Source: Pseudomonadota bacterium (GTDB lineage Bacteria > Desulfobacterota > Syntrophia > Syntrophales > UBA8958). Taken from it: a DNA stretch of 54,797 nucleotides. The notes below the pieces were generated by a model. That model was not told the origin of the DNA. It ran no database searches and saw only the letters and a program-made list of their open reading frames with translations. This document shows, in pieces, positions 1 to 54,797 of this stretch (the stretch's first letter is position 1; every line of letters starts with the position of its first letter). A program made the translations under genes and the position numbers. The DNA lies in contig JASGUC010000030.1 of the NCBI GenBank assembly GCA_030057915.1, positions 1 through 54,797 of the forward strand, written 5' to 3'.

Positions 1-1
1 C

Positions 2-325
2 CTGTCCCGCTCCGTCTCCGATACGGGCTTTTTCGAGTTTCGTCGGCAGATGGAATACAAGGCCGCTATGCGCGATGGCGTCGTGGTTGTGGCAGATAGA
101 TGGTTTGCCAGCAGCAAGACCTGCTCGACCTGTGCCCACAAGCTGAACGAATTGCCTCTGTCGGCGCGTGAGTGGGTATGTCCGGCTTGTGGCGTTATCC
201 ATGATCGTGATGTCAACGCGGCGATAAACCTGAAAAATATGGCCGTGAGTTCCCCGGTGTCCGCCTGTGGAGAGGCCAGGCTCTGGCGGTGGGCGCAAGC
301 CCGGCGTGAAACCGGCCTTCAGTGA
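2..325 (+). CDS. tnpB: TnpB, RNA-guided nuclease of an IS200/IS605-type element (C-terminal part only)
   Basis: The reading frame is open from the first bases of the window and ends at TGA 323-325, so only about 107 C-terminal residues are present. The piece contains a TnpB zinc ribbon (CSTC and CPAC pairs) followed by DRDVNAAINL, which carries the last RuvC aspartate. TnpB proteins are RNA-guided DNA nucleases whose guide RNA (omega/reRNA) is made from the 3' end of the gene and the adjoining right end of the element. Whether the nuclease is intact cannot be judged because the rest lies outside the window. The last part of this gene is duplicated at 3356-3463. Family assignment is confident; activity is unknown. 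Confidence 0.85.
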   Translation: MSRSVSDTGFFEFRRQMEYKAAMRDGVVVVADRWFASSKTCSTCAHKLNELPLSAREWVCPACGVIHDRDVNAAINLKNMAVSSPVSACGEARLWRWAQARRETGLQ

Positions 326-382
326 AGCAGGAAGTCAGCTTTGAGTCTGTATAAGCAGCTTTGAGTAGGTATGAAGGAACGG
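221..382 (+). repeat. TnpB-element right end, copy 1 (candidate omegaRNA region)
   Basis: This 162-bp stretch covers the last codons of tnpB and the sequence beyond its stop. It is repeated at 3356-3520 with about six mismatches and one 3-bp insertion. It includes a short stem (CCGG, 7-nt loop, CCGG, near 307-321) and two tandem 20-nt units beginning CAGCTTTGAGT at 336 and 356. In TnpB elements this region encodes the guide RNA scaffold, and sequence just past the element end acts as guide. That role is inferred from the family; the exact element boundary was not determined. The repeat runs into the start codon of the SPOR gene at 371. Confidence 0.7.
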
Positions 383-1288
383 AAGAACATCCGCTTCAGG
401 GAAATGAGACTGGGAAAGATCGGGTTGCTCGTCCTGGTGGCGGGAATGGGCGTCCTGGTCGCCCTGGCTTTCATCTTGGGCGTGCAGGTGGGGAGGGACA
501 TCGACGCCTATCCGAGGAAGATCGCCCGGGATATCCCGGGCCGGATCGCCGCGGGCATAGGTTCGTTTTTTGCCAAGAAGGCGCCGGAGGGGAAGGGTGC
601 CGATTCGGAAAGCGAGACGACGAATCTCACCTTCTACGACATCCTGGCGAAAAAACGGGGGGATGGGGACAGCGGGCACTTCGTCGAGGAAAAGAAGGAG
701 GCCCCGGCTTCCTCCGCGGCGGTGATCATGGCACCGGGACCGCCACCCCCCCCGCCCAAGGCGGAAGGGGAAGGGGAAGGGGCGTCCCCGCCCCCGCTTG
801 CCCCCGGTACCGTGGCGCCCTCGCCCACGACTTCGCCAGCGAGGGCATCAAGGACATCCCCGGCGGCTACGCCGACGGCAGCCCCGGCGCCGCCCCCGAT
901 GACTTTGTCCAAGACATCTCCGGCGAATTCGTCAAGGACTTCGTCGCCATCGTCCCCGGCGGCGGGGAAGGACTCGGCGCCTGTCCCCTCGCCGGCGTCA
1001 AGGGTCGCGCCGCCGGCGTCCCTCCCGGGGTCGCCCCCGGCGCCAAAAACCGGGACCTTTTCCGTTCAGGTGGCGTCATATCATGAACTCGACAAGGCGC
1101 GGCAGTTGCAGGAAAAGCTCCGCGACCTGGGGTTCCCGGCGGAGATCGTCGCCGCGGATGTCCCCGGCAGGGGCGCCTGGCGCCGGGTGGTCGTTCCCGG
1201 CTACCAGACGCGGGCGATGGCGGAGAAGGCCGCCGGCGAGATGGCGGGCAAGGTCAGGGGATTGAACTGTGTTATCAGGAGAAACTGA
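371..1288 (+). CDS. SPOR-domain membrane protein
   Basis: Probable inner-membrane protein of 305 residues. It has a short basic N-terminus, one hydrophobic segment at about residues 12-37, a long low-complexity Pro/Ala/Ser linker (about 110-225), and a C-terminal SPOR domain (about 227-305, beginning TFSVQVASY). SPOR domains bind denuded peptidoglycan glycans, commonly at the division septum, so a cell-wall or division role is likely. The ATG at 371 lies inside the TnpB right-end repeat, with no well-spaced ribosome site; the in-frame ATG at 404, after CAGGGAA, is an alternative that would keep the membrane segment. Ffh follows 23 bp downstream. Domain call is confident; the partner is unknown. 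Confidence 0.8.
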   Translation: MKERKNIRFREMRLGKIGLLVLVAGMGVLVALAFILGVQVGRDIDAYPRKIARDIPGRIAAGIGSFFAKKAPEGKGADSESETTNLTFYDILAKKRGDGDSGHFVEEKKEAPASSAAVIMAPGPPPPPPKAEGEGEGASPPPLAPGTVAPSPTTSPARASRTSPAATPTAAPAPPPMTLSKTSPANSSRTSSPSSPAAGKDSAPVPSPASRVAPPASLPGSPPAPKTGTFSVQVASYHELDKARQLQEKLRDLGFPAEIVAADVPGRGAWRRVVVPGYQTRAMAEKAAGEMAGKVRGLNCVIRRN

Positions 1289-1311
1289 CATTAATGGCAA
1301 TAAGGTGATAT

Positions 1312-2646
1312 ATGTTTGAAAATCTTACAGAAAAACTCGATGCCGTCTTCAGGAAACTCAAGGGGCGGAGCCGTCTGGATGAAGAGAACATACAGGGCGC
1401 CCTGCGGGAGATCCGCATGGCCCTTCTGGAGGCGGACGTCAACTTCAAGGTGGCGAAGGGCTTTGTCGAGGACGTGAAGACCCGGTCTCTGGGTCAGGAG
1501 GTCACCGAAAGCATCAGTCCCGGGCAGCAGGTAGTGAAGATCGTCCATGACCGGCTGGTGGAACTCATGGGGGGGGAGAGCAGCCAGATCCGTTTCGGGA
1601 ATCGCTTCCCCGCGCCGATCATGCTGGTGGGCCTTCAGGGGAGCGGCAAAACGACCACCGCCGTCAAACTCGCCAAGCACGTCACGAAACAGGGAAAGAG
1701 GACCCTGCTGGCGTCGGTGGACGTCTATCGTCCCGCCGCCATGGATCAGTTGCGGATTTTGGGGAAGGAAGCCGCCCTGCCGGTATTCGAGGCGGGAGAT
1801 CTCAAGGACCCCGTGACGATCTGCCGCCGGGCCGTGGAGGACGCCAAAAACCGGGGGTATGAAGCGCTTATCATCGACACCGCTGGGCGTCTCCATATCG
1901 ACCAGGAAATGATGACGGAATTGATCCGTATCAAGGAGGCCGTTCAGCCCGCGGAAATCCTCTTCGTCGCCGATGCCATGACCGGGCAGGAGGCCGTGAA
2001 CGTCGCCGCGACCTTCAACGAGCGCCTGGGGATCGACGGCGTCATCATGACGAAGCTGGACGGGGACGCCAGGGGAGGCGCCGCCTTGTCCCTGAAGGCC
2101 GTTATGGGCAAGCCCATAAAATTCGTGGGCGTCGGTGAAAAGGTGGAAGCGCTGGAGGTTTTCCATCCGGATCGCATGGCGACGCGGATCCTTGGGATGG
2201 GAGACATCGTCTCCCTGGTGGAAAAGGCCCAGGCCACGGTGGACGAGCGGCAGGCGCGGGAACTCGAAAGGAAGATCCGGAAAAATGAATTCACCCTGGA
2301 GGATTTTCGGAACCAACTATCGCAGATCAAGAAGATGGGCGCCCTGAAGGACATCTTTTCCATGATTCCGGGCATGAACAAGATCAAGGCCTTCAGGCAA
2401 ATCGATCCCGACGAGAAGGAACTGGTCCGGGTGACGGCGATCATCGATTCCATGACCAAAAAGGAACGTCAGGACCATCTCCTGATCGATGGCCGGCGGC
2501 GGAAGCGCATTGCCTTGGGAAGCGGGACCACGGTCCAGGATGTCAACCGACTCCTGAAGAGCTATGGAGAGATGCGGAAGATAATGAAAAAGATGACTTC
2601 CAAGGAGGGGATGAAGGCCCTCCGCCGAGGAAATATTCCCTTTTAA
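1312..2646 (+). CDS. ffh: Signal recognition particle GTPase Ffh
   Basis: Protein of 444 residues that binds 4.5S RNA and signal sequences of nascent membrane proteins and docks with FtsY. Visible features in order: N domain (1-95); G domain with P-loop GLQGSGKTT (107-115), DVYRPAA, DTAGRL and TKLDGDARGG; and the Met-rich M domain, with the RNA-binding stretch RRRKRIALGSGTTVQDVNRL and several KKM motifs before the C-terminus. Length is typical. The start ATG follows AAGGTGAT with good spacing. It heads the conserved ffh-rpsP-khpA-rimM-trmD-rplS order common in bacteria. Nothing is odd. Confidence 0.98.
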   Translation: MFENLTEKLDAVFRKLKGRSRLDEENIQGALREIRMALLEADVNFKVAKGFVEDVKTRSLGQEVTESISPGQQVVKIVHDRLVELMGGESSQIRFGNRFPAPIMLVGLQGSGKTTTAVKLAKHVTKQGKRTLLASVDVYRPAAMDQLRILGKEAALPVFEAGDLKDPVTICRRAVEDAKNRGYEALIIDTAGRLHIDQEMMTELIRIKEAVQPAEILFVADAMTGQEAVNVAATFNERLGIDGVIMTKLDGDARGGAALSLKAVMGKPIKFVGVGEKVEALEVFHPDRMATRILGMGDIVSLVEKAQATVDERQARELERKIRKNEFTLEDFRNQLSQIKKMGALKDIFSMIPGMNKIKAFRQIDPDEKELVRVTAIIDSMTKKERQDHLLIDGRRRKRIALGSGTTVQDVNRLLKSYGEMRKIMKKMTSKEGMKALRRGNIPF

Positions 2647-2732
2647 ACAAGAAGAAGATGTGATATACGACACGATCTTTCGATCGATGAATTGCCAGCA
2701 AGAACAACAACAGGAGGTGATCGGTAAAGAGA

Positions 2733-2969
2733 ATGGCGGTAAAAATTAGATTGACCCGCATGGGTGGACACAAAAAACCGTTTTACAGGATTGTGGCGGC
2801 GAATTCGGATTCGCCGCGGGACGGCCGTTTCCTGGAGGTTTTGGGGTATTACGATCCCGCCAAGGACATGGAGGGAGTAAGCCTCAAAGACGACCGGATC
2901 GAGGATTGGCTGTCCAAGGGCGCCAAACCTACCCTCACCGTGTCTCAGTTACTGAGGAGAAAGGGATAG
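2733..2969 (+). CDS. rpsP: 30S ribosomal protein S16
   Basis: Small-subunit ribosomal protein of 78 residues, normal for the family. The N-terminus ([20 protein letters not shown]) and the segment [16 protein letters not shown] are characteristic. The start is preceded by AGGAGGTGATC (2712-2722), an extended complement to the 16S 3' end, set slightly farther upstream than usual. It lies between ffh and khpA in the ribosome-maturation operon, so co-transcription is expected. Confidence 0.98.
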
Positions 2970-3042
2970 AAGCCGGTCAATGGGCTTTCCGAGTCGATAT
3001 CTTGAAAAGGCTTAACGGACTAATCCAGTGGAGGTGAAAGCG

Positions 3043-3273
3043 ATGAAAGAGTTGATCAAATACATGGCGCAGGCATTGGTGGATCATCCCGATCAGGTCG
3101 AGGTATCCGAGGTGGTCGGCGAACAGACGTCCGTCATCGAGCTGAGGGTAGCGAAGGAAGACCTGGGCAAGGTTATCGGCAAACAGGGGAGAACAGCAAA
3201 GGCAATGCGTACGGTTTTGAGCGCGGCTTCCACCAAGATCCGGAAACGGACCGTTCTGGAAATTATCGAATAG
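3043..3273 (+). CDS. khpA: KH-domain RNA-binding protein KhpA (YlqC family)
   Basis: Small single-KH protein of 76 residues. The GxxG loop region [12 protein letters not shown] sits in the middle of the domain and the C-terminus is VLEIIE, typical of the family found between rpsP and rimM. KhpA proteins bind RNA, often with a KhpB partner, and affect cell envelope growth and small RNAs in other bacteria. I place the start at ATG 3043 because GAGGTGA (3031-3037) has ideal spacing to it; a GTG at 3028 would add five residues. After this gene the operon is interrupted by a TnpB-element remnant before rimM. Confidence 0.92.
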
Positions 3274-3277
3274 GGTT

Positions 3278-3307
3278 TTGACAGCTTGCTTGTAATCTGA
3301 CTATTTC
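3278..3307 (+). promoter_or_regulatory. Possible sigma-70 promoter upstream of rimM
   Basis: A consensus -35 TTGACA (3278-3283) is followed 18 bp later by TATTTC (3302-3307), a weak -10. It lies just after khpA and before the TnpB remnant, where an internal promoter could restore expression of rimM and downstream genes. The weak -10 keeps this tentative. Confidence 0.3.
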
Positions 3308-3355
3308 TGTGCTATTCTATGCAATATGGAGAGAATGGTAAGCATAGGTGAAGCA

Positions 3356-3520
3356 GCGATAAACCTGAAAAATATGGCCGTGAGTTCCCCGGTGTCCGCC
3401 TTTGGAGAGGCAAGGCTCTGGCGGTGGGCGCCGCAAGCCCGCCGTGAAACCGGCCTTCGGTGAAGCAAGAAGTCAGCTTTGAGTCTGTATAAGCAGCTTT
3501 GAGTAGGTATGACGGAACGG
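3356..3520 (+). mobile_element. Orphan TnpB right end with tnpB pseudogene fragment (copy 2)
   Basis: This 165-bp segment matches 221-382. It encodes the last 35 codons of TnpB (from AINLKNMA, stop at 3461-3463, with one extra codon) and the whole downstream right-end sequence including both CAGCTTTGAGT units. No other part of the element is present, so it is either a deletion remnant or a transposed end. It sits in the khpA-rimM gap, in the direction of transcription, so the operon transcript would carry it. If the omegaRNA scaffold is intact, this would be a guide-RNA gene lacking its nuclease; that is inference. Confidence 0.7.
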
Positions 3521-4026
3521 TGATAGAGTTCTTTGAAATCGGCGAAATCGTCAAGGTCCACGGCTGCCGGGGCGGAGTCAAGGCGCGCTCCTATCTGACG
3601 GCCCCGGAGAGTCTGCTGCCCCGTTTGGAGGCGGTGTATCTGGACGGACCGGGAAGGGAAAGAGAGCGTTTCCCCATACGCCGCCGTCGTTGGGGAAACG
3701 CCGGTCTGTTTTTGGAGCTGGCGGGCGTGGACGATCCTTCCGCCGCCCAGGCCCTGGTGGGTTGCCGGGTCCTCGTGCCGGCGGATAAACTGGCGCCGCT
3801 TTCGGAGGGCGAATATTACTGGCGCGAACTCATCGGCATGGAGGCGCGGACGGAAGAGGGCGTTTCCCTGGGCAGGATCGCGGAGATATTTCCCACCGGC
3901 GGCCATGACGTCTATGTCTGCCGGACCGCCGGCGAGGAGCGGCTCCTGCCCGCCGTCGAGGAAGTGATCAGGAAGGTGGACCGGACCGGCCGGATCGTTA
4001 CGGTAAGGCTGCCGGCAGGTTTGTGA
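3520..4026 (+). CDS. rimM: Ribosome maturation factor RimM
   Basis: Protein of 168 residues that helps assemble the head of the 30S subunit and binds S19. The N-terminal RimM barrel starts FFEIGEIVKVHGCRGGVKA and the C-terminal PRC-barrel part includes YYWRELIGM, LGRIAEIFPTGGHDVYV and LLPAVEEVI. I choose GTG at 3520 because family proteins begin just before the EIG(x)IVKxHG motif; an in-frame TTG at 3499 lies inside the TnpB remnant. A four-codon ATG ORF (3509-3523) supplied by that remnant ends across the GTG, suggesting translational coupling. trmD follows after 9 bp. Confidence 0.95.
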   Translation: MIEFFEIGEIVKVHGCRGGVKARSYLTAPESLLPRLEAVYLDGPGRERERFPIRRRRWGNAGLFLELAGVDDPSAAQALVGCRVLVPADKLAPLSEGEYYWRELIGMEARTEEGVSLGRIAEIFPTGGHDVYVCRTAGEERLLPAVEEVIRKVDRTGRIVTVRLPAGL

Positions 4027-4035
4027 GGCCGACGG

Positions 4036-4842
4036 ATGCGCTTCGACATCCTCACTCTCTTTCCGGAGATGTTCGTTTCTCCCTTCGCGGGGAGCATCCT
4101 CGGCAAGGCCCGGGATCGGGGGCTGATCGACATCCGGATCCATGACATCCGGGGCTATGCCCCAGGCAGGCATCGGGTGACCGACGACGCTCCCTATGGC
4201 GGCGGTGGGGGCATGGTCATGAAGGTGGAACCCCTGGCCCTGGCCCTGGAGGCCCTGGCGATGCCGCCGGAGGCGGGTCCGGTGATCCTCCTGAGCCCCC
4301 AGGGGGCGCCTTTTTGCCAGGAAATCGCCGCCGAACTCGCCGTTTGTGAACGAATCTCATTGATCTGCGGCCATTACGAGGGCGTCGATGAGCGGGTCCG
4401 GGAGCATCTGGCGGACCGCGAGTTGTCCATCGGCGACTATATCCTCACCGGTGGCGAACTCGCCGCGATGGTGGTGGTCGATGCGGTGGCCCGCCTGATC
4501 CCCGGCGTCCTGGGCAATAGCGAATCGGCGCGGAAGGATTCCTTCGCCGCCGGGCTCCTCGAATATCCACAATATACCCGGCCTCAGAGGTATCGGGGCT
4601 GGGCGGTTCCGGAGGTCCTGGTAAACGGCAATCATCGGGAGATCGAGACCTGGCGTCGTCGGCAATCCCTGCTGCGGACCTGGCGTCGTCGTCCCGATTT
4701 GTTGGACCGGGCGGACCTCTCCGAGGACGATCGATCGTTCCTCGGGGAACTGGAGACGACGGAAGAGGGACCCCGGGAGGACCTTCCGGAGGGTCGGCGG
4801 CGCGACCGGGGAAGACGAAACGGACCCGCCGGCGCGGCCTGA
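4036..4842 (+). CDS. trmD: tRNA (guanine-37-N1)-methyltransferase TrmD
   Basis: SAM-dependent methyltransferase of 268 residues that makes m1G37 in tRNAs reading CNN codons and so prevents frameshifting. The start [13 protein letters not shown], the stretch [12 protein letters not shown], the trefoil-knot cofactor site [13 protein letters not shown] and [13 protein letters not shown], and the C-terminal RPQRYRG are all present. The tail after residue 230 is rich in charged residues. It sits between rimM and an RNA methyltransferase in the standard order. Confidence 0.97.
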
Positions 4843-4873
4843 GGGGGGATGCCTGCCGCATACAGGGGAAGGC

Positions 4874-5461
4874 ATGTCCCGGGGGACGAACGTGACGGCG
4901 CGGCCTGAATGTTATCTCGCTCTTTTGCATCATCCGGTTCTCAACAAGAATCGGCAGGTCGTGACGACCGCGGTGACCAACCTGGACATCCACGACATCG
5001 CCAGGGCGGCCCGGACTTACGGCATCGCCCGTTATTATATCGTGACGCCCATCCCGGCGCAGCGGTCTCTGGTCGAGACCATCGTGGACCACTGGCGGCG
5101 GGGATACGGAGCGGAGTACAACCACTCCCGACGGGAGGCCTTTGCCCGGGTGGAGGTCCGGGAAGACCTTGCGCGGGTCCGTGGGGAGATCGAGGAGCGC
5201 GCCGGCGCGACTCCCCGGGTGGTCGTCACCGGCGCCGCTCTGAACAAGGGCTTGGCATCCTACGGAGAGTTGCGGAAGGCCCTGGCGGAAGGAGGCCCCC
5301 CGTGGCTGCTGGTATTCGGCACCGGATGGGGCCTGGCGGACAGCATCGTTGACCAGGCCGATTTCTCCCTGGCCCCGGTGCGGGGCGGTCCGGACGGCTA
5401 TAACCACCTCTCCGTGCGCTCCGCGGTGGCGGTGGTACTCGATAGGCTCTTCGGATGCTGA
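4874..5461 (+). CDS. SAM-dependent RNA methyltransferase (TrmD-locus family, Pfam Methyltrn_RNA_4)
   Basis: Protein of 195 residues resembling the knotted (SPOUT-like) methyltransferases found between trmD and rplS in deltaproteobacteria and Thermotogae. Visible features: YLALLHHPVLNKNRQVVTTAVTNLDIHDIARA at the N-terminus, then VVVTGAALNKG, LLVFGTGWGLAD and GYNHLSVRSAVAVVLDRL, the last two resembling the cofactor-binding knot. The substrate of this family is, to my knowledge, not established; an RNA target is inferred from fold and context. ATG 4874 follows AGGGGAAGG; a GTG nine codons in is an alternative. Confidence 0.85.
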   Translation: MSRGTNVTARPECYLALLHHPVLNKNRQVVTTAVTNLDIHDIARAARTYGIARYYIVTPIPAQRSLVETIVDHWRRGYGAEYNHSRREAFARVEVREDLARVRGEIEERAGATPRVVVTGAALNKGLASYGELRKALAEGGPPWLLVFGTGWGLADSIVDQADFSLAPVRGGPDGYNHLSVRSAVAVVLDRLFGC

Positions 5462-5480
5462 GGATTCGCGTCGGGGCCGC

Positions 5481-5551
5481 GGGCGGGAGAGGAATCGCCA
5501 TGCCCGCCCAGGAAAGGACGGCCCGCAGGGCAAGCGCCGGCCTCCGGCCGG
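5481..5551 (+). other. Structured GC-rich leader before rplS
   Basis: The 154-bp gap before rplS has no gene. It contains GGGCGGG (5481-5487) complementary to CCCGCCC (5503-5509) and a CCGGCC/GGCCGG hairpin with a 3-nt loop (5537-5551). It could be an L19 leader or simply high-GC chance pairing; no run of T follows. Confidence 0.25.
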
Positions 5552-5615
5552 GGGCGGGGAGGGCCGGCAGCCAGGATCGTAGGACAGACAATTATCACAC
5601 GAGGTGTTTATACTT

Positions 5616-5957
5616 ATGAATGTAATTGAAATGATTGAGAAAGAGCAGATTAGAACGGATCTGCCCGCGTTCAAGCCGGGAGACAGCGTCAAGGTCTTCG
5701 TCCGGATCATCGAAGGTCAGAAGTCCCGCATCCAGGCCTTCGAAGGCGTTGTCATCAGAAAACGGCGGGGGAGCAGCAGCAGCAGCTTCACCGTCCGAAA
5801 GATATCCTACGGGATCGGCGTGGAGCGCACCTTTCCCCTTCACTCCCCGATCATCGACCGGATCGAGGTGGTCACCCGGGGCCGGGTCCGTCGTTCCCGC
5901 CTGTATTACCTCCGTGGCCTGAAGGGCAAAAAGGCCCGGATCAAAGAGGAAAGATAG
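5616..5957 (+). CDS. rplS: 50S ribosomal protein L19
   Basis: Large-subunit protein of 113 residues at the 30S-50S interface. [43 protein letters not shown] and [19 protein letters not shown] are the usual conserved segments. I choose ATG 5616 ([11 protein letters not shown]) because GAGGTG at 5601-5606 is well placed for it; a GTG at 5604 overlaps that site. It closes the ribosomal part of the operon; an interspersed repeat separates it from rnhB. Confidence 0.97.
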
Positions 5958-5978
5958 TCGTGATAACATGCTCGGGGT

Positions 5979-6110
5979 GAGACCTTTGCAAAACCCCGTT
6001 GTGTCCTCCGTATGGTCCTTCCGGGAAAGTTGGAATCCAGTGTCTTCGACTACTTTCTGGATGCCGGGTCAAGCCCGACAGGGCATGGGTGGCAGTTTTT
6101 AAAAGGTCTC
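5979..6110 (+). repeat. GAGACCTTTG-family interspersed repeat
   Basis: About 132 bp, running from GAGACCTTTGCAAAAC to TTTTTAAAAGGTCTC, so the ends are imperfect inverted repeats. The interior has a palindromic core around the GCCGGGTCAAGCCCGAC stretch. Related elements lie near 7143, 10745, 12721, 15317, 19661, 23967 and 31067. There is no coding capacity; it resembles a small non-autonomous (MITE-like) element. Confidence 0.65.
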
Positions 6111-6115
6111 GGGGT

Positions 6116-6736
6116 ATGAATTTTTTTGAGGAACGGGCCCGGCAACGAGGATTCTGTCTCATTGCGGGCATCGACGAAGCGGGCCGGGGACCTCTGGCCG
6201 GTCCGGTCGTAGCCGCCGCCGTAGTTCTCCCGGATCGCTACACCCACCCCGACATCGACGATTCGAAAAGGCTTTCCGTCCGGTGTCGGGAGCGCCTGTT
6301 CGAGACGATCCGCGCCGACGCCCTGGCCGTGGGGATCGGCGTGATGGACGCCCGGGCCATAGACGAACTCAACATCCTGCGGGCCACCCTCCTGGCGATG
6401 CGGGAGGCCGTAGCCGATCTTCGCCTCGTTCCCGATTATCTCCTCGTGGACGGCAACCGACGTGTGCCCCTGGACATCCCTCAGGAGACGATCATCAAGG
6501 GGGATGGCCAAAGCGTCTCCATCGCCGCCGCCTCCATCGTCGCCAAGGTCAGCCGGGATCGGATCATGGAGATCTATCACCGCCAGTTTCCCTATTACAA
6601 CTTCTTCAAGAACAAGGGCTATGGAACCGCCGAGCACCGCCGGGCGATCCGGGAGCACGGCTTGTGCAAGATCCATCGCCGATCCTTCCATATAAAAGAG
6701 AAGATTCAGAAAAATTACGAGCTTATCCTGCAATGA
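6116..6736 (+). CDS. rnhB: Ribonuclease HII
   Basis: Protein of 206 residues that cleaves the RNA strand of RNA-DNA hybrids and removes single ribonucleotides from DNA. The catalytic region GIDEAGRGPLAGPVVAAAV carries the DE pair; DDSKRLS, LLVDGN and the C-terminal YGTAEHRRAIREHG region are all present. The frame stays open upstream through the interspersed repeat, but ATG 6116 is the right start because the family begins shortly before the GIDEAGRG motif. The stop overlaps the start of yraN (ATGA), so the two are translationally coupled. Confidence 0.96.
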   Translation: MNFFEERARQRGFCLIAGIDEAGRGPLAGPVVAAAVVLPDRYTHPDIDDSKRLSVRCRERLFETIRADALAVGIGVMDARAIDELNILRATLLAMREAVADLRLVPDYLLVDGNRRVPLDIPQETIIKGDGQSVSIAAASIVAKVSRDRIMEIYHRQFPYYNFFKNKGYGTAEHRRAIREHGLCKIHRRSFHIKEKIQKNYELILQ

Positions 6737-7101
6737 CCAGGGATAGGATCAGCGCCGGACGACGGGGAGAGGAGCTGGCGGCAGCGTTTCTTGCCCGCGC
6801 CGGCTACGCGATTCTGGACCGCAACTGGCGCTGCCCCCTGGGAGAGCTGGATATCGTGGCCCGGGACGGGGGGACCCTGGTGTTTGTGGAAGTTCGGACC
6901 CGCCGGTCCGCCCGTTTCGGCGCCCCCGAGGAAAGCGTGGGATTTTCCAAGCGGCGAAAACTGTCCCGCCTTGCCACCTTTTATATCCACCGTTACGGTC
7001 TCTTTGACGTCCCCGCCCGGTTCGACGTGGCGGCGGTGCATCTCCTCCCCTCCGGTCCGGAGGTGGAGTTGATCCGCGACGCCTTCGATTTGTGTCGCTG
7101 A
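6733..7101 (+). CDS. yraN: YraN/UPF0102 endonuclease-like protein
   Basis: Protein of 122 residues of the UPF0102 family, which has a restriction-endonuclease-like fold. GRRGEELAAAFLARAGYAILDRNWR, then GELDIVARDGGTLVFVEVRTR (the D...ExK-like putative metal site) and FDVAAV are characteristic. Its precise role is not established; a DNA repair or uptake role is assumed from fold. It overlaps the rnhB stop by 4 bp and is the last gene of this operon, a common pairing. Confidence 0.93.
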   Translation: MTRDRISAGRRGEELAAAFLARAGYAILDRNWRCPLGELDIVARDGGTLVFVEVRTRRSARFGAPEESVGFSKRRKLSRLATFYIHRYGLFDVPARFDVAAVHLLPSGPEVELIRDAFDLCR

Positions 7102-7142
7102 ATACACGAAGCATGATACGGAAACCGGTAAATTCAATTGGC

Positions 7143-7275
7143 GAGGGCCTTGAAAAACTCCGCATGGGACCCTCCGTTCTCGCTCCGACTGAAGCTGGAA
7201 TGCGGCGTTTTCAAAGAGTTACGGCCCCCGGGCTTTTGCCGGGACGCCAGGAAAGGGCAGCTTTTCAAAGGTCTC
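7143..7275 (+). repeat. GAGACCTTTG-family interspersed repeat, degenerate, in a 372-bp gene-free stretch
   Basis: Degenerate copy running from GAGGGCCTTGAAAAACTCCGC to CTTTTCAAAGGTCTC. From 7276 to 7473 there is a second decayed GC-rich piece (about 7345-7400) with similar CCCCCGGCTTCCGCCGGGG pairing. No convincing gene lies between yraN and the acyltransferase. Confidence 0.5.
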
Positions 7276-7473
7276 TTGGTTCTTGAATCCGTCTTGCCCT
7301 GGAGCGACAGATTCGGTGAGTTATGCAATCGATTCAGTGGGTTCAAGACGTTCCGGCCCCCGGCTTCCGCCGGGGTTGCGGGAAGGCGCGGCTTTGCGCT
7401 GATTTCGCCTCGGTGACGATTCGCCCTCCCGACGCTCCGACAGATCTTCCCGCCCAGGCCTCTCCCGTTTCGG

Positions 7474-8205
7474 TCAGGGGAGGGCAGGCAGGTCGAAACC
7501 CGGTTTGCCCACCGGGCTTCCTCCCCACCAGGTGTCACAGCGATCAGCCATCTCGTTCATCCGGTCGGCGACCAAACGGCGCAGGCGCTCGCATTCCTCT
7601 TCGTCGGCATCGACGGGAACGAAAACCGGCTCGCCGTGAAGGACGACGATGTCCGTAAAGGGACAGGGGAGGAAGTAGCGGTCCCAGGATTGAAACACGA
7701 TGCGCCGCTTGGCGCCGTACATCATGGGGATGATGGGCAGGCCGGTTTCCCTGGCGATCTTGATGGTCCCCATCTTGAGCTGTCGCGGCGGTCCGTTCGG
7801 GCCGTCCGCCATCATCCCCGCTTTATGGCCGGCCCGCTTTTTCAGCAGCTCGACGAGATGATACATGGCCTCGCGTCCCTTCAGGGAATCGCTGCCCCGG
7901 ACGGAGAAGAAGCCCAGGCGCAAGGCCACGGCGTTGGCATATTCGCCGTCCTTGCTGCGGCTGATCATCATGGTGACGTGGCGGGCGCCGAAGTCATGGA
8001 AAAACCAGAACATTCGCTGATGCCAAGTGGGATAGACGCAGCCACCGTTCTCACGGACGACGGCGAATTCCCGTTCCTCGCCTTCCCGGACGACCACGCG
8101 GCAGGTGCGGTTCCAGAGTTTGATGGCCCTGGCGGCCAGGGGCGGCGCCATGCGCAGCAGGAGCTTTTCCCATAGGCTGAAGGTATATTTGTCTCGCTTG
8201 GCCAT
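7474..8205 (-). CDS. Lysophospholipid acyltransferase-like protein (DUF374)
   Basis: Protein of 243 residues of the DUF374 family, related to lipid A and glycerolipid acyltransferases. Visible blocks are WHQRMFWFFHDFG (HX4D-like region), MMISRSKDGEYANAVALRLGFFSVRGSDSLKGREA, AGMMADGPNGPPRQLKMG and GLPIIPMMYGAKRRIVFQSWDR, which follow the family order. It probably transfers an acyl chain to a lipid A or other membrane-lipid precursor. ATG 8205 (MAKRDKYTF) is chosen; the frame continues upstream without further homology. It stands alone on the minus strand between repeat-rich gaps. Family is confident, substrate unknown. Confidence 0.85.
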   Translation of the reverse strand: MAKRDKYTFSLWEKLLLRMAPPLAARAIKLWNRTCRVVVREGEEREFAVVRENGGCVYPTWHQRMFWFFHDFGARHVTMMISRSKDGEYANAVALRLGFFSVRGSDSLKGREAMYHLVELLKKRAGHKAGMMADGPNGPPRQLKMGTIKIARETGLPIIPMMYGAKRRIVFQSWDRYFLPCPFTDIVVLHGEPVFVPVDADEEECERLRRLVADRMNEMADRCDTWWGGSPVGKPGFDLPALP

Positions 8206-8449
8206 ATATCCTGTTCCCTGCCGTCGGGCCGGCCGGTTCGTCTCCGAGGGCTGCTTATAGGGACAACGGCGGCGGATGTCAAGACCGCCGGTTTTGCAAC
8301 CAGGGCAAATTCGCTCTCCTTGGAATAAGCCGAAACTAACGGGTTTCCCATGTTTTGCCGTCCCATGTAATCTTGCCCTTGGCGGAAGAGACAATTTACC
8401 CGGTTATGCAAAGGCGTCGCTTCGCTGTCGGACGGCGGGGGGGATGGGG

Positions 8450-8545
8450 GTAAAATTGTTCTCAATGTAAGTAGTTGATCTTGAATGATCCACTAAAACG
8501 GAGGCACGTCCTGTTTTCAGCCACTTAGAGAAAGAACAATTTTAC
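8450..8545. repeat. 96-bp MITE-like element with 13-bp terminal inverted repeats, copy 1
   Basis: The ends are GTAAAATTGTTCT (8450-8462) and its exact reverse complement AGAACAATTTTAC (8533-8545). The interior has an AAAAC...GTTTT hairpin near 8494-8518. A second copy is at 42536-42631, over 34 kb away and better than 80 percent identical by eye. It has no ORF. The rest of the 488-bp gap (8206-8693) shows no gene or recognised site. Confidence 0.7.
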
Positions 8546-8693
8546 CGTGGCGGGGGGATGGGGAGGCTTGCGGATCGGTGGGAGCGGGCCGAGACGGTCA
8601 AGGCCCCGGGGTCCATGGCGGCGGCCCGGGCCGGAGCGGCCGCCCCCCGCCGGCGGCCCCGGCCGCCCGCATGAAGATCGGCCCTCGTTTTGG

Positions 8694-10544
8694 TTATCCG
8701 CCGCCGTCCTTGATATGTCGGGTCAACTCCGCGGTGAGTTCGTAATAGGAGAACGGCGTCATCAGATAAAATCCCCGAAAGTGTTCCCGGGCCGCATCCA
8801 CAAGCTCCCGCGCCAGGTCCAGGCCCTCCCGGCGGGCATCGGGACCCGGGACGGGGTACTTGGCCATGCGTAGCAACGCCGCGTCGGTGAGACGGATCCC
8901 CGGGACCTCGTTGTGCAGGAACTGGGCGTTGCGGGCGCTGGTAAGGGGCATGATGCCGATGAAGATTGGCACGGGCAGATGCCGGGTCCGCTCGGCGATC
9001 ATCTCGATGGCTTCCCGGTCATATACGGGCTGGGTCAGGATGAAATCCGCCCCCGCCTCGATCTTTTTCTCCAGCCGTTTGAAGGCCCCGGCGAGATTGA
9101 CCACATGGGGGTTGAAGGCGGCCCCGACGACAAAGCGCCCCCGTTCCCGGAGCGGCTGACCGGAGAAGGAAATGCCGGCGTTGAGCTGCTTTACCATGCG
9201 GATAAGGTCGAAGGAGGAGACGTCGAAGACGGAGCTGGCGCCGGGAAGGTCTCCATATCGTGCGGGATCGCCGGTGATGACGAGGATTTGGCGGATGCCC
9301 AGGGCATGCAGACCCATGAGATGCGACTGCTGGCCGATGAGGTTGCGGTCCCGGCAGGCGATATGCACCAAGGGGTCGATCCCCAGGCGCATCTTCACTA
9401 TGGCCCCCAGGGCCAGATTGCTCATCCGCGTCTGGGCCAGGGAGTTGTCGGCCATGGTGATGGCGTCCGCCCCCGCATCCTGCAGCGAGGCCGCCCCGAT
9501 CATGTAACGCTCGATGTCCAAGTCCCTGGGGGGGTCGAATTCCACGAGCACCGTGGGCCGTTCCTTTACCTTGCCCGTTATGGATCCCGTCTCGAGGCTC
9601 GAGACGAGGGAGATCTGGGGCATCGGTTCCGGGGCCGACGGCGCCTCCGGGTTGGTGCGGGGCAAGGGCGTCAGATCCTTCAGGGCCGCGGACACCGCCC
9701 GGATGTGATCCGGGGTGGTACCGCAGCAGCCGCCGATTATCAGGACCCCCTGGGCGTGGAAGCTCCGGGCCTGGTCGCCGAAGTAAGCGGGAGAGGAAGT
9801 GTAGCCAAATTCCCCTTCCATGATGCCGAGACGGCCGGCGTTGGGAAACACGGAGAGGGACATGTCCGGGGGGACAACCGTCTCCTCCAGGGTCCGCAGC
9901 AGCTCGGCGGGCCCCAGTCGACAGTTTAGCCCGACGATGTCGGCCCCGGCATCGGCCAGGAGGCGGAACGCCTCCGTGATGGAACGGCCGTCCCGGGTCT
10001 TTCCCACCTCCATGCAGGCCAATTGGGCGATGATCGGCAAAGCGGTGCGGGGACGAAGGGTCTCCAAGGCCAGGAGCAGTTCCTCGAGGTCGAGGAAGGT
10101 CTCCAGGATAAGGCCGTCCACGCCGCCGGCGAGCAGCGCCTCCGCCTGCTCGACGAAGATCTCCCGGTGTCCCGGCAGGACCTCGTGACGGATGCGCCGG
10201 GCGTTCAGGGCGGTCATGCTGCCCATGACCCAGGCATCCGGGCCGACCCCTTCCCGGGCCAGGAGGGCCGCTTTCCAATTGATGCGATAGACGCTGTCGG
10301 CCATCTCGAAGCGCGCCAGGGCATCGCGGTTGGCGCCGAAGGTGTTGGTCTCGATCAAGCGGGCGCCCGCTTCGTAGTATTGCCGGTGGGTGTCCCTGAT
10401 CAGCTCCGGCCGCGAGAGGTTCAACTCCTCGCAACACCAGCCGATGGGGACCCCTTGTTGGTGGAGCCAGGTGGCCATCGCCCCGTCGCCCACCACCATA
10501 TGTCCCTGGAGATGTTCCCGGAGGGCGCTGTTGTTCGACATCAT
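8694..10544 (-). CDS. Bifunctional homocysteine S-methyltransferase / methylenetetrahydrofolate reductase
   Basis: Fusion of 616 residues. The N-terminal half (about 1-290) is a homocysteine methyltransferase barrel: DGAMATWL, ETNTFGANRDAL, GLNC and the zinc-binding GGCCGTTPDH. The C-terminal half (about 320-616) is a MetF-type flavoprotein: EFDPPRD with the catalytic glutamate, DNSLAQTRMSN, HIACRDRN, ITGDPARYGD and ILTQPVYD. Such YitJ-like fusions pass the methyl group of methyl-tetrahydrofolate toward homocysteine; the methyl donor for the N-terminal domain is not fixed by sequence. With metK and ahcY in the same window it fits methionine recycling. The next upstream gene on this strand is a second MTHFR-type protein. 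Confidence 0.93.
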   Translation of the reverse strand: MMSNNSALREHLQGHMVVGDGAMATWLHQQGVPIGWCCEELNLSRPELIRDTHRQYYEAGARLIETNTFGANRDALARFEMADSVYRINWKAALLAREGVGPDAWVMGSMTALNARRIRHEVLPGHREIFVEQAEALLAGGVDGLILETFLDLEELLLALETLRPRTALPIIAQLACMEVGKTRDGRSITEAFRLLADAGADIVGLNCRLGPAELLRTLEETVVPPDMSLSVFPNAGRLGIMEGEFGYTSSPAYFGDQARSFHAQGVLIIGGCCGTTPDHIRAVSAALKDLTPLPRTNPEAPSAPEPMPQISLVSSLETGSITGKVKERPTVLVEFDPPRDLDIERYMIGAASLQDAGADAITMADNSLAQTRMSNLALGAIVKMRLGIDPLVHIACRDRNLIGQQSHLMGLHALGIRQILVITGDPARYGDLPGASSVFDVSSFDLIRMVKQLNAGISFSGQPLRERGRFVVGAAFNPHVVNLAGAFKRLEKKIEAGADFILTQPVYDREAIEMIAERTRHLPVPIFIGIMPLTSARNAQFLHNEVPGIRLTDAALLRMAKYPVPGPDARREGLDLARELVDAAREHFRGFYLMTPFSYYELTAELTRHIKDGGG

Positions 10545-10744
10545 TCTCGACCTTCCATGGATTTCGATAGGCCGGAAGTATAGAAGGGACGATCAGGGGT
10601 TGTCAAGGGATATCGGGCCGCGGACAATGGCCGCTCATGGCGGGGAAGCTTTGGAAACGCCCGTTTCCGTCATTCCGGGCTTGGCCAGGTCACCGGGAAG
10701 CCGTTGAAAACACCGGATGCCGGCTTTCGTCGTCATGACGATCA

Positions 10745-10880
10745 GAGACCTTTGAAAAACGCCACCCCCCCACCCCCAGTCGTCATTTCGTCGGTGGAAG
10801 ACAAATGCCGCGTTTTCAAGATGTTCGGGAAGCCGGTTTTGGTCGGGGCCCCGGGAAAGGGTAGATTTTCAAAGCTCTCG
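10745..10880 (+). repeat. GAGACCTTTG-family interspersed repeat
   Basis: About 136 bp from GAGACCTTTGAAAAACGCC to GATTTTCAAAGCTCTC. It is closely similar to the copy at 15317-15450, sharing GGAAGACAAATGCCG and GTAGATTTTCAAAGCTCTCG. A more degraded copy abuts it at about 10640-10744. Together with the tRNA these fill the 582-bp gap between the two MTHFR genes. Confidence 0.65.
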
Positions 10881-10900
10881 ATCAGGAGAGGGAAATCGCA

Positions 10901-10977
10901 TGGTGGGCGATCCGCGACTCGAACGCGGGGCCTTTGGTTCCGGAGACCAACGCTCTATCCACCTGAGCTAATCGCCC
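10901..10977 (-). tRNA. tRNA-Arg (anticodon CCG)
   Basis: Read on the minus strand, the 77 nt fold into a full cloverleaf: acceptor GGGCGAT/ATCGCCC, D arm GCTC...GAGC, anticodon stem TTGGT/ACCAA with loop CTCCGGA (anticodon CCG), T arm CCGCG-TTCGAGT-CGCGG, and an encoded ACCA 3' end. It reads CGG, a codon expected to be frequent in a GC-rich genome. It stands alone between two MTHFR genes. Confidence 0.97.
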
Positions 10978-11126
10978 ATGCCGGGACCTTCTACTATATT
11001 CTTTCCGATTCTTCAATGATTAATTCGGCGTTTTCCTCGCGCCTCCCAGGCGTCCCAAACGGTCGTTTTTTCCCGTTTACCGTTGTCCCGGAGAGGGCGG
11101 GAAAAGAGAGGCGGAGGGCGGGTATT

Positions 11127-12704
11127 TTACGGGCCCGTCGCGCCAGCGCCGGGAGATTTACCCCCCTGTCCTTTGGCGGCGTGGTCCTTTCCGAGATAGT
11201 AATTGATCCAGGATGAGGTTTGATAGAGGTCCCAGTTGCAGGGGGGGACGATGCCCTCGGCCAGTTGCCCCTCCCGGCCGCGCCGCCGCAGGCGGTGGTA
11301 GGCCCGGACGTAAACGCACTCTCTCTTTCCTTGATAAACCTCGCACCAGCCTTGGTAAGAGCCGCCGCAGGCCCCGTTGCGTTGGTTTTTCGGGCATTGC
11401 GACATGGGGCATAAGTAGGCCGTCTCGGCGAGGGCGCAATCCCCGCAGTCCCGACAGTCGAAGAGGACGACCTTGACCAGATGTTCCAGCCGGTGGAAAA
11501 CCCTCTCCAGACCGGTTCCCGCTATCCTGCCGCAGAGCGTCTTCATGGCCCCGTGGAGATTCTTTCCCGGCTCGTACAGCAGCCAATGCATGAAAAGGGC
11601 AAGGCGATAGGCGCAATCGCCACCGGACTCGCCGCTCCGGCGGCGTCTTTCGGCCGGCTTCTCCCGGTTGAGGCCCGTTTCCGGATCGCGCTCATAGTAA
11701 TAAAAGCCGTCGGGCAGCGGATAATCGAAGTGTCTAACCAGGTCGGTCCATTGGGGGACAAGGGCTTCTCCCTGCCGGATGACCTCCACGACCTGCTCGT
11801 AGGCGACGTTGTGCCCGCCGATGTGGACCCCGTTGTAACCCATGCCCTTGAGGATGGCGTACATGCGGGCGGCGCGCAAGAGCCTCGCCCGCAGCCCCTT
11901 GTCCGGATCGCTCCGCTCCCGGTCTATGTCCGCAAGGAGCTTGTCCGTCACAACGGAGCCGGGCAGTTCGTTGCGGTTCATCATCCGGGCGGCCCCGTAG
12001 GGCAGGATGTAGATGTTGCCCACGAGGGGAATATCGGAGTGGTTCTGTTTCATGTACAGCAACGCTTCGTGAAACTTTCTCGCGTCGTATCCCAGTTGGG
12101 TAACGATGAATTGCGCCCCCGCGGCGATCTTCTTCTTCAGTTTGTAATATTGGGCCATCTGCTCCGCCTCCGTGGCCTTGAAAGGGGAAACGACGGCGCC
12201 GGCGAAGAAATCGCAGGGGTGGCTCAGGATGATCCCCTTGGTTTGCGGATGCTCCGGACCCCGGTTCAGCTCCGTTATCAACTGCAGCACATGCGCCGGG
12301 TCCAGATCGAAGACCGGCGCCGGCCTTCCCTGATGTCCCGATACCGGATAATCGCCGCTCATTGCCAGGAGATTGCGGACCCCTGCCCGAGCCAGGGCGT
12401 AGAGTTGACTTTCGATGGCATTGCGGTTCTTGTCTTTGCAGGTGAAGTGGACGACCGGTTCGATGCCCAGGGCGAGGATCTCGGCGCCCATGAAATCCGC
12501 GGACATGGCCGGGGTTCCGCCGGGGTTGTCGGTCAGGGTCAGGGCATGGATCATCCCCCCGGAGGCCGCCTGGCCGGCAAGACGGACGACCCTTTCCTGG
12601 GCTGCCTCCCGGGCGCCCCGGCCCGGAACCACTTCCCAGGACACCGGGAAGACGGCGGGGTTCGATAAGGCCTCTCTGAAGCGATTAGGGGACATCGCGG
12701 ACAT
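11127..12704 (-). CDS. Methylenetetrahydrofolate reductase with Cys-rich C-terminal (MetV-like) domain
   Basis: Protein of 525 residues. The N-terminal MetF-like domain (about 15-310) has SWEVVPGRG with the catalytic glutamate, HFTCKDKNRNAIESQLYAL, LAMSGDYP and FIVTQLGYDARKF. The C-terminal part (about 390-500) is rich in cysteine (CRDCGDC, CPMSQCPKNQRNGACGG, then single C residues) and resembles the MTHFR C-terminal/MetV domain that binds Fe-S or zinc in acetogen-type reductases. It likely serves the methyl branch of the Wood-Ljungdahl pathway or reversible methyl-THF oxidation; electron donor unknown. ATG 12704 follows AAGGAAAG. The frame runs open far upstream antisense to the amidase gene, which is not meaningful. 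Confidence 0.9.
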   Translation of the reverse strand: MSAMSPNRFREALSNPAVFPVSWEVVPGRGAREAAQERVVRLAGQAASGGMIHALTLTDNPGGTPAMSADFMGAEILALGIEPVVHFTCKDKNRNAIESQLYALARAGVRNLLAMSGDYPVSGHQGRPAPVFDLDPAHVLQLITELNRGPEHPQTKGIILSHPCDFFAGAVVSPFKATEAEQMAQYYKLKKKIAAGAQFIVTQLGYDARKFHEALLYMKQNHSDIPLVGNIYILPYGAARMMNRNELPGSVVTDKLLADIDRERSDPDKGLRARLLRAARMYAILKGMGYNGVHIGGHNVAYEQVVEVIRQGEALVPQWTDLVRHFDYPLPDGFYYYERDPETGLNREKPAERRRRSGESGGDCAYRLALFMHWLLYEPGKNLHGAMKTLCGRIAGTGLERVFHRLEHLVKVVLFDCRDCGDCALAETAYLCPMSQCPKNQRNGACGGSYQGWCEVYQGKRECVYVRAYHRLRRRGREGQLAEGIVPPCNWDLYQTSSWINYYLGKDHAAKGQGGKSPGAGATGP

Positions 12705-12720
12705 GTTCTTTCCTTGTTTT

Positions 12721-12850
12721 AGACCTTTGCAATTCCATGCTTTTCTGACGCCGCGGCAAAGGTCGGGCGCCAGAACGTCTCGGAAACGCGGCATTCCCTC
12801 TTCTGCCGGCCTGACGAGAGGGCGTCGGAAACGGCGTTTTTCGAAGGTCG
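12721..12850. repeat. GAGACCTTTG-family interspersed repeat, degenerate
   Basis: Runs from AGACCTTTGCAATTCC to CGTTTTTCGAAGGTC between the divergently oriented MTHFR gene and amidase gene. The remaining 12851-13004 must hold the amidase promoter; none is obvious. Confidence 0.45.
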
Positions 12851-13004
12851 TTGTTTGTGGTTGGGGCTTGAAATGGCATTTACCGGCGGGCTTGTCAACA
12901 ATATTTAGTGGGAAGGGGAAGGTTGCGCGCCTGCCGTCGTCGGCGTTGTCCGGGGTCGCCAACCTTTCCTTGCAGTGGCCGAGGAAATTTGTTAGGTCCT
13001 CAAT

Positions 13005-15221
13005 ATGTTGACGGTAAAGGGAAATCCATGGCCCAGGACGATGTTCCTGCTGGCGATGCTGGTCATGATCGCCTGGTCCTCGCCAGGCGGCGCCGAGACG
13101 AATGTTCTGAATATCAGACATTGGGCGGCGCCGGATCATACCCGCGTCGTCATCGATACGAGCGAGGAGGCCCAGTATCGGATCGTCAAGCAGGACATGC
13201 GCCTCGGCGTCGAGATCGACGACGCCCGCTACGTCGAGACCAGGCAGCGCGCCATTGTCATCAGGAAACCCGGCCTCGATAAGATCGCCGTCTCCGCGCC
13301 GGCTGAAAACCGGGTGCTGGTTGACCTCTATCTTGCCGCCCATACCGAAACCAAGGTTTTCCGGGTGAAAAGATTCGAGGACAAACCGGACCGCATCGTG
13401 ATCGACATCATCCTGCCGGAGGTCGAAAAGAAGGAACGGGCAGACCGGGAGCGGGTCAAGGAGCACGCCAAGGGCAGGGTCATCGTCATCGACCCCGGTC
13501 ACGGCGGGGAGGATCCGGGGGCGATCGGCCGCCGCGGCCTCCAGGAAAAAAAGGTCGTCCTGGAAATCGCTAAAAAGGTGCGCGCCAAACTCAACGCCCG
13601 GAAAGGATACCATGCCTTTCTTACCCGGGAGGGGGATTATTATGTCTCTTTCAAAAAGCGCCTGAAGATCGCCAGGGAGTATGGCGCCGATCTCTTTCTG
13701 AGCATCCATGCCGACGCCGCCCGGAGTCGTCGGGCCTGCGGCAGTTCCGCGTATGTCCTGTCCCTGCGCGGGGCCAGCAATGAAGCGGCGAGAATCCTGG
13801 CCAGAAACGAAAACCTCGCCGATATCGTCGGCGGCGCCGGAAACGGAGAAGGGACCAGCGAGGAATCGGATCCCATCATCCTGAACATGTTTCAGACCCA
13901 GACCATGAACTATTCCAAAAACCTGGGCAATATCCTCCTCAAGAACATGGCGGCGGTTAACCGGCTGAAGTTTCCCGTCGTTCAAGAGGCACCGTTCATG
14001 GTCCTCAAGCTTCCGGAGGTGCCTTCCATACTTGTCGAGACGGCCTACATCACCAATCCGGCGGAGGAAAAGAAATTGCGGAGCCGGAAGTTCCAGAATG
14101 AGATCGCCACGGCGATCGCCGAATCCGCCGTCGAGTATCTCTCGTCGTCGCCGCGGACCCCGCCGGTGGTCCTGGCCAGACAGGATTCGGCCCCCGTCGC
14201 CGCCCCGCAAAGGCCTTCCGAGACGGAAGGGCGGCCCGACAAGGCGCCGCCGCCGACACAAACCGAGGCGCCCCCCGGGGAAGCGGCGCCGCCGGCACAA
14301 ACCGAGGCTCCCCCCGGGGAAGCGGCGCCGCCGCAGTCGGAGGCAGCCGGGCGGGAAACGGCGTCCGGGCCGCGGGAAACGGCGGCCAAGACCATCCCCC
14401 CGTCTCCCGGAAAGGAACCGCCGCCGACGCCAAGGGACGGGAAGAAGGCCGACAAGAAGAGCGCCCCCGTCTTCCATATGGTGAAAAGAGGCGAAAGCGT
14501 GGACCGGATCGCCAGGAGATACCGCGTCTCCCCGCTGCTGATCCTCAAGGCCAACAACATGAAGCCCCGGGACCCCCTCTATACGAACCGGAAGATCATC
14601 ATTCCCACGTCGGACGACGACGGGGAGGACGATCTCGTCCATTACGCTGTGGTCAAGGGGGACAGCCTCGAACGCATCGCCGCCCGGCACGGGACCACAT
14701 GCGCCGCATTGATGAAGATCAACGGGATGAAGGCCGCGGATGTCCTTTATGCGGGTAAAAGGATCAAGGTCCCGGCGCCGGCCGCGCAACTGGACGGGAA
14801 GAAACGGAAGGGACCGGAGCGAGCCACCCCCGAGCGGGAACGGGCATCCCCCGCCAGGGTGAAGTACCGGGTCAAAAAGGGAGACAGCCTGGAGACGATC
14901 GCCGCCCGGCACGGGACGACCCTGGCCTCCCTGTTGCGATTGAATGACATGAAGGCCCGGGACACCCTCCATGCCGGCCGGGTGATTATCCTCCGGGAGG
15001 CGGAGACGGACGTTGCGGGAGAGGCAAAAAAGGTCGGGAAGCGACCGGAAAGGGCGAAGAAGACCGTCGTCTATATCGTGAAGAAAGGGGACTCTCTCGA
15101 AACCATCGCCCGCAGGCACCGGACCACCGTGGGCGTCTTGAGGGACCTGAATGCGGACCGGCGTCTCACGCCGCTATATGTAAATCAGCGTCTGAAGATA
15201 CCCCTGACTTCAAGGATGTGA
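13005..15221 (+). CDS. N-acetylmuramoyl-L-alanine amidase with AMIN and four LysM domains
   Basis: Secreted cell-wall hydrolase of 738 residues. An N-terminal signal segment (about 12-31) is followed by an AMIN domain (35-140) for envelope targeting, and an Amidase_3 catalytic domain (about 157-375) with DPGHGGEDPGA, SIHADAA and the glutamate in SILVETAYITNPAE. A Pro/Ala-rich spacer with QTEAPPGEAAPP repeats (about 390-480) leads to four LysM domains starting near 488, 544, 619 and 687, each with a GDS/GES-type start. It cleaves the amide between MurNAc and the peptide stem, typically for daughter-cell separation. AmiC-type enzymes with four C-terminal LysM units are larger than usual. Start 13005 follows TTAGG; ATG 13041 would also keep the signal. 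Confidence 0.92.
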   Translation: MLTVKGNPWPRTMFLLAMLVMIAWSSPGGAETNVLNIRHWAAPDHTRVVIDTSEEAQYRIVKQDMRLGVEIDDARYVETRQRAIVIRKPGLDKIAVSAPAENRVLVDLYLAAHTETKVFRVKRFEDKPDRIVIDIILPEVEKKERADRERVKEHAKGRVIVIDPGHGGEDPGAIGRRGLQEKKVVLEIAKKVRAKLNARKGYHAFLTREGDYYVSFKKRLKIAREYGADLFLSIHADAARSRRACGSSAYVLSLRGASNEAARILARNENLADIVGGAGNGEGTSEESDPIILNMFQTQTMNYSKNLGNILLKNMAAVNRLKFPVVQEAPFMVLKLPEVPSILVETAYITNPAEEKKLRSRKFQNEIATAIAESAVEYLSSSPRTPPVVLARQDSAPVAAPQRPSETEGRPDKAPPPTQTEAPPGEAAPPAQTEAPPGEAAPPQSEAAGRETASGPRETAAKTIPPSPGKEPPPTPRDGKKADKKSAPVFHMVKRGESVDRIARRYRVSPLLILKANNMKPRDPLYTNRKIIIPTSDDDGEDDLVHYAVVKGDSLERIAARHGTTCAALMKINGMKAADVLYAGKRIKVPAPAAQLDGKKRKGPERATPERERASPARVKYRVKKGDSLETIAARHGTTLASLLRLNDMKARDTLHAGRVIILREAETDVAGEAKKVGKRPERAKKTVVYIVKKGDSLETIARRHRTTVGVLRDLNADRRLTPLYVNQRLKIPLTSRM

Positions 15222-15316
15222 GCGTCGTCTCCCGACGGCGAGGCCGGGGATGACAAGCGAATCGGTCTTTAGAAGGATCGTCGCCGCGATATGGTCAGGC
15301 GGCCTGAAAACAGGAA

Positions 15317-15450
15317 GAGACCTTTGAAAAACGCCACTGCCTATCCCCCCCGCCGTCATTGCGGGGGAAGACAAATGCCGTGTTTCCAGGATGTTCTGGA
15401 AGCCGGTTCTGGTCGGGGTCACGGAAGAGCGTAGATTTTCAAAGCTCTCG
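15317..15450 (+). repeat. GAGACCTTTG-family interspersed repeat
   Basis: About 134 bp from GAGACCTTTGAAAAACGCC to GATTTTCAAAGCTCTCG, the closest relative of the copy at 10745-10880. Its right edge abuts the ribosome site (GGGAAGGAAG) of the MBL hydrolase gene, so the insertion lies directly in that gene's upstream region. Confidence 0.65.
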
Positions 15451-15464
15451 GGAAGGAAGATTCA

Positions 15465-16112
15465 ATGGAGATATTCGATGGTTGCCGGGCCTTCATCTGG
15501 AGGAGTCCTCGGGAAAACAATTGCAACGCCTACTTGATCGGCCGGGACAGGCGGATCTTGATCGATCCGGGACACGAACACCTCTTCGGTCATGTCCGGC
15601 ACGGGCTGGATGATGCCGGCGTCGATCTGGCGGCGGTGGATATGGTCGTCGCCACCCACGGACACCCCGACCATCTGGAAGGGGCGCGGCTATTCGGCAA
15701 GCCGACCCTTTTGGCCATGAACGAGGCGGAGTACGCCTACATCCGTGAGCTGGCTGGCGGCTATTTCCATGTCCCGACGCCGGACTTCTTTCTGCGGGAA
15801 GGGGAACTCAACGTCGGGTCGGATTCATTTCAGATCATCGTTGCCCCGGGCCACACCCCGGCCTCCATCTGCCTGTACTGGCCGGCCGCCAAGGCCCTGT
15901 TTACCGGCGACGTGATCTTCAATCAAGGGATCGGCAGGACGGATCTGCCCGGAGGAAGCGGCGAGGAACTAAAGGCGAGCATCGAAAGACTGGCGGAGCT
16001 GGACGTGGAATACCTCCTCCCCGGCCACGGGGCGCCGGTGGTGGGCAAACAGGCGGTGGAGGACAACTTTCAGTCCATCAGGGACGGTTGGTTTCCCTAT
16101 CTGAGCCGGTAA
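15465..16112 (+). CDS. MBL-fold metallohydrolase
   Basis: Protein of 215 residues of the metallo-beta-lactamase superfamily. The dinuclear metal site is visible as THGHPDH (about 64-70), the APGHTP histidine, FTGDVIF with the bridging aspartate, and LLPGHGAPV. It resembles small glyoxalase-II-like or rhodanese-associated hydrolases; NCNAYLIG near the start is common in that group. Substrate is not predictable from sequence. Its 3' end overlaps the convergent unknown gene by 16 bp. The start ATG follows a strong GGAAGGAAG. Confidence 0.88.
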   Translation: MEIFDGCRAFIWRSPRENNCNAYLIGRDRRILIDPGHEHLFGHVRHGLDDAGVDLAAVDMVVATHGHPDHLEGARLFGKPTLLAMNEAEYAYIRELAGGYFHVPTPDFFLREGELNVGSDSFQIIVAPGHTPASICLYWPAAKALFTGDVIFNQGIGRTDLPGGSGEELKASIERLAELDVEYLLPGHGAPVVGKQAVEDNFQSIRDGWFPYLSR

Positions 16113-16606
16113 AGCCTCTCCTGAAACCGGCGTCGCGCCCTTTCCAAACCGCGGCCCCATTCCGGGTCGAGGTTCGGGTTGGGAACGACGGCGCTGCCGC
16201 CGATCCCCCGCTCCTGGAGGACGGCCCGGGCCGTGCGGTCGGAATCGATCCTCAGGCGCTCCAGCTCCCCATGAAAGGCCGCCGTCAGCTCCTCGACCGG
16301 AGCGGTGTCCATCCCCAAGGCCGTTTGCAGGAGGGAGAGGATCCTACCGTTGTCTCCCCCGGGGTCCACATGGGCCAGGCATTCTTCGCGGAGCAGGGCC
16401 GCCGTCTCGGAGGCCGCCGTCCCTTCGTCCGCCAGATACTTCCGGATGTCGTCGTCGGTCAGCGAACCGTCCCGACGCCGCCGCACCCACCCCTTGACCC
16501 GGGCCTGCCGCTCCCGCGTCCGGATCTCCTTTCTTTCGTCTTCTGTCAGGACGAGATCCTTGGTCCTTTCCATGATCAGATCGAGGGTGCTCTTTATCTC
16601 TGCCAT
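16097..16606 (-). CDS. Uncharacterised helical protein
   Basis: Predicted cytosolic protein of 169 residues that I do not recognise. It is rich in Arg, Glu and Leu, with helix-forming N-terminal heptads (MAEIKSTLDLIMERTKDLVLTEDERKEI), no membrane segment, no signal and only one cysteine. The N-terminal part resembles small proteins of deltaproteobacteria that are annotated as hypothetical. An upstream AAGGAGAA gives a good ribosome site. It converges with the MBL hydrolase (16-bp overlap of 3' ends), so the two may influence each other's transcript ends. Coding status is supported by the ribosome site and the consistent frame, not by a known family. Confidence 0.65.
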   Translation of the reverse strand: MAEIKSTLDLIMERTKDLVLTEDERKEIRTRERQARVKGWVRRRRDGSLTDDDIRKYLADEGTAASETAALLREECLAHVDPGGDNGRILSLLQTALGMDTAPVEELTAAFHGELERLRIDSDRTARAVLQERGIGGSAVVPNPNLDPEWGRGLERARRRFQERLYRLR

Positions 16607-16818
16607 GCGGTTCTCCTTATAGCTATCTCGGGGCGTCTCTTAGCAGAAACTCCTCAATAAGTCAAAAAAGACGGAAGCTTTTGATTGCCTTTTGGACGGT
16701 TATCTGCTACATGCTGCCGCGACAGTGACACAGCCGATTTTTGTTCGGTCATGGCGAGTGTTTCCGATGGCGCCGGCCGTGGCAGGATGAATCTAAGTAC
16801 ATCTTTTCAGGAGGTTTT

Positions 16819-18108
16819 ATGAGCAATGAGAATTTAGAATCGAAAAGGTGGTTGATCGCCGGCGCGGCGATCATCATGCAGCTCTGTCTGGGAACGGTCT
16901 ATGCGTGGTCGGTTTTCAAGAAACCCCTGATGACCGCCCATGGTTGGGGGGAAACGGAGACACAGCTAACATTTATGCTGCTAATGGGGATTATCGGGTG
17001 TGCCGCGGCCTTTGGCGGCACCCTGGTGGACAAAAAGGGGCCTAAATTCGTCGCGACCATCGGAGGCGTCCTCTTTGGCGTCGGAACCCTCATCGCCGGA
17101 TTCGCCGACCAGGTGGGCAACATCTACCTCCTTTATCTGGGTTTTGGCGTCATTGCGGCGCTGGGAAACGGCTTTGGCTATGTCACCCCCATTGCCACCC
17201 TCATCCGCTGGTTTCCGGACAAAAGAGGCCTGGTGACCGGTCTGGCCGTCATGGGGTTTGGCGCCGGGGCCTTTTTCATGGGACAGATCGCCCCGGGAAT
17301 GATCGCCGGATTCAAAACCGTCGATGCCACGGGCAAGGTGATGTCTTCCGGCGTGGCCAACACCTTCTATATCTGGGGGGCGATCTTCCTGGTGCTGGTA
17401 ACCGGTGCCGCCCAGTTCTATAAAAACCCGCCGGCGGGCTGGCTCCCCGCGGGATTCAAGCCGGCGGCCACCAGCGTCTCCGCCTCGGGTTCCTTCATGT
17501 TCGGCGAAGCGGTGAAGACCCCCCAGTGGTGGATGCTCTGGGCCATGCTGGCCCTCAACGTTTCGGCGGGTCTGGGATTGATTTCCCAGCTTTCGCCCCT
17601 CTCCCAGGAGCTGTACAAGCCCCTGCTCGACCCGTCGCTCACGGGGGACAACCTCGTCAAGGCGTTGGCAGCGGCCGGCGGGACGGTAGTGGCCGTATCG
17701 GCCATCTTCAACGGTTTGGGACGTCTATTCTGGGCCAAGCTTTCCGACAACATCGGCCGCAAGGCCGTGTTCGCCACGATGTTCATCACCCAGGCCGTGT
17801 TCTATATCCTCGTGGCCATGGGCATCATCGGCAACTACTATTTCTTCCTCGTGGTCGCCTGTTATCTCCTCGCCTGCTATGGCGGCGGCTTTGCCACCAT
17901 GCCCGCCTTTGCGGCGGATTCCTTCGGTCCGGGATACATCGGCAAGGTTTATGGCTTCATGCTGACGGCCTGGAGCGTGGCGGGGATTGTGGGGCCGCTG
18001 GTATTCGCCCAGATCCCCCAACAGGCCCTCTATGTGGCGGCAGGTCTGTTGCTGGCGGGCTTTGCCATCACCCTGGCCTATAAGCCGCCGACGCCCAAAA
18101 AGGCATAG
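16819..18108 (+). CDS. OFA-family MFS transporter (oxalate/formate antiporter type)
   Basis: Inner-membrane transporter of 429 residues with about 12 hydrophobic segments. The N-terminus RWLIAGAAIIMQLCLGTVYAWSVF is a hallmark of the oxalate:formate antiporter family; the segments GNGFGYVTPIATLIRWFPDKRGLVTGLAVMGFG and YGGGFATMPAFAADSFG are also typical. The OFA family includes oxalate/formate exchangers and other monocarboxylate carriers, so the substrate is uncertain; formate or a related acid would suit a syntroph. ATG 16819 is set by AGGAGG (16809-16814). A strong terminator follows at 18188, so it is probably a single-gene unit. Confidence 0.9.
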   Translation: MSNENLESKRWLIAGAAIIMQLCLGTVYAWSVFKKPLMTAHGWGETETQLTFMLLMGIIGCAAAFGGTLVDKKGPKFVATIGGVLFGVGTLIAGFADQVGNIYLLYLGFGVIAALGNGFGYVTPIATLIRWFPDKRGLVTGLAVMGFGAGAFFMGQIAPGMIAGFKTVDATGKVMSSGVANTFYIWGAIFLVLVTGAAQFYKNPPAGWLPAGFKPAATSVSASGSFMFGEAVKTPQWWMLWAMLALNVSAGLGLISQLSPLSQELYKPLLDPSLTGDNLVKALAAAGGTVVAVSAIFNGLGRLFWAKLSDNIGRKAVFATMFITQAVFYILVAMGIIGNYYFFLVVACYLLACYGGGFATMPAFAADSFGPGYIGKVYGFMLTAWSVAGIVGPLVFAQIPQQALYVAAGLLLAGFAITLAYKPPTPKKA

Positions 18109-18187
18109 CTTTTAGCCGCCGTCCAGCGCAAGGCGCGGGGCGGAGGACGCAACGGGTGTGGATAGATTGCGGAGAAGACACTGAGAC

Positions 18188-18221
18188 GGGGCGGATCGAC
18201 AGCGATCCGCCCCGTTTTTTT
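18188..18221 (+). terminator. Rho-independent terminator after the OFA transporter
   Basis: An 11-bp perfect stem GGGGCGGATCG/CGATCCGCCCC with loop ACAG is followed by G and seven T (18215-18221). It ends transcription of the transporter gene. Confidence 0.92.
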
Positions 18222-18375
18222 ACCGCGACACGGAACGGCGCAACCTTCGGCCGGCGGCGTCCCGGCCCGGGTGGGTCCGTGGGTCGGCCCCTCCCGGCTG
18301 CCAAGGCGATCCAGGGGCGGGACAGGCCGGCGCCATGGCTCGATGGATGGGCGATGCCTCTCCGACGCCGTCGGT

Positions 18376-19482
18376 TCAATCCAGGGTGAACCGGCCGTCC
18401 TTGTAGAGCAGGACGTCATCCACCCGGATCTCTCCCCCCTGGCGGAGATCGCAGATCAGGTCCCAGTGGATGGCGGACCGGTTGCGGCTTCCCGTTTCCG
18501 GGTAGCCGGCCCCCAATGCCAGGTGAAAGCTGCCGGAGATCTTTTCGTCAAAGAGGATCTGCTTGGTGAAGCGCTGGATGCCGTCGTTGGTGCCGATCGC
18601 GAATTCGCCCACATAACGGGACCCCGCATCGGTATCCAGGATCTTGTTGAGGAAGTCTTCGTTCTTGTCCGCCCGGGCGGCGATCACCTTCCCCTCCTTG
18701 AAGGTCAACCGCACCCCCGTCAGTTCCCGCCCCTGGTAGATGGCCGGGTAGGAGAACCGCACCGTGCCCTCGACGCTCGTCTCCATGGGGCCGGTGAAGA
18801 CCTCGCCGTCGGGCATGTTGTGCCGTCCGTCGCAGTTGATGAACAGGCGCTCGGCGATCTCGAGGGTGAGGTCCGTATCCGGAGCGGTGACGCGGATCCG
18901 TCGCCTTCCCCGCAGCCAATCCACGAGCCGCTGCTGGTCGGCGCTCTTCCTCTCCCAGTAACCGATGGGGTCGTCCAGATCGGGCAGACAGGCCGTAAAG
19001 AAGAAATCCTCGTATTCCCGGAGGCTGAGTTCGGCGTCCTGGGCGTAGGCATTGGTGGGGAAGAGGGTTCCCACCCAGCGGAGTTCCCCGATGGCGGAAC
19101 GTTGCATGAAGATGTCCATGATCTCCCGCCGGGCCTGGTTCCGGAGCGCCACCCGGGCGGGGTCCACCGAGTTGAGGTTCTTGGTGTTGTCGGCGCCGGA
19201 AATGGAGATCGTGGCGTCGTAGGTTTCGATCCCCATCTTCGTGGGCGGGTGGATGAAGGTCAACTGCCGGTCCGAACCGAGCCGATACATGATCTCCTCC
19301 GTTTCCGGGATGCTCACCTGGGGCAGGGGATGGCCCCCCGCCCGGAGGACCTGGGCGCATACCTCCTTGAGGAGGGGCGCCGTTTCGACGGCGCCGTTGA
19401 CTAGGACCTTGTCGTCGGGCCCGATTTTCACCGAATAATTGACCAGCAATTCCGCCAGCTTGACAATACGTGGATCGTTCAT
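18376..19482 (-). CDS. M29-family aminopeptidase
   Basis: Metallopeptidase of 368 residues similar to AmpS/AmpT/PepS-type thermophilic aminopeptidases. The C-terminal half holds the expected metal-ligand segments in order: NMPDGEVFTGP (Glu), GEFAIGTN (Glu), SFHLALGAGYP (His) and SAIHWDLICD (His, Asp). It removes N-terminal residues from peptides in the cytosol with cobalt- or zinc-type metals. It stands alone on the minus strand. Length matches the shorter, archaeal-type members (about 370) rather than the 410-residue bacterial ones. Confidence 0.9.
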   Translation of the reverse strand: MNDPRIVKLAELLVNYSVKIGPDDKVLVNGAVETAPLLKEVCAQVLRAGGHPLPQVSIPETEEIMYRLGSDRQLTFIHPPTKMGIETYDATISISGADNTKNLNSVDPARVALRNQARREIMDIFMQRSAIGELRWVGTLFPTNAYAQDAELSLREYEDFFFTACLPDLDDPIGYWERKSADQQRLVDWLRGRRRIRVTAPDTDLTLEIAERLFINCDGRHNMPDGEVFTGPMETSVEGTVRFSYPAIYQGRELTGVRLTFKEGKVIAARADKNEDFLNKILDTDAGSRYVGEFAIGTNDGIQRFTKQILFDEKISGSFHLALGAGYPETGSRNRSAIHWDLICDLRQGGEIRVDDVLLYKDGRFTLD

Positions 19483-19660
19483 TTGCTCACCTCGTTACGA
19501 TGCGGACCGACCTTTTGCTCAATCCGTTCCAATCGATCATAGACGCAATCTATAATCTTCCGGGACGCGTCTGTCAAAGCAAAAGGCGGCAATCCGGAGA
19601 TCTGCGGGAGACCGAAAAACCGGCCTTCACATGTCGGAGGGCTTCGTGGGTCGCGATTCC

Positions 19661-19786
19661 GAGACCTTTGACAAACGCCCTTTCCGACTTCTTGCCGTTA
19701 GACCGGCGCCAGCCGGACCATGGTGTCTCCAAGGTCTTCTGGACCCCGATCCTTGCCGGCAGGACCACAAGGAAGGCGTAGAGTCT
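19661..19786 (+). repeat. GAGACCTTTG-family interspersed repeat, degenerate
   Basis: Begins GAGACCTTTGACAAACGCC and ends near GTAGAGTCTC. It lies between the aminopeptidase promoter region and the CRISPR-like array; the stretch 19483-19823 has no gene. Confidence 0.45.
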
Positions 19787-19823
19787 CGAAGGCCCTCTCG
19801 CGGGGAAACGGGCGGCGGCGGGC

Positions 19824-20215
19824 CATGCGCCCCCGTACGCGGAGGTGGCGCGACAGACTACCGTTGCCGTGATCACTGAGCGCAACATGAGCCCCCGTAC
19901 GCGGAGGTGGCGCCAGCACCGGCCTCATCGGTGCGGGGCAGTTGACCATGGGCCTCCGCACGCGGAGGTGGCGTACCGCCCATCCCCTTCCGCCTTGGCC
20001 TGCCTGTCCATAAGCCCCGTGCGCCGAGGCGGGGTTTTTCTAAAGCACGGCAGCTTGATTGACCGGGAGCATACACCCCGCACGGAGGCGGGACCGCACC
20101 GCATGATGGTCATGTCACCCCGACTTTCCATACGCCCCGTGTGCGGAGGCGGAGCGGGGCGGGTCCGACCTGAAAGACGCCGTGCTCGGCATACTCCCCA
20201 CGCGCCGAGGCGGGG
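19824..20215 (+). CRISPR. Degenerate orphan CRISPR-like array, seven repeats
   Basis: Seven related 24-27-bp units start at 19824, 19886, 19947, 20009, 20070, 20129 and 20190, so the period is 59-62 bp, and they are separated by six unique 34-35-bp spacers. The first two repeats share 22 identical bases ending GTACGCGGAGGTGGCG; the third makes a perfect CCTCCG/CGGAGG stem; the last four have drifted to forms like GCCCCGTGCGCCGAGGCGGGG. A period near 61 and a GC-rich hairpin repeat resemble type I-E arrays. The best-preserved repeats are at the left, suggesting a leader there and rightward transcription. No cas gene is in the window. It is not protein coding: the period is not a multiple of three. 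Confidence 0.65.
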
Positions 20216-20236
20216 ACGCGCCTCCGGAGTTGGCAA

Positions 20237-20647
20237 TCAAGCTCCCGCCGGACGGAATTTAGGGAGGCATAGTCCTTCCTCCCCATCATCCCATGCCACC
20301 TCCACGGCCATCCCGCAGGCCGCCGCCCCGGGATCGCATCCCACGAGATTCGAGACGATCCGGGGTCCCTCCTCCAGGTCCACCAGGGCGACGATATAGG
20401 GCAGATCCTCCTGGAAGGCCGGATCGAAGGCCACATGATAGACCGCATAGGAATAGACTCGGCCCCGTCCGGAAGCCTTGACCATGACGGTCCGGCTCGA
20501 GAGACAGTGGGGACATAGAAAGGCGGGCGGATGACGAAGATGCCCGCAATCCTCGCATTTCTGGAAGCGGAGTTCGCGTTCCCGGCATCCATCCCAGAAG
20601 GCCTTTGTGTCGGCGTTGATCTTCGGTGGAGGTTTCCTTTTCGTCAT
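20237..20647 (-). CDS. DUF35 zinc-ribbon/OB-fold protein (thiolase partner)
   Basis: Protein of 136 residues with the DUF35 layout: an N-terminal helix (FWDGCRERELRFQKC), a zinc ribbon with CEDCG and CPHC, then an OB-fold (GRGRVYSYAVYHVAF, PYIVALVDLEEGPRIVSNLVGCDP). DUF35 proteins form complexes with thiolase-like enzymes in acyl-CoA condensation or cleavage, for example with benzoylsuccinyl-CoA thiolase, sterol side-chain aldolase and archaeal HMG-CoA synthase. It is the last gene of the shc-thiolase-DUF35 run, 3 bp after the thiolase stop, so the partner should be that thiolase. Confidence 0.9.
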   Translation of the reverse strand: MTKRKPPPKINADTKAFWDGCRERELRFQKCEDCGHLRHPPAFLCPHCLSSRTVMVKASGRGRVYSYAVYHVAFDPAFQEDLPYIVALVDLEEGPRIVSNLVGCDPGAAACGMAVEVAWDDGEEGLCLPKFRPAGA

Positions 20648-20650
20648 GTC

Positions 20651-21538
20651 TTATCCCTTCGTCAAGATGTAGCATGAATGGGTTTGCAGAATGCCGCCGT
20701 TGTCGCTGCACATGATGATCTCGGGTGTTTTGTTGCCCGTCTTGGGACCTAACTGCCGTTCCCCGCATCGGCCCATCAACTGCATGACGCCCTCCGTCAG
20801 CGGGGTCAGCCCCATGAAATAGGCCTCGGATAGCAGCCCCCCGGAGGTATTGACCGGCAGGGAACCGCCGGGCTCTATGGTTCCCCCTTGCAGCCAGTCC
20901 AGCCCTTCGCCGGGCCCGAAGAATCCGTAGTCCTGGAGGGTTATCTCGACGGTATAGGTGAAACAGTCATAGATTTCACAGGCATCGATATCGTCGCGGG
21001 CGATTCCGGCCATGCGGAGGGCCATTTCCCCCGCCCGGCGCGCCCCGGTGGGGCCGGCGAGGTGGGAGGCCGGAGCGGGATCCGCGGCGGGGTTGCACAT
21101 CCCCAGGCCCATAATCACGACGGGTGGATGCCGCAGGTCCCGGGCCCGTTCCCGGGTGGTGATGATGCAGGCCCGGCCGCCGTCGGTGAGCAGGCAATTG
21201 TCGGCCAGCCGGAACGGCTCGACGACCCAGGGGGAGCGGTCATAGTCCTCATCGGTCATGGGGCGGTGGCACATCATGGCCCGGGGATTCAGGTTGGCCC
21301 ATTTTCGTTGTCCTACGGCGATCCGTTTCCAGGTCTCGGGGCCGGTGCGGAACTCGTGCATGGCCCGGCGGGCCGCCAGGGCGTAGCCGCCGGTGGCGCC
21401 GAAGTGGCCGAAGACGGCATCCTCGGCGTTCAAACCGGCGAGCATCCGCATCATGCTGTCCCCGGAACGTCCGCAGTGGCCGTAGGAAAGGAGGACATAA
21501 TTACATAAACCCGCTTCGAGCACGCCAACTGCGTGCAT
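20651..21538 (-). CDS. Thiolase-like protein, C-terminal part (after in-frame TGA)
   Basis: 295 residues matching most of a thiolase-superfamily (SCP2-thiolase/lipid-transfer type) protein: MHAVGVLEAGLCNYVLLSYG, CLLTDGGRACIITTRERARDL, DDIDACEIYDCFTYTVEITLQDYGFFGPGEG and GLLSEAYFMGLTPLTEGVMQL. It is in the same frame as the 86-residue ORF just upstream, separated from it only by TGA and five codons. An internal ATG with GGAG seven bases before it could start a separate chain, so a split protein, a nonsense-mutated pseudogene and read-through are all possible. With DUF35 it would act on acyl-CoA by a Claisen-type reaction; substrate unknown. Confidence 0.8.
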   Translation of the reverse strand: MHAVGVLEAGLCNYVLLSYGHCGRSGDSMMRMLAGLNAEDAVFGHFGATGGYALAARRAMHEFRTGPETWKRIAVGQRKWANLNPRAMMCHRPMTDEDYDRSPWVVEPFRLADNCLLTDGGRACIITTRERARDLRHPPVVIMGLGMCNPAADPAPASHLAGPTGARRAGEMALRMAGIARDDIDACEIYDCFTYTVEITLQDYGFFGPGEGLDWLQGGTIEPGGSLPVNTSGGLLSEAYFMGLTPLTEGVMQLMGRCGERQLGPKTGNKTPEIIMCSDNGGILQTHSCYILTKG

Positions 21539-21553
21539 GAGGTGACTCCGGGA

Positions 21554-21814
21554 TCAGTTGGCGTCCTGGGCCAGGAAGACGGGCGAAAGGCCCAGGTGTT
21601 GGGCCACCAGGTAGGGGGTGACCTCCGTTTCCCCCTCCGAGGGCGGGAAACCGCGATAGCAGATCAGACCGTCCACGTCCTCCCGACGCAGACCGGCGTC
21701 CGCGATGGCGGCGGCGCAGGCCTCCAGGTGAAAGCCGAGGGTGGTGCGACCGGGGATTACGCCCTGGGGCGTGTAGCCCACGCCGACGATGGCATACTTG
21801 TTCTTGAGACTCAT
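21554..21814 (-). CDS. Thiolase-like protein, N-terminal part (ends at in-frame TGA)
   Basis: 86 residues that look like the first strand-helix block of an SCP2-type thiolase: KYAIVGVGYTPQGVIPGRTTLGFHLEACAAAIADAGLRREDVDGLICYRG, then VAQHLGLSPVFLAQDAN and TGA (21554-21556). The family continues directly through this point into the region of the nucleophilic cysteine, and the next in-frame codons (SRSHLMHAVGVLEAG) resume that alignment. The fragment alone would not be a thiolase. The start lies 25 bp after the cyclase stop, so it is co-transcribed with it. Confidence 0.75.
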   Translation of the reverse strand: MSLKNKYAIVGVGYTPQGVIPGRTTLGFHLEACAAAIADAGLRREDVDGLICYRGFPPSEGETEVTPYLVAQHLGLSPVFLAQDAN

Positions 21815-21839
21815 TTTGTCATCCCTCCGTATGCTGAGA

Positions 21840-23858
21840 TTATCCCTTGCACAGCTTTCCCGCCCGGCTTAAAGCCATGATCGGGAAATAATGGCAATAG
21901 TAACCATAGCGGAGCATGAATCCCCGCGACAGTTCCTTGCCCTGGGGCAGCGGACGGCCTTTGCGCAGGTCGATTTTCGCGCCCAGGCCATAGCCGGGGA
22001 AACCGGCGCCGGTGAATTCCTCCTCGATCCAGGTCCCGTCGCCAGTCTGTGTGCGTTCCAGAAACGTCACGCCGGCGCGGATCTCCTTTTCGTACCGTCC
22101 GTCGGCGCCGGCAAGGGCCAGGATGGCCCAGGCCGTCTGCGAGGCCGTCGAGGCCCCCGAGCGGCCCGAGAGTCCGGGTTGCATATACGAGGCGGCGCTC
22201 TCCCCCCAGCCGCCGTCGTCGTTCTGCCTGTCCGCCAGCCAGGCCAGCGCCCGGCCGAGGCGGGGGTTCTCCGCCGTTTCTCCCGCGGCGAGGAGAGCCG
22301 TGGTCACGCACCAGACGCCGTAGATATAGTTGACGCCCCATCGTCCGAACCAGGCGCCGTCCTCCTCCTGCTCGTCGTAAAGGAACCGGATCGCCTGCCG
22401 CATCACCGGATGATCCCGGTCGTATCCGCAGGCGGCGAGGGCTTCCACCACGTGGGCCGTCACGTCGGCGCTGGGCGGGTCGAGCACTTCGCCGAAGTCG
22501 CAAAACGGCAGCTTGGCGATGATCGCCCGGGTGTTGTCCTTGTCAAAGGCGCCCCAGCCGCCGTTCCGGGAGCGCATGGCGAGGAGCCAGTTTTGCGCCC
22601 GCTCCACCGCGGCGTCGATCTTCCCACACCGTTCGTCCTCGGGGCCCAGCAGGCTTCGATACCTCCTGAGGACGACGATGCAGACCGCCGTATCGTCGAT
22701 GTCCGGATAGAACCTGTTTGCCCTCTCGAAGGCCCAACCGCTGGGCGTCGTCATCCTGCCCGCCAGTTGCGACCAATCGCCGTAGTGGCGGTTCTCCTTG
22801 TCAAGCAGATAGTCGATGGCCCTGTCCAGTTCCCCGTTGCCGGGGGTCTGACCGGCCGCGAGCAGCGCTCCGGCGGCCAGCATCGTATCCCATACCGGCG
22901 ATTCCGTCGCCTTGATGCGCGTTCCCCCCGGGGTTTCCTCCGACCAGTGGAGATTCGGCGCGTTCAAGGCCCGGGCCATGTTTGTCTGCCGTGGGGAGAA
23001 ACCCAGGACGTGCAGGGCGACGATCCCGTAAATCCAGGGGGGCTGAATCCCCCCCCAGTAACCGTCCTCGTCCTGGTGGGACAGGATCCATGCCAGGACC
23101 GCTTTCTTCGCCGAACGGCGCAGGGGGGCGCCTTTGGCCAAGCGGCTGTATGCATGCAGCAGTTTGTCCGTCGCGAGGAAGAATTTCGACCAGGAAAAGA
23201 GGGGCGCGGCTATATTCCTGCCGAGGCGGTAATCCACGGCGTCCCGGCCGGCGGGGAAAAGCTCGTCGAGACGGAGATGGGGAGGGAGAGGCTTGACCGG
23301 TTTTTCCGCCGAGACGATGGCGAGGGGCATGATGGTGGCCCTTGCCCAGGAGGCGAAGTGATAGATGTTGAAGGGGAACCATTTGGGCAGATAGACGATC
23401 TCCGGGGGCAGATCGGGGGTGTGCTCCCAGGGCCACTCTCCGAAGAGGGCGAGCCAGTATTTGGTGAAGACCCTGATCTTATCGGTCCAATCGTTGGCGA
23501 GGAGCCACCGGCGGGCGTTGCGGAGCATCTTCTCCTCGGGGGGGAAGCCCGCATAGCGGAGGGCGGCGTAACATTCCACCGTCGTGTTGATGTCGCCCTG
23601 CTCGGCGTGACGATACACCTCCCAGCTCCCGTCGGGCCGTTGCGCGTTGACGATGTAGTCCACCACGCCCTTCGTCTTCGGGTGGTACAGCCCGCAGAAC
23701 GTCATCGCCAGGACCCACTGGGCCTCCATGCAGCAGTTCGTTTCGACCGGGGCGTTCCAGTAGCCTCCCGGAAGCTGGGCCCGCAACAGCCAGGCGACGG
23801 CCCTTGCCAGTGGCGATCCCTCCGGGGGGGCATTGTTTCCACCCAGTGGCGAAATCAT
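21840..23858 (-). CDS. shc: Squalene-hopene cyclase
   Basis: Terpene cyclase of 672 residues that converts squalene to hopene on the membrane. The catalytic DxDD motif is seen as PDIDDTA (about 385-391). Multiple QW repeats are present, for example QRPDGSWEV, QDEDGYWGG, RSRNGGWGAF, EEDGAWFGRWG, QNDDGGWGE and QTGDGTWIEEEF. I start at ATG 23858 (MISPLGG) because homology begins soon after; the frame continues to 23966 through an interspersed repeat. Initiation is uncertain since no good ribosome site is visible. It heads a leftward run with the thiolase and DUF35 genes. No squalene synthase gene is in the window. Confidence 0.93.
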   Translation of the reverse strand: MISPLGGNNAPPEGSPLARAVAWLLRAQLPGGYWNAPVETNCCMEAQWVLAMTFCGLYHPKTKGVVDYIVNAQRPDGSWEVYRHAEQGDINTTVECYAALRYAGFPPEEKMLRNARRWLLANDWTDKIRVFTKYWLALFGEWPWEHTPDLPPEIVYLPKWFPFNIYHFASWARATIMPLAIVSAEKPVKPLPPHLRLDELFPAGRDAVDYRLGRNIAAPLFSWSKFFLATDKLLHAYSRLAKGAPLRRSAKKAVLAWILSHQDEDGYWGGIQPPWIYGIVALHVLGFSPRQTNMARALNAPNLHWSEETPGGTRIKATESPVWDTMLAAGALLAAGQTPGNGELDRAIDYLLDKENRHYGDWSQLAGRMTTPSGWAFERANRFYPDIDDTAVCIVVLRRYRSLLGPEDERCGKIDAAVERAQNWLLAMRSRNGGWGAFDKDNTRAIIAKLPFCDFGEVLDPPSADVTAHVVEALAACGYDRDHPVMRQAIRFLYDEQEEDGAWFGRWGVNYIYGVWCVTTALLAAGETAENPRLGRALAWLADRQNDDGGWGESAASYMQPGLSGRSGASTASQTAWAILALAGADGRYEKEIRAGVTFLERTQTGDGTWIEEEFTGAGFPGYGLGAKIDLRKGRPLPQGKELSRGFMLRYGYYCHYFPIMALSRAGKLCKG

Positions 23859-23887
23859 GGAATACGTGGCAACCGGTATATTGTGTA

Positions 23888-23910
23888 GGGGCAGGCCCCT
23901 GTGCCTGCCC
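23888..23910. repeat. Short palindromic repeat GGGGCAGG...CCTGCCC
   Basis: An 8-bp stem GGGCAGGC/GCCTGCCC with a 6-nt loop lies just before the cyclase gene. Similar GGGGCAGGCCCCTGTGCCTG stretches recur in several bacterial phyla, as far as I recall. It is probably a REP-type element, though it could act on the cyclase transcript. Confidence 0.5.
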
Positions 23911-23966
23911 AGGGTGTTTTCAAGGTGTTCCGACCCCAAATTCTGTCGCGGACAATAGGCAAACAT

Positions 23967-24089
23967 GGATTTTCAAAGGTCTCATATCGTCATTCCCGCG
24001 AAAGCGGGAATCCGTAGTGTTTTCAAATATCTTCCGGATGCCTGGTCAAGCCAGGCATGACGGAAAAGGGCGTTTTTCAAAGTTATCGT
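23967..24089 (+). repeat. GAGACCTTTG-family interspersed repeat
   Basis: Begins with TTTTCAAAGGTCTC, then CGTCATTCCCGCGAAAGCGG, GCCTGGTCAAGCCAGGCATG and an end GGGCGTTTTTCAAAG. It shows the classic two-hairpin core of this family. The gap 23859-24204 holds no gene. Confidence 0.6.
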
Positions 24090-24204
24090 GGCATTTAACG
24101 CGGGGACAAGGCATCTCTTCCCGAGGTGAGGCATGATGAAAGGGAGCAACAATCCGCAGATCCTTGCCCCCTTCCGATTTAAAGCAACGGCCGATCTTTC
24201 CGGC

Positions 24205-27200
24205 TCATATCTCCGCGTCGCAGCGGAGGCACCGGCATGCCTCCTTCATGGCCTCCTCCGGCGTAAAGCCCAGCTCTACCTCCAGGAAACTCAGCTTCCT
24301 GACAGCGGCGGGCAGCTCCGGCATGGGGGCCTGGGGCTGTTCCAACGATTCCTCGTCGATGATGAGGGGGATGTCGATGGCCTCCTCCGCCGGCGCCTCA
24401 TAGGCCTCCTCGCCATTGGCGGCGCGGATGGCGGCGTCTATATCCCGGGCGGCTTGATGGCCCGCCTCGATGGCCCCGATGACCGTATCGGGACCGGTTA
24501 CGGCGTCGCCGCCGGCATAGAATTGGGCGTTGGTCGTCCGGGACTTGCTTCCCTCCGCCAGATCGAAGGTGTCCCAGCGATTGACGGAGATGCCGCTGTC
24601 CTTGGAAACGAAGGAAAGATCCGGGACCTGGCCGATGGCGGCGATAATGGCGTCCACGCTCAGGGTGAAGGCGGTCTCGGGGATGGCCACGGGTTTCCGG
24701 CGGCCGCTGCGGTCGAATTCCCCGAGGGTCATCCGCTCGCAGGTGATGCCGCTCAGCTTGCCGTCCCTGGCCTCGAGCCGCAGGGGGGCGACGAGATATT
24801 CGATCTTGATCCCCTCGTGTTCCGCGGCGACGATCTCTTCCACCGCCGCGGGCATATCCTTACGTTCCCGGCGATAGAGGATCGTCACGTCGGCGCCCAG
24901 ACGGAGGGCGACGCGGGCGGCGTCGATGGCCGAGTTACCGCCGCCGATGACGGCGACCCGGTCGCCCAGGGTCTTCTCACCCTTCACCCAGGCCTCCTCA
25001 TGAGCGTTGAAGTCCCTGAGGAACTCCACCCCGCCGTAAACGCCCGGCATGTCCTCGCCGGCCAGACCGAGCTTCTGGCTCCGATGCGCCCCGGGGGCCA
25101 TGTAGATGTAGTCGAAGTCATTCTTCAGTTGCTCCAGGGGGATGTCCCGACCCACCCGGGTGTTGCACTTGATCTCCACGCCCAGGGCGGTGATGTAGGA
25201 AATCTCCCTGGCCAGGATGTTCCGGGGCAGGCGGTAGGAGGGGATGGCCCAGCGGAGCATCCCGCCCGGCTCGGGGAGTTCTTCGAAGACCGTAACGGCA
25301 TAGCCACGCATGGCCAGATCCCGGGCGGCGGTGAGGCCCGCCGGCCCGGCGCCCACCACGGCGATCTTTTCCTTCCGCGTCGTCGGGACCGCCGCGACCC
25401 GAGGCCGATCGGCATTGTCGGTGATGAAGCGCTTCAGGAACTTGATGGCGATGGGCTCGTCCATCTTGCCCCGTCGGCATTTGTCCTGACACTTGTGGTC
25501 GCAGACCCGGCCGCAGACCGAGGGGAAGGGGTTGGTCCGGAGCATGACCTTGTAGGCATCCTCCAGGCGGTTCGCCCGGATCAGGGCGATATAGGCCGGG
25601 ATGTCCATCCCCACGGGGCAGGTGTTCTGACAGGGGGACTTGAAGAGGGCGCCGCAGACCGAGGCGGGGCATTTCTTATCCCGGATGTGGGCCTCGTATT
25701 CGTCCCGGAAATAACGGATCGTGCTGAGGACCGGGTTGGGGGCCGTCTGCCCCAGGCCGCAGAGGGAGGCGTCCTTGATGATCGCCGCCAACTCCTCCAG
25801 AAGCTCGATGTCGCCTTCCTTGCCCTTGCCCAGGGTGATGTTGGTGAGGATCTCCAGCGTTCGTTTCGTCCCTTCCCGGCAGGGGGTGCATTTCCCGCAG
25901 GATTCGTCCTGACAGAAATCCATGAAGAACCGGGCCATATCCACGGCGCAGGAATCTTCATTCATGACGATGAGGCCGCCGGAGCCCATGATGGCCCCCA
26001 GCTCCGCTACCTTTTCATAATCCACCGGGGCGTTCAGATGCTGGATGGGGATGCAGCCTCCCGAGGGGCCTCCCAGTTGGGCGGCCTTGAACTTCTTTCC
26101 CTTGGGTATGCCGCCGCCGATGTCATAGACGATGGTCCCCAGGGTGGTCCCCATGGGCACCTCCACCAGGCCCACGTTGTTCACGTCACCGGTGAGGGCG
26201 AAGACCTTGGTGCCCTTGCTCTTCTCCGAGCCGATGCTGGCGTGCCAGGCCGCCCCTTTGAGGATTATCTGGGCGATGTTGGCCAACGTCTCTACATTGT
26301 TGAGCACCGATGGCTTCTGCCATAGGCCCGCGATGGCGGGGAAGGGCGGCCGGGGACGAGGCATGCCCCGCTTGCCTTCTATGGAGGTCATCAGCGCCGT
26401 TTCCTCGCCGCAGACGAAGGCGCCGGCGCCCTGGTAGATCTCCAGATCGAAGTCGAAGCCCGTGCCCAAGATGTCCCTCCCCAGCAGGCCCATTTCCTTG
26501 GCCTGGGCGATGGCGATGTTCAGGCGCTGGATGGCCAGGGGGTACTCGGCCCGGCAATAGATGTAGCCGTGATGGGCGCCGATGGCCTTGGCGGCGATGA
26601 CCATGCCTTCCAGGACCGCGTGGGGGTCCGCCTCCAGGACGCTGCGGTCCATGAACGCGCCGGGGTCGCCCTCGTCGGCGTTGCAGAGGACGTATTTGAC
26701 CTCGCCTGGGGAGAGGGCGGCGAATTTCCATTTCAGGCCCGTGGGGAACCCGGCCCCGCCGCGGCCGCGCAGGCCGGAATCGAGGACTTCCTTGACGATA
26801 CCCTCGGGGGTCATCTCCGTCAGGGCCTTGGCCATCCCCTGATAACCGTCCCGGGCTATGTATTCATCGATCCGCTCCGGATCGATGAGCCCCCGGTTGC
26901 GGAGGACCCGCAGCTCCTGAAGGGCGAAGAAGGGGATTTCCTGCATGGTGGGGATGACCGCTTCCGTGGAAGGTTCCTTGTAGAGGAGCCGTTCGAGGAC
27001 CCTTCCTTTCACCAGGTGCTCTTCCACCAGCTCCGGGACGTCTTCCGGCTTGATGGTCATATAGATGACCCCTTCGGGATAGACGACCATGATGGGGCCC
27101 ATGGCGCAGAAACCGTTGCATCCGGTTTCGACGAGTTTGATTTCCTCGGTCAGGTTCTTCTTGGCCAGCTCCGCCAGCAGAGCCTTCTTGACGCTGATGC

Positions 27201-27261
27201 TTCCGGAAGCGTGACAGCCCGTGCCGCCGCAGAGCAGCAAATGCGATCGAAATACCTTCAT
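24205..27261 (-). CDS. NuoF-type NADH dehydrogenase subunit fused to a GltD-type FAD/NADPH oxidoreductase
   Basis: A 1018-residue fusion. Residues 1-95 form a thioredoxin-like [2Fe-2S] ferredoxin domain (Cys 11, 16, 48, 52). Residues 110-515 form a NuoF/HydB core: GLRGRGGAGFPTGLKWKF (FMN), CNADEGDPGAF (NADH), GAGAFVCGEETAL, and a [4Fe-4S] site at ESCGKCTPCREGT plus C501. Residues 530-1018 form a GltD/NfnB-like module: Cys-rich segment (531-596), FAD site VVGAGPAGLTAARDLA (635-650), a second dinucleotide site VIGGGNSAIDAARVAL followed by YRRER, which points to NADPH, and GGDAVTGPDTVIGAIEAGH. It should move electrons between NADH, flavins, Fe-S centres and NADPH in the cytosol. No large catalytic subunit follows it. 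Confidence 0.9.
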   Translation of the reverse strand: MKVFRSHLLLCGGTGCHASGSISVKKALLAELAKKNLTEEIKLVETGCNGFCAMGPIMVVYPEGVIYMTIKPEDVPELVEEHLVKGRVLERLLYKEPSTEAVIPTMQEIPFFALQELRVLRNRGLIDPERIDEYIARDGYQGMAKALTEMTPEGIVKEVLDSGLRGRGGAGFPTGLKWKFAALSPGEVKYVLCNADEGDPGAFMDRSVLEADPHAVLEGMVIAAKAIGAHHGYIYCRAEYPLAIQRLNIAIAQAKEMGLLGRDILGTGFDFDLEIYQGAGAFVCGEETALMTSIEGKRGMPRPRPPFPAIAGLWQKPSVLNNVETLANIAQIILKGAAWHASIGSEKSKGTKVFALTGDVNNVGLVEVPMGTTLGTIVYDIGGGIPKGKKFKAAQLGGPSGGCIPIQHLNAPVDYEKVAELGAIMGSGGLIVMNEDSCAVDMARFFMDFCQDESCGKCTPCREGTKRTLEILTNITLGKGKEGDIELLEELAAIIKDASLCGLGQTAPNPVLSTIRYFRDEYEAHIRDKKCPASVCGALFKSPCQNTCPVGMDIPAYIALIRANRLEDAYKVMLRTNPFPSVCGRVCDHKCQDKCRRGKMDEPIAIKFLKRFITDNADRPRVAAVPTTRKEKIAVVGAGPAGLTAARDLAMRGYAVTVFEELPEPGGMLRWAIPSYRLPRNILAREISYITALGVEIKCNTRVGRDIPLEQLKNDFDYIYMAPGAHRSQKLGLAGEDMPGVYGGVEFLRDFNAHEEAWVKGEKTLGDRVAVIGGGNSAIDAARVALRLGADVTILYRRERKDMPAAVEEIVAAEHEGIKIEYLVAPLRLEARDGKLSGITCERMTLGEFDRSGRRKPVAIPETAFTLSVDAIIAAIGQVPDLSFVSKDSGISVNRWDTFDLAEGSKSRTTNAQFYAGGDAVTGPDTVIGAIEAGHQAARDIDAAIRAANGEEAYEAPAEEAIDIPLIIDEESLEQPQAPMPELPAAVRKLSFLEVELGFTPEEAMKEACRCLRCDAEI

Positions 27262-27279
27262 CTGTCTGAAATCCTCCTT

Positions 27280-27663
27280 CTATCTTTGAGTTTCCGCACC
27301 CCTGGCCAGTACGAAGGGGACCTGAATCTCTCCCTCCAGGATATGCCGTTTGAATACCTGGCGCATCTTGTTGGGATTCATGTACTCGTATTTAATCGGT
27401 TCCTGGTTGACGACCTCCACGGTGACCAGCGGCTCCCGGCTGCACAACCCCATGCAGCCCGAGGTGGTGACGGCCACATCCGTGACGCCCGCTTCCTCGA
27501 TTTCCCGCAGCAGGGCGTCCATGACCTCCTTGGCCCCGGAAGCGATGCCGCAAGTGCCCATATGGACGGTGACCTTGACCCGGAGGCGACCGTCCCGCAG
27601 GGCGGTCTCGGCATGGACCCGCTCCTTTATCTTCTTCAAATCTTCAATCGTGATCTTTGCCAT
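27280..27663 (-). CDS. Thioredoxin-like ferredoxin-domain protein of NADH oxidoreductase operon
   Basis: Protein of 127 residues with the (2Fe-2S) ferredoxin-like fold found beside NuoE/NuoF in hydrogenase and NADH oxidoreductase operons. HMGTCGIASGAKEVMDALLREIEE and TTSGCMGLCSREPLVTVEV are the key segments. I see only three cysteines in these positions (one, then CxxxC), whereas a [2Fe-2S] centre needs four ligands; several members of this small family look the same. It probably docks to the NuoEF-like subunits as a structural or electron-transfer piece. It lies 18 bp before the NuoF fusion and 19 bp after NuoE. Confidence 0.88.
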   Translation of the reverse strand: MAKITIEDLKKIKERVHAETALRDGRLRVKVTVHMGTCGIASGAKEVMDALLREIEEAGVTDVAVTTSGCMGLCSREPLVTVEVVNQEPIKYEYMNPNKMRQVFKRHILEGEIQVPFVLARGAETQR

Positions 27664-27682
27664 GGGTTGTCCTCACTTTTCA

Positions 27683-28177
27683 TCAATCGTAAGAGTTAAG
27701 AATTTCCTTGACTTTTCCCGGCTTTACCCGTCCGTGGACGTCGGCGCCCACTACGATGACCGGTCCGAGGCCGCAGGCGCCCAGGCAGCGAACCGATTCA
27801 TAGGTGAATCTACGGTCGGGCGTTGTTTCTCCCTCCTTGACGCCGAAATTTTTCTCGATGCTTTCCGCCAGGGCCTTTCCGCCGCGGACATAACAGGCCG
27901 TCCCCAGACAGACCCGGACCGTATGTCTTCCCCGGGGGGTCATGGTGAAGAACGAGTAAAAGGTGACGACGCCGTAAACGCGGCTCAGGGGAAGATTCAA
28001 TCCCCGGGCGATCGCCTTCTGAACGGAGAGGGGGATGTACTCCAGGGTCATCTGGGCCTCCTCGAGAACGGGGATGAGCCCTCCCGGCTTGCCCCTGTAT
28101 CGGGCGATGATCTCGTAAAGCTTGCCCACCTGTTCCTCGGTGAATTCCTTCAGCAGTTCCTCTTTTTCACGCTTCAT
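27683..28177 (-). CDS. nuoE: NuoE-like [2Fe-2S] subunit of NAD(P)-dependent oxidoreductase
   Basis: Protein of 164 residues, normal NuoE/HydC length. The helical N-terminal half (LIPVLEEAQMTLEYIPLSVQKAIARGLNLP, VYGVVTFYSFF) is followed by the thioredoxin fold with ligands in VCLGTACYVRGG and VRCLGACGLGPVI (Cx4C...Cx3C). It carries the N1a-type cluster and pairs with the NuoF-like fusion. A strong AGGAGGAAG precedes the start. Whether it serves a bifurcating hydrogenase, a formate dehydrogenase or an NADH:NADPH enzyme is open. Confidence 0.93.
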   Translation of the reverse strand: MKREKEELLKEFTEEQVGKLYEIIARYRGKPGGLIPVLEEAQMTLEYIPLSVQKAIARGLNLPLSRVYGVVTFYSFFTMTPRGRHTVRVCLGTACYVRGGKALAESIEKNFGVKEGETTPDRRFTYESVRCLGACGLGPVIVVGADVHGRVKPGKVKEILNSYD

Positions 28178-28208
28178 GAATGTCTTCCTCCTAAGTCGAA
28201 AAGCGCCT

Positions 28209-28757
28209 TCACGCTTCGGATGCTATGTCATGCAGTCCATCTTTCACGCTCTGTCTTATATATTTCAGCACCTCGATATGATTGATGGGAACGTCCCCCA
28301 GCTCCCTTTTCAGCTCCTCGGTTTTCAGCTCGAAAACCCGATCCCCGCGGCGGTGACGATAGGTGAACGCGATGTCGGGATTGCCGGCGATCAGGGTGGC
28401 GATGACGCCGGGAAGGTCTCCCAGCGGCTGCCGGTCCAGATGGGTCAACCCAAAGGAGACCTTCAATTGGGTGCCCCGGCCCGGTTCCGAGACCAGCGTC
28501 AGGCGGCCCCCCGTTCTCTCCGCCGCCTGGGCCAGCATGGGGAGCCCCAGGCCTACCCGGCGGACCTTCTTCGTGGTGTAAAAGGGGTCCAGGGCCTTGC
28601 TCATGGTCTCCGGGTCCATCCCGACTCCGTCGTCGCTGATCTCCAGGGTGAGTAGATCCGCTTCACGGTCCTCCTCCATTCCCATCTCGATGCGTCGGGC
28701 CCCCGCCCGTGTTGAATTCTCCGCGATATCGAGAATATGCAGCGCCAGCTCCCTCAT
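28209..28757 (-). CDS. GHKL-type ATP-binding protein (histidine-kinase-like ATPase)
   Basis: Protein of 182 residues made almost wholly of a HATPase_c domain: N-box LHILDIAENSTRAGA, ISDDGVGMD, DPFYTTKK, VGLGLPMLAQAAERTGG and PGRGTQLKV. No phosphoacceptor histidine domain or membrane segment is seen. Such stand-alone ATPases accompany DRTGG and PHP proteins in FeFe-hydrogenase and NADH-oxidoreductase operons; I recall this association from clostridial and Thermotoga clusters. It likely regulates the operon or complex. One base separates it from the PHP stop. Confidence 0.88.
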   Translation of the reverse strand: MRELALHILDIAENSTRAGARRIEMGMEEDREADLLTLEISDDGVGMDPETMSKALDPFYTTKKVRRVGLGLPMLAQAAERTGGRLTLVSEPGRGTQLKVSFGLTHLDRQPLGDLPGVIATLIAGNPDIAFTYRHRRGDRVFELKTEELKRELGDVPINHIEVLKYIRQSVKDGLHDIASEA

Positions 28758-28758
28758 G

Positions 28759-29496
28759 TCAGCCCACTATCCTCCGCCCTTTCGCGCCGGCCAGTGCCAG
28801 GCGGATCTCCCGGAAACTGGCCTCGGCCAGCATCATCTCCGTCCAGCCCCGGCCGATGTCGCCGATGAAGTGGGCGTCGGAGGAGGAGACAAAGGGGTAA
28901 CGGGCCAGCTCGGGGTGGCATAGCCTTGCCCTTTCCAGGCACATCCGTGGGGTGAACTCCAGGGCGTCGAAGGCGAAGGAGGGGTCTATGAAGCCCAACT
29001 GTCCCAGGACGCTGAAACTCTCTCGATCCACATGGGAAGCGATAGCGATGCCGCCCTCTCCGTGGATGCCGGCGATGACCTCCTGCAACGGCAGGGAGGT
29101 GGCGCCGATGAGCAGCCGGCTGTTGAATCCCTCCACTTCATCGTTCTCGTTGACGATGACCTGGCAGCCGAAGACCTCCTCATCGTTCTCGCCCTCCAGG
29201 TGGGCGTAAACCAGTTCCTGAAAATTCCGCAAACCGTCGATATTTTCAAAGAGCGCCAGGGTGTGCACTTCCTCCCGGCTGGACACCTCCATCCCTGGCA
29301 ATACCGCAAGGGGCAAGCCCGAGGCGGCCCGCTGGACATAACCGACGTTCTCCGAGGCGTTGTGGTCGCAGATGCCGATGATGTCCAGCTTTTTCTCCAG
29401 CGCCCGGCGCACTATGGCCCGGGGGTGCATGTCCAGCTCAGCGCATGGCGAAAGGCAGGTGTGGATGTGAAGGTCGCAGCGCATCGCCTTCAACAT
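28759..29496 (-). CDS. PHP-domain phosphoesterase
   Basis: Protein of about 245 residues with metal motifs of the PHP family: DLHIHTCLSPCAELD (HxH), GICDHNASEN (DH), LPGMEVSSREEVHTLALF (E and H), IASHVDRES and SSSDAHF (DxH). It probably hydrolyses a phosphoester, possibly a nucleotide, and is a regular companion of DRTGG and ATPase genes next to NuoEF-type operons. The frame opens at 29529, but that ATG sits within a perfect palindrome followed by eight T on the coding strand. I prefer ATG 29496, twelve residues later; ATG 29484 is also possible. Confidence 0.85.
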   Translation of the reverse strand: MLKAMRCDLHIHTCLSPCAELDMHPRAIVRRALEKKLDIIGICDHNASENVGYVQRAASGLPLAVLPGMEVSSREEVHTLALFENIDGLRNFQELVYAHLEGENDEEVFGCQVIVNENDEVEGFNSRLLIGATSLPLQEVIAGIHGEGGIAIASHVDRESFSVLGQLGFIDPSFAFDALEFTPRMCLERARLCHPELARYPFVSSSDAHFIGDIGRGWTEMMLAEASFREIRLALAGAKGRRIVG

Positions 29497-29514
29497 GGGC
29501 TGATCCCGGGGATA

Positions 29515-29542
29515 TAAAAAAAAGACCATGACGTCATGGTCT
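29515..29542 (-). terminator. Hairpin with T-run between DRTGG and PHP genes
   Basis: The palindrome AGACCATGACGTCATGGTCT (29523-29542) is perfect over 20 bp, and the minus strand continues directly into T8. It has the form of an intrinsic terminator or attenuator, placed inside the operon after the DRTGG stop codon. It could lower expression of PHP, ATPase and NuoEF relative to the genes before it, or serve as an operator. Confidence 0.6.
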
Positions 29543-29904
29543 CAAATGTCCGCTTCCTCCGGCGACTTCGTCGCGGCGATCATGTTGAATACCCTGCCGA
29601 TGGTCTCGAAACCGGGCCGGGCCGAAGCCAGGATGGGTATCCCCTCCTTGCGGGCCTTCTCCAGGGTGTCGGCGGCCGGTTCGGCCCCCTGGATGACAAC
29701 GATGCCCGCATGGTCCTTCAGGCTGGCCACGGCCACGATGTTCTGGTGGATCTGCCTGGTGAACCAGAGATCTCCTTCCTTGCTGTTGGCCATGACGTCG
29801 CTCAAGAGGTCGCCGACGTAGCCGCCGGAAACCTCGGCGTCCAGCCGGTCCTGGCCCGACAGGACCTTCAAGTCGAGTTCTTTGACGATCGTGTCTAAGT
29901 TCAT
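29542..29904 (-). CDS. DRTGG-domain protein (second of two)
   Basis: Protein of 120 residues with the DRTGG fold: MNLDTIVKELDLKVLSGQDRLDAEVSGGYVGDLLSDVMANSKEGDLWFT and GIVVIQGAEPAADTLEKARKEGIPILAS. DRTGG domains also occur in phosphotransacetylases and CBS proteins, where they are thought to bind ligands. Its role beside NuoEF genes is not established to my knowledge. It is a paralogue of the gene at 30361-30735 with an ATPase between them. ATG 29904 is chosen by alignment with that paralogue; the frame runs further upstream without similarity. Confidence 0.85.
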   Translation of the reverse strand: MNLDTIVKELDLKVLSGQDRLDAEVSGGYVGDLLSDVMANSKEGDLWFTRQIHQNIVAVASLKDHAGIVVIQGAEPAADTLEKARKEGIPILASARPGFETIGRVFNMIAATKSPEEADI

Positions 29905-29918
29905 GGTCGAGAGAATGC

Positions 29919-30374
29919 TTAAATGCCGTCGAAGTCCTTGTCGATGCGAATGACCATTTTCAGATGGGTGCCCTTGCCGATTTCCGAGGAGATCCGGAAA
30001 AAATCGGAGAAGTTCTTGATGTTGCACAACCCCATGCCGGCGCCGAAGCCCATCTCCCGAATCCGCTCCGTGGCGGTGGAATAGCCGGCCTGCATGGCCA
30101 GCTCGATGTCCGCGATCCCCTGGCCCTCGTCGATGGCCTCGACGGTTACGTGTTCCGGCGTCACCCGGAGATGGATCCGACCCCGGTTGGCGTAGGAACA
30201 GATGTTGATCTCCGCTTCGTAAGTGACCAAGGCCGCTCTGCGCACAACCTTCTTGGAGAGCTTCATCCTTGTGAGCAGGGCCTTGATCTGACTGGAAACA
30301 TGCCCGGCGTTGTCAAAGGTTCCCCCCTCTACGGGAAAGGAGTTTTCATAGATGGCCGCATCATGAGAAAGCAC
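29919..30374 (-). CDS. RsbT/anti-sigma-type ATP-binding protein
   Basis: Protein of about 151 residues with a HATPase_c fold of the anti-sigma-factor kinase type: VVRRAALVTYEAEINICSYANRGRIHLRV (N-box region), VEAIDEGQGIADIELAMQAGYSTATERIREMGFGAGMGLCNIKNFSD and GKGTHLKMVIRI. RsbT/RsbW-like proteins phosphorylate antagonists or bind partners; here the partner may be the DRTGG proteins, since all three are adjacent. I start at GTG 30374, which overlaps the upstream DRTGG gene by 14 bp; no in-frame ATG lies near enough to be better. Confidence 0.83.
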   Translation of the reverse strand: MLSHDAAIYENSFPVEGGTFDNAGHVSSQIKALLTRMKLSKKVVRRAALVTYEAEINICSYANRGRIHLRVTPEHVTVEAIDEGQGIADIELAMQAGYSTATERIREMGFGAGMGLCNIKNFSDFFRISSEIGKGTHLKMVIRIDKDFDGI

Positions 30375-30735
30375 GTTCGTCGTCAACCCTTTCCACACAG
30401 CCAACGATCCCTTTTGTGTATAATTTCCCGGCGGTTTCGAAGAGGATGTATTGTGTGACCAGGATGGGGATATGCAACTCCTCCGCAAGACGGATCGTTT
30501 CCGGGGAAGGGCGTTTGCCGCGCACCATGATGATGGCGGCGATATCGAGCACGTCGGATGTCCGGATGACCTGGGGATTGGTGAGCCCGGTAAGCAGCAG
30601 ACTTCCCGCTTTGGCAAAGGCCAGGACGTCGCTCATGAGATCGGCCCCGAAAGCGGTTTTCACCTCTTTGCCCAATTGATCATGGCCGACGAGGACTTCA
30701 GCATCCAGAATATCTTTCACTTCTCGAAGCGTCAC
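30361..30735 (-). CDS. DRTGG-domain protein (first of two)
   Basis: Protein of 124 residues of the same family as the gene at 29542: TLREVKDILDAEVLVGHDQLGKEVKTAFGADLMSDVLAFA, IIMVRGKRPSPETIRLAEELHIPILVTQYILFETAGKLY. GTG 30735 is preceded by AAAGGAG with 8-bp spacing, which decides the start over the ATG at 30777. It is the first gene of the leftward operon, so the operon promoter should lie in about 30736-30850; I see no clear -35/-10 pair there. Confidence 0.85.
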   Translation of the reverse strand: MTLREVKDILDAEVLVGHDQLGKEVKTAFGADLMSDVLAFAKAGSLLLTGLTNPQVIRTSDVLDIAAIIMVRGKRPSPETIRLAEELHIPILVTQYILFETAGKLYTKGIVGCVERVDDERAFS

Positions 30736-31066
30736 CTTGGTCTCCTTTACTGAAGAATAGAATAAAAAAGGGCTCATATTTTAGCTGATCGCCATGCCCG
30801 AGGGGCTTACCATAAGGACGGGGGTATGTCAATACAATTGTCCCGGGGTCGGCGACGGACAGATATATATTTTTCCCGGGGTCGGCGGATAAAAAATGCC
30901 TTCCTTCCCGGGCCGTTCATGATAGAAGCTAACGTTGAATCTCCCGTGCGCATGACCGCGGGCGCGGGCATTCATGCCGCGTCCGGAGAGGACGACGTCG
31001 GGAAGGATCCGGGACGAAAGGCGAGATTGGCCCCGGGGACGAAGCGGCATCCTGCCTTCCTGGAGC

Positions 31067-31136
31067 GAGGCCTTTGAAAATCCGCGTTTTCCTTTCGCCC
31101 CGGCGTAATCCGGGCTCGGGAATGCCTTGAAAAAGC
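31067..31136 (+). repeat. Half-length GAGACCTTTG-family repeat in a largely gene-free stretch
   Basis: A 70-bp remnant from GAGGCCTTTGAAAATCCGCG to GCCTTGAAAAAGC. The wider gap 30736-31525 also holds a 14-bp direct repeat TCCCGGGGTCGGCG (near 30842 and 30879), a GGDEF fragment and the panC leader. I see no intact gene in it. Confidence 0.4.
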
Positions 31137-31160
31137 ATTCCGCCCTCCGCCGGCATTTAT

Positions 31161-31373
31161 GTGGTGCAGGGTGGCGCCTTGGACGCGCCGGTGACCATGG
31201 GAGCGGATTCCCTCAACCTGAGCGTCAGCATCGGCATCGCCCTTTTCCCTCGGGACGGCACGGATTTCGACGCCCTGGTGAAAAACGCCGATACGGCCAT
31301 ATGCCGGGCCAAGGCGAGGGGCGGCAACGCCTACGAGATATGCGTCGCCCCGGTGGATGAAAAAAACGCTTGA
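31161..31373 (+). pseudogene. Fragment of a GGDEF (diguanylate cyclase) domain
   Basis: About 55 codons match the C-terminal end of a GGDEF domain: LSVSIGIALFPRDGTDFDALVKNADTAICRAKARGGNAY, the block after the GGDEF active loop. The signature motif and any sensor domain are missing, and an interspersed-repeat remnant abuts the 5' side. It is a decayed piece of a cyclic-di-GMP enzyme with no expected activity. Confidence 0.75.
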
Positions 31374-31475
31374 CGAGCAGCCGCCATTCTGTTAGGCGAA
31401 AATCCACCGCTTGGATCCCCCTTCGGGGGACCGGGACGGGAAGGTATGAGGATTAGCGGCAAGGGACAAAACTCC

Positions 31476-31507
31476 AGGCCTCCCGTCATCGACGGCGAGG
31501 CCTTTTT
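31476..31507 (+). terminator. Intrinsic terminator immediately upstream of panC
   Basis: A 12-bp stem (AGGCCTCCCGTC paired with GACGGCGAGGCCT, one bulge, loop ATC) is followed by TTTTT (31503-31507). It ends only 6 bp before the panC ribosome site GAGGAG. A hairpin with a TTC loop (about 31416-31431) lies upstream. The position suits either the end of an upstream transcript or an attenuator in a panC leader. Confidence 0.75.
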
Positions 31508-31525
31508 GTTGGCGAGGAGATGCGG

Positions 31526-32383
31526 ATGAAGATCATCGAGACGGTAAAAGAGATGCAGGCGTTCGCCGAATCGCTCCGGAACGTCGGGAAAAGGATCGCC
31601 TTCGTGCCGACCATGGGTTATTTTCACGAAGGGCATCTGAACCTGATGCGCATCGGCCGGAAACTGGGGGATTGCCTGGTCATAAGCATCTACGTCAACC
31701 CCACCCAGTTCGGCCCCAACGAGGATCTGGCGAAATATCCACGGGATTTCGACCGGGACCGGGAGCTGGCCGCCTCCGTGGGCGTCGATGTGATCTTCTA
31801 TCCCTCGAACGAGGAGATGTACCCCTCTGGGTATCAGACCTATGTGAACGTCGAGGGGGTGACGGACAATCTCTGCGGCCTCTCCCGGCCCGGCCACTTC
31901 CGGGGCGTCACGACGGTCTGCTGCAAGCTCTTCAACATGGTCAAGCCCCATGTCACCATCTTTGGCAAGAAGGACTTCCAGCAACTGACGGCGATCCGGC
32001 GCATGGTGATCGACCTCAACATGGACCTGGAGGTGGCGTCCATGGAGACCACCCGGGAGCCCGACGGCCTGGCCATGAGTTCCCGCAACATCTACCTCAG
32101 GCCCGAGGAACGGGAATCGGCCCTGAGCCTGAGCCGCTCCCTGAAGATGGCGAAGGAGATGTACGAAGGAGGGGAGCGGGAGGCCGGGGTCATCCTCGCG
32201 GCGGTGCGGAGATTCATCGAGGGACACCCTTACGCCCGGATCGACTACGCGCAGATCTGCGACACCGGAACCATGAAGGATGTGGAAAGATTGGACGGCG
32301 AGGCCGTGATCGCCCTGGCTGTAAGGGTGGGGTCGGCGCGCCTCATCGATAACTACGTCTTCGGCGCGCCGCTGGAGATATGA
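31526..32383 (+). CDS. panC: Pantothenate synthetase
   Basis: Enzyme of 285 residues that joins pantoate and beta-alanine using ATP. The family blocks are present: [16 protein letters not shown] (HIGH-like), [56 protein letters not shown] and [15 protein letters not shown] (KMSKS-like region). ATG 31526 is chosen over ATG 31520 because GAGGAG (31514-31519) touches the first and is well spaced for the second. It is followed by panD, with a 16-bp gap, forming a vitamin B5 operon; panB is not here. Confidence 0.96.
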
Positions 32384-32399
32384 ACGAGGAGAAGGAACG

Positions 32400-32756
32400 A
32401 TGCAGAGGTTCATGCTGAAATCGAAGCTTCATCGCGCCGTGGTCACCGACGCCAACCTCAACTACGAGGGAAGCATCACGATAGACAAAGGCCTGCTCGA
32501 GGCGGCGGATATAATCCCCTATGAAAAGGTGGCCATCTACAACGTCACCAATGGGGAGCGCTTCACCACCTATGCCATCGAGGGGGCCCGGGGGTCCGGG
32601 ACGGTGTGCCTCAACGGGGCGGCGGCCCGCCGGGCGTCCAAGGGGGATGTGATCATCATCGCCACCTATGTCGCCGCCGAGGCGTCGGAACTTTCGGGAT
32701 GGTCGCCCCGGTGCGTCCTCCTCGACGAAAAGAATAGGATCAAGAAGATCGGTTGA
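32400..32756 (+). CDS. panD: Aspartate 1-decarboxylase
   Basis: Pyruvoyl enzyme of 118 residues that makes beta-alanine, the second substrate of Pan[30 protein letters not shown] contains the GS self-cleavage site that generates the pyruvoyl group (Ser 25), and [14 protein letters not shown] and NGAAAR are conserved. GAGGAGAAGGA precedes the start. A terminator at 32780 ends the panCD unit. Confidence 0.97.
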
Positions 32757-32779
32757 TCGTCACAACAGGCCAAGACCGC

Positions 32780-32817
32780 ACGGGCGGGGCGCCCCGGGCG
32801 CCCGGCCCGTTCTTTTT
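32780..32817 (+). terminator. Intrinsic terminator after panD
   Basis: A GC-rich stem (ACGGGC..GGGCGCC paired with GGCGCCC..GCCCGT, loop near CCGG) is followed by TCTTTTT. It separates panCD from the DUF502 gene. Confidence 0.75.
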
Positions 32818-32836
32818 CCCCCGTGGCGTTTCCTGA

Positions 32837-33484
32837 ATGAGCAAAAAAATCAAACAGATATTTATAGCCGGACTATTGGTTGCCATCCCCATCGGCTTGA
32901 CGCTTTATGTCCTCGTCTTTCTCATCGGGATCATGGACGACCTGCTCCGGATCATTCCCCGCCGCATCCACCCCGATGCCATCCTGGGGTTTCACGTTCC
33001 GGGACTGGGAATAATCTTCGTCGTGGTCCTGATCTTCGCCGCCGGTCTCATGATGAAGAGCTATCTGGGCAACCGGATCGTCCAGATCGGCGAGGCCGTG
33101 TTTCATCGCATCCCGATCATCCGCGGCATCTACGACGGCACCAAACAGGTCATGGAGCGCATGTTCGTCCATAACAACCGGAGCTTCAAGAAGACGGTCC
33201 TGGTGGAGTTCCCCCGGGCCGGTGTCTTCACCCTCGGCTTCGTCACCGGCCCGGCCCATCGGTGGATCGGCGCCGCCGCCGGCCGCCCCTGTACGAACGT
33301 GTTCGTTCCCACCACCCCCAACCCCACCTCGGGCTACCTCCTGGCGATTCCCGACGAAGAACTCCGAGAGATCGACATGGCGGTGGAAGAGGCCCTGACC
33401 TATATCGTTTCCTGCGGCCTCGTCCAGGCCTCATCCCTGGAGATGAAACCGCGGGGGACGGCCGCCGGTCAAAAAACCTATTGA
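32837..33484 (+). CDS. DUF502 membrane protein
   Basis: Protein of 215 residues of the DUF502 family. Two hydrophobic segments (about 9-31 and 56-78) are followed by the family block RIPIIRGIYDGTKQVMERM, then FKKTVLVEFPRAGVFTLGFVTG and TNVFVPTTPNPTSGYLLAIP. Its function is not known; the conserved soluble part probably faces the cytosol. It precedes metK by 57 bp without an obvious terminator, so read-through is possible, but no functional link is apparent. Confidence 0.9.
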   Translation: MSKKIKQIFIAGLLVAIPIGLTLYVLVFLIGIMDDLLRIIPRRIHPDAILGFHVPGLGIIFVVVLIFAAGLMMKSYLGNRIVQIGEAVFHRIPIIRGIYDGTKQVMERMFVHNNRSFKKTVLVEFPRAGVFTLGFVTGPAHRWIGAAAGRPCTNVFVPTTPNPTSGYLLAIPDEELREIDMAVEEALTYIVSCGLVQASSLEMKPRGTAAGQKTY

Positions 33485-33541
33485 TGATCTCAAGAGGGTT
33501 GTGTTAGAAATCTCCCAAGAACAGAGTAAAGGAGATAACCC

Positions 33542-34720
33542 ATGTACATTGCCTCGGAGAGTGTCAAGGTCGGACATCCGGACATGGTATGTGACGCCAT
33601 TGCCGCCAATATCATCGCCGATATCCTGTCGGAGGAAAAGAAGATCGGCATGACCGTGGACAACATGCCCCACTGCGGGCTGGAGGTCTTTCTGGGCAAG
33701 GGCCTCTGCGTCGTCGGCGGCGAGGTGTCCACCCGGGCCTACGTGGATATCGAGAAGGTGGTCCGCAATACCGTCCTGTCCCTGGGTTACAAGGATTCGG
33801 CGGTGGGCCTCAACGGCAATTCCATGGGGGTCCTCAACGCCATGATCCCCCAGTCTCCGGACATCAATCTGGGCACCCGGGCCGATAGGGGAAAGCGCAA
33901 GGAGATCGGCGCCGGCGATCAGGGGATCATCTTCGGTTTTGCCTGCAACGAGACCCCGGAGTTGCTGCCCCTGCCCTATGTCCTGGGCAATCGCCTCATG
34001 CGGGCCTTCGAGTATTGCGGCAACCCCGTCTTCGCTCCCGACGGGAAGGGTCAGGTGACGGTGCAATACGATGAAAACATGCGGCCGGCGCGCCTGGCGA
34101 CGATCCTCATGTCCAACGCCATCGATTACCGCCATGTCCCCGATACCTTTCGGAACAGCATCGAACACGTGGCCCGATCCATTGCCATGGAGACCCTGGC
34201 CGATTATGTGGATGCGGGCACGGAGTTCCTCTTCAATCCCACCGGGGAGTGGCAGGCGGTCAATTCATGCAGCGCCGCGGATTCCGGGGTCACCGGGCGA
34301 AAGCTGGTGGTGCAGCTCTACGGGAGCTATCCGGGGGTGCAGATCGGCGGCGGCTCCATCGTCAACAAGACGCCGGAAAAGGTGGACTGCTCCGCCGCCT
34401 TCGGCGCCCGTTATGTGGCCAAGAACATTGTCGCCGCCTCCCTGGCCGCGAGGTGCTCCGTTCAGATCGCCTACGCCATCGGGATCGCCCGACCCATCTC
34501 CCTATATGTCAACACCTTCGGCAGCGGCGAGATCGAGGACGAGAAGCTCACGAAGATCGTCTCGGAAAGCTTCGATCTAACCCCCCGGGGGATGATCGAG
34601 GCCTTCGACCTCCTCGAGAGCCGGACCTACAAGAAGATCGCCCGGACCCTCTTTCTGGACGACTTTCCCTGGGAGAAGACCGACCGGGTCGAGGCGCTGC
34701 GGCAGGCGGCGGGCCGTTGA
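33542..34720 (+). CDS. metK: S-adenosylmethionine synthetase, divergent
   Basis: Enzyme of 392 residues that makes SAM from methionine and ATP. It is clearly in the MetK family: SESVKVGHPDM at the N-terminus, GAGDQGIIFGFACNE, APDGKGQVTVQY, TGRKLVVQLYG, GGGSIVNKTPEKVD and ARYVAKNIVAASLAARC. The usual lysine after GHPD is methionine here, and DRSAA is DCSAA, while the ATP/PPi lysines in KTPEK are kept. It belongs to a shorter-looped subgroup rather than the E. coli type. AAGGAG sets the ATG. ahcY follows 60 bp on. No SAM riboswitch is seen. Confidence 0.92.
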   Translation: MYIASESVKVGHPDMVCDAIAANIIADILSEEKKIGMTVDNMPHCGLEVFLGKGLCVVGGEVSTRAYVDIEKVVRNTVLSLGYKDSAVGLNGNSMGVLNAMIPQSPDINLGTRADRGKRKEIGAGDQGIIFGFACNETPELLPLPYVLGNRLMRAFEYCGNPVFAPDGKGQVTVQYDENMRPARLATILMSNAIDYRHVPDTFRNSIEHVARSIAMETLADYVDAGTEFLFNPTGEWQAVNSCSAADSGVTGRKLVVQLYGSYPGVQIGGGSIVNKTPEKVDCSAAFGARYVAKNIVAASLAARCSVQIAYAIGIARPISLYVNTFGSGEIEDEKLTKIVSESFDLTPRGMIEAFDLLESRTYKKIARTLFLDDFPWEKTDRVEALRQAAGR

Positions 34721-34780
34721 TCGCGGCGAAGAAGCGAGTTTTCCGTGCGGAATCGCGTTAAATTATCTCAAGGAGGAGCT

Positions 34781-36205
34781 GTGGCTTACAAAAAGATCGA
34801 TCCGAAGCTGGCTTACAAGGTGGCCGACATGAGTCTCGCGGCCTGGGGGCGGAAGGAGATGGAACTGGCGGAAAACGAGATGCCGGGTCTCATGGCGGTC
34901 AGGAAAAAATACGGGCCCAAAAAACCCCTTCAGGGTAAAAGGATTATGGGAAGTCTCCACATGACGATCCAGACGGCCATGCTCATCGAGACCCTGAAGG
35001 AGCTGGGGGCGGATCTGCGCTGGGCCTCCTGCAACATCTTCTCCACCCAGGATCATGCCGCTGCGGCGATCGCCGCCGCGGGATCGGCGGCGGTCTTCGC
35101 CTGGAAGGGGGAGACCCTGGAGGAGTACTGGTGGTGCACCGAACAGGCCATGACCTGGCCCGACGGGGCCGGCCCCGAACTCCTCGTGGATGACGGGGGC
35201 GACGCCACCCTCCTGGTCCACCAGGGGGTGAAGGTGGAGAAACATCCAGAGACATTGAAGGAAAAGCAGGAAAACAGGGAATTCGCCATTATCATGGAGC
35301 GTCTGGCCCGGGGATACAAACGGGACCCCCAGCGCTGGCGGCGGGTCGCCGCGGGGATCATCGGGGTGTCGGAGGAGACGACGACGGGGGTCCACCGCCT
35401 CTACCAGATGCAGCAGCGCGGGGAACTCCTCTTCCCCGCCATCAACGTCAACGATTCGGTGACGAAATCCAAGTTCGACAACCTCTACGGCTGTCGCGAG
35501 TCCCTGGCGGACGGCATCAAGCGGGCCACGGACATCATGGTGGCGGGCAAGGTGGTGGTGATCTGCGGCTACGGCGACGTGGGCAAGGGCTCGGCCCAGT
35601 CCATGCGGGGCTTCGGGGCCCGGGTCATCGTGACGGAAGTGGATCCCATCTGCGCCCTCCAGGCGGCGATGGAAGGCTACGAGGTCCGGACCCTGGAAGA
35701 GGTGGCGGCGACGGCGGACATCTTCGTCACGGCCACGGGTTGCTGCGACGTCATCACCGGGGCCCATATGGAACGGATGAAGGACGAGGCGATCATCTGC
35801 AACATCGGCCATTTCGACAGCGAGATCGCCATGCACTACCTGGAGAACAACCCCCGATGTCGGAAGGAGACCGTCAAGCCCCAGGTGGATAAATGGACCC
35901 TCCCCTCCGGGCGCTCCATCATCGTCCTGGCCGAGGGCCGGCTCGTCAATCTGGGTTGCGCCACGGGCCATCCGAGTTTCGTCATGAGCAACAGCTTCAC
36001 CAACCAGTGCCTGGCCCAGATGGAGCTGGCCAAGAATCGTTATCGCCCCGGGGTTTACACCCTCCCGAAGCTCCTGGACGAGGAGGTGGCCCGCCTCCAT
36101 CTGGATCGTCTCGGCGTTAAGCTGACCCGGCTTACCAAGCCCCAGGCCGATTATCTTGGCGTCCCGGTGGAGGGTCCCTACAAACCCGATCATTACCGCT
36201 ACTGA
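34781..36205 (+). CDS. ahcY: Adenosylhomocysteinase
   Basis: NAD-dependent enzyme of 474 residues that splits S-adenosylhomocysteine into homocysteine and adenosine. Conserved parts: [74 protein letters not shown], the NAD site [14 protein letters not shown] and the C-terminal KPDHYRY. GTG 34781 is chosen because AAGGAGGAGCT sits just before it; an upstream GTG at 34745 lacks a site. With metK it forms the SAM consumption/recycling pair; the homocysteine methyltransferase fusion elsewhere in the window would close the cycle. Confidence 0.97.
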
Positions 36206-36278
36206 GCCGATCTTACTTGTGTGTTGTCAGGAAACGAGGGCCGAAACTCCGGATGCAAGGGTGACGAAGGCGGGCGAC

Positions 36279-37913
36279 ATGGCGATGGATGCAAGGAAGA
36301 TGAAACGGGATAACGAAGCGATGGGCGAGTCGGCCGCGGCCACGGAGGCGGAGGCCCACCGGCAAAGCGAGGCGAAATACCGGGCGATTTTCGAGAATTC
36401 CAGGGAGGGTATTTTTCAGATTCAGACCAACGGCGCCTTTTTGAGCGTGAATCCCGCCTTTGCCCACCTGTATGGATATGATTTGCCGGAGGACTTGATT
36501 GCCAATGTGCGGCGTCTTCGACATGAGATATTTGCCAATCCGGAGGATCGGAAGCGAATCCGGACGCTCCTGGCCCAACAGGGGGGGCTCCTGAGGGAGG
36601 AATGCGAGTTCGTTGACCGGCGGGGGCGCAAGATTTGGGTGGTCATCAATGCCCATAGCATCCTCGATGCCTGGGGAAATATCCTCTACTACGAAGGAAC
36701 GGTGGAGGATATCACGGCACGTAAGCGAATGGAGGAGCAGCTTGTCGAGACGAAGGAAAAGCTTGTCGAGGCGCTGCGCATTGCCGACATGGGTACTTGG
36801 GAGTATGACCTCGCCACGGGCGCCATGTGGTATTCCGACGAACTCTGCCGGATGGTGGGATGTGACCCGCGGCGGAACCCCTTCGATCTGGAGACGTTTC
36901 TCGGGCGGATCCCCGGGGATGACCGGGAGTTCGTGGCCATGGCCGTGCAAGCATCGGTGGGAGAGAACAAACCTTATGACGTTACCCACCGCGTCCTTTT
37001 CCCCGACGGTCAGGAGAAGATCTTCCACTCCCGGGGGAAAGTGTATTATGACAACGCCGGCGCCCCCCTCCGGATCGCCGGGGTCACTCAGGATGTCACC
37101 AAGGAAAAAACCCTGGAACGACAGGTCATCCATCAGGAGAAACTAGCCTCCCTGGGAATGCTCGTCTCCGGAATCGCCCATGAGATCAATAATCCCAACA
37201 ATTTAATCATTTTCAATATTCCCATTCTGAAGGATTACATCTCGGAGCTGATCCGGATTGCCGATGCCTATGCGGAAGCACACCCGGATTACGAACTATT
37301 CGGGATGAGCTACCGGGAGTTCCGGGAGGACATCTTCAGCCTCCTGGACAATATCGGGCATGGGGCGGGTCGGATCGACGGCGCTATCCGGAAACTGCAG
37401 GAATTCTCCCGCAAGGGCGGCCAGGATAAGCAGAATACCGCCCAAGTGGATGACATCGTGCGGAAAATTGCCTCCATGTGCCGAAGTCAGCTTGGGCGAA
37501 CCGTCAAGACCTTCGAGGTGGAGATAACCCCGGGACTGCCCGCGGTGTTCACCGATGCGGACGCCCTGGAGCATGTCCTTGTCAATATCCTCCTCAATGC
37601 CGGCCAGGCGATGGATAAGGAGGAATCGCGCCTTGTCCTCCGCCTCCGCCAGGGCGCCTCCTGGAAAAACCGGATCATTCTCGAAATCGAAGACAACGGT
37701 CGGGGAATGGGGGCGGCAACCAGAGACAGGGTTTTCCATCCCTTCTTCACCACCAAGCCCAGGGGCGAGGGCACGGGATTGGGCCTCTATATCGCCAAGA
37801 ATCTCATCGAAGGCCTCGGCGGCGTGATCGAAGTGGAGAGCGCCCCGGGGAAAGGCAGCCTGTTTAGGATCGTCATCCCGGAGTTGCAGGAATCGGCGGG
37901 GAAACGGGTTTAA
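36279..37913 (+). CDS. PAS-domain sensor histidine kinase (cytosolic)
   Basis: Kinase of 544 residues without a clear membrane segment. A first PAS domain (about 35-155: KYRAIFENSREGIFQIQTNGAFLSVN) and second PAS/PAC (about 165-285, ending VTQDVTKEKTLERQ) precede the phosphoacceptor block QEKLASLGMLVSGIAHEINNP and the ATPase domain (VLVNILLNAGQAM, DNGRGM, TTKPRGEGTGLGLYIAKNL, GKGSLFRIVIP). The insertion between the H-box and the ATPase domain, including a DYELFGMSYREFREDIFSL stretch, is typical of NtrB-like kinases. ATG 36279 follows GAAGG. The sigma-54 regulator starts 92 bp downstream and is the likely partner. Confidence 0.9.
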   Translation: MAMDARKMKRDNEAMGESAAATEAEAHRQSEAKYRAIFENSREGIFQIQTNGAFLSVNPAFAHLYGYDLPEDLIANVRRLRHEIFANPEDRKRIRTLLAQQGGLLREECEFVDRRGRKIWVVINAHSILDAWGNILYYEGTVEDITARKRMEEQLVETKEKLVEALRIADMGTWEYDLATGAMWYSDELCRMVGCDPRRNPFDLETFLGRIPGDDREFVAMAVQASVGENKPYDVTHRVLFPDGQEKIFHSRGKVYYDNAGAPLRIAGVTQDVTKEKTLERQVIHQEKLASLGMLVSGIAHEINNPNNLIIFNIPILKDYISELIRIADAYAEAHPDYELFGMSYREFREDIFSLLDNIGHGAGRIDGAIRKLQEFSRKGGQDKQNTAQVDDIVRKIASMCRSQLGRTVKTFEVEITPGLPAVFTDADALEHVLVNILLNAGQAMDKEESRLVLRLRQGASWKNRIILEIEDNGRGMGAATRDRVFHPFFTTKPRGEGTGLGLYIAKNLIEGLGGVIEVESAPGKGSLFRIVIPELQESAGKRV

Positions 37914-38005
37914 GTTGTAAGGCAATGGACTCAATTGCAAAACGCATCGAATCTATTGCGGCAATGTAGCTTGCAAGCCCGGAATTTCAGTAAGAGGGAA
38001 GGATC

Positions 38006-39391
38006 CTGGAAACTTCGGAAGGCATAATCGTCATCGACGATGAGCGTGATTTCCTCGACAGCGTACGCCGGGGGCTCAGCGGCGCCGGTTTCCACCGCGT
38101 TTACCTCCAGAGCAATCCTTGCCTGGCCCTGGATGCCTTCCGGGAGGGCGCGGCCTTCGACATCGCCCTGATCGATGTCTCCATGCCGGGAATGGACGGG
38201 GTCACGCTCCTCTCGGAGATAAAGAACACCAGCCCCGATACGGAGTGTCTCATGATCTCGGCGCTCAACGAGGCCCGCCTCGCCGTGGAATGTCTGAAGA
38301 AGGGGGCCTATGACTACCTGACCAAGCCCATCACACGGGATGACCTGGTTTCCGCCGTCAAGCGGGCGCTGGAGAGAAGACGTCTGGTTCAGGTGCTGTC
38401 GGTGGGAAAATCCCGGCAACCGCCCCGGCTTGTCAACCGGGAGGCATTCCTGCCCATCGTGACACAGTCGGAGAAGATGCTGCGCCTGCTCAAGGAGGCG
38501 GAACTCCATGCCGCAAGCGACGTTCCCGTGCTGATTACCGGGGAAAGCGGCACCGGGAAGGATCTGTTGGCCAGGGCGATTCACGCCTGTTCTCCTCGGG
38601 CGGCACTGCCCTTTACCTCCATCAATGTTGCATCGGTAGCGGATAGTCTCTTCGAGGCCGAATTCTTCGGACATGCAAAAGGGGCCTTCACGGGTGCGGA
38701 TCGGGAGCGGATCGGCTTTCTGGAGACGACGCACCGGGGCACGCTTTTCCTCGATGAGATCGGCGATTTGCCCTATGAGTTCCAGGGCAAGCTCCTCCGG
38801 GTCCTTCAGGACGGGGAATTCATCAAGCTCGGAACCAGTGCGGCCCGCCGGGTGGATATCCGCATCATTGCCGCGACCAACATGGATCTGGAAAAACTCC
38901 GGGCCGATAAACAGTTTCGGAACGACCTTTACTGGCGTCTCAAAGGGGCCTGGCTCCATATCCCGCCGCTGCGGGATAGAAAAGAGGACATCTTCATCCT
39001 GATGCAATCCTTCTTACGGGAGTTTCGCGGGCGAGAGGAAGCGATCGGCATTGCCGGCGACGCCCTGGCGACGCTGGCGGCCTATGACTTTCCCGGCAAT
39101 GTCCGGGAACTCCGCTCCCTTGTCCAGGCGTCCCTGAATCTGGTTGGCGCCGGTCCGCTGACGAAGAAATTCCTGCCCCCTCAGGTCCTGGCGGCCGCCG
39201 CCCGGGAGGAGAAATCGCGGCTTTCCCGCCCACCGGAGGCGGAGGCGCCCCTCCCGCTCGCCCAGGTGGAGCGGAAGCACATCCTCCGTGTCTATGAGGA
39301 GACGGGCAGGAACAAACTCCAAACGGCAAGACTGCTCGACATCGGCCTCAATACGCTGCGACGCAAGCTCTCGTCCTACGGAATTCCCTGA
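38006..39391 (+). CDS. Sigma-54-dependent response regulator (NtrC type)
   Basis: Regulator of about 461 residues: receiver domain (1-118, IIVIDDERDF, phospho-Asp in LIDVSMPGMDG), AAA+ domain (about 140-375, GESGTGKDLLARAIHACS, GAFTGAD for sigma-54 contact, GTLFLDEIGDLP, IRIIAATNMDLE) and a Fis-type helix-turn-helix (ETGRNKLQTARLLDIGLNTLRRKL). Between the last stop (37991) and the receiver core there is no ATG, GTG or TTG; CTG 38006, after AAGAGGG, is the best start. An ATG-only reading would lose the first half of the receiver. It should activate sigma-54 promoters when phosphorylated by the preceding kinase. Confidence 0.88.
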   Translation: METSEGIIVIDDERDFLDSVRRGLSGAGFHRVYLQSNPCLALDAFREGAAFDIALIDVSMPGMDGVTLLSEIKNTSPDTECLMISALNEARLAVECLKKGAYDYLTKPITRDDLVSAVKRALERRRLVQVLSVGKSRQPPRLVNREAFLPIVTQSEKMLRLLKEAELHAASDVPVLITGESGTGKDLLARAIHACSPRAALPFTSINVASVADSLFEAEFFGHAKGAFTGADRERIGFLETTHRGTLFLDEIGDLPYEFQGKLLRVLQDGEFIKLGTSAARRVDIRIIAATNMDLEKLRADKQFRNDLYWRLKGAWLHIPPLRDRKEDIFILMQSFLREFRGREEAIGIAGDALATLAAYDFPGNVRELRSLVQASLNLVGAGPLTKKFLPPQVLAAAAREEKSRLSRPPEAEAPLPLAQVERKHILRVYEETGRNKLQTARLLDIGLNTLRRKLSSYGIP

Positions 39392-39535
39392 TCCCATTTG
39401 GCTGCACTATACAAAGTGCGAGTCCGTCGAGATCATTGGGGCTCGATTGCAGAGACGCCTGCCCATCCTGGACTATCCCAAATTGGCATGCCTGACAAAG
39501 TAATCGTTTAAAATCCATAAGTTGAAAGTTCCGCC

Positions 39536-39550
39536 GTGCCGTTTTGGCAC
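39536..39550. promoter_or_regulatory. Short inverted repeat in the gap before the receiver gene
   Basis: GTGCC-GTTTT-GGCAC makes a 5-bp stem. The nearby TTGGCAC...ATGC resembles a sigma-54 -24/-12 site but the GG-GC spacing is 11 rather than 10. The gap 39392-39690 otherwise shows nothing. Confidence 0.2.
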
Positions 39551-39690
39551 TATTTGATGCCGTACTCCACACTCCGGTTCCCTCGCCATTCTTTGTTAAA
39601 TATTCAATATCAATACATATTCTCTGAATTAAGCAGTAGGCATGAATCATGCGTAAGGAAATCATAAACGTCGGATAAGGAGTTCAAACG

Positions 39691-40125
39691 GTGACCATAT
39701 TGATCGTCGATGACGACATCGATCAACTGCGGACGCTGCAGCGGGGGTTGAGACTCAAGGGGTATAACGTGTTGACCGCTACCGGCGTGGATGAAGCCCT
39801 GGCCGTGGATTCCCGCTTGGGGGCAGCCATCGACCTCGTCCTGTCCGATTACATGATGCCCGGAAGAAACGGGGTGGATCTCTTTTACGCCCTACGGCGC
39901 CGGCGCCCGGAACTGCCCTTCATCCTCTTGACGGGTTATGCGAACACTATCGCCGGCACCAGCGCCTTTTGGGAAGAGTGCAGCGGCGTCCTGGAAAAAC
40001 CATGCACCCTGGAGCAGATCGTTGCCGCCATCGAAGCGACGCTGCGGCGTCCTGGACCTTCCGGACGGCTTGGGATCGGCAAATATAAAGGGGAATGCCG
40101 CATAGGCGATGCAAAACAGCAATAG
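39691..40125 (+). CDS. Single-domain response regulator (CheY-like)
   Basis: Protein of 144 residues containing only a receiver domain: ILIVDDDIDQLRTLQRGL, phospho-Asp in LVLSDYMMPGRNGVDLF, conserved Thr region ILLTGYAN and the lysine in LEKPC. About 25 extra C-terminal residues (SGRLGIGKYKGECRIGDAKQQ region) have no known fold. GTG 39691 is set by AAGGAG eight bases before it. It lies just before a chemoreceptor and after the kinase/regulator pair; it could relay their phosphate. Confidence 0.9.
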   Translation: MTILIVDDDIDQLRTLQRGLRLKGYNVLTATGVDEALAVDSRLGAAIDLVLSDYMMPGRNGVDLFYALRRRRPELPFILLTGYANTIAGTSAFWEECSGVLEKPCTLEQIVAAIEATLRRPGPSGRLGIGKYKGECRIGDAKQQ

Positions 40126-40164
40126 AGACGAAATAATAAATAGGAGAAGGGAGCTACGGCGAGT

Positions 40165-42105
40165 ATGAAGAAGATGACTTTGAACAGGAAGCTGCTCGTG
40201 GGCGGGGTGTTGCTGGTCCTCATCCCCTTGCTGGTCGTGGGGATCTTTTCCGCGGTCAGGTCTTCCCAGGCCCTGCAGCGGAACGCACGGGAACAGTCGG
40301 AGCAGATCGCCGGCAGTCTCGCCGGGATGGCGCAGATGGTTTTATTGGAAGAACTGAAGATAGTGAAGGAATTATCCGCCTATCCGGCGGTCGTGGCCTT
40401 GGCCGACAAGCAGGCCGGCGGCGCCGCGACCGGGCAGGATCTGGAAGCGATGAACGCTACCCTGAGGGAGATCATGAAGAAGATAGGCCATGATTATGAT
40501 CAGTTGTATCTGGTCGATAGGAACGGCAGAATCTTTTGCGATGACGTGGGAGGCAAACTGAACGGCCTCGATGTATCGGGGCGGGATTACTACCTGGCGG
40601 GAAAAAACGGCAAGGCCTTCGTCGGCAATGTGACCAAATCCAAGGCTACGGGGAACACGGTTTCCAGTGTTTCGGCCCCTATTTACAGTCAGGGCGGGGA
40701 ATTTCTCGGGGTTGCCGCCGCGGCCATGAAGATCGATTTCCTCGTGGAGAGGATCACCAACGTCAAGGTGGGGAAGACCGGCTATCCCTTCATGATCGAC
40801 CCGGCCGGAATGGTCATCGCCCACCCGAAGAAAGAGTACATCCTGACTCTGGATCTCTCGAAAGAGGCGGGGATGACGGAGATCATCGGCAAGATGACGG
40901 GAAAACAGAAGGGGTCGGACTCCTACGTGTTCAAGGGAGACAAGAAGATCTGCGGCTTCGCCCCCGTGGAACTCACCGGCTGGAGCGTGGGTTTTACTCA
41001 GAACATGGATGAGTTCCTGGCGGCCGCTCATGGGATCCGAAATTTCATCGTGATCATCAGCGTGATTTTCCTCGGCGCGACCATCCTTGCCGTCATCGTC
41101 TTTGCCCGCCGGGTCAGCCTTCCCATCGCCAGGGCGGCCAACGAACTCAATGATGCGGCAGCGCAGTTGACCTCAGCCTCCTCGGAGGTCTCCAGCGCCA
41201 GCCAGTCCCTGGCGGAAGGGGCGTCGGAACAGGCCGCGGCGGTGGAGGAGACCTCTTCCTCACTGGAGGAGATGTCTTCCATGACCAAGCAGAACGCGGA
41301 CCATTCCCAGCACGCCAACTCCCTGATGAAGGAGGCGGGGGAGATCGTAAATCGGGCGAAGGATTCCATGACCAAACTCACGAAGTCCATGACGGAAATC
41401 TCCAAGGCCAGTGAAGACACCTCGAAGATTATCAAAACCATTGACGAAATCGCCTTCCAGACGAACCTCCTGGCCTTGAACGCCGCCGTGGAGGCGGCCC
41501 GGGCCGGCGAGGCCGGAGCGGGATTCGCCGTGGTGGCGGAGGAGGTGCGGAACCTGGCCATCCGGGCCGCGGAGGCGGCCAAGAGCACCTCCGTCCTGAT
41601 CGAGGATACGGTGAAAAAGATCGGTGACGGCTCCAGGCTGGTCAATGACACCAACGACGATTTCCTGGCGGTGGCCGAGAGCGCGGCGAAGGTAGGCGAG
41701 CTGGTGGCCGAGATCTCCACGGCTTCCAATGAGCAGTCCACGGGGATTGATCAGATCAATCGGGCCGTATCCGAGATGGACAAGGTCGTCCAGCAGACCG
41801 CCGCCAACGCGGAGGAAACGGCCAGCGCCGCGGAAGAGATGAACGCCCAGGCCGAGCAGGTCAGACACGTGGCCAAAGAACTCCTCGAGGTCGTGGGAGG
41901 CGGCGAAGAAGAAGGCGGAGGGGGAATGGTAACGGCTTTGAGGAGACGACGGGGCGTCGTCGCTCCCCCCGCCCGGACGGCCACAACGACGGCCAGGAAG
42001 AATATCCCGTTCCTCCCCCGGAAGAGGACGGAGGCGGAGCGTCTGATCCCCTTTGGAGACAAGGAGAAGGACGCCCATGGGGAAGGGGAATTTCATGATT
42101 TTTAA
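40165..42105 (+). CDS. Methyl-accepting chemotaxis protein with periplasmic Cache domain
   Basis: Chemoreceptor of 646 residues. Membrane segment 1 (about 9-31) and 2 (about 293-315) flank a double-Cache periplasmic ligand domain ([61 protein letters not shown]). The cytosolic part has the signalling tip [40 protein letters not shown]. No long HAMP linker is apparent. The C-terminal tail is acidic and ends EGEFHDF, resembling tethers for CheR/CheB. It senses an unknown small molecule; its neighbour at 43815 is a second receptor. Confidence 0.93.
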
Positions 42106-42535
42106 CGGATGATGATCCATGAACCCCGGCGGTCCGGGGCAGGGTCGGCTTTTGCCTCCGCCCCTCTCCGGGCCGGCTTTCACTCCCGCCGTCTTACGTC
42201 TGACAGAACACGGTCGATGAACTCGCAAAAGTCAAAAAATCGAGATCCGCGCCTAGTGATTTCAATAATCCTAATCATGGCAGTTTGTTAAAGATTTCTC
42301 CCTTCTGTCGAAATGACAAAAATGGTGGTTATTCAAAGCTCTCAGATTGTGATTTGTTTGCCCGCGCTTTTGCCAGGCGGCGCGGGTAATGAAAGCAGCG
42401 GGTTGCGAAGATCGACGGCATGGGGCCGTCGGTTGTGCAACGGTCTCGAAACGATGCCCCCCGTCCGGGGCCTTTCCCCGGGGGGCCCGGGAGGAAAGGC
42501 GTCGGCGGTCGCAAGCGGTGGCGCGATCATGCAGG

Positions 42536-42631
42536 GTAAATTTATTCTCAATGTAAGCAGTTGATTTTGAATGATTTACTAAAACTGAGGCACGTCCAGT
42601 TTTCAGCCACTTAGAGATTGAACAAATTTGC
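42536..42631. repeat. 96-bp MITE-like element, copy 2
   Basis: Second copy of the element at 8450-8545, ends GTAAATTTATTCT and GAACAAATTTGC (imperfect inverted repeat). The internal hairpin keeps its pairing through a changed base pair (AAAACTG with CAGTTTT). The upstream stretch 42106-42535 has no gene; it holds a CGACGG/CCGTCG hairpin and a relic of the GAGACCTTTG repeat end near 42330. Confidence 0.65.
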
Positions 42632-42653
42632 CGTGCGCGATCATGATTATCCC

Positions 42654-42682
42654 TTGACGCGGAGGAAAAGCTTCCCTATACT
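42654..42682 (+). promoter_or_regulatory. Strong sigma-70-type promoter
   Basis: TTGACG (42654-42659) and TATACT (42677-42682) are separated by exactly 17 bp, five of six and five of six matches to consensus. It reads into tandem short repeats with no credible gene for about 600 bp, so it may drive a non-coding transcript. Confidence 0.6.
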
Positions 42683-42692
42683 CCGGGACGCT

Positions 42693-42860
42693 GATAGCTC
42701 ATAGGTCATAGGCTATAGGTCATAGGCTATAGGTCATAGGAAAAAATATATGTGCAAAATCCCGCCAGCTACCAGCTACCAGCCACCAGCCACCAGCCAC
42801 GGGCCACCAGCCACCAGCCACGGGCCACCAGCCACGAGCCACCAGCTATCAGCTACGAGC
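42693..42860 (+). repeat. Two short tandem-repeat blocks, ATAGGTC/ATAGGCT and CCACCAG heptamers
   Basis: Positions 42693-42740 repeat CATAGGTCATAGGCTATAGGT (7-bp units, paired into 14). Positions 42764-42860 repeat CCAGCCA/CCACGGG/CCAGCTA heptamers about thirteen times. The second block is translatable as a PPATSHG repeat but lacks a ribosome site and relatives. Heptamer tracts of this kind occur in other bacteria as simple repeats. The 1190-bp gap 42106-43296 has no other gene. Confidence 0.75.
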
Positions 42861-43030
42861 GACGGCATCGATCATTTTATTCCGGCGGCGGGTATGCGTC
42901 GGGAGGGCGATAAATCTCCGGGTCATGGATGTCTCCGGGGTGGCGCCGCCTACGCAAGTCGCCGTGAATGCCCTGGGATGACCAGAGAGGGCGGGCAACG
43001 CCGCCTCGGCGGGGAGGCATGGCCGTTGAC

Positions 43031-43092
43031 GGATGGCGGCCCGCTGGGCCTCGCGGCGGTCGCCGCGGGTCGCCATCCAAAAAAATTTTTTT
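43031..43092 (+). terminator. Large hairpin followed by A7T7
   Basis: GGATGGCGGCCCG pairs with CGGGTCGCCATCC over 13 bp (one G-T), enclosing a GCGGC/GCCGC stem, and is followed by AAAAAAATTTTTTT (43079-43092). It is probably a terminator on the plus strand, with the A-tract giving it a bidirectional look. It would end a transcript from the promoter at 42654. A further CCGGCC hairpin lies at about 43195-43214. Confidence 0.5.
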
Positions 43093-43296
43093 GGGAAGGG
43101 GGGATGAATAGAGCGAAGAGAGGGGGAAGCATCTGTCGCCGCGGACGCGGCGGCGTTTAAACGACAAGGGACCCTTGAAAAGAAAAGCCCTTGCCGGCCG
43201 GGATCATCGCCGGCCGTTGTTTTCACGGCGCGACAAGGCCAAGAGGCGGGATGGGCGGGGGGTCTCGAAAAGAGAAATCAATGAGGGAGAAAAGTG

Positions 43297-43746
43297 ATGA
43301 AGAAATTGTTTTTGGCGATGCTGATCTGTCTGTTGACGGCGGGATTCGTCTATGCGGCGGAAAAGGGAACGGCCAAGGAGGCCCAGGACATGGTCAACAA
43401 GGCTATCTCCTATTTCAAGGCCAATGGCAAGGACAAGGCGTTTGCCGCCATTAACGACCCCAAGGGGCAGTTCGTGAAAAAGGACCTCTATGTATATGTG
43501 TTCGATTTCAACTACGTATGCCTGGCCCATGGGGCCAACAAGGCGCTGATCGGCAAGAACTTGAAGGAACTCAAGGACACCAACGGGAAGCAATTCATGA
43601 AGGCCTTGGTTGACAACGCCCAGGCGAAGGGAAAGGGCTGGGAGGATTATCAGTGGACAAACCCGGTGACCAAGAAAATCGAGGCAAAATCCACATATTA
43701 CACCAAGGAAGGGAGTTACGTTTTCTGCTGCGGGATCTATAAATGA
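43297..43746 (+). CDS. Secreted single-Cache-domain protein
   Basis: Protein of 149 residues: signal peptide KKLFLAMLICLLTAGFVYAA, then one sCache_2-like domain (EAQDMVNKAISYFKANGKDKAFAAINDPKGQFVKKDLYVYVFDFNYVCLAHGANKALIGKNL, GWEDYQWTNPVTKKIEAKSTYY, YVFCCGIYK). Stand-alone periplasmic Cache proteins probably bind small ligands and can present them to a receptor. It lies 68 bp upstream of a chemoreceptor that has no Cache domain of its own, which suggests a pair. ATG 43297 is favoured over GTG 43294 by the spacing from GAGGGAG. Confidence 0.88.
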   Translation: MKKLFLAMLICLLTAGFVYAAEKGTAKEAQDMVNKAISYFKANGKDKAFAAINDPKGQFVKKDLYVYVFDFNYVCLAHGANKALIGKNLKELKDTNGKQFMKALVDNAQAKGKGWEDYQWTNPVTKKIEAKSTYYTKEGSYVFCCGIYK

Positions 43747-43814
43747 CCCAAACTTGTCATTGACCGCCGGCCGGCCCCGCCCGCCGGCGGTCCCCAATTA
43801 AGAGGAACAGGAAG

Positions 43815-45407
43815 ATGAGACGTATTATCAATAATTTGAAAATGTCTAAAAAATTGTTCCTGGCACCTACGATAGCCGTGTTCTTTCTACTGGTCCTGGC
43901 CTATGTATCCTATTACGGTCTCGCCTCTCAAAAGACCGCCCTGGAGGACATCTTCAACAACCGTTTCAAGGGTTATCAGAACAGCTCCGAGATCATTCAA
44001 AATATCGCCAATGTTCATGCCAACCTATACAAGGTGATCAGTTGGGCCGGCGCCAATATCGACGCGGAAAAGACGGAGAACCTGGGCAAGGAACAGCGGA
44101 AGACCATCGAGAAGACCCTTGGCCATATTCAGGATGTCATTAAATCCGAAGGTCTCACCCCGGAGGAGAAGAAACTCTACCAGGAGACCTTGCAGCAATT
44201 GAAGGATTATCAGACGCCGGCCATCGGGATCCTCGACATGGCCACCACGGACCTCAACGCCGCCACCCTGTTCATGGCCAATACGGACGATAAATACCGG
44301 ATCCTGAGCAACACCTTGGAACAATTGATGGCCATCGAGACGAAACTCAGCCGGGAGAAATACGATGCGGCCCTGGCCAGCTTCGCCATGGTCCTCAAGG
44401 TCTTCATTCTCGTGATGGTGGTGGCGGTGGTTATCTTTGTCGTCATCAATGTATTTATGGCGAGGATCATCACCCTCCCCATCATGGAGACCATCGGGGC
44501 GGTGAGGAGGGTCGCGGAGGGAGATCTTACCAAGGATATCGATGTCCACTCCCGGGACGAGATCGGGGAACTCGCCCGGGCGGTGAATATCATGCAGAAC
44601 AAGATGGGCGACGCGGTAGGTCAATCCCTCTCCACCTCCCAGGTCCTGGCCGATGCGGCCGCGGAACAGGCCGCGACCCTGGAGGAGACGTCCGCCTCCC
44701 TGGATGAGGTGGCCTCCATGACCAGGCGCAACGCCGACAACACCAACGAGGCGAACAGTTTGATGAATTCGGCGAAACAGGCCATCCAGAAGGCCAATGG
44801 CTCGATGGGCGACCTCACCTCGTCGATGAAACAGATCGCCTCGGCGAGCGAGCAGACCCAGAAGATAGTGAAGAGCATCGACGAGATAGCGTTCCAGACA
44901 AACCTCCTGGCCTTGAATGCCGCCGTCGAGGCCGCACGGGCGGGCGAGGCGGGCGCCGGCTTCGCCGTTGTCGCCGAAGAGGTGCGAAATCTCGCCATGC
45001 GCGCCACGGAAGCGGCGCGCAACACCTCCGAACTCATCGACGACATCGCCGTCAAGGTGCGGGACGGGGACGCCCTGGTCAACACGACGAACGACGCCTT
45101 CCAGCAGGTTACCGCCAGTTCCGCGAAGGTCGTGGAGTTGATGGCGGAGATCGCCGCCGCGTCCCAAGAGCAGTCCCAGGGGATAGACCAGGTCAATAGC
45201 GCCGTTGCCGGGATGAACGAGGTGACCCAGCAGAACGCCGCCAGCGCCGAGGAGTTGGCGGCGGTCATGTCGATTTTCAGGGTCCGCCAGGATTTTGACC
45301 CGCAAGGGCGCAGGGAGGTACGAAAGGCATTGCCCGCGGCGGGGACGGCGCGGAGGGAAAGGGACCCGAAAAGGGCCATCCCCATGGACGACGAGGGGGA
45401 GTTTTGA
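43815..45407 (+). CDS. Methyl-accepting chemotaxis protein with four-helix-bundle-type sensor
   Basis: Chemoreceptor of 530 residues. Two membrane segments (about 15-35 and 193-217) enclose a helical periplasmic region of about 155 residues of the 4HB/Tar-like type. A HAMP domain follows ([28 protein letters not shown]), then the signalling tip [40 protein letters not shown]. The C-terminus ends in a basic linker and the short acidic IPMDDEGEF. It follows the secreted Cache protein, which may deliver its ligand. Convergent with lptG. Confidence 0.93.
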
Positions 45408-45527
45408 GGAGGATTCTCTTGGCGAGTAAATCGGGCGACGGTTGTGAACGCCCCCGGTTTCCTCACCCGGCGTCGGGCGGCTATCCCCACGAAGCACATA
45501 TTTTCATCGAAGCTCCGCCGGTGAGGT

Positions 45528-46610
45528 TCAGGTGTTGACCCGGCGGATCAGCCAGTAGGCCGCCCCGCCGAAGAGCAGATTGGGCAGCCAGGCCGCCAGC
45601 GCGGGAGGCAGGCTCCCGGAGCGGCCCAGGGAGAGGGAGAAGGCGAAGACCAGCCAGTAGGAAAAGCCGATGATGACCCCGGCGCCGATGCTCTGGGCCG
45701 TCCCGCCGCTCCGCTCCGACCGGAGGGAGAAGCTGACGCCGATGGCCAGGAGGATCAGGCTGACCACGCTGAAGGCCAGCTTGCCCTGGAGATCGACGCG
45801 GTAGCGGGTGGCGTCGTAGCCCTCCCTCTCCAGCTTCCTGACGTAGGGATACAGCTCGAAGAAGCCCATCTTGTCCGCCTCTTTCTGCGCCTGCCTGAAA
45901 TCGTCGGGTTTTTCCGGCATATCTATCGCCAAAACCGCATGGCGCTCCAGATTGGGGAAGCCGCCGCCGGGGGGCTGGGAAACGATCAGGACGTTCTCGA
46001 AGATCCATTTGCCGTCCCGCCAGCGGGCCTTTTCCGCATCTATGCGCCTTGCCAGCCGGAAGGACGAATCGAGGCAGTGGATGGTGACGCCGTGGAGGGA
46101 GTTGTCCTTCCCGTCGAACATCCGGACGTTGTAGATGGCATTGCCTCCCCGGCGCCAGATCTCGTGCTGCTTGAAGATCCCCAGGGCCTCCTGCTTCTGG
46201 ACCTCCACCAGACGAATGTATTCCGCCCGGTGGAAGGAGCGGGGGGCGATGAGTTCGCTGAAGAAGAAGAGGATGACGCTCACCGCCAGGCAGATGAAGA
46301 CCACGGGCAGGCTGAGACGGTAGAGGCTCACGCCATTGGCCTTCACGGCGACGATCTCGTTGTGCCTCGACATGGCCCCGAAGGTCATGAGGGTCGCCAG
46401 GAGGATCACGGCGGGCGTGATCTGAGAGACGATCGTGGGGATCATGTAGAAGAAATGCCCCGCCATCTGGGCGACCGTGGCGTCGTTGCTGATGAACATC
46501 CGGATCTTGCCGAAGAAGTCGATGATCAGGTAGATCGAGACGATGGAGGCCATCACGAGCAAAAATAGCTTCAGATATTCACCGATGAGGTAGCGGTCCA
46601 GGATCTTCAC
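45528..46610 (-). CDS. lptG: LPS export permease LptG
   Basis: YjgP/YjgQ-family inner-membrane permease of 360 residues. It has about six membrane segments: three near the N-terminus (KLFLLVMASIVSIYLIIDFF, IPTIVSQITPAVILLATLMTFGAM, SLPVVFICLAVSVILFFF), a periplasmic beta-jellyroll of about 150 residues, and three near the C-terminus (KLAFSVVSLILLAIGVSFSL and on). LptFG with LptB2 extracts lipopolysaccharide from the membrane. It overlaps lptF by 4 bp (ATGA), so the pair is coupled. Its presence argues for an outer membrane with LPS. Confidence 0.92.
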   Translation of the reverse strand: MKILDRYLIGEYLKLFLLVMASIVSIYLIIDFFGKIRMFISNDATVAQMAGHFFYMIPTIVSQITPAVILLATLMTFGAMSRHNEIVAVKANGVSLYRLSLPVVFICLAVSVILFFFSELIAPRSFHRAEYIRLVEVQKQEALGIFKQHEIWRRGGNAIYNVRMFDGKDNSLHGVTIHCLDSSFRLARRIDAEKARWRDGKWIFENVLIVSQPPGGGFPNLERHAVLAIDMPEKPDDFRQAQKEADKMGFFELYPYVRKLEREGYDATRYRVDLQGKLAFSVVSLILLAIGVSFSLRSERSGGTAQSIGAGVIIGFSYWLVFAFSLSLGRSGSLPPALAAWLPNLLFGGAAYWLIRRVNT

Positions 46611-47761
46611 GGTTCGTCGCGCCTTTCCCGGAAGCCGATCCGAAGGGGCTTCTCCGCCGCCGCCTGGAGATACAGCCAGAGGCCGACGATCCCCAGGACG
46701 ATGTTGGGTGCCCAGGCGCCGATGAAAGGCGTCAGTCGCCCCGTTTCCGCCAGGGCCTCGCCGCCCAGGCGGAGGAGATAATAGGCGATGACCACGGCCA
46801 GGCCGATGGTGAACCCCCAGTATTTGACGGTGCGGTGTTTCCTGATTCCCAGGGGGATGGCGAGGATGCCGAACGCCAGGGTGGAGAAGGGAATGGAGAA
46901 CTTCTTGTTGATTTCGATGGCCAGCTCCCGCAGGTCCGCATCCTTGAGCTTCTTGTCCCGCATCCGCCGTAGCATTTCGCCCACGGTCATTTCGGTGCTG
47001 GCCTTGGTCTTCTCGGCGTCGCCGACCGCCGTCGTCCCGAAATCCAGCTTGAGGTCATAGCGGCTGAAGTCCATCCGCCGGTAGTTGCGGAGATTCCGGT
47101 CCACGCTGTGGGTGGCGCCGTTTTCCAGGCGCAGCGTTACGGTCATGGCCCGGGGATCGGCGACGAGATAGGCCTTTTCGGCGATTATGGCGCGCTGTTC
47201 CTCGGCGTTGCGGGTGTCGGAGATCAGGACCCCTTCCATGTGCTCGCCCCGGACCGGAACCTTGTCGGCGTAGAGTAGGATGCCGCTAAATTCGTCATTG
47301 AAGACCTTTTCCTTGATCCCGGCGCTGGCCTTCTGCCGGGCCAGGTCGAACAGCAGGGTCTTGACGGCGAGATTGCCGTAGGGGGCGAGGTAGTGGCCGG
47401 TCAGGGCCGTGAGCAGGAAGCAGACCGCCGCCGCCGCGAAGATGGGACGGGACAGCCGGTGGAGGCTCAGCCCCGCCGCCTTCAGGACAAGGAATTCGTT
47501 GTCGCCGGAGAGGCGGCCCAGCCCCATCATGATGGCCACGAACAGGGAGATGGGGATGGTGAACAGAAGAAACGACGGCATCAGGTAGATGACCAGCAGG
47601 GCGATGTCTAAAACCCGGATCCCCTTGTTCACCATGAGGTCCATGAGCTGAAGGATCCTCCCCATGAGCAGGACGAAGGTGAGGATGAGGAGGATCATGA
47701 GAAAGGGGAAGACGATCTCCTTCAGGATATAGCGATCGACGATCTTGTTCATGATCCTCAT
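46607..47761 (-). CDS. lptF: LPS export permease LptF
   Basis: Companion permease of 384 residues with the same layout: membrane segments PFLMILLILTFVLLMGRIL, LMPSFLLFTIPISLFVAIMMGLGR and IFAAAAVCFLLTALTGHYLA, a periplasmic domain, then IPFSTLAFGILAIPLGI, YWGFTIGLAVVIAYYLL and WAPNIVLGIVGLWLYL. The SGDNEFLVLKAAGLSLHRL stretch is a family hallmark for LptF. The start is ATG 47761 or ATG 47752 (MNKIVDRY); both have partial ribosome sites. The order lptF-lptG matches other genomes. Confidence 0.92.
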   Translation of the reverse strand: MRIMNKIVDRYILKEIVFPFLMILLILTFVLLMGRILQLMDLMVNKGIRVLDIALLVIYLMPSFLLFTIPISLFVAIMMGLGRLSGDNEFLVLKAAGLSLHRLSRPIFAAAAVCFLLTALTGHYLAPYGNLAVKTLLFDLARQKASAGIKEKVFNDEFSGILLYADKVPVRGEHMEGVLISDTRNAEEQRAIIAEKAYLVADPRAMTVTLRLENGATHSVDRNLRNYRRMDFSRYDLKLDFGTTAVGDAEKTKASTEMTVGEMLRRMRDKKLKDADLRELAIEINKKFSIPFSTLAFGILAIPLGIRKHRTVKYWGFTIGLAVVIAYYLLRLGGEALAETGRLTPFIGAWAPNIVLGIVGLWLYLQAAAEKPLRIGFRERRDEP

Positions 47762-47767
47762 GGGGTC

Positions 47768-48484
47768 CTACATCATGAGCTTCAGCGGTTCGATGTATTC
47801 CGGATCTTCCCTGTCCATGATCTCCACGATGGACTTGTGCATCCTTTTTTTCATCTCCCCGAAGATGGCCCGCTTCTTCCGGAAGGTCTTGGCGAAGGCC
47901 ACGGACTCCTTCATGAGTTCTTCATGATCCGCGCAGGCCTTGACGATGACGTGATGTTCCTCCAGTTCCTTGGCCCCCATGCGCTTGCCGCTGAAGACGG
48001 CCTCCTCGAATTTGTAATAGGGCAGGGCCTTTCTCAGCAGGGCGAACATGCCCGGGAGAAAGGGGATGCTGATGTCCACCTCGGGGAAGCAGAAGAACCC
48101 CTTGTCGGATTTCATGAACCGGAAGTCGCAGGCGCAGGCCAAGATGCTGCCGTCCCCGTAGGCGTGACCGCCGATGGCGGCGACGACGGGCATGGGATAC
48201 AAAAGTATTCGCCTGAAGATCCGGTTGAGACCGTACATGAAGTCCTTGATGGCCTGGAAATCCTGCTTGCCGAAGACGTCCATCATCCAGGCCAGGTCGA
48301 TGCCCTGGGACCAGTTCTTGGGGTCGTTGGAGGCGATGACGACGGCGGTGATGTCCTCCTCGGCTTCGATTTCGTCGAAGGCCCTCAAAATGGCCTCGAT
48401 AAAGGCGGGGTTATGGCGGTTCTCGCCATTGGTCATGGTAACGACGGCGACGTTCTCATCCTTGGTCCATTCCAATACGGCCAT
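47768..48484 (-). CDS. Enoyl-CoA hydratase/isomerase-family protein
   Basis: Crotonase-fold protein of 238 residues. VAVVTMTNGENRHNPAFIEAIL, NDPKNWSQGIDLAWM (oxyanion-hole region), MPVVAAIGGHAYGDGSILACACDFRFM and FCFPEVDISIPFLPG are the family segments. The two catalytic glutamates of classic hydratases are not clearly in place (E at FPEVD is kept), so isomerase or another acyl-CoA reaction is possible. The C-terminal part is Lys-rich. GGGAGGA precedes ATG 48484. The stop lies 6 bp from lptF, so they may be co-transcribed, without an obvious functional link. Confidence 0.87.
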   Translation of the reverse strand: MAVLEWTKDENVAVVTMTNGENRHNPAFIEAILRAFDEIEAEEDITAVVIASNDPKNWSQGIDLAWMMDVFGKQDFQAIKDFMYGLNRIFRRILLYPMPVVAAIGGHAYGDGSILACACDFRFMKSDKGFFCFPEVDISIPFLPGMFALLRKALPYYKFEEAVFSGKRMGAKELEEHHVIVKACADHEELMKESVAFAKTFRKKRAIFGEMKKRMHKSIVEIMDREDPEYIEPLKLMM

Positions 48485-48627
48485 GTCTTGTGTTCCTCCC
48501 TGGGGGTGATTTAGGCGGCGACTGTTGACGACGCCGCTGTGAGTTAGCACAATAGCCGTGAAATTTCAATAATCTCAGGGGTGATAATCCATTTGACATT
48601 TTCCCTGGCGGAAGGATACAAGAAGAC

Positions 48628-50643
48628 ATGGAAGGGGCGCTGTTCAAAGACATCATTGTAATTTTCCTCGTCTCGGTGACGGTCATCTATCTCTTTTCCA
48701 AGCTCCGGATCCCCTCCATCGTCGGGTTCATCGTCGCCGGCGTTCTGGCCGGACCCGACGGGCTGAAACTGGTGGGCTCCGAGCAGAACGTGAAGGTTCT
48801 GGCCGAATTCGGCGTCGTGGCGCTGCTGTTTACCATCGGTCTGGAATTCTCCATCCGGACGCTGCTCAAGATGAAACGGGCGGTCCTCATCGGCGGGGGC
48901 GCGCAGGTGGGCCTTTCCATCCTGGCCGGCATGGCCTGCGCGCTGATGGGAGGGTTTCCCATCGGGCAGGCGGTGTTCTTCGGCTGCCTCCTCTCCCTGA
49001 GCAGCACCGCCATCGTCCTGAAGCTCCTTCAAGATCAGTCCCAGATCGACAGCCCCCAGGGAAGGGCGGCCCTGGCCATCCTCATCTTTCAGGACATCGT
49101 CGCCATCCCCATGATCCTCCTGGCCCCTCTTTTGGGCGGGATGGGGGGGGAGGTCGGCGAATCGCTCCTCTCGTTGCTGCTGAAGGGCGTCTTGACGATA
49201 GTCGCCGTTTACGTGGGCGCCCGCTGGGTCATCCCCTATCTCCTGTTCAACGTGGCCAAGACGAAGAACCGGGAGCTGTTTCTCCTGGTGATCATCGTGA
49301 TCTGTCTGGCCGTGGCCTGGATGACCAATGCCCTCGGCCTGTCCCTGGCCTTTGGGGCCTTCCTGGCCGGGCTGATCATCTCGGAATCGGAGTACAGCCA
49401 TGACGCCATCGGCCATGTCCTCCCCTTCCGGGATGTCTTTCTGAGCTTTTTCTTCGTGTCCATCGGCATGCTTCTCGATGTCGGGGCGGTGTTCGACCTG
49501 CCGGTGGTCGTCTTCCTGCTGGTGTTGGGGGTGATCCTCCTGAAGGCGGCGGTGGCCTTCCTGTCGGTGCTCCTCGAAGGCCTGCCCCTGCGGGCGGCCC
49601 TCATCGCCGGTCTGTCCCTCGGTCAGATCGGTGAGTTCTCCTTTGTCCTCTCCCTGGTGGGGGTGCGGCACGGGCTCATGGGCGGCCAGGTCTATCAGGT
49701 CTTTCTGGCCGTGTCGGTGATCACCATGGTGTTGAGTCCCTTTCTCCTGAGGATCGCCCCGGCCCTGGCCGAGCGGGCGGCACGCTGGCCCCTGCCGGCC
49801 CGCTGGAAGACCGGCGCTCCCATTCATCGATACGAGAAACGAATCCGACGCCGGGACCACCTGCTCGTCATCGGCTACGGCCTCAACGGCCGGAACGTGA
49901 GCCGGGCCGCGGCCAAAGCGGCGATCTCCTACATGATCCTGGAGATGAATCCCGAGACGGTGCGGCGGGAGCGGAAAGTCGGAGAGCCGATCTACTACGG
50001 CGACGCCACCCACGAGGCGGTGCTGCGCCACGCCGATATCGAGCACGCCCGGGCGATGGTCGTCGTCATCAACGACCCCCCGGCGACGCGGCGGATCACC
50101 GAACTGGCCAAACAGATGAATCCCAAACTCCACGTGATCGTCCGGACCCGCTTCATCCAGGAGATGAAGGCCCTCTACGACCTTGGGGCCGATGAGGTGA
50201 TCCCCGAGGAATTCGAGACCTCCGTGGAGATCTTCAGCCGGGTGCTGCGGAAATACCTGATCCCCAAACCGGAGATCGAGCAGTTCATCGCCGAGGTGCG
50301 TGCGGCGGGTTACGACATGTTCCGCAACGTGGCACCGGAATCCATCACCTGCTCTGACTTGAAGATCTGCCTTCCCGACGCGGAAATCGCCACCTTCCGG
50401 ATCGACGGGGAGGCCCCCGCGGCGGGCCGGACCGTGGCCGAGCTGGCCCTGCGGAAACGCCACGGGGTGACCCTCCTGACCATCCGCCGGGGGGAGGGGA
50501 TGATCTACAACCCCGAGGCGGAGACCTCGATCCTGGCCGGGGATATCCTGGTGGTCTTCGGCGCCCCGGAAAAACTGGCCGCCGCCGCGGATTTCTTTGC
50601 CCCGCCGGGCGCGGCGGCGACGGAAACGCTGGAGGACCGATGA
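48628..50643 (+). CDS. CPA2-family cation:proton antiporter with TrkA-N and TrkA-C domains
   Basis: Membrane protein of 671 residues: about 12 hydrophobic segments over residues 5-385 (FIVAGVLAGPDGLKLV, LLFTIGLEFSI, FQDIVAIPMILL with the conserved D, FFVSIGMLLD), then a TrkA-N (RCK) domain with HLLVIGYGLNGRNVSRAAAK and a TrkA-C domain near 570-655. It resembles KefB/YbaL-type potassium or sodium efflux exchangers gated by nucleotide. The ion cannot be fixed from sequence. Start ATG 48628 follows AGGATACAAGAAGAC. It is divergent from the hydratase gene. Confidence 0.92.
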   Translation: MEGALFKDIIVIFLVSVTVIYLFSKLRIPSIVGFIVAGVLAGPDGLKLVGSEQNVKVLAEFGVVALLFTIGLEFSIRTLLKMKRAVLIGGGAQVGLSILAGMACALMGGFPIGQAVFFGCLLSLSSTAIVLKLLQDQSQIDSPQGRAALAILIFQDIVAIPMILLAPLLGGMGGEVGESLLSLLLKGVLTIVAVYVGARWVIPYLLFNVAKTKNRELFLLVIIVICLAVAWMTNALGLSLAFGAFLAGLIISESEYSHDAIGHVLPFRDVFLSFFFVSIGMLLDVGAVFDLPVVVFLLVLGVILLKAAVAFLSVLLEGLPLRAALIAGLSLGQIGEFSFVLSLVGVRHGLMGGQVYQVFLAVSVITMVLSPFLLRIAPALAERAARWPLPARWKTGAPIHRYEKRIRRRDHLLVIGYGLNGRNVSRAAAKAAISYMILEMNPETVRRERKVGEPIYYGDATHEAVLRHADIEHARAMVVVINDPPATRRITELAKQMNPKLHVIVRTRFIQEMKALYDLGADEVIPEEFETSVEIFSRVLRKYLIPKPEIEQFIAEVRAAGYDMFRNVAPESITCSDLKICLPDAEIATFRIDGEAPAAGRTVAELALRKRHGVTLLTIRRGEGMIYNPEAETSILAGDILVVFGAPEKLAAAADFFAPPGAAATETLEDR

Positions 50644-50952
50644 GGCGCACCGTGTGGCGGGGCGCGCCCACGCCATTTTCGAGGGAACCGGGCCGTCGTG
50701 GCTGCGGGCCTCGTCATTCGAACGAAAAGAGAGCGCAATGGTAGGCGACCGACGGGGATGGAGAGGGGGCTCATCCCCCGCGGCCCGGCGAATCCCGTCT
50801 TTCGCTGACGGACCGCGGGATTCCTCCGCCCTTCCGGCCTGTCCAGGTCCGGGGTTAACCATGGCCGACAGGTGGGCGGCGAGGGGCGAGACGGGGACGT
50901 GGGACATGGGACCCGGGGTCCGCCGGCGCCCCACCGCCGGGAGGTTCCGCTC
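50644..50952 (+). other. GC-rich stretch without a gene
   Basis: The 309 bp between the antiporter and the GT39 gene are very GC-rich and open in several frames, but none has a family signature. The best upstream extension of GT39 would begin at 50872 without a ribosome site. I see no promoter or terminator. Confidence 0.4.
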
Positions 50953-52584
50953 GTGAGGGCGGACTGGGAGCGGCTGACCCTGCTGTTTGTGGGCGCCATG
51001 ACCCTCCTGCGCCTGCTGGCATCCCCCACCTTCGGCCTGGGCGTCGATGAGGCCCACTATTTCCTCTACGCCTATTTCCTGGACTGGAGCTACGTGGATC
51101 ATCCCCCCCTGGTGGGCTGGGTCCACTGGCCCCTTTACCGGCTTTTCGGAACGAACGAATTCCTGGTGCGGCTCCCGGCGATCATCCTCTTCGCCGCCGT
51201 CTCCCTGTTTCTCTACCGGTGGGTCCGCTCCTTTTCCAACTCCCCGCGGACGGCCTTCCTGGCCGTCGTGGCGGTGAACGGTTCCTTCCTCCTGGCGGCC
51301 CTGAGCCTCATGCTTCTCCCCGACTGCTTCCTCCTTCTGATCGTCTTCCCCCTCATGACGACCATGGAGAACATCGCCGCGGCGCCCCGGGGACAGGCCC
51401 GGGGGCGGGATTTCGTCATCCTGGGCCTCCTCCTGGGCCTGGCCGGCCTGGCCAAGTACACCGCCGTCCTCTTCCTGCCGCCCCTGCTTGTCTATCTCCT
51501 CCTGAAGAAACGGGGCGACCTCCTCTTCGCCCCGGGGATGTTCCTGGCGGCGGGGATCGCCCTCGTCGTGATCGCTCCCGTTTTAATCTGGAATATCCAG
51601 AACGATTTCGTCAGCTTCCGCTACCAGGGGGGGCATGTGCTCGCGGACGCGGCCCCGAGCGCCAAGTCGTTCTTCGTCTCCCTTCTGGCCCAGTTCGGGG
51701 CCTACAGCCCCCCGCTGTTCCTCATGGCCTTTTACGGCCTCTATCGGGGCCTCCGGGAGGCCGACGACCGCCTCCGCCTCGCCGCCCTTTTCGGCGTCGC
51801 GATCCTGCTGTTCTTCTTTTACTCTTCCCTCTACGAGCGGACCCTCCCCCACTGGCCGAGTCTGTTCTATCTCCTGTTCATCCCCGTGGGCGTCCATTTC
51901 CTCCTCCGTTCCAGAAGCCGATTCCAGAGGAATTTATGCTACCTTTCCATTGGCTTCAGCCTGACGCTGACTCTGTTCCTCACTGTCTCCCTGGGGGCTA
52001 AATGGCCTACCTTCCCGGATTACCGGTCGCCATTCCGGGACATCGTGGGCTACGAGATCATCGCCCGGGAAGGAGACACCCTGTTGCGCCGGGGACCGAC
52101 GGGAGCGGAAAGGGAGGTAGGACGCCGCAACGCCGCCGGGGGGCCTTCTCCGGGGCGTGGGGCCGTCGTGGACCGGCATGGCGTGGGGATCGCGCTGCCG
52201 GCGTTGAAGGACGCCCCGGTGCCCGGCGCCCCGCCGTCCCCCGCGGACGGGAGGGGGGAGGCCGTCGCGGCCCCCGCCCCCCGGCGGGCCCTGGCGGTGA
52301 CCAACTGGACGATGGGGAGCCGGATGATCTATTACAGCCTTCCCTACGGTCGGGAGGTCTTCGTCCTCGACAATCGCCCGGATCAATTCGACCTGTGGCA
52401 GCCGGAGGCGCCGCGGGGATACGATCTCCTCTTCGTGAAGACCCATTTTCACGGGCTGGAGATCTGCCCGGCCTATCGCTGCGCCGCCTGCGAGACGGCG
52501 GGGAAACTGGATATCGTTCTTCGCGGCGGCAAGGTGGATTCCGTGGAATTCGTCTGGTGCCGCAACTACCAGGGGATCAGGTGA
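50953..52584 (+). CDS. GT39-type membrane glycosyltransferase (ArnT/PMT-like)
   Basis: Integral membrane protein of 543 residues with about 10-11 hydrophobic segments. The N-terminal GLGVDEAHYFLYAYFLDWSYVDHPPLVGW contains the conserved acidic-His pair region of the GT39 fold, followed by FLVRLPAIILFA and RTAFLAVVAVNGSFLLAALSLMLLPD. Such enzymes use polyprenyl-phosphate sugars to modify lipid A or proteins on the periplasmic side. A low-complexity Pro/Ala/Arg insert lies near residues 385-440. GTG 50953 is set by GGGAGG. It is followed after 4 bp by a PAP2 phosphatase, a sensible partner for lipid-phosphate recycling. Confidence 0.87.
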   Translation: MRADWERLTLLFVGAMTLLRLLASPTFGLGVDEAHYFLYAYFLDWSYVDHPPLVGWVHWPLYRLFGTNEFLVRLPAIILFAAVSLFLYRWVRSFSNSPRTAFLAVVAVNGSFLLAALSLMLLPDCFLLLIVFPLMTTMENIAAAPRGQARGRDFVILGLLLGLAGLAKYTAVLFLPPLLVYLLLKKRGDLLFAPGMFLAAGIALVVIAPVLIWNIQNDFVSFRYQGGHVLADAAPSAKSFFVSLLAQFGAYSPPLFLMAFYGLYRGLREADDRLRLAALFGVAILLFFFYSSLYERTLPHWPSLFYLLFIPVGVHFLLRSRSRFQRNLCYLSIGFSLTLTLFLTVSLGAKWPTFPDYRSPFRDIVGYEIIAREGDTLLRRGPTGAEREVGRRNAAGGPSPGRGAVVDRHGVGIALPALKDAPVPGAPPSPADGRGEAVAAPAPRRALAVTNWTMGSRMIYYSLPYGREVFVLDNRPDQFDLWQPEAPRGYDLLFVKTHFHGLEICPAYRCAACETAGKLDIVLRGGKVDSVEFVWCRNYQGIR

Positions 52585-52588
52585 GGAC

Positions 52589-53323
52589 ATGAAGGCGGGC
52601 GAAAGGAAAGGCCATGATCGGCCCAGGTTCGGGAAGGGCGAAAACGAGCCGCCGGAAGCGGGCCGAGGAGGACGTTTCCCTGCCGAATCACCGGCGTTGC
52701 TTACCGCCTCCCGGAAGGAGATCCTGCTCTTCACCCTCCTGGTCGCGGCGGCCGTCGTGGCGGCCTATCTCTACCTCGATCTGCCTGTGGCCCGGGCCGC
52801 CAGGGAGCTGCCTTTCCGGACGGGCGAGTTTTTTCAGCGCGTCACCGCCCTGGGGGAAGCGACGTGGCCCCTGATCGTCGCGGCCCTCCTGGCCCTGGCG
52901 GCCCGGTTCCTCTGGCGGCGCGACGACTGGATGCGCCGCTCCCTCTTCGTTTTTACCGCCGTGGCCGCCGCGGGCCTCACTACGGACCTCCTCAAGTGGC
53001 TCGCGGGCCGGTGGCGGCCCAAGGCCTATTTTACCGATGGTTTTTACGGATTCGATCTCTTCGGTGTGGGCTACGAGCAGACCTCCTTCCCCTCGGGCCA
53101 CGCCACCACGATCTGGGCCTGCGGGGTGGCCCTGGCGATCCTTTTCCCCCGCTGGCGTTTCCTCTGGTATGCCCTGGCGATCCTGGTCAGCATGAGCCGG
53201 GTGATCATCGGCGCCCATTATCTTGGCGATGTCCTGGCGGGGGCCTATGTGGCCGTCGTGACGACGCTCGCTCTGGTCCGCCTACGGTATTTCCGCCTGG
53301 GGCGCCCCGCTGGAGAGACATGA
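52589..53323 (+). CDS. PAP2-family membrane phosphatase
   Basis: Membrane protein of 244 residues with five or six hydrophobic segments. The acid-phosphatase active site is present in its three parts: KWLAGRWRPK, FPSGHATT and SRVIIGAHYLGDVLAG. The first 40 residues are charged and probably cytosolic. It likely dephosphorylates undecaprenyl diphosphate or another lipid phosphate. The 4-bp gap to the GT39 gene indicates one transcript. Confidence 0.9.
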   Translation: MKAGERKGHDRPRFGKGENEPPEAGRGGRFPAESPALLTASRKEILLFTLLVAAAVVAAYLYLDLPVARAARELPFRTGEFFQRVTALGEATWPLIVAALLALAARFLWRRDDWMRRSLFVFTAVAAAGLTTDLLKWLAGRWRPKAYFTDGFYGFDLFGVGYEQTSFPSGHATTIWACGVALAILFPRWRFLWYALAILVSMSRVIIGAHYLGDVLAGAYVAVVTTLALVRLRYFRLGRPAGET

Positions 53324-53599
53324 GTCCGACCCCGGCCCTCCCGGGGCGTCGGCGGCCCCCCCCGGCGCCCCGATCCCCGACGCCCCGGTTCCTTCTTCCT
53401 CCGGAGGCGCGGCGATGGGGTGCGGCGGCCCCGCCACGGCGCCCCCGGGGGCCCGTGTCCCTCCGGCAAGGCTGCGTAGGTGAACATTTTTGGAGGCCAG
53501 GGCGGCGGCGATGGCTACCCCGGGGCGTCCGATTGGGTGATAGGCAGCGGCAAAGGTATTGGGCGATGGCAGTTGATCAGGAGTCGTCTATGGGCAAAA

Positions 53600-53699
53600 G
53601 CGGCCTGGTAATTCCAAGGCATCCAGTGGGCAGGGTTCTTGAAGATGATCTCCGGCAAAGCTGCCCGCAAATCCAGGGCAAGGAAATCGGATGGTGTCA
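53600..53699 (+). repeat. 100-bp direct repeat, left copy, flanking the toxin-antitoxin pair
   Basis: Matches 54420-54519 with a single difference. It corresponds to codons around TPSDFLALDLRAALPEIIF of the minus-strand ORF at 54347-54757. The surrounding gap 53324-53780 has no intact gene; on the minus strand 53515-53712 encodes a truncated copy of the same peptide tail. Confidence 0.85.
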
Positions 53700-53780
53700 A
53701 GGTCTTCATCAAACAAGGCTTTATTTTTTCGATGATAAAGCATATTCTAACTGTAAGAAAAACCTACAAGGGTGTTCATC

Positions 53781-54056
53781 ATGAGAACTTTGACAGTATC
53801 TGCAAAAGGTCAAATCGCTTTGCCAAAAGATTTGAGAACGATTCTTAACCTCCAAAAAGGAGATACTCTTTCTGTTGATCTGAAAGATGGGAAGATTATT
53901 TTAGAGCCGGTTATTGGCGTACCTCGATCACAATCCTGGTTCTGGACATCCGAGGTTCAGCAGAAGATTAAGTCATCCGAGGAAGAGTTTAAAAATGGGA
54001 AATTCAAACGATTTGAAGGCGTTGATGGTCTTCTTAAGGTTCTAAAAGATGCCTGA
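53781..54056 (+). CDS. AbrB/MazE-family antitoxin
   Basis: Protein of 91 residues with an N-terminal SpoVT/AbrB swapped-hairpin DNA-binding domain (RTLTVSAKGQIALPKDLRTILNLQKGDTLSVDLKDGKIILEPV) and a charged C-terminal tail (EVQQKIKSSEEEFKNGKFKRF) that would bind and mask the toxin. ATG 53781 follows AAGGG; a GTG three codons earlier is also in frame. It is visibly AT-rich compared with the chromosome around it. The toxin gene starts 8 bp before its stop, so the two are coupled. Confidence 0.88.
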   Translation: MRTLTVSAKGQIALPKDLRTILNLQKGDTLSVDLKDGKIILEPVIGVPRSQSWFWTSEVQQKIKSSEEEFKNGKFKRFEGVDGLLKVLKDA

Positions 54057-54312
54057 TTATATTGTTGATGTATCTGATGAATTCTTCTCTCAATATGACG
54101 ATCAGCCAAAAGACATAAAAAAGAAATTCCGAAAGCAATTAAAACTCTTGAAATCTAATCCCAAACATAAGCCATTGCAAATACATCTAATAGAAGGAAC
54201 TGATTTTTGGGAATTCTATGTGGACATGGGTTATAGGTGTATCTTCAAACAAGAAGGATCTATCTACAAGCTGTACTATATCGGAACTCACAAACTGATT
54301 GACAGGATATAG
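54049..54312 (+). CDS. RelE/ParE-superfamily toxin
   Basis: Small basic protein of 87 residues: DYIVDVSDEFFSQYDDQPKDIKKKFRKQLKLLKSNPKHKPLQIHLIEG, then FWEFYVDMGYRCIFKQEGSIYKLYYIGTHKLIDRI. The ending strand-helix with YRCIF and the GTHKLIDRI tail are typical of RelE-fold mRNA interferases (HigB/YafQ-like group) that cut ribosome-bound mRNA. The gene overlaps the antitoxin by 8 bp and is equally AT-rich. The pair should be self-regulated by the AbrB protein. Confidence 0.85.
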   Translation: MPDYIVDVSDEFFSQYDDQPKDIKKKFRKQLKLLKSNPKHKPLQIHLIEGTDFWEFYVDMGYRCIFKQEGSIYKLYYIGTHKLIDRI

Positions 54313-54346
54313 GGTACATTGCAGCCAAATACTTACGTGCAAATCC

Positions 54347-54757
54347 CTAACCGGGCATCACTGATTTTTTATGAAAGGGTTGGTTAACTTGAGAGTCCAT
54401 AATTTTATGTAATGGCATGGCGGCCTGGTAATTCCAAGGCATCCAGTGGGCAGGGTTCTTGAAGATGATCTCCGGCAAAGCTGCCCGCAAATCCAGGGCG
54501 AGGAAATCGGATGGTGTCACAGAGCCCGGAATATGGGCGGAACAGGCAGCGAGAAACCAGTTCTTCAAAGTGGCATGGTTCAGATGCAAAGCCCTGGACA
54601 CCTTGGAAAGAGTATGCTCGGCGCATGAACTCACCGCGCCTTCCCACAAATCCTCGGGTATGGACTCGCTCCGCTTGCGATGCCCACGCCACTGCCTAAA
54701 TCGCTCCTCAATATCCTCAAAACTGGGGCGGACGCTTGTTCCAAAATCGTTCTCCAT
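54347..54757 (-). CDS. Helix-turn-helix protein resembling the first ORF of IS66-type elements
   Basis: Protein of 136 residues. The N-terminal part (SFEDIEERFRQWRGHRKRSESIPEDLWEGAVSSCAEHTLSKVSRALHLNHATLKNWF) looks like the small helix-turn-helix ORF that precedes IS66 tnpB, from memory of that family. The remainder has no known motif and its last 40 residues are altered by the repeat/TA junction (compare the left repeat copy). AAGGAGGATGACCG precedes the start. It is probably a truncated transposon gene interrupted when the toxin-antitoxin module entered; no IS66 tnpB or transposase is within the window. Confidence 0.45.
   Translation of the reverse strand: MENDFGTSVRPSFEDIEERFRQWRGHRKRSESIPEDLWEGAVSSCAEHTLSKVSRALHLNHATLKNWFLAACSAHIPGSVTPSDFLALDLRAALPEIIFKNPAHWMPWNYQAAMPLHKIMDSQVNQPFHKKSVMPG
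54420..54519 (+). repeat. 100-bp direct repeat, right copy
   Basis: Second copy of 53600-53699, starting GCGGCCTGGTAATTCC and ending GGATGGTGTCA. It lies within the helix-turn-helix ORF and 107 bp beyond the toxin stop. The two copies are 820 bp apart. Confidence 0.85.
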
Positions 54758-54797
54758 CGGTCATCCTCCTTCGCGATTGATGACCAACCATACCCGC

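Follow-up and report, generated by a model that had tools for sequence, protein, structure and literature searches.

The window analysed here, a stretch of 54,797 nucleotides from a Pseudomonadota bacterium of the order Syntrophales, raises the question of what five small, tightly packed genes (two encoding DRTGG paralogues, two encoding ATPases and one a PHP phosphoesterase) are doing ahead of an NADH oxidoreductase. We argue, with a probability of roughly one half, that they form a signalling module in two parts, for which a group D (M2e) "sensory" [FeFe] hydrogenase (HydS) is the usual sensor, and that this module acts as a kinase/phosphatase switch on NADH modules. Partner-switch-like control of redox enzymes, as proposed in an earlier note on this DNA, is still the best reading on the activities that we presume; the response to a nucleotide that was part of the same proposal is now only an option, which the CBS-fused forms described below favour, whereas the forms with HydS point to H2 or the redox state. 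The set itself had been read correctly, in that all five genes lie on the minus strand at positions 28209-30735, where they were first placed, and profiles confirm their families (Table 1). They run in one direction in the order DRTGG1, ATP1, DRTGG2, PHP, HATP, with genes for NuoE, for a [2Fe-2S] protein and for NuoF coming next in the same orientation; the oxidoreductase noted downstream is present, with the correction that its NuoF forms a fusion with a GltD/NfnB-like NAD(P)/FAD module. The next gene encodes a squalene-hopene cyclase, not a hydrogenase.

Table 1. Genes and other features of the locus, with positions counted from the first letter of the window.
Feature	Position	Strand	Description
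DRTGG1	30361..30735	(-)	about 124 aa; PF07085 E=2.2e-11; D-x-x-S motif = D32, S35 (domain numbering)
ATP1	29919..30374 or about 30386	(-)	SpoIIAB/RsbW-like ATPase or kinase; start GTG 30374 or TTG 30386; PF13581 (HATPase_c_2) 1.4e-8
DRTGG2	29542..29904	(-)	120 aa; second DRTGG paralogue; PF07085 E=4.3e-5
Hairpin	29522..29543	(-)	terminator-like, possible attenuator; between DRTGG2 and PHP; 9-bp stem, then T run
PHP phosphoesterase	28759..29496	(-)	245 aa; PF02811 5.5e-8, PF13263 2e-6
HATP	28209..28757	(-)	182 aa; histidine-kinase-type ATPase domain; PF02518 4.3e-15
NuoE-like [2Fe-2S] thioredoxin-fold subunit	27683..28177	(-)	PF01257 1.9e-49; probable target module
Small [2Fe-2S] ferredoxin-like protein	27280..27663	(-)	NF041612 1.4e-8; recurs between set and NuoF in other loci
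NuoF fused to GltD/NfnB-like FAD/NAD(P) module	24205..27261	(-)	1018 aa; Complex1_51K 5.7e-47, Pyr_redox_2 1.9e-28

DRTGG1 begins at a GTG with the ribosome site AAAGGAGA ahead of it, an alternative ATG lying upstream at 30777; its end is overlapped by the 5' part of ATP1, and HATP begins one base after PHP. The PF07085 score of DRTGG2 falls just under the curated cut-off, and it is by the family profile built in the present analysis that this protein is a confident member. The hairpin is unexceptional because its fold z-score is only -1.57, which is not significant. A scan within the window allowing up to three mismatches found no Rex operator upstream, and a sigma-70 promoter scan gave matches at chance level only. 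A reading as anti-phage defence was abandoned when PADLOC gave no convincing match, the sole one being weak (PHP, 2e-4).

Since the loci for comparison were chosen by similarity to ATP1 or HATP, the remaining genes constitute independent evidence. Two DRTGGs were present in 63, PHP in 61, HATP in 57 and NuoE/F in 60 of the 68 well-flanked set loci, whereas 20-kb control windows from the same genomes contained set genes in 0/20 and NuoE/Fd/NuoF in 2/20 cases. The set was found in at least 19 phyla, across which the order DRTGG1-ATP1-(HydS)-DRTGG2-PHP-HATP-NuoE/Fd/NuoF is kept, and HydS accompanies it in 73 of 111 ATP1 loci, as a rule placed between ATP1 and DRTGG2. Gene fusions occur naturally between DRTGG1 and ATP1 (seven loci), HydS and DRTGG2 (three loci: L050, L052, L061), PHP and HATP (one) and CBS domains and ATP1 (nine). 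Recurrence of the set beside operons for FeFe hydrogenase and NuoEF in other anaerobes, as stated in the earlier note, is borne out, and the association is strongly non-random. That the genes lie together by chance or hitch-hiking, with no functional link, might be argued from the 8/68 loci in which NuoEF is missing nearby (in Parabacteroides, for example); this is already contradicted by the control windows, the spread over phyla and the fusions, and we regard it as practically out of the question. Formate dehydrogenase and complex I operons also associate with the set: DRTGG-HATP pairs are found between NuoD and NuoE within complex I operons (L040, L043, L044), and in one locus (L057) the whole set is interwoven with such an operon. 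Common to all three kinds of operon, those of hydrogenase, of formate dehydrogenase and of complex I, is NuoE/Fd/NuoF.

By the sequence features published for group D (M2e; PMC8163306), the neighbouring HydS belongs to this group. All eight cysteines of its two N-terminal [4Fe-4S] motifs are present in 71/71 aligned proteins, the four H-cluster cysteines in 71, 71, 70 and 71 of them, and C386, C389, C394 and C411 of the C-terminal Cx2Cx4Cx16C motif are invariant; the position of C299 holds Cys in 1/71 and that of M353 Thr or Ser in 59/71. The two copies scanned with Pfam (L033 and L052) have the FeS domain PF04060 and no PAS domain. The window genome, rated 100% complete, has no PF02906 match, hence no [FeFe] hydrogenase, and no HydF above the cut-off; judged as a group D HydS operon, the window locus lacks the HydS gene both in the operon and elsewhere in the genome. 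An [FeFe] sensor of H2 is thereby excluded for the window organism. In the tree, the HydS-less window lineage is nested among HydS carriers, and HydS was lost there while the set was kept. Nine other HydS-less loci carry CBS domains on ATP1, and these never co-occur with HydS (0/73 HydS loci against 9/38 HydS-less ones, p=3e-5), an exclusion that is confined to one clade and so counts as one event. The type of input tracks the ATP1 tree, with 4 changes against 34 in shuffles. That the module outlives the hydrogen sensor points to the NADH module, not the hydrogenase, as the thing controlled. The first reading had missed that HydS is usually a core gene of the set, that the window lineage has lost it, that CBS domains can replace it, and that the set also accompanies formate dehydrogenase and complex I operons.

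Both ATPases had been assigned to the GHKL type, correctly so, and ATP1 has the fold and the N-box Glu of SpoIIAB. It matches a SpoIIAB model at 2.5e-14 and aligns with SpoIIAB by profile at 1.2e-11, and the orthologue of locus L094 superimposes on SpoIIAB with Z 18.5 and rmsd 1.8 over 132 residues, in keeping with a Bergerat fold. The N-box Glu and Asn, which align to the SEAxxN box of SpoIIAB, are invariant (111/111); in SpoIIAB this Glu is catalytic. The ATPase domain of HATP starts at residue 8, and about 75 aa that follow it form a conserved extension at the C terminus; unlike two-component histidine kinases, HATP has within its 182 residues neither a DHp helix pair nor a phospho-accepting His, and the full-length family, conserved over 83 members, separates from other HATPases. 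In PHP the metal ligands H9, H11, D43, H44, E69, H77, H154, D206 and H208 are invariant (83/83). Neither the five window proteins nor the recurrent neighbour clusters include a STAS protein, whose place the DRTGGs occupy, although such a partner could be encoded elsewhere. Likewise, the window operon has no PP2C, PHP standing in its place, and PP2C occurs near the set in only 3/111 loci.

The DRTGG proteins are, by their sequences, a separate subfamily of PF07085. The serine of their D-x-x-S motif is invariant in 103/103 DRTGG1 and 91/91 DRTGG2 orthologues, as is Thr49 of DRTGG2 (91/91), and the GDRxD/TGG signature has given way to TGLTNPQ and TxQxHQN. The ordinary DRTGG domains compared are without the serine (27 control rows; for three of them the wrong strand was taken, and a fourth, L203, is a stand-alone protein related to those of the set, so that these rows add no more than noise on the non-set side). 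The predicted model of a DRTGG1 orthologue matches AF1212 (2ioj) with Z 17.4 and the CBS-DRTGG region of the Clostridium perfringens pyrophosphatase (3l2b, 3l31) with Z 15.0. The fold is thus shared, whereas AF1212 and the ordinary DRTGG proteins keep GDRxD/TGG and have no D-x-x-S, the reverse of the set proteins. In the model the D-x-x-S motif falls at the start of a helix after a strand. The fusions were also modelled, DRTGG1-ATP1 with pLDDT 92.5 and pTM 0.80, HydS-DRTGG2 with pLDDT 88.7 and pTM 0.74.

In the mechanism that we propose, DRTGG1 and ATP1 would form a sensor half, which receives its input from HydS or from the CBS domains of an ATP1 fusion or, in the window, from neither; DRTGG2, PHP and HATP, beside NuoE/2Fe-2S/NuoF, would form the effector half. 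ATP1, as a SpoIIAB-like kinase, would phosphorylate the D-x-x-S serine of a DRTGG protein, and PHP would strip the phosphate off again. The phosphorylation state would set the binding of DRTGG/HATP to the NuoE-NuoF module, and this binding would gate the passage of electrons between NADH and the enzyme, be it a hydrogenase, a formate dehydrogenase, complex I or, in the window, the NuoEF-GltD oxidoreductase. No input protein is evident in the window lineage, and in the absence of both HydS and CBS domains the input would have to come from the DRTGG proteins or from the redox enzyme itself. We infer the kinase and phosphatase activities, the phosphoserine, the target and the direct, as opposed to transcriptional, nature of the control; the invariant Ser and Asp could alternatively serve in ligand binding. 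More tentatively still, the set may be a partner switch of a new class. Its Ser-phosphorylated partners would be the DRTGGs and its phosphatase PHP, and its output would directly gate NuoE-Fd-NuoF, the NADH entry module that complex I and formate dehydrogenases share with bifurcating hydrogenases. The inputs would be interchangeable: a hydrogenase that senses H2, CBS domains that sense a nucleotide, or no sensor at all.

Association as such gives no direction, and the set could act on transcription instead, with ATP1 as an anti-sigma factor, or HATP feeding a response regulator, to adjust operon expression to HydS or the redox state. SpoIIAB and RsbW, the nearest solved relatives of ATP1, are anti-sigma factors, Rex adjoins the set in four loci, and sensory hydrogenases are assumed to act on expression (PMC10055695; PMC8163306). 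We nevertheless consider this rather unlikely, given that the recurrent neighbours with sequences examined include neither a sigma factor nor a STAS protein nor a response regulator, that sets are embedded in enzyme operons, even amid complex I genes, and that Cthe_0335 (HydS) and Cthe_0340-0342 differed in their responses to ethanol shock (PMC3478167). About equally improbable, in our judgement, is a small-molecule system free of protein phosphorylation, in which a nucleotide, for instance NADH or a dinucleoside polyphosphate, would be bound by DRTGG and made or destroyed by PHP, while the ATPases would read the DRTGG state. It accords with the DRTGG beside CBS domains in the nucleotide-regulated pyrophosphatase (3l2b, 3l31), with the CBS-ATP1 fusions, with the nearest kinds of PHP acting on nucleotides or RNA, not on phosphoproteins, and with the place of D-x-x-S at a helix start after a strand, a common one for phosphate binding; but every ATP1 keeps the N-box Glu known from protein kinases of the SpoIIAB type, for which a mere reader would have no use, and PHP is absent from several HydS-containing sets.

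That the set serves assembly, its two GHKL ATPases and their partners being chaperones for cluster insertion or for building NuoE-Fd-NuoF, would fit the constancy of this module over the three kinds of operon. A role in H-cluster maturation is ruled out, however, since the window genome has the set and neither HydF nor any [FeFe] hydrogenase, and Hyd1ABC of S. wolfei is active from E. coli when the maturases alone are co-expressed (PMC5626996). With, in addition, one set for three NuoF genes in the window genome, and HydS rather than an assembly factor as the usual neighbour, we hold assembly in any form to be very unlikely.

The kinase/phosphatase switch that we favour has relatives among known systems. 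SpoIIAB-SpoIIAA-SpoIIE and RsbW-RsbV resemble it in the SpoIIAB fold with its N-box Glu, in a small partner protein whose invariant Ser sits at the turn from strand to helix, and in a phosphatase-type gene, whereas the set operon has DRTGG and PHP instead of STAS, sigma factor and PP2C, and an extra histidine-kinase-type ATPase. SiaABCD of Pseudomonas aeruginosa (PMC7647112, PMC8457831) is a precedent for a partner switch whose target is not a STAS protein and whose action is on an enzyme: the kinase SiaB (Z 11.9 to the present model) has a phospho-target that is no classical anti-anti-sigma factor, and enzyme control is direct; there, however, the phosphatase SiaA is a PP2C, the target is a diguanylate cyclase and SiaC is not a DRTGG protein.

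How group D sensory hydrogenases hand on their signal is an acknowledged problem, and finding their interaction partners has been called critical (PMC13104023, 2026). The presence of a group D HydS within the set ties the latter to this problem, and we propose the set genes as the best candidates for the missing partners. The fusions rank the contacts (HydS with DRTGG2, DRTGG1 with ATP1, PHP with HATP), and one candidate serine per DRTGG can be named for mutation. If true, the proposal would alter the understanding of how much H2 fermenters, syntrophs and sulfate reducers yield and of how they balance NADH. That kinases lie near group D HydS was already known, and a description of the DRTGG/PHP module, the input swap or the Ser motif was not found in the literature, where a search for DRTGG with hydrogenase gave only an unrelated Desulfovibrio fitness paper.

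Sensory hydrogenases also stand beside an electron-bifurcating enzyme in the case of BfuT, a group C3 HydS by BfuABC (PMC11406978), which differs in belonging to group C and having PAS or histidine-kinase domains; in one locus (L075), a group C HydS with PP2C lies beside a HydS-less set. Group D (M2e) loci include TamHydS, TTE0887, Cthe_0335 and Halsa_1862-1871, from which the window differs in that its genome lacks HydS and hydrogenase and its downstream enzyme is NuoE-Fd-NuoF-GltD. M2e HydS has been placed near kinases and bifurcating hydrogenases (PMC3561251; the kinases also in PMC8163306), and a Halanaerobium operon has been listed as an unidentified ORF followed by anti-sigma kinase, Fe-S protein, "iron-sulfur binding hydrogenase", PHP, NuoE, histidine kinase, Fd, NADH dehydrogenase and hydrogenase (PMC4237134). 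The view in the earlier note that the job of the set is undescribed holds for the mechanism, which these papers do not give, and not for the operon. The gene order in Halanaerobium is the same as in the set, and by position its unidentified ORF and "iron-sulfur binding hydrogenase" would be the two DRTGGs.

The five genes grouped by the earlier note, encoding two paralogous DRTGG-fold proteins (DRTGG1 and DRTGG2), a SpoIIAB/RsbW-like ATPase (ATP1), a PHP phosphoesterase and a stand-alone histidine-kinase-type ATPase domain (HATP), proved correct in coordinates and gene calls when the minus strand was re-annotated. DRTGG1 and ATP1 overlap, HATP starts 1 base past PHP, and 3' of the set lie NuoE, a small 2Fe-2S protein (Fd) and a 1018-aa NuoF-GltD fusion, after which a squalene-hopene cyclase gene comes next. 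A profile scan for ATP1 across 84,980 species gave at least 585 confirmed relatives, the best 80 of which were taken with their flanks, and a search for HATP in 148 genomes of the phylum separated a full-length family (E < 1e-40) from ordinary histidine kinases, this family being present in 32 of the genomes with one copy broken. The 117 loci that we annotated with profiles made in this analysis share a single order, DRTGG1-ATP1-(HydS)-DRTGG2-PHP-HATP-NuoE/Fd/NuoF, in which the place of NuoE varies. Since the loci were retrieved via ATP1 or HATP and ordered by their resemblance to the window, the frequencies apply to this sample and not to bacteria as a whole. Where a locus offered at least 8 kb of downstream and at least 4 kb of upstream flank (n=68), two or more DRTGG genes were present in 63 cases, PHP in 61, HATP in 57 and NuoE or NuoF in 60, and the loci represent at least 19 phyla, whereas 20 random 20-kb windows from the same genomes contained no set gene, and NuoE, Fd or NuoF in two cases.

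Coordinates of the features discussed
Sequence	Positions	Strand	Feature
Window	28209-30735	minus	DRTGG1, ATP1, DRTGG2, PHP, HATP
Window	29522-29543	minus	9-bp hairpin and T run in the DRTGG2/PHP gap
Window	24205-27261		NuoF fusion, its second part a GltD/NfnB-like FAD-NAD(P) module; no adjoining hydrogenase or formate dehydrogenase gene
Window	11127-15119	minus	Open frame of 1330 aa; parts like methylene-tetrahydrofolate reductase and DUF5981 lie toward the C-terminal end
Window	8694-10544	minus	Second methylene-tetrahydrofolate reductase, fused to homocysteine S-methyltransferase
L125 (Chloroflexi)	6242-11811		DRTGG and CBS-ATP1 preceding an apparent [NiFe] hydrogenase operon
L072	6010-6964		DRTGG1-ATP1 alone
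L075	4969-7865		PAS-containing group C-like sensory hydrogenase and SpoIIE-type PP2C gene, with a HydS-less set immediately downstream

The usual companion, HydS, is encoded in 73 of 111 ATP1 loci. Its predicted structure resembles those of [FeFe] hydrogenases (Z up to 31.4), and the aligned copies (n=71) carry eight N-terminal Fe-S cysteines, four H-cluster cysteines (one copy is short of one) and a C-terminal Cx2Cx4Cx16C motif, whereas position 299 is Cys in just 1 of 71 and position 353 is Ser or Thr in 59 of 71; Pfam found no PAS domain in the two copies scanned. The same features mark the group D (M2e) putative sensory hydrogenases, beside which a flanking histidine-kinase-like ATPase has been noted (PMC8163306) and which were rated sensory because protein kinases and bifurcating hydrogenases lie nearby (PMC3561251). 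Kinases adjoining group D HydS are already published, as is one whole operon of this kind, listed gene by gene but uncommented for Halanaerobium (PMC4237134); the signalling partners of these sensors have been called unknown and critical (PMC13104023). Our literature search covered open-licence papers, so absence from it is weak evidence; it turned up no account of the DRTGG subfamily with its D-x-x-S motif, of a HydS/CBS exchange, of the set's association with complex I and formate dehydrogenase, or of its persistence without hydrogenases.

ATP1 resembles SpoIIAB by profile (1.2e-11) and, in the predicted fold of an orthologue, by structure (Z 18.5, rmsd 1.8, 132 residues), and its N-box Asn and the Glu that aligns with the SpoIIAB N-box base are both invariant (111/111). 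HATP, which lacks a phospho-His domain, has an invariant D-x-x-x-N box together with D-x-G-x-G and G-x-G motifs, and the PHP metal ligands are invariant in 83/83. Common to both DRTGG proteins is D-L-[ML]-S-D, whose Asp and Ser are each found in 103/103 DRTGG1 sequences and in 90/91 and 91/91 DRTGG2 sequences, respectively; ordinary DRTGG domains have mostly Ala/Gly and Asp/Glu/Asn at these positions. The predicted model of a naturally fused DRTGG1-ATP1 protein (pLDDT 92.5, pTM 0.80) places the motif Ser in the opening turn of a helix preceded by a strand. SpoIIAA carries its phosphoserine at just such a turn, to which we infer that the DRTGG Ser may be parallel. The scores of this model and of a HydS-DRTGG2 fusion model (pLDDT 88.7, pTM 0.74) are compatible with a defined domain arrangement. 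The predicted DRTGG1 fold matches AF1212 and a pyrophosphatase regulatory domain.

These parts fit a proposed partner switch in which DRTGG would take over the role of the STAS protein and PHP that of PP2C, and whose putative target would be the NADH module shared by most of the associated enzymes. In SiaABCD, a phosphorylated partner lets a partner switch control an enzyme directly (PMC7647112; PMC8457831). Transcriptional control through an anti-sigma role is a real alternative, although neither a sigma factor nor a STAS gene is among the recurrent neighbours. So is a scheme in which DRTGG senses a ligand and PHP is a nucleotide hydrolase. A role in assembly is less likely than either.

The window contains no HydS, and its genome, rated 100% complete, has no match to Fe_hyd_lg_C and no HydF over the cut-off. 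Across the phylum, 10 of the 32 set-bearing genomes are without any [FeFe] hydrogenase, although set and hydrogenase tend overall to be found together (22/32 versus 18/116, p=1.7e-8, kinship uncorrected). The ATP1 tree was built on 132 columns and leaves many of its forks unresolved; on it, input type requires 4 changes, versus 34 in shuffles. The HydS-less group to which the window belongs (22 rows, support 93, not starred) is placed among HydS carriers, which suggests that HydS was lost in its lineage. HydS absence notwithstanding, all five window proteins retain the near-invariant catalytic and motif residues. Nine loci bear an N-terminal CBS pair on ATP1 (four were scanned, with Pfam E ~1e-25 to 1e-30), in 0/73 HydS loci versus 9/38 HydS-less ones (Fisher p=3e-5); since the CBS forms are one clade on the ATP1 tree, this exclusion is one evolutionary event.

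The proposed sensor half (DRTGG1 and ATP1, with or without HydS) and the proposed effector half are separable. DRTGG-ATP1-HydS occurs without the rest, as in L129, and L125 has DRTGG-CBS-ATP1 ahead of its apparent [NiFe] hydrogenase operon; DRTGG-HATP alone is placed between NuoD and NuoE or NuoF in three complex I operons (L040, L043, L044), and in L057 the whole set, including CBS-ATP1 and PHP, is interspersed with complex I genes. Three kinds of natural fusion occur: DRTGG1-ATP1 (seven loci), HydS-DRTGG2 (three) and PHP-HATP (one). In a Parabacteroides locus HydS, a gene for an [FeFe]-hydrogenase-like protein, sits between ATP1 and DRTGG2, and NuoEF is absent.

Several further observations concern these surroundings. 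The complex I genes mixed with set genes in L057, L040, L043 and L044 are NuoB, NuoD, NuoE, NuoF, NuoG-like and NuoH, and L125 pairs a sensor half with another enzyme class. L072 and L073, whose ATP1 proteins are the nearest relatives of the window's (75% and 69%), are orphan sensor halves with unrelated genes downstream. The window's genome has two more NuoF genes outside the window (C32, C2), the hairpin resembles an intrinsic terminator within the operon, and about 800 aa of the 1330-aa frame, ahead of its recognizable parts, have no strong Pfam match. In L075, two types of sensory hydrogenase system are adjacent.
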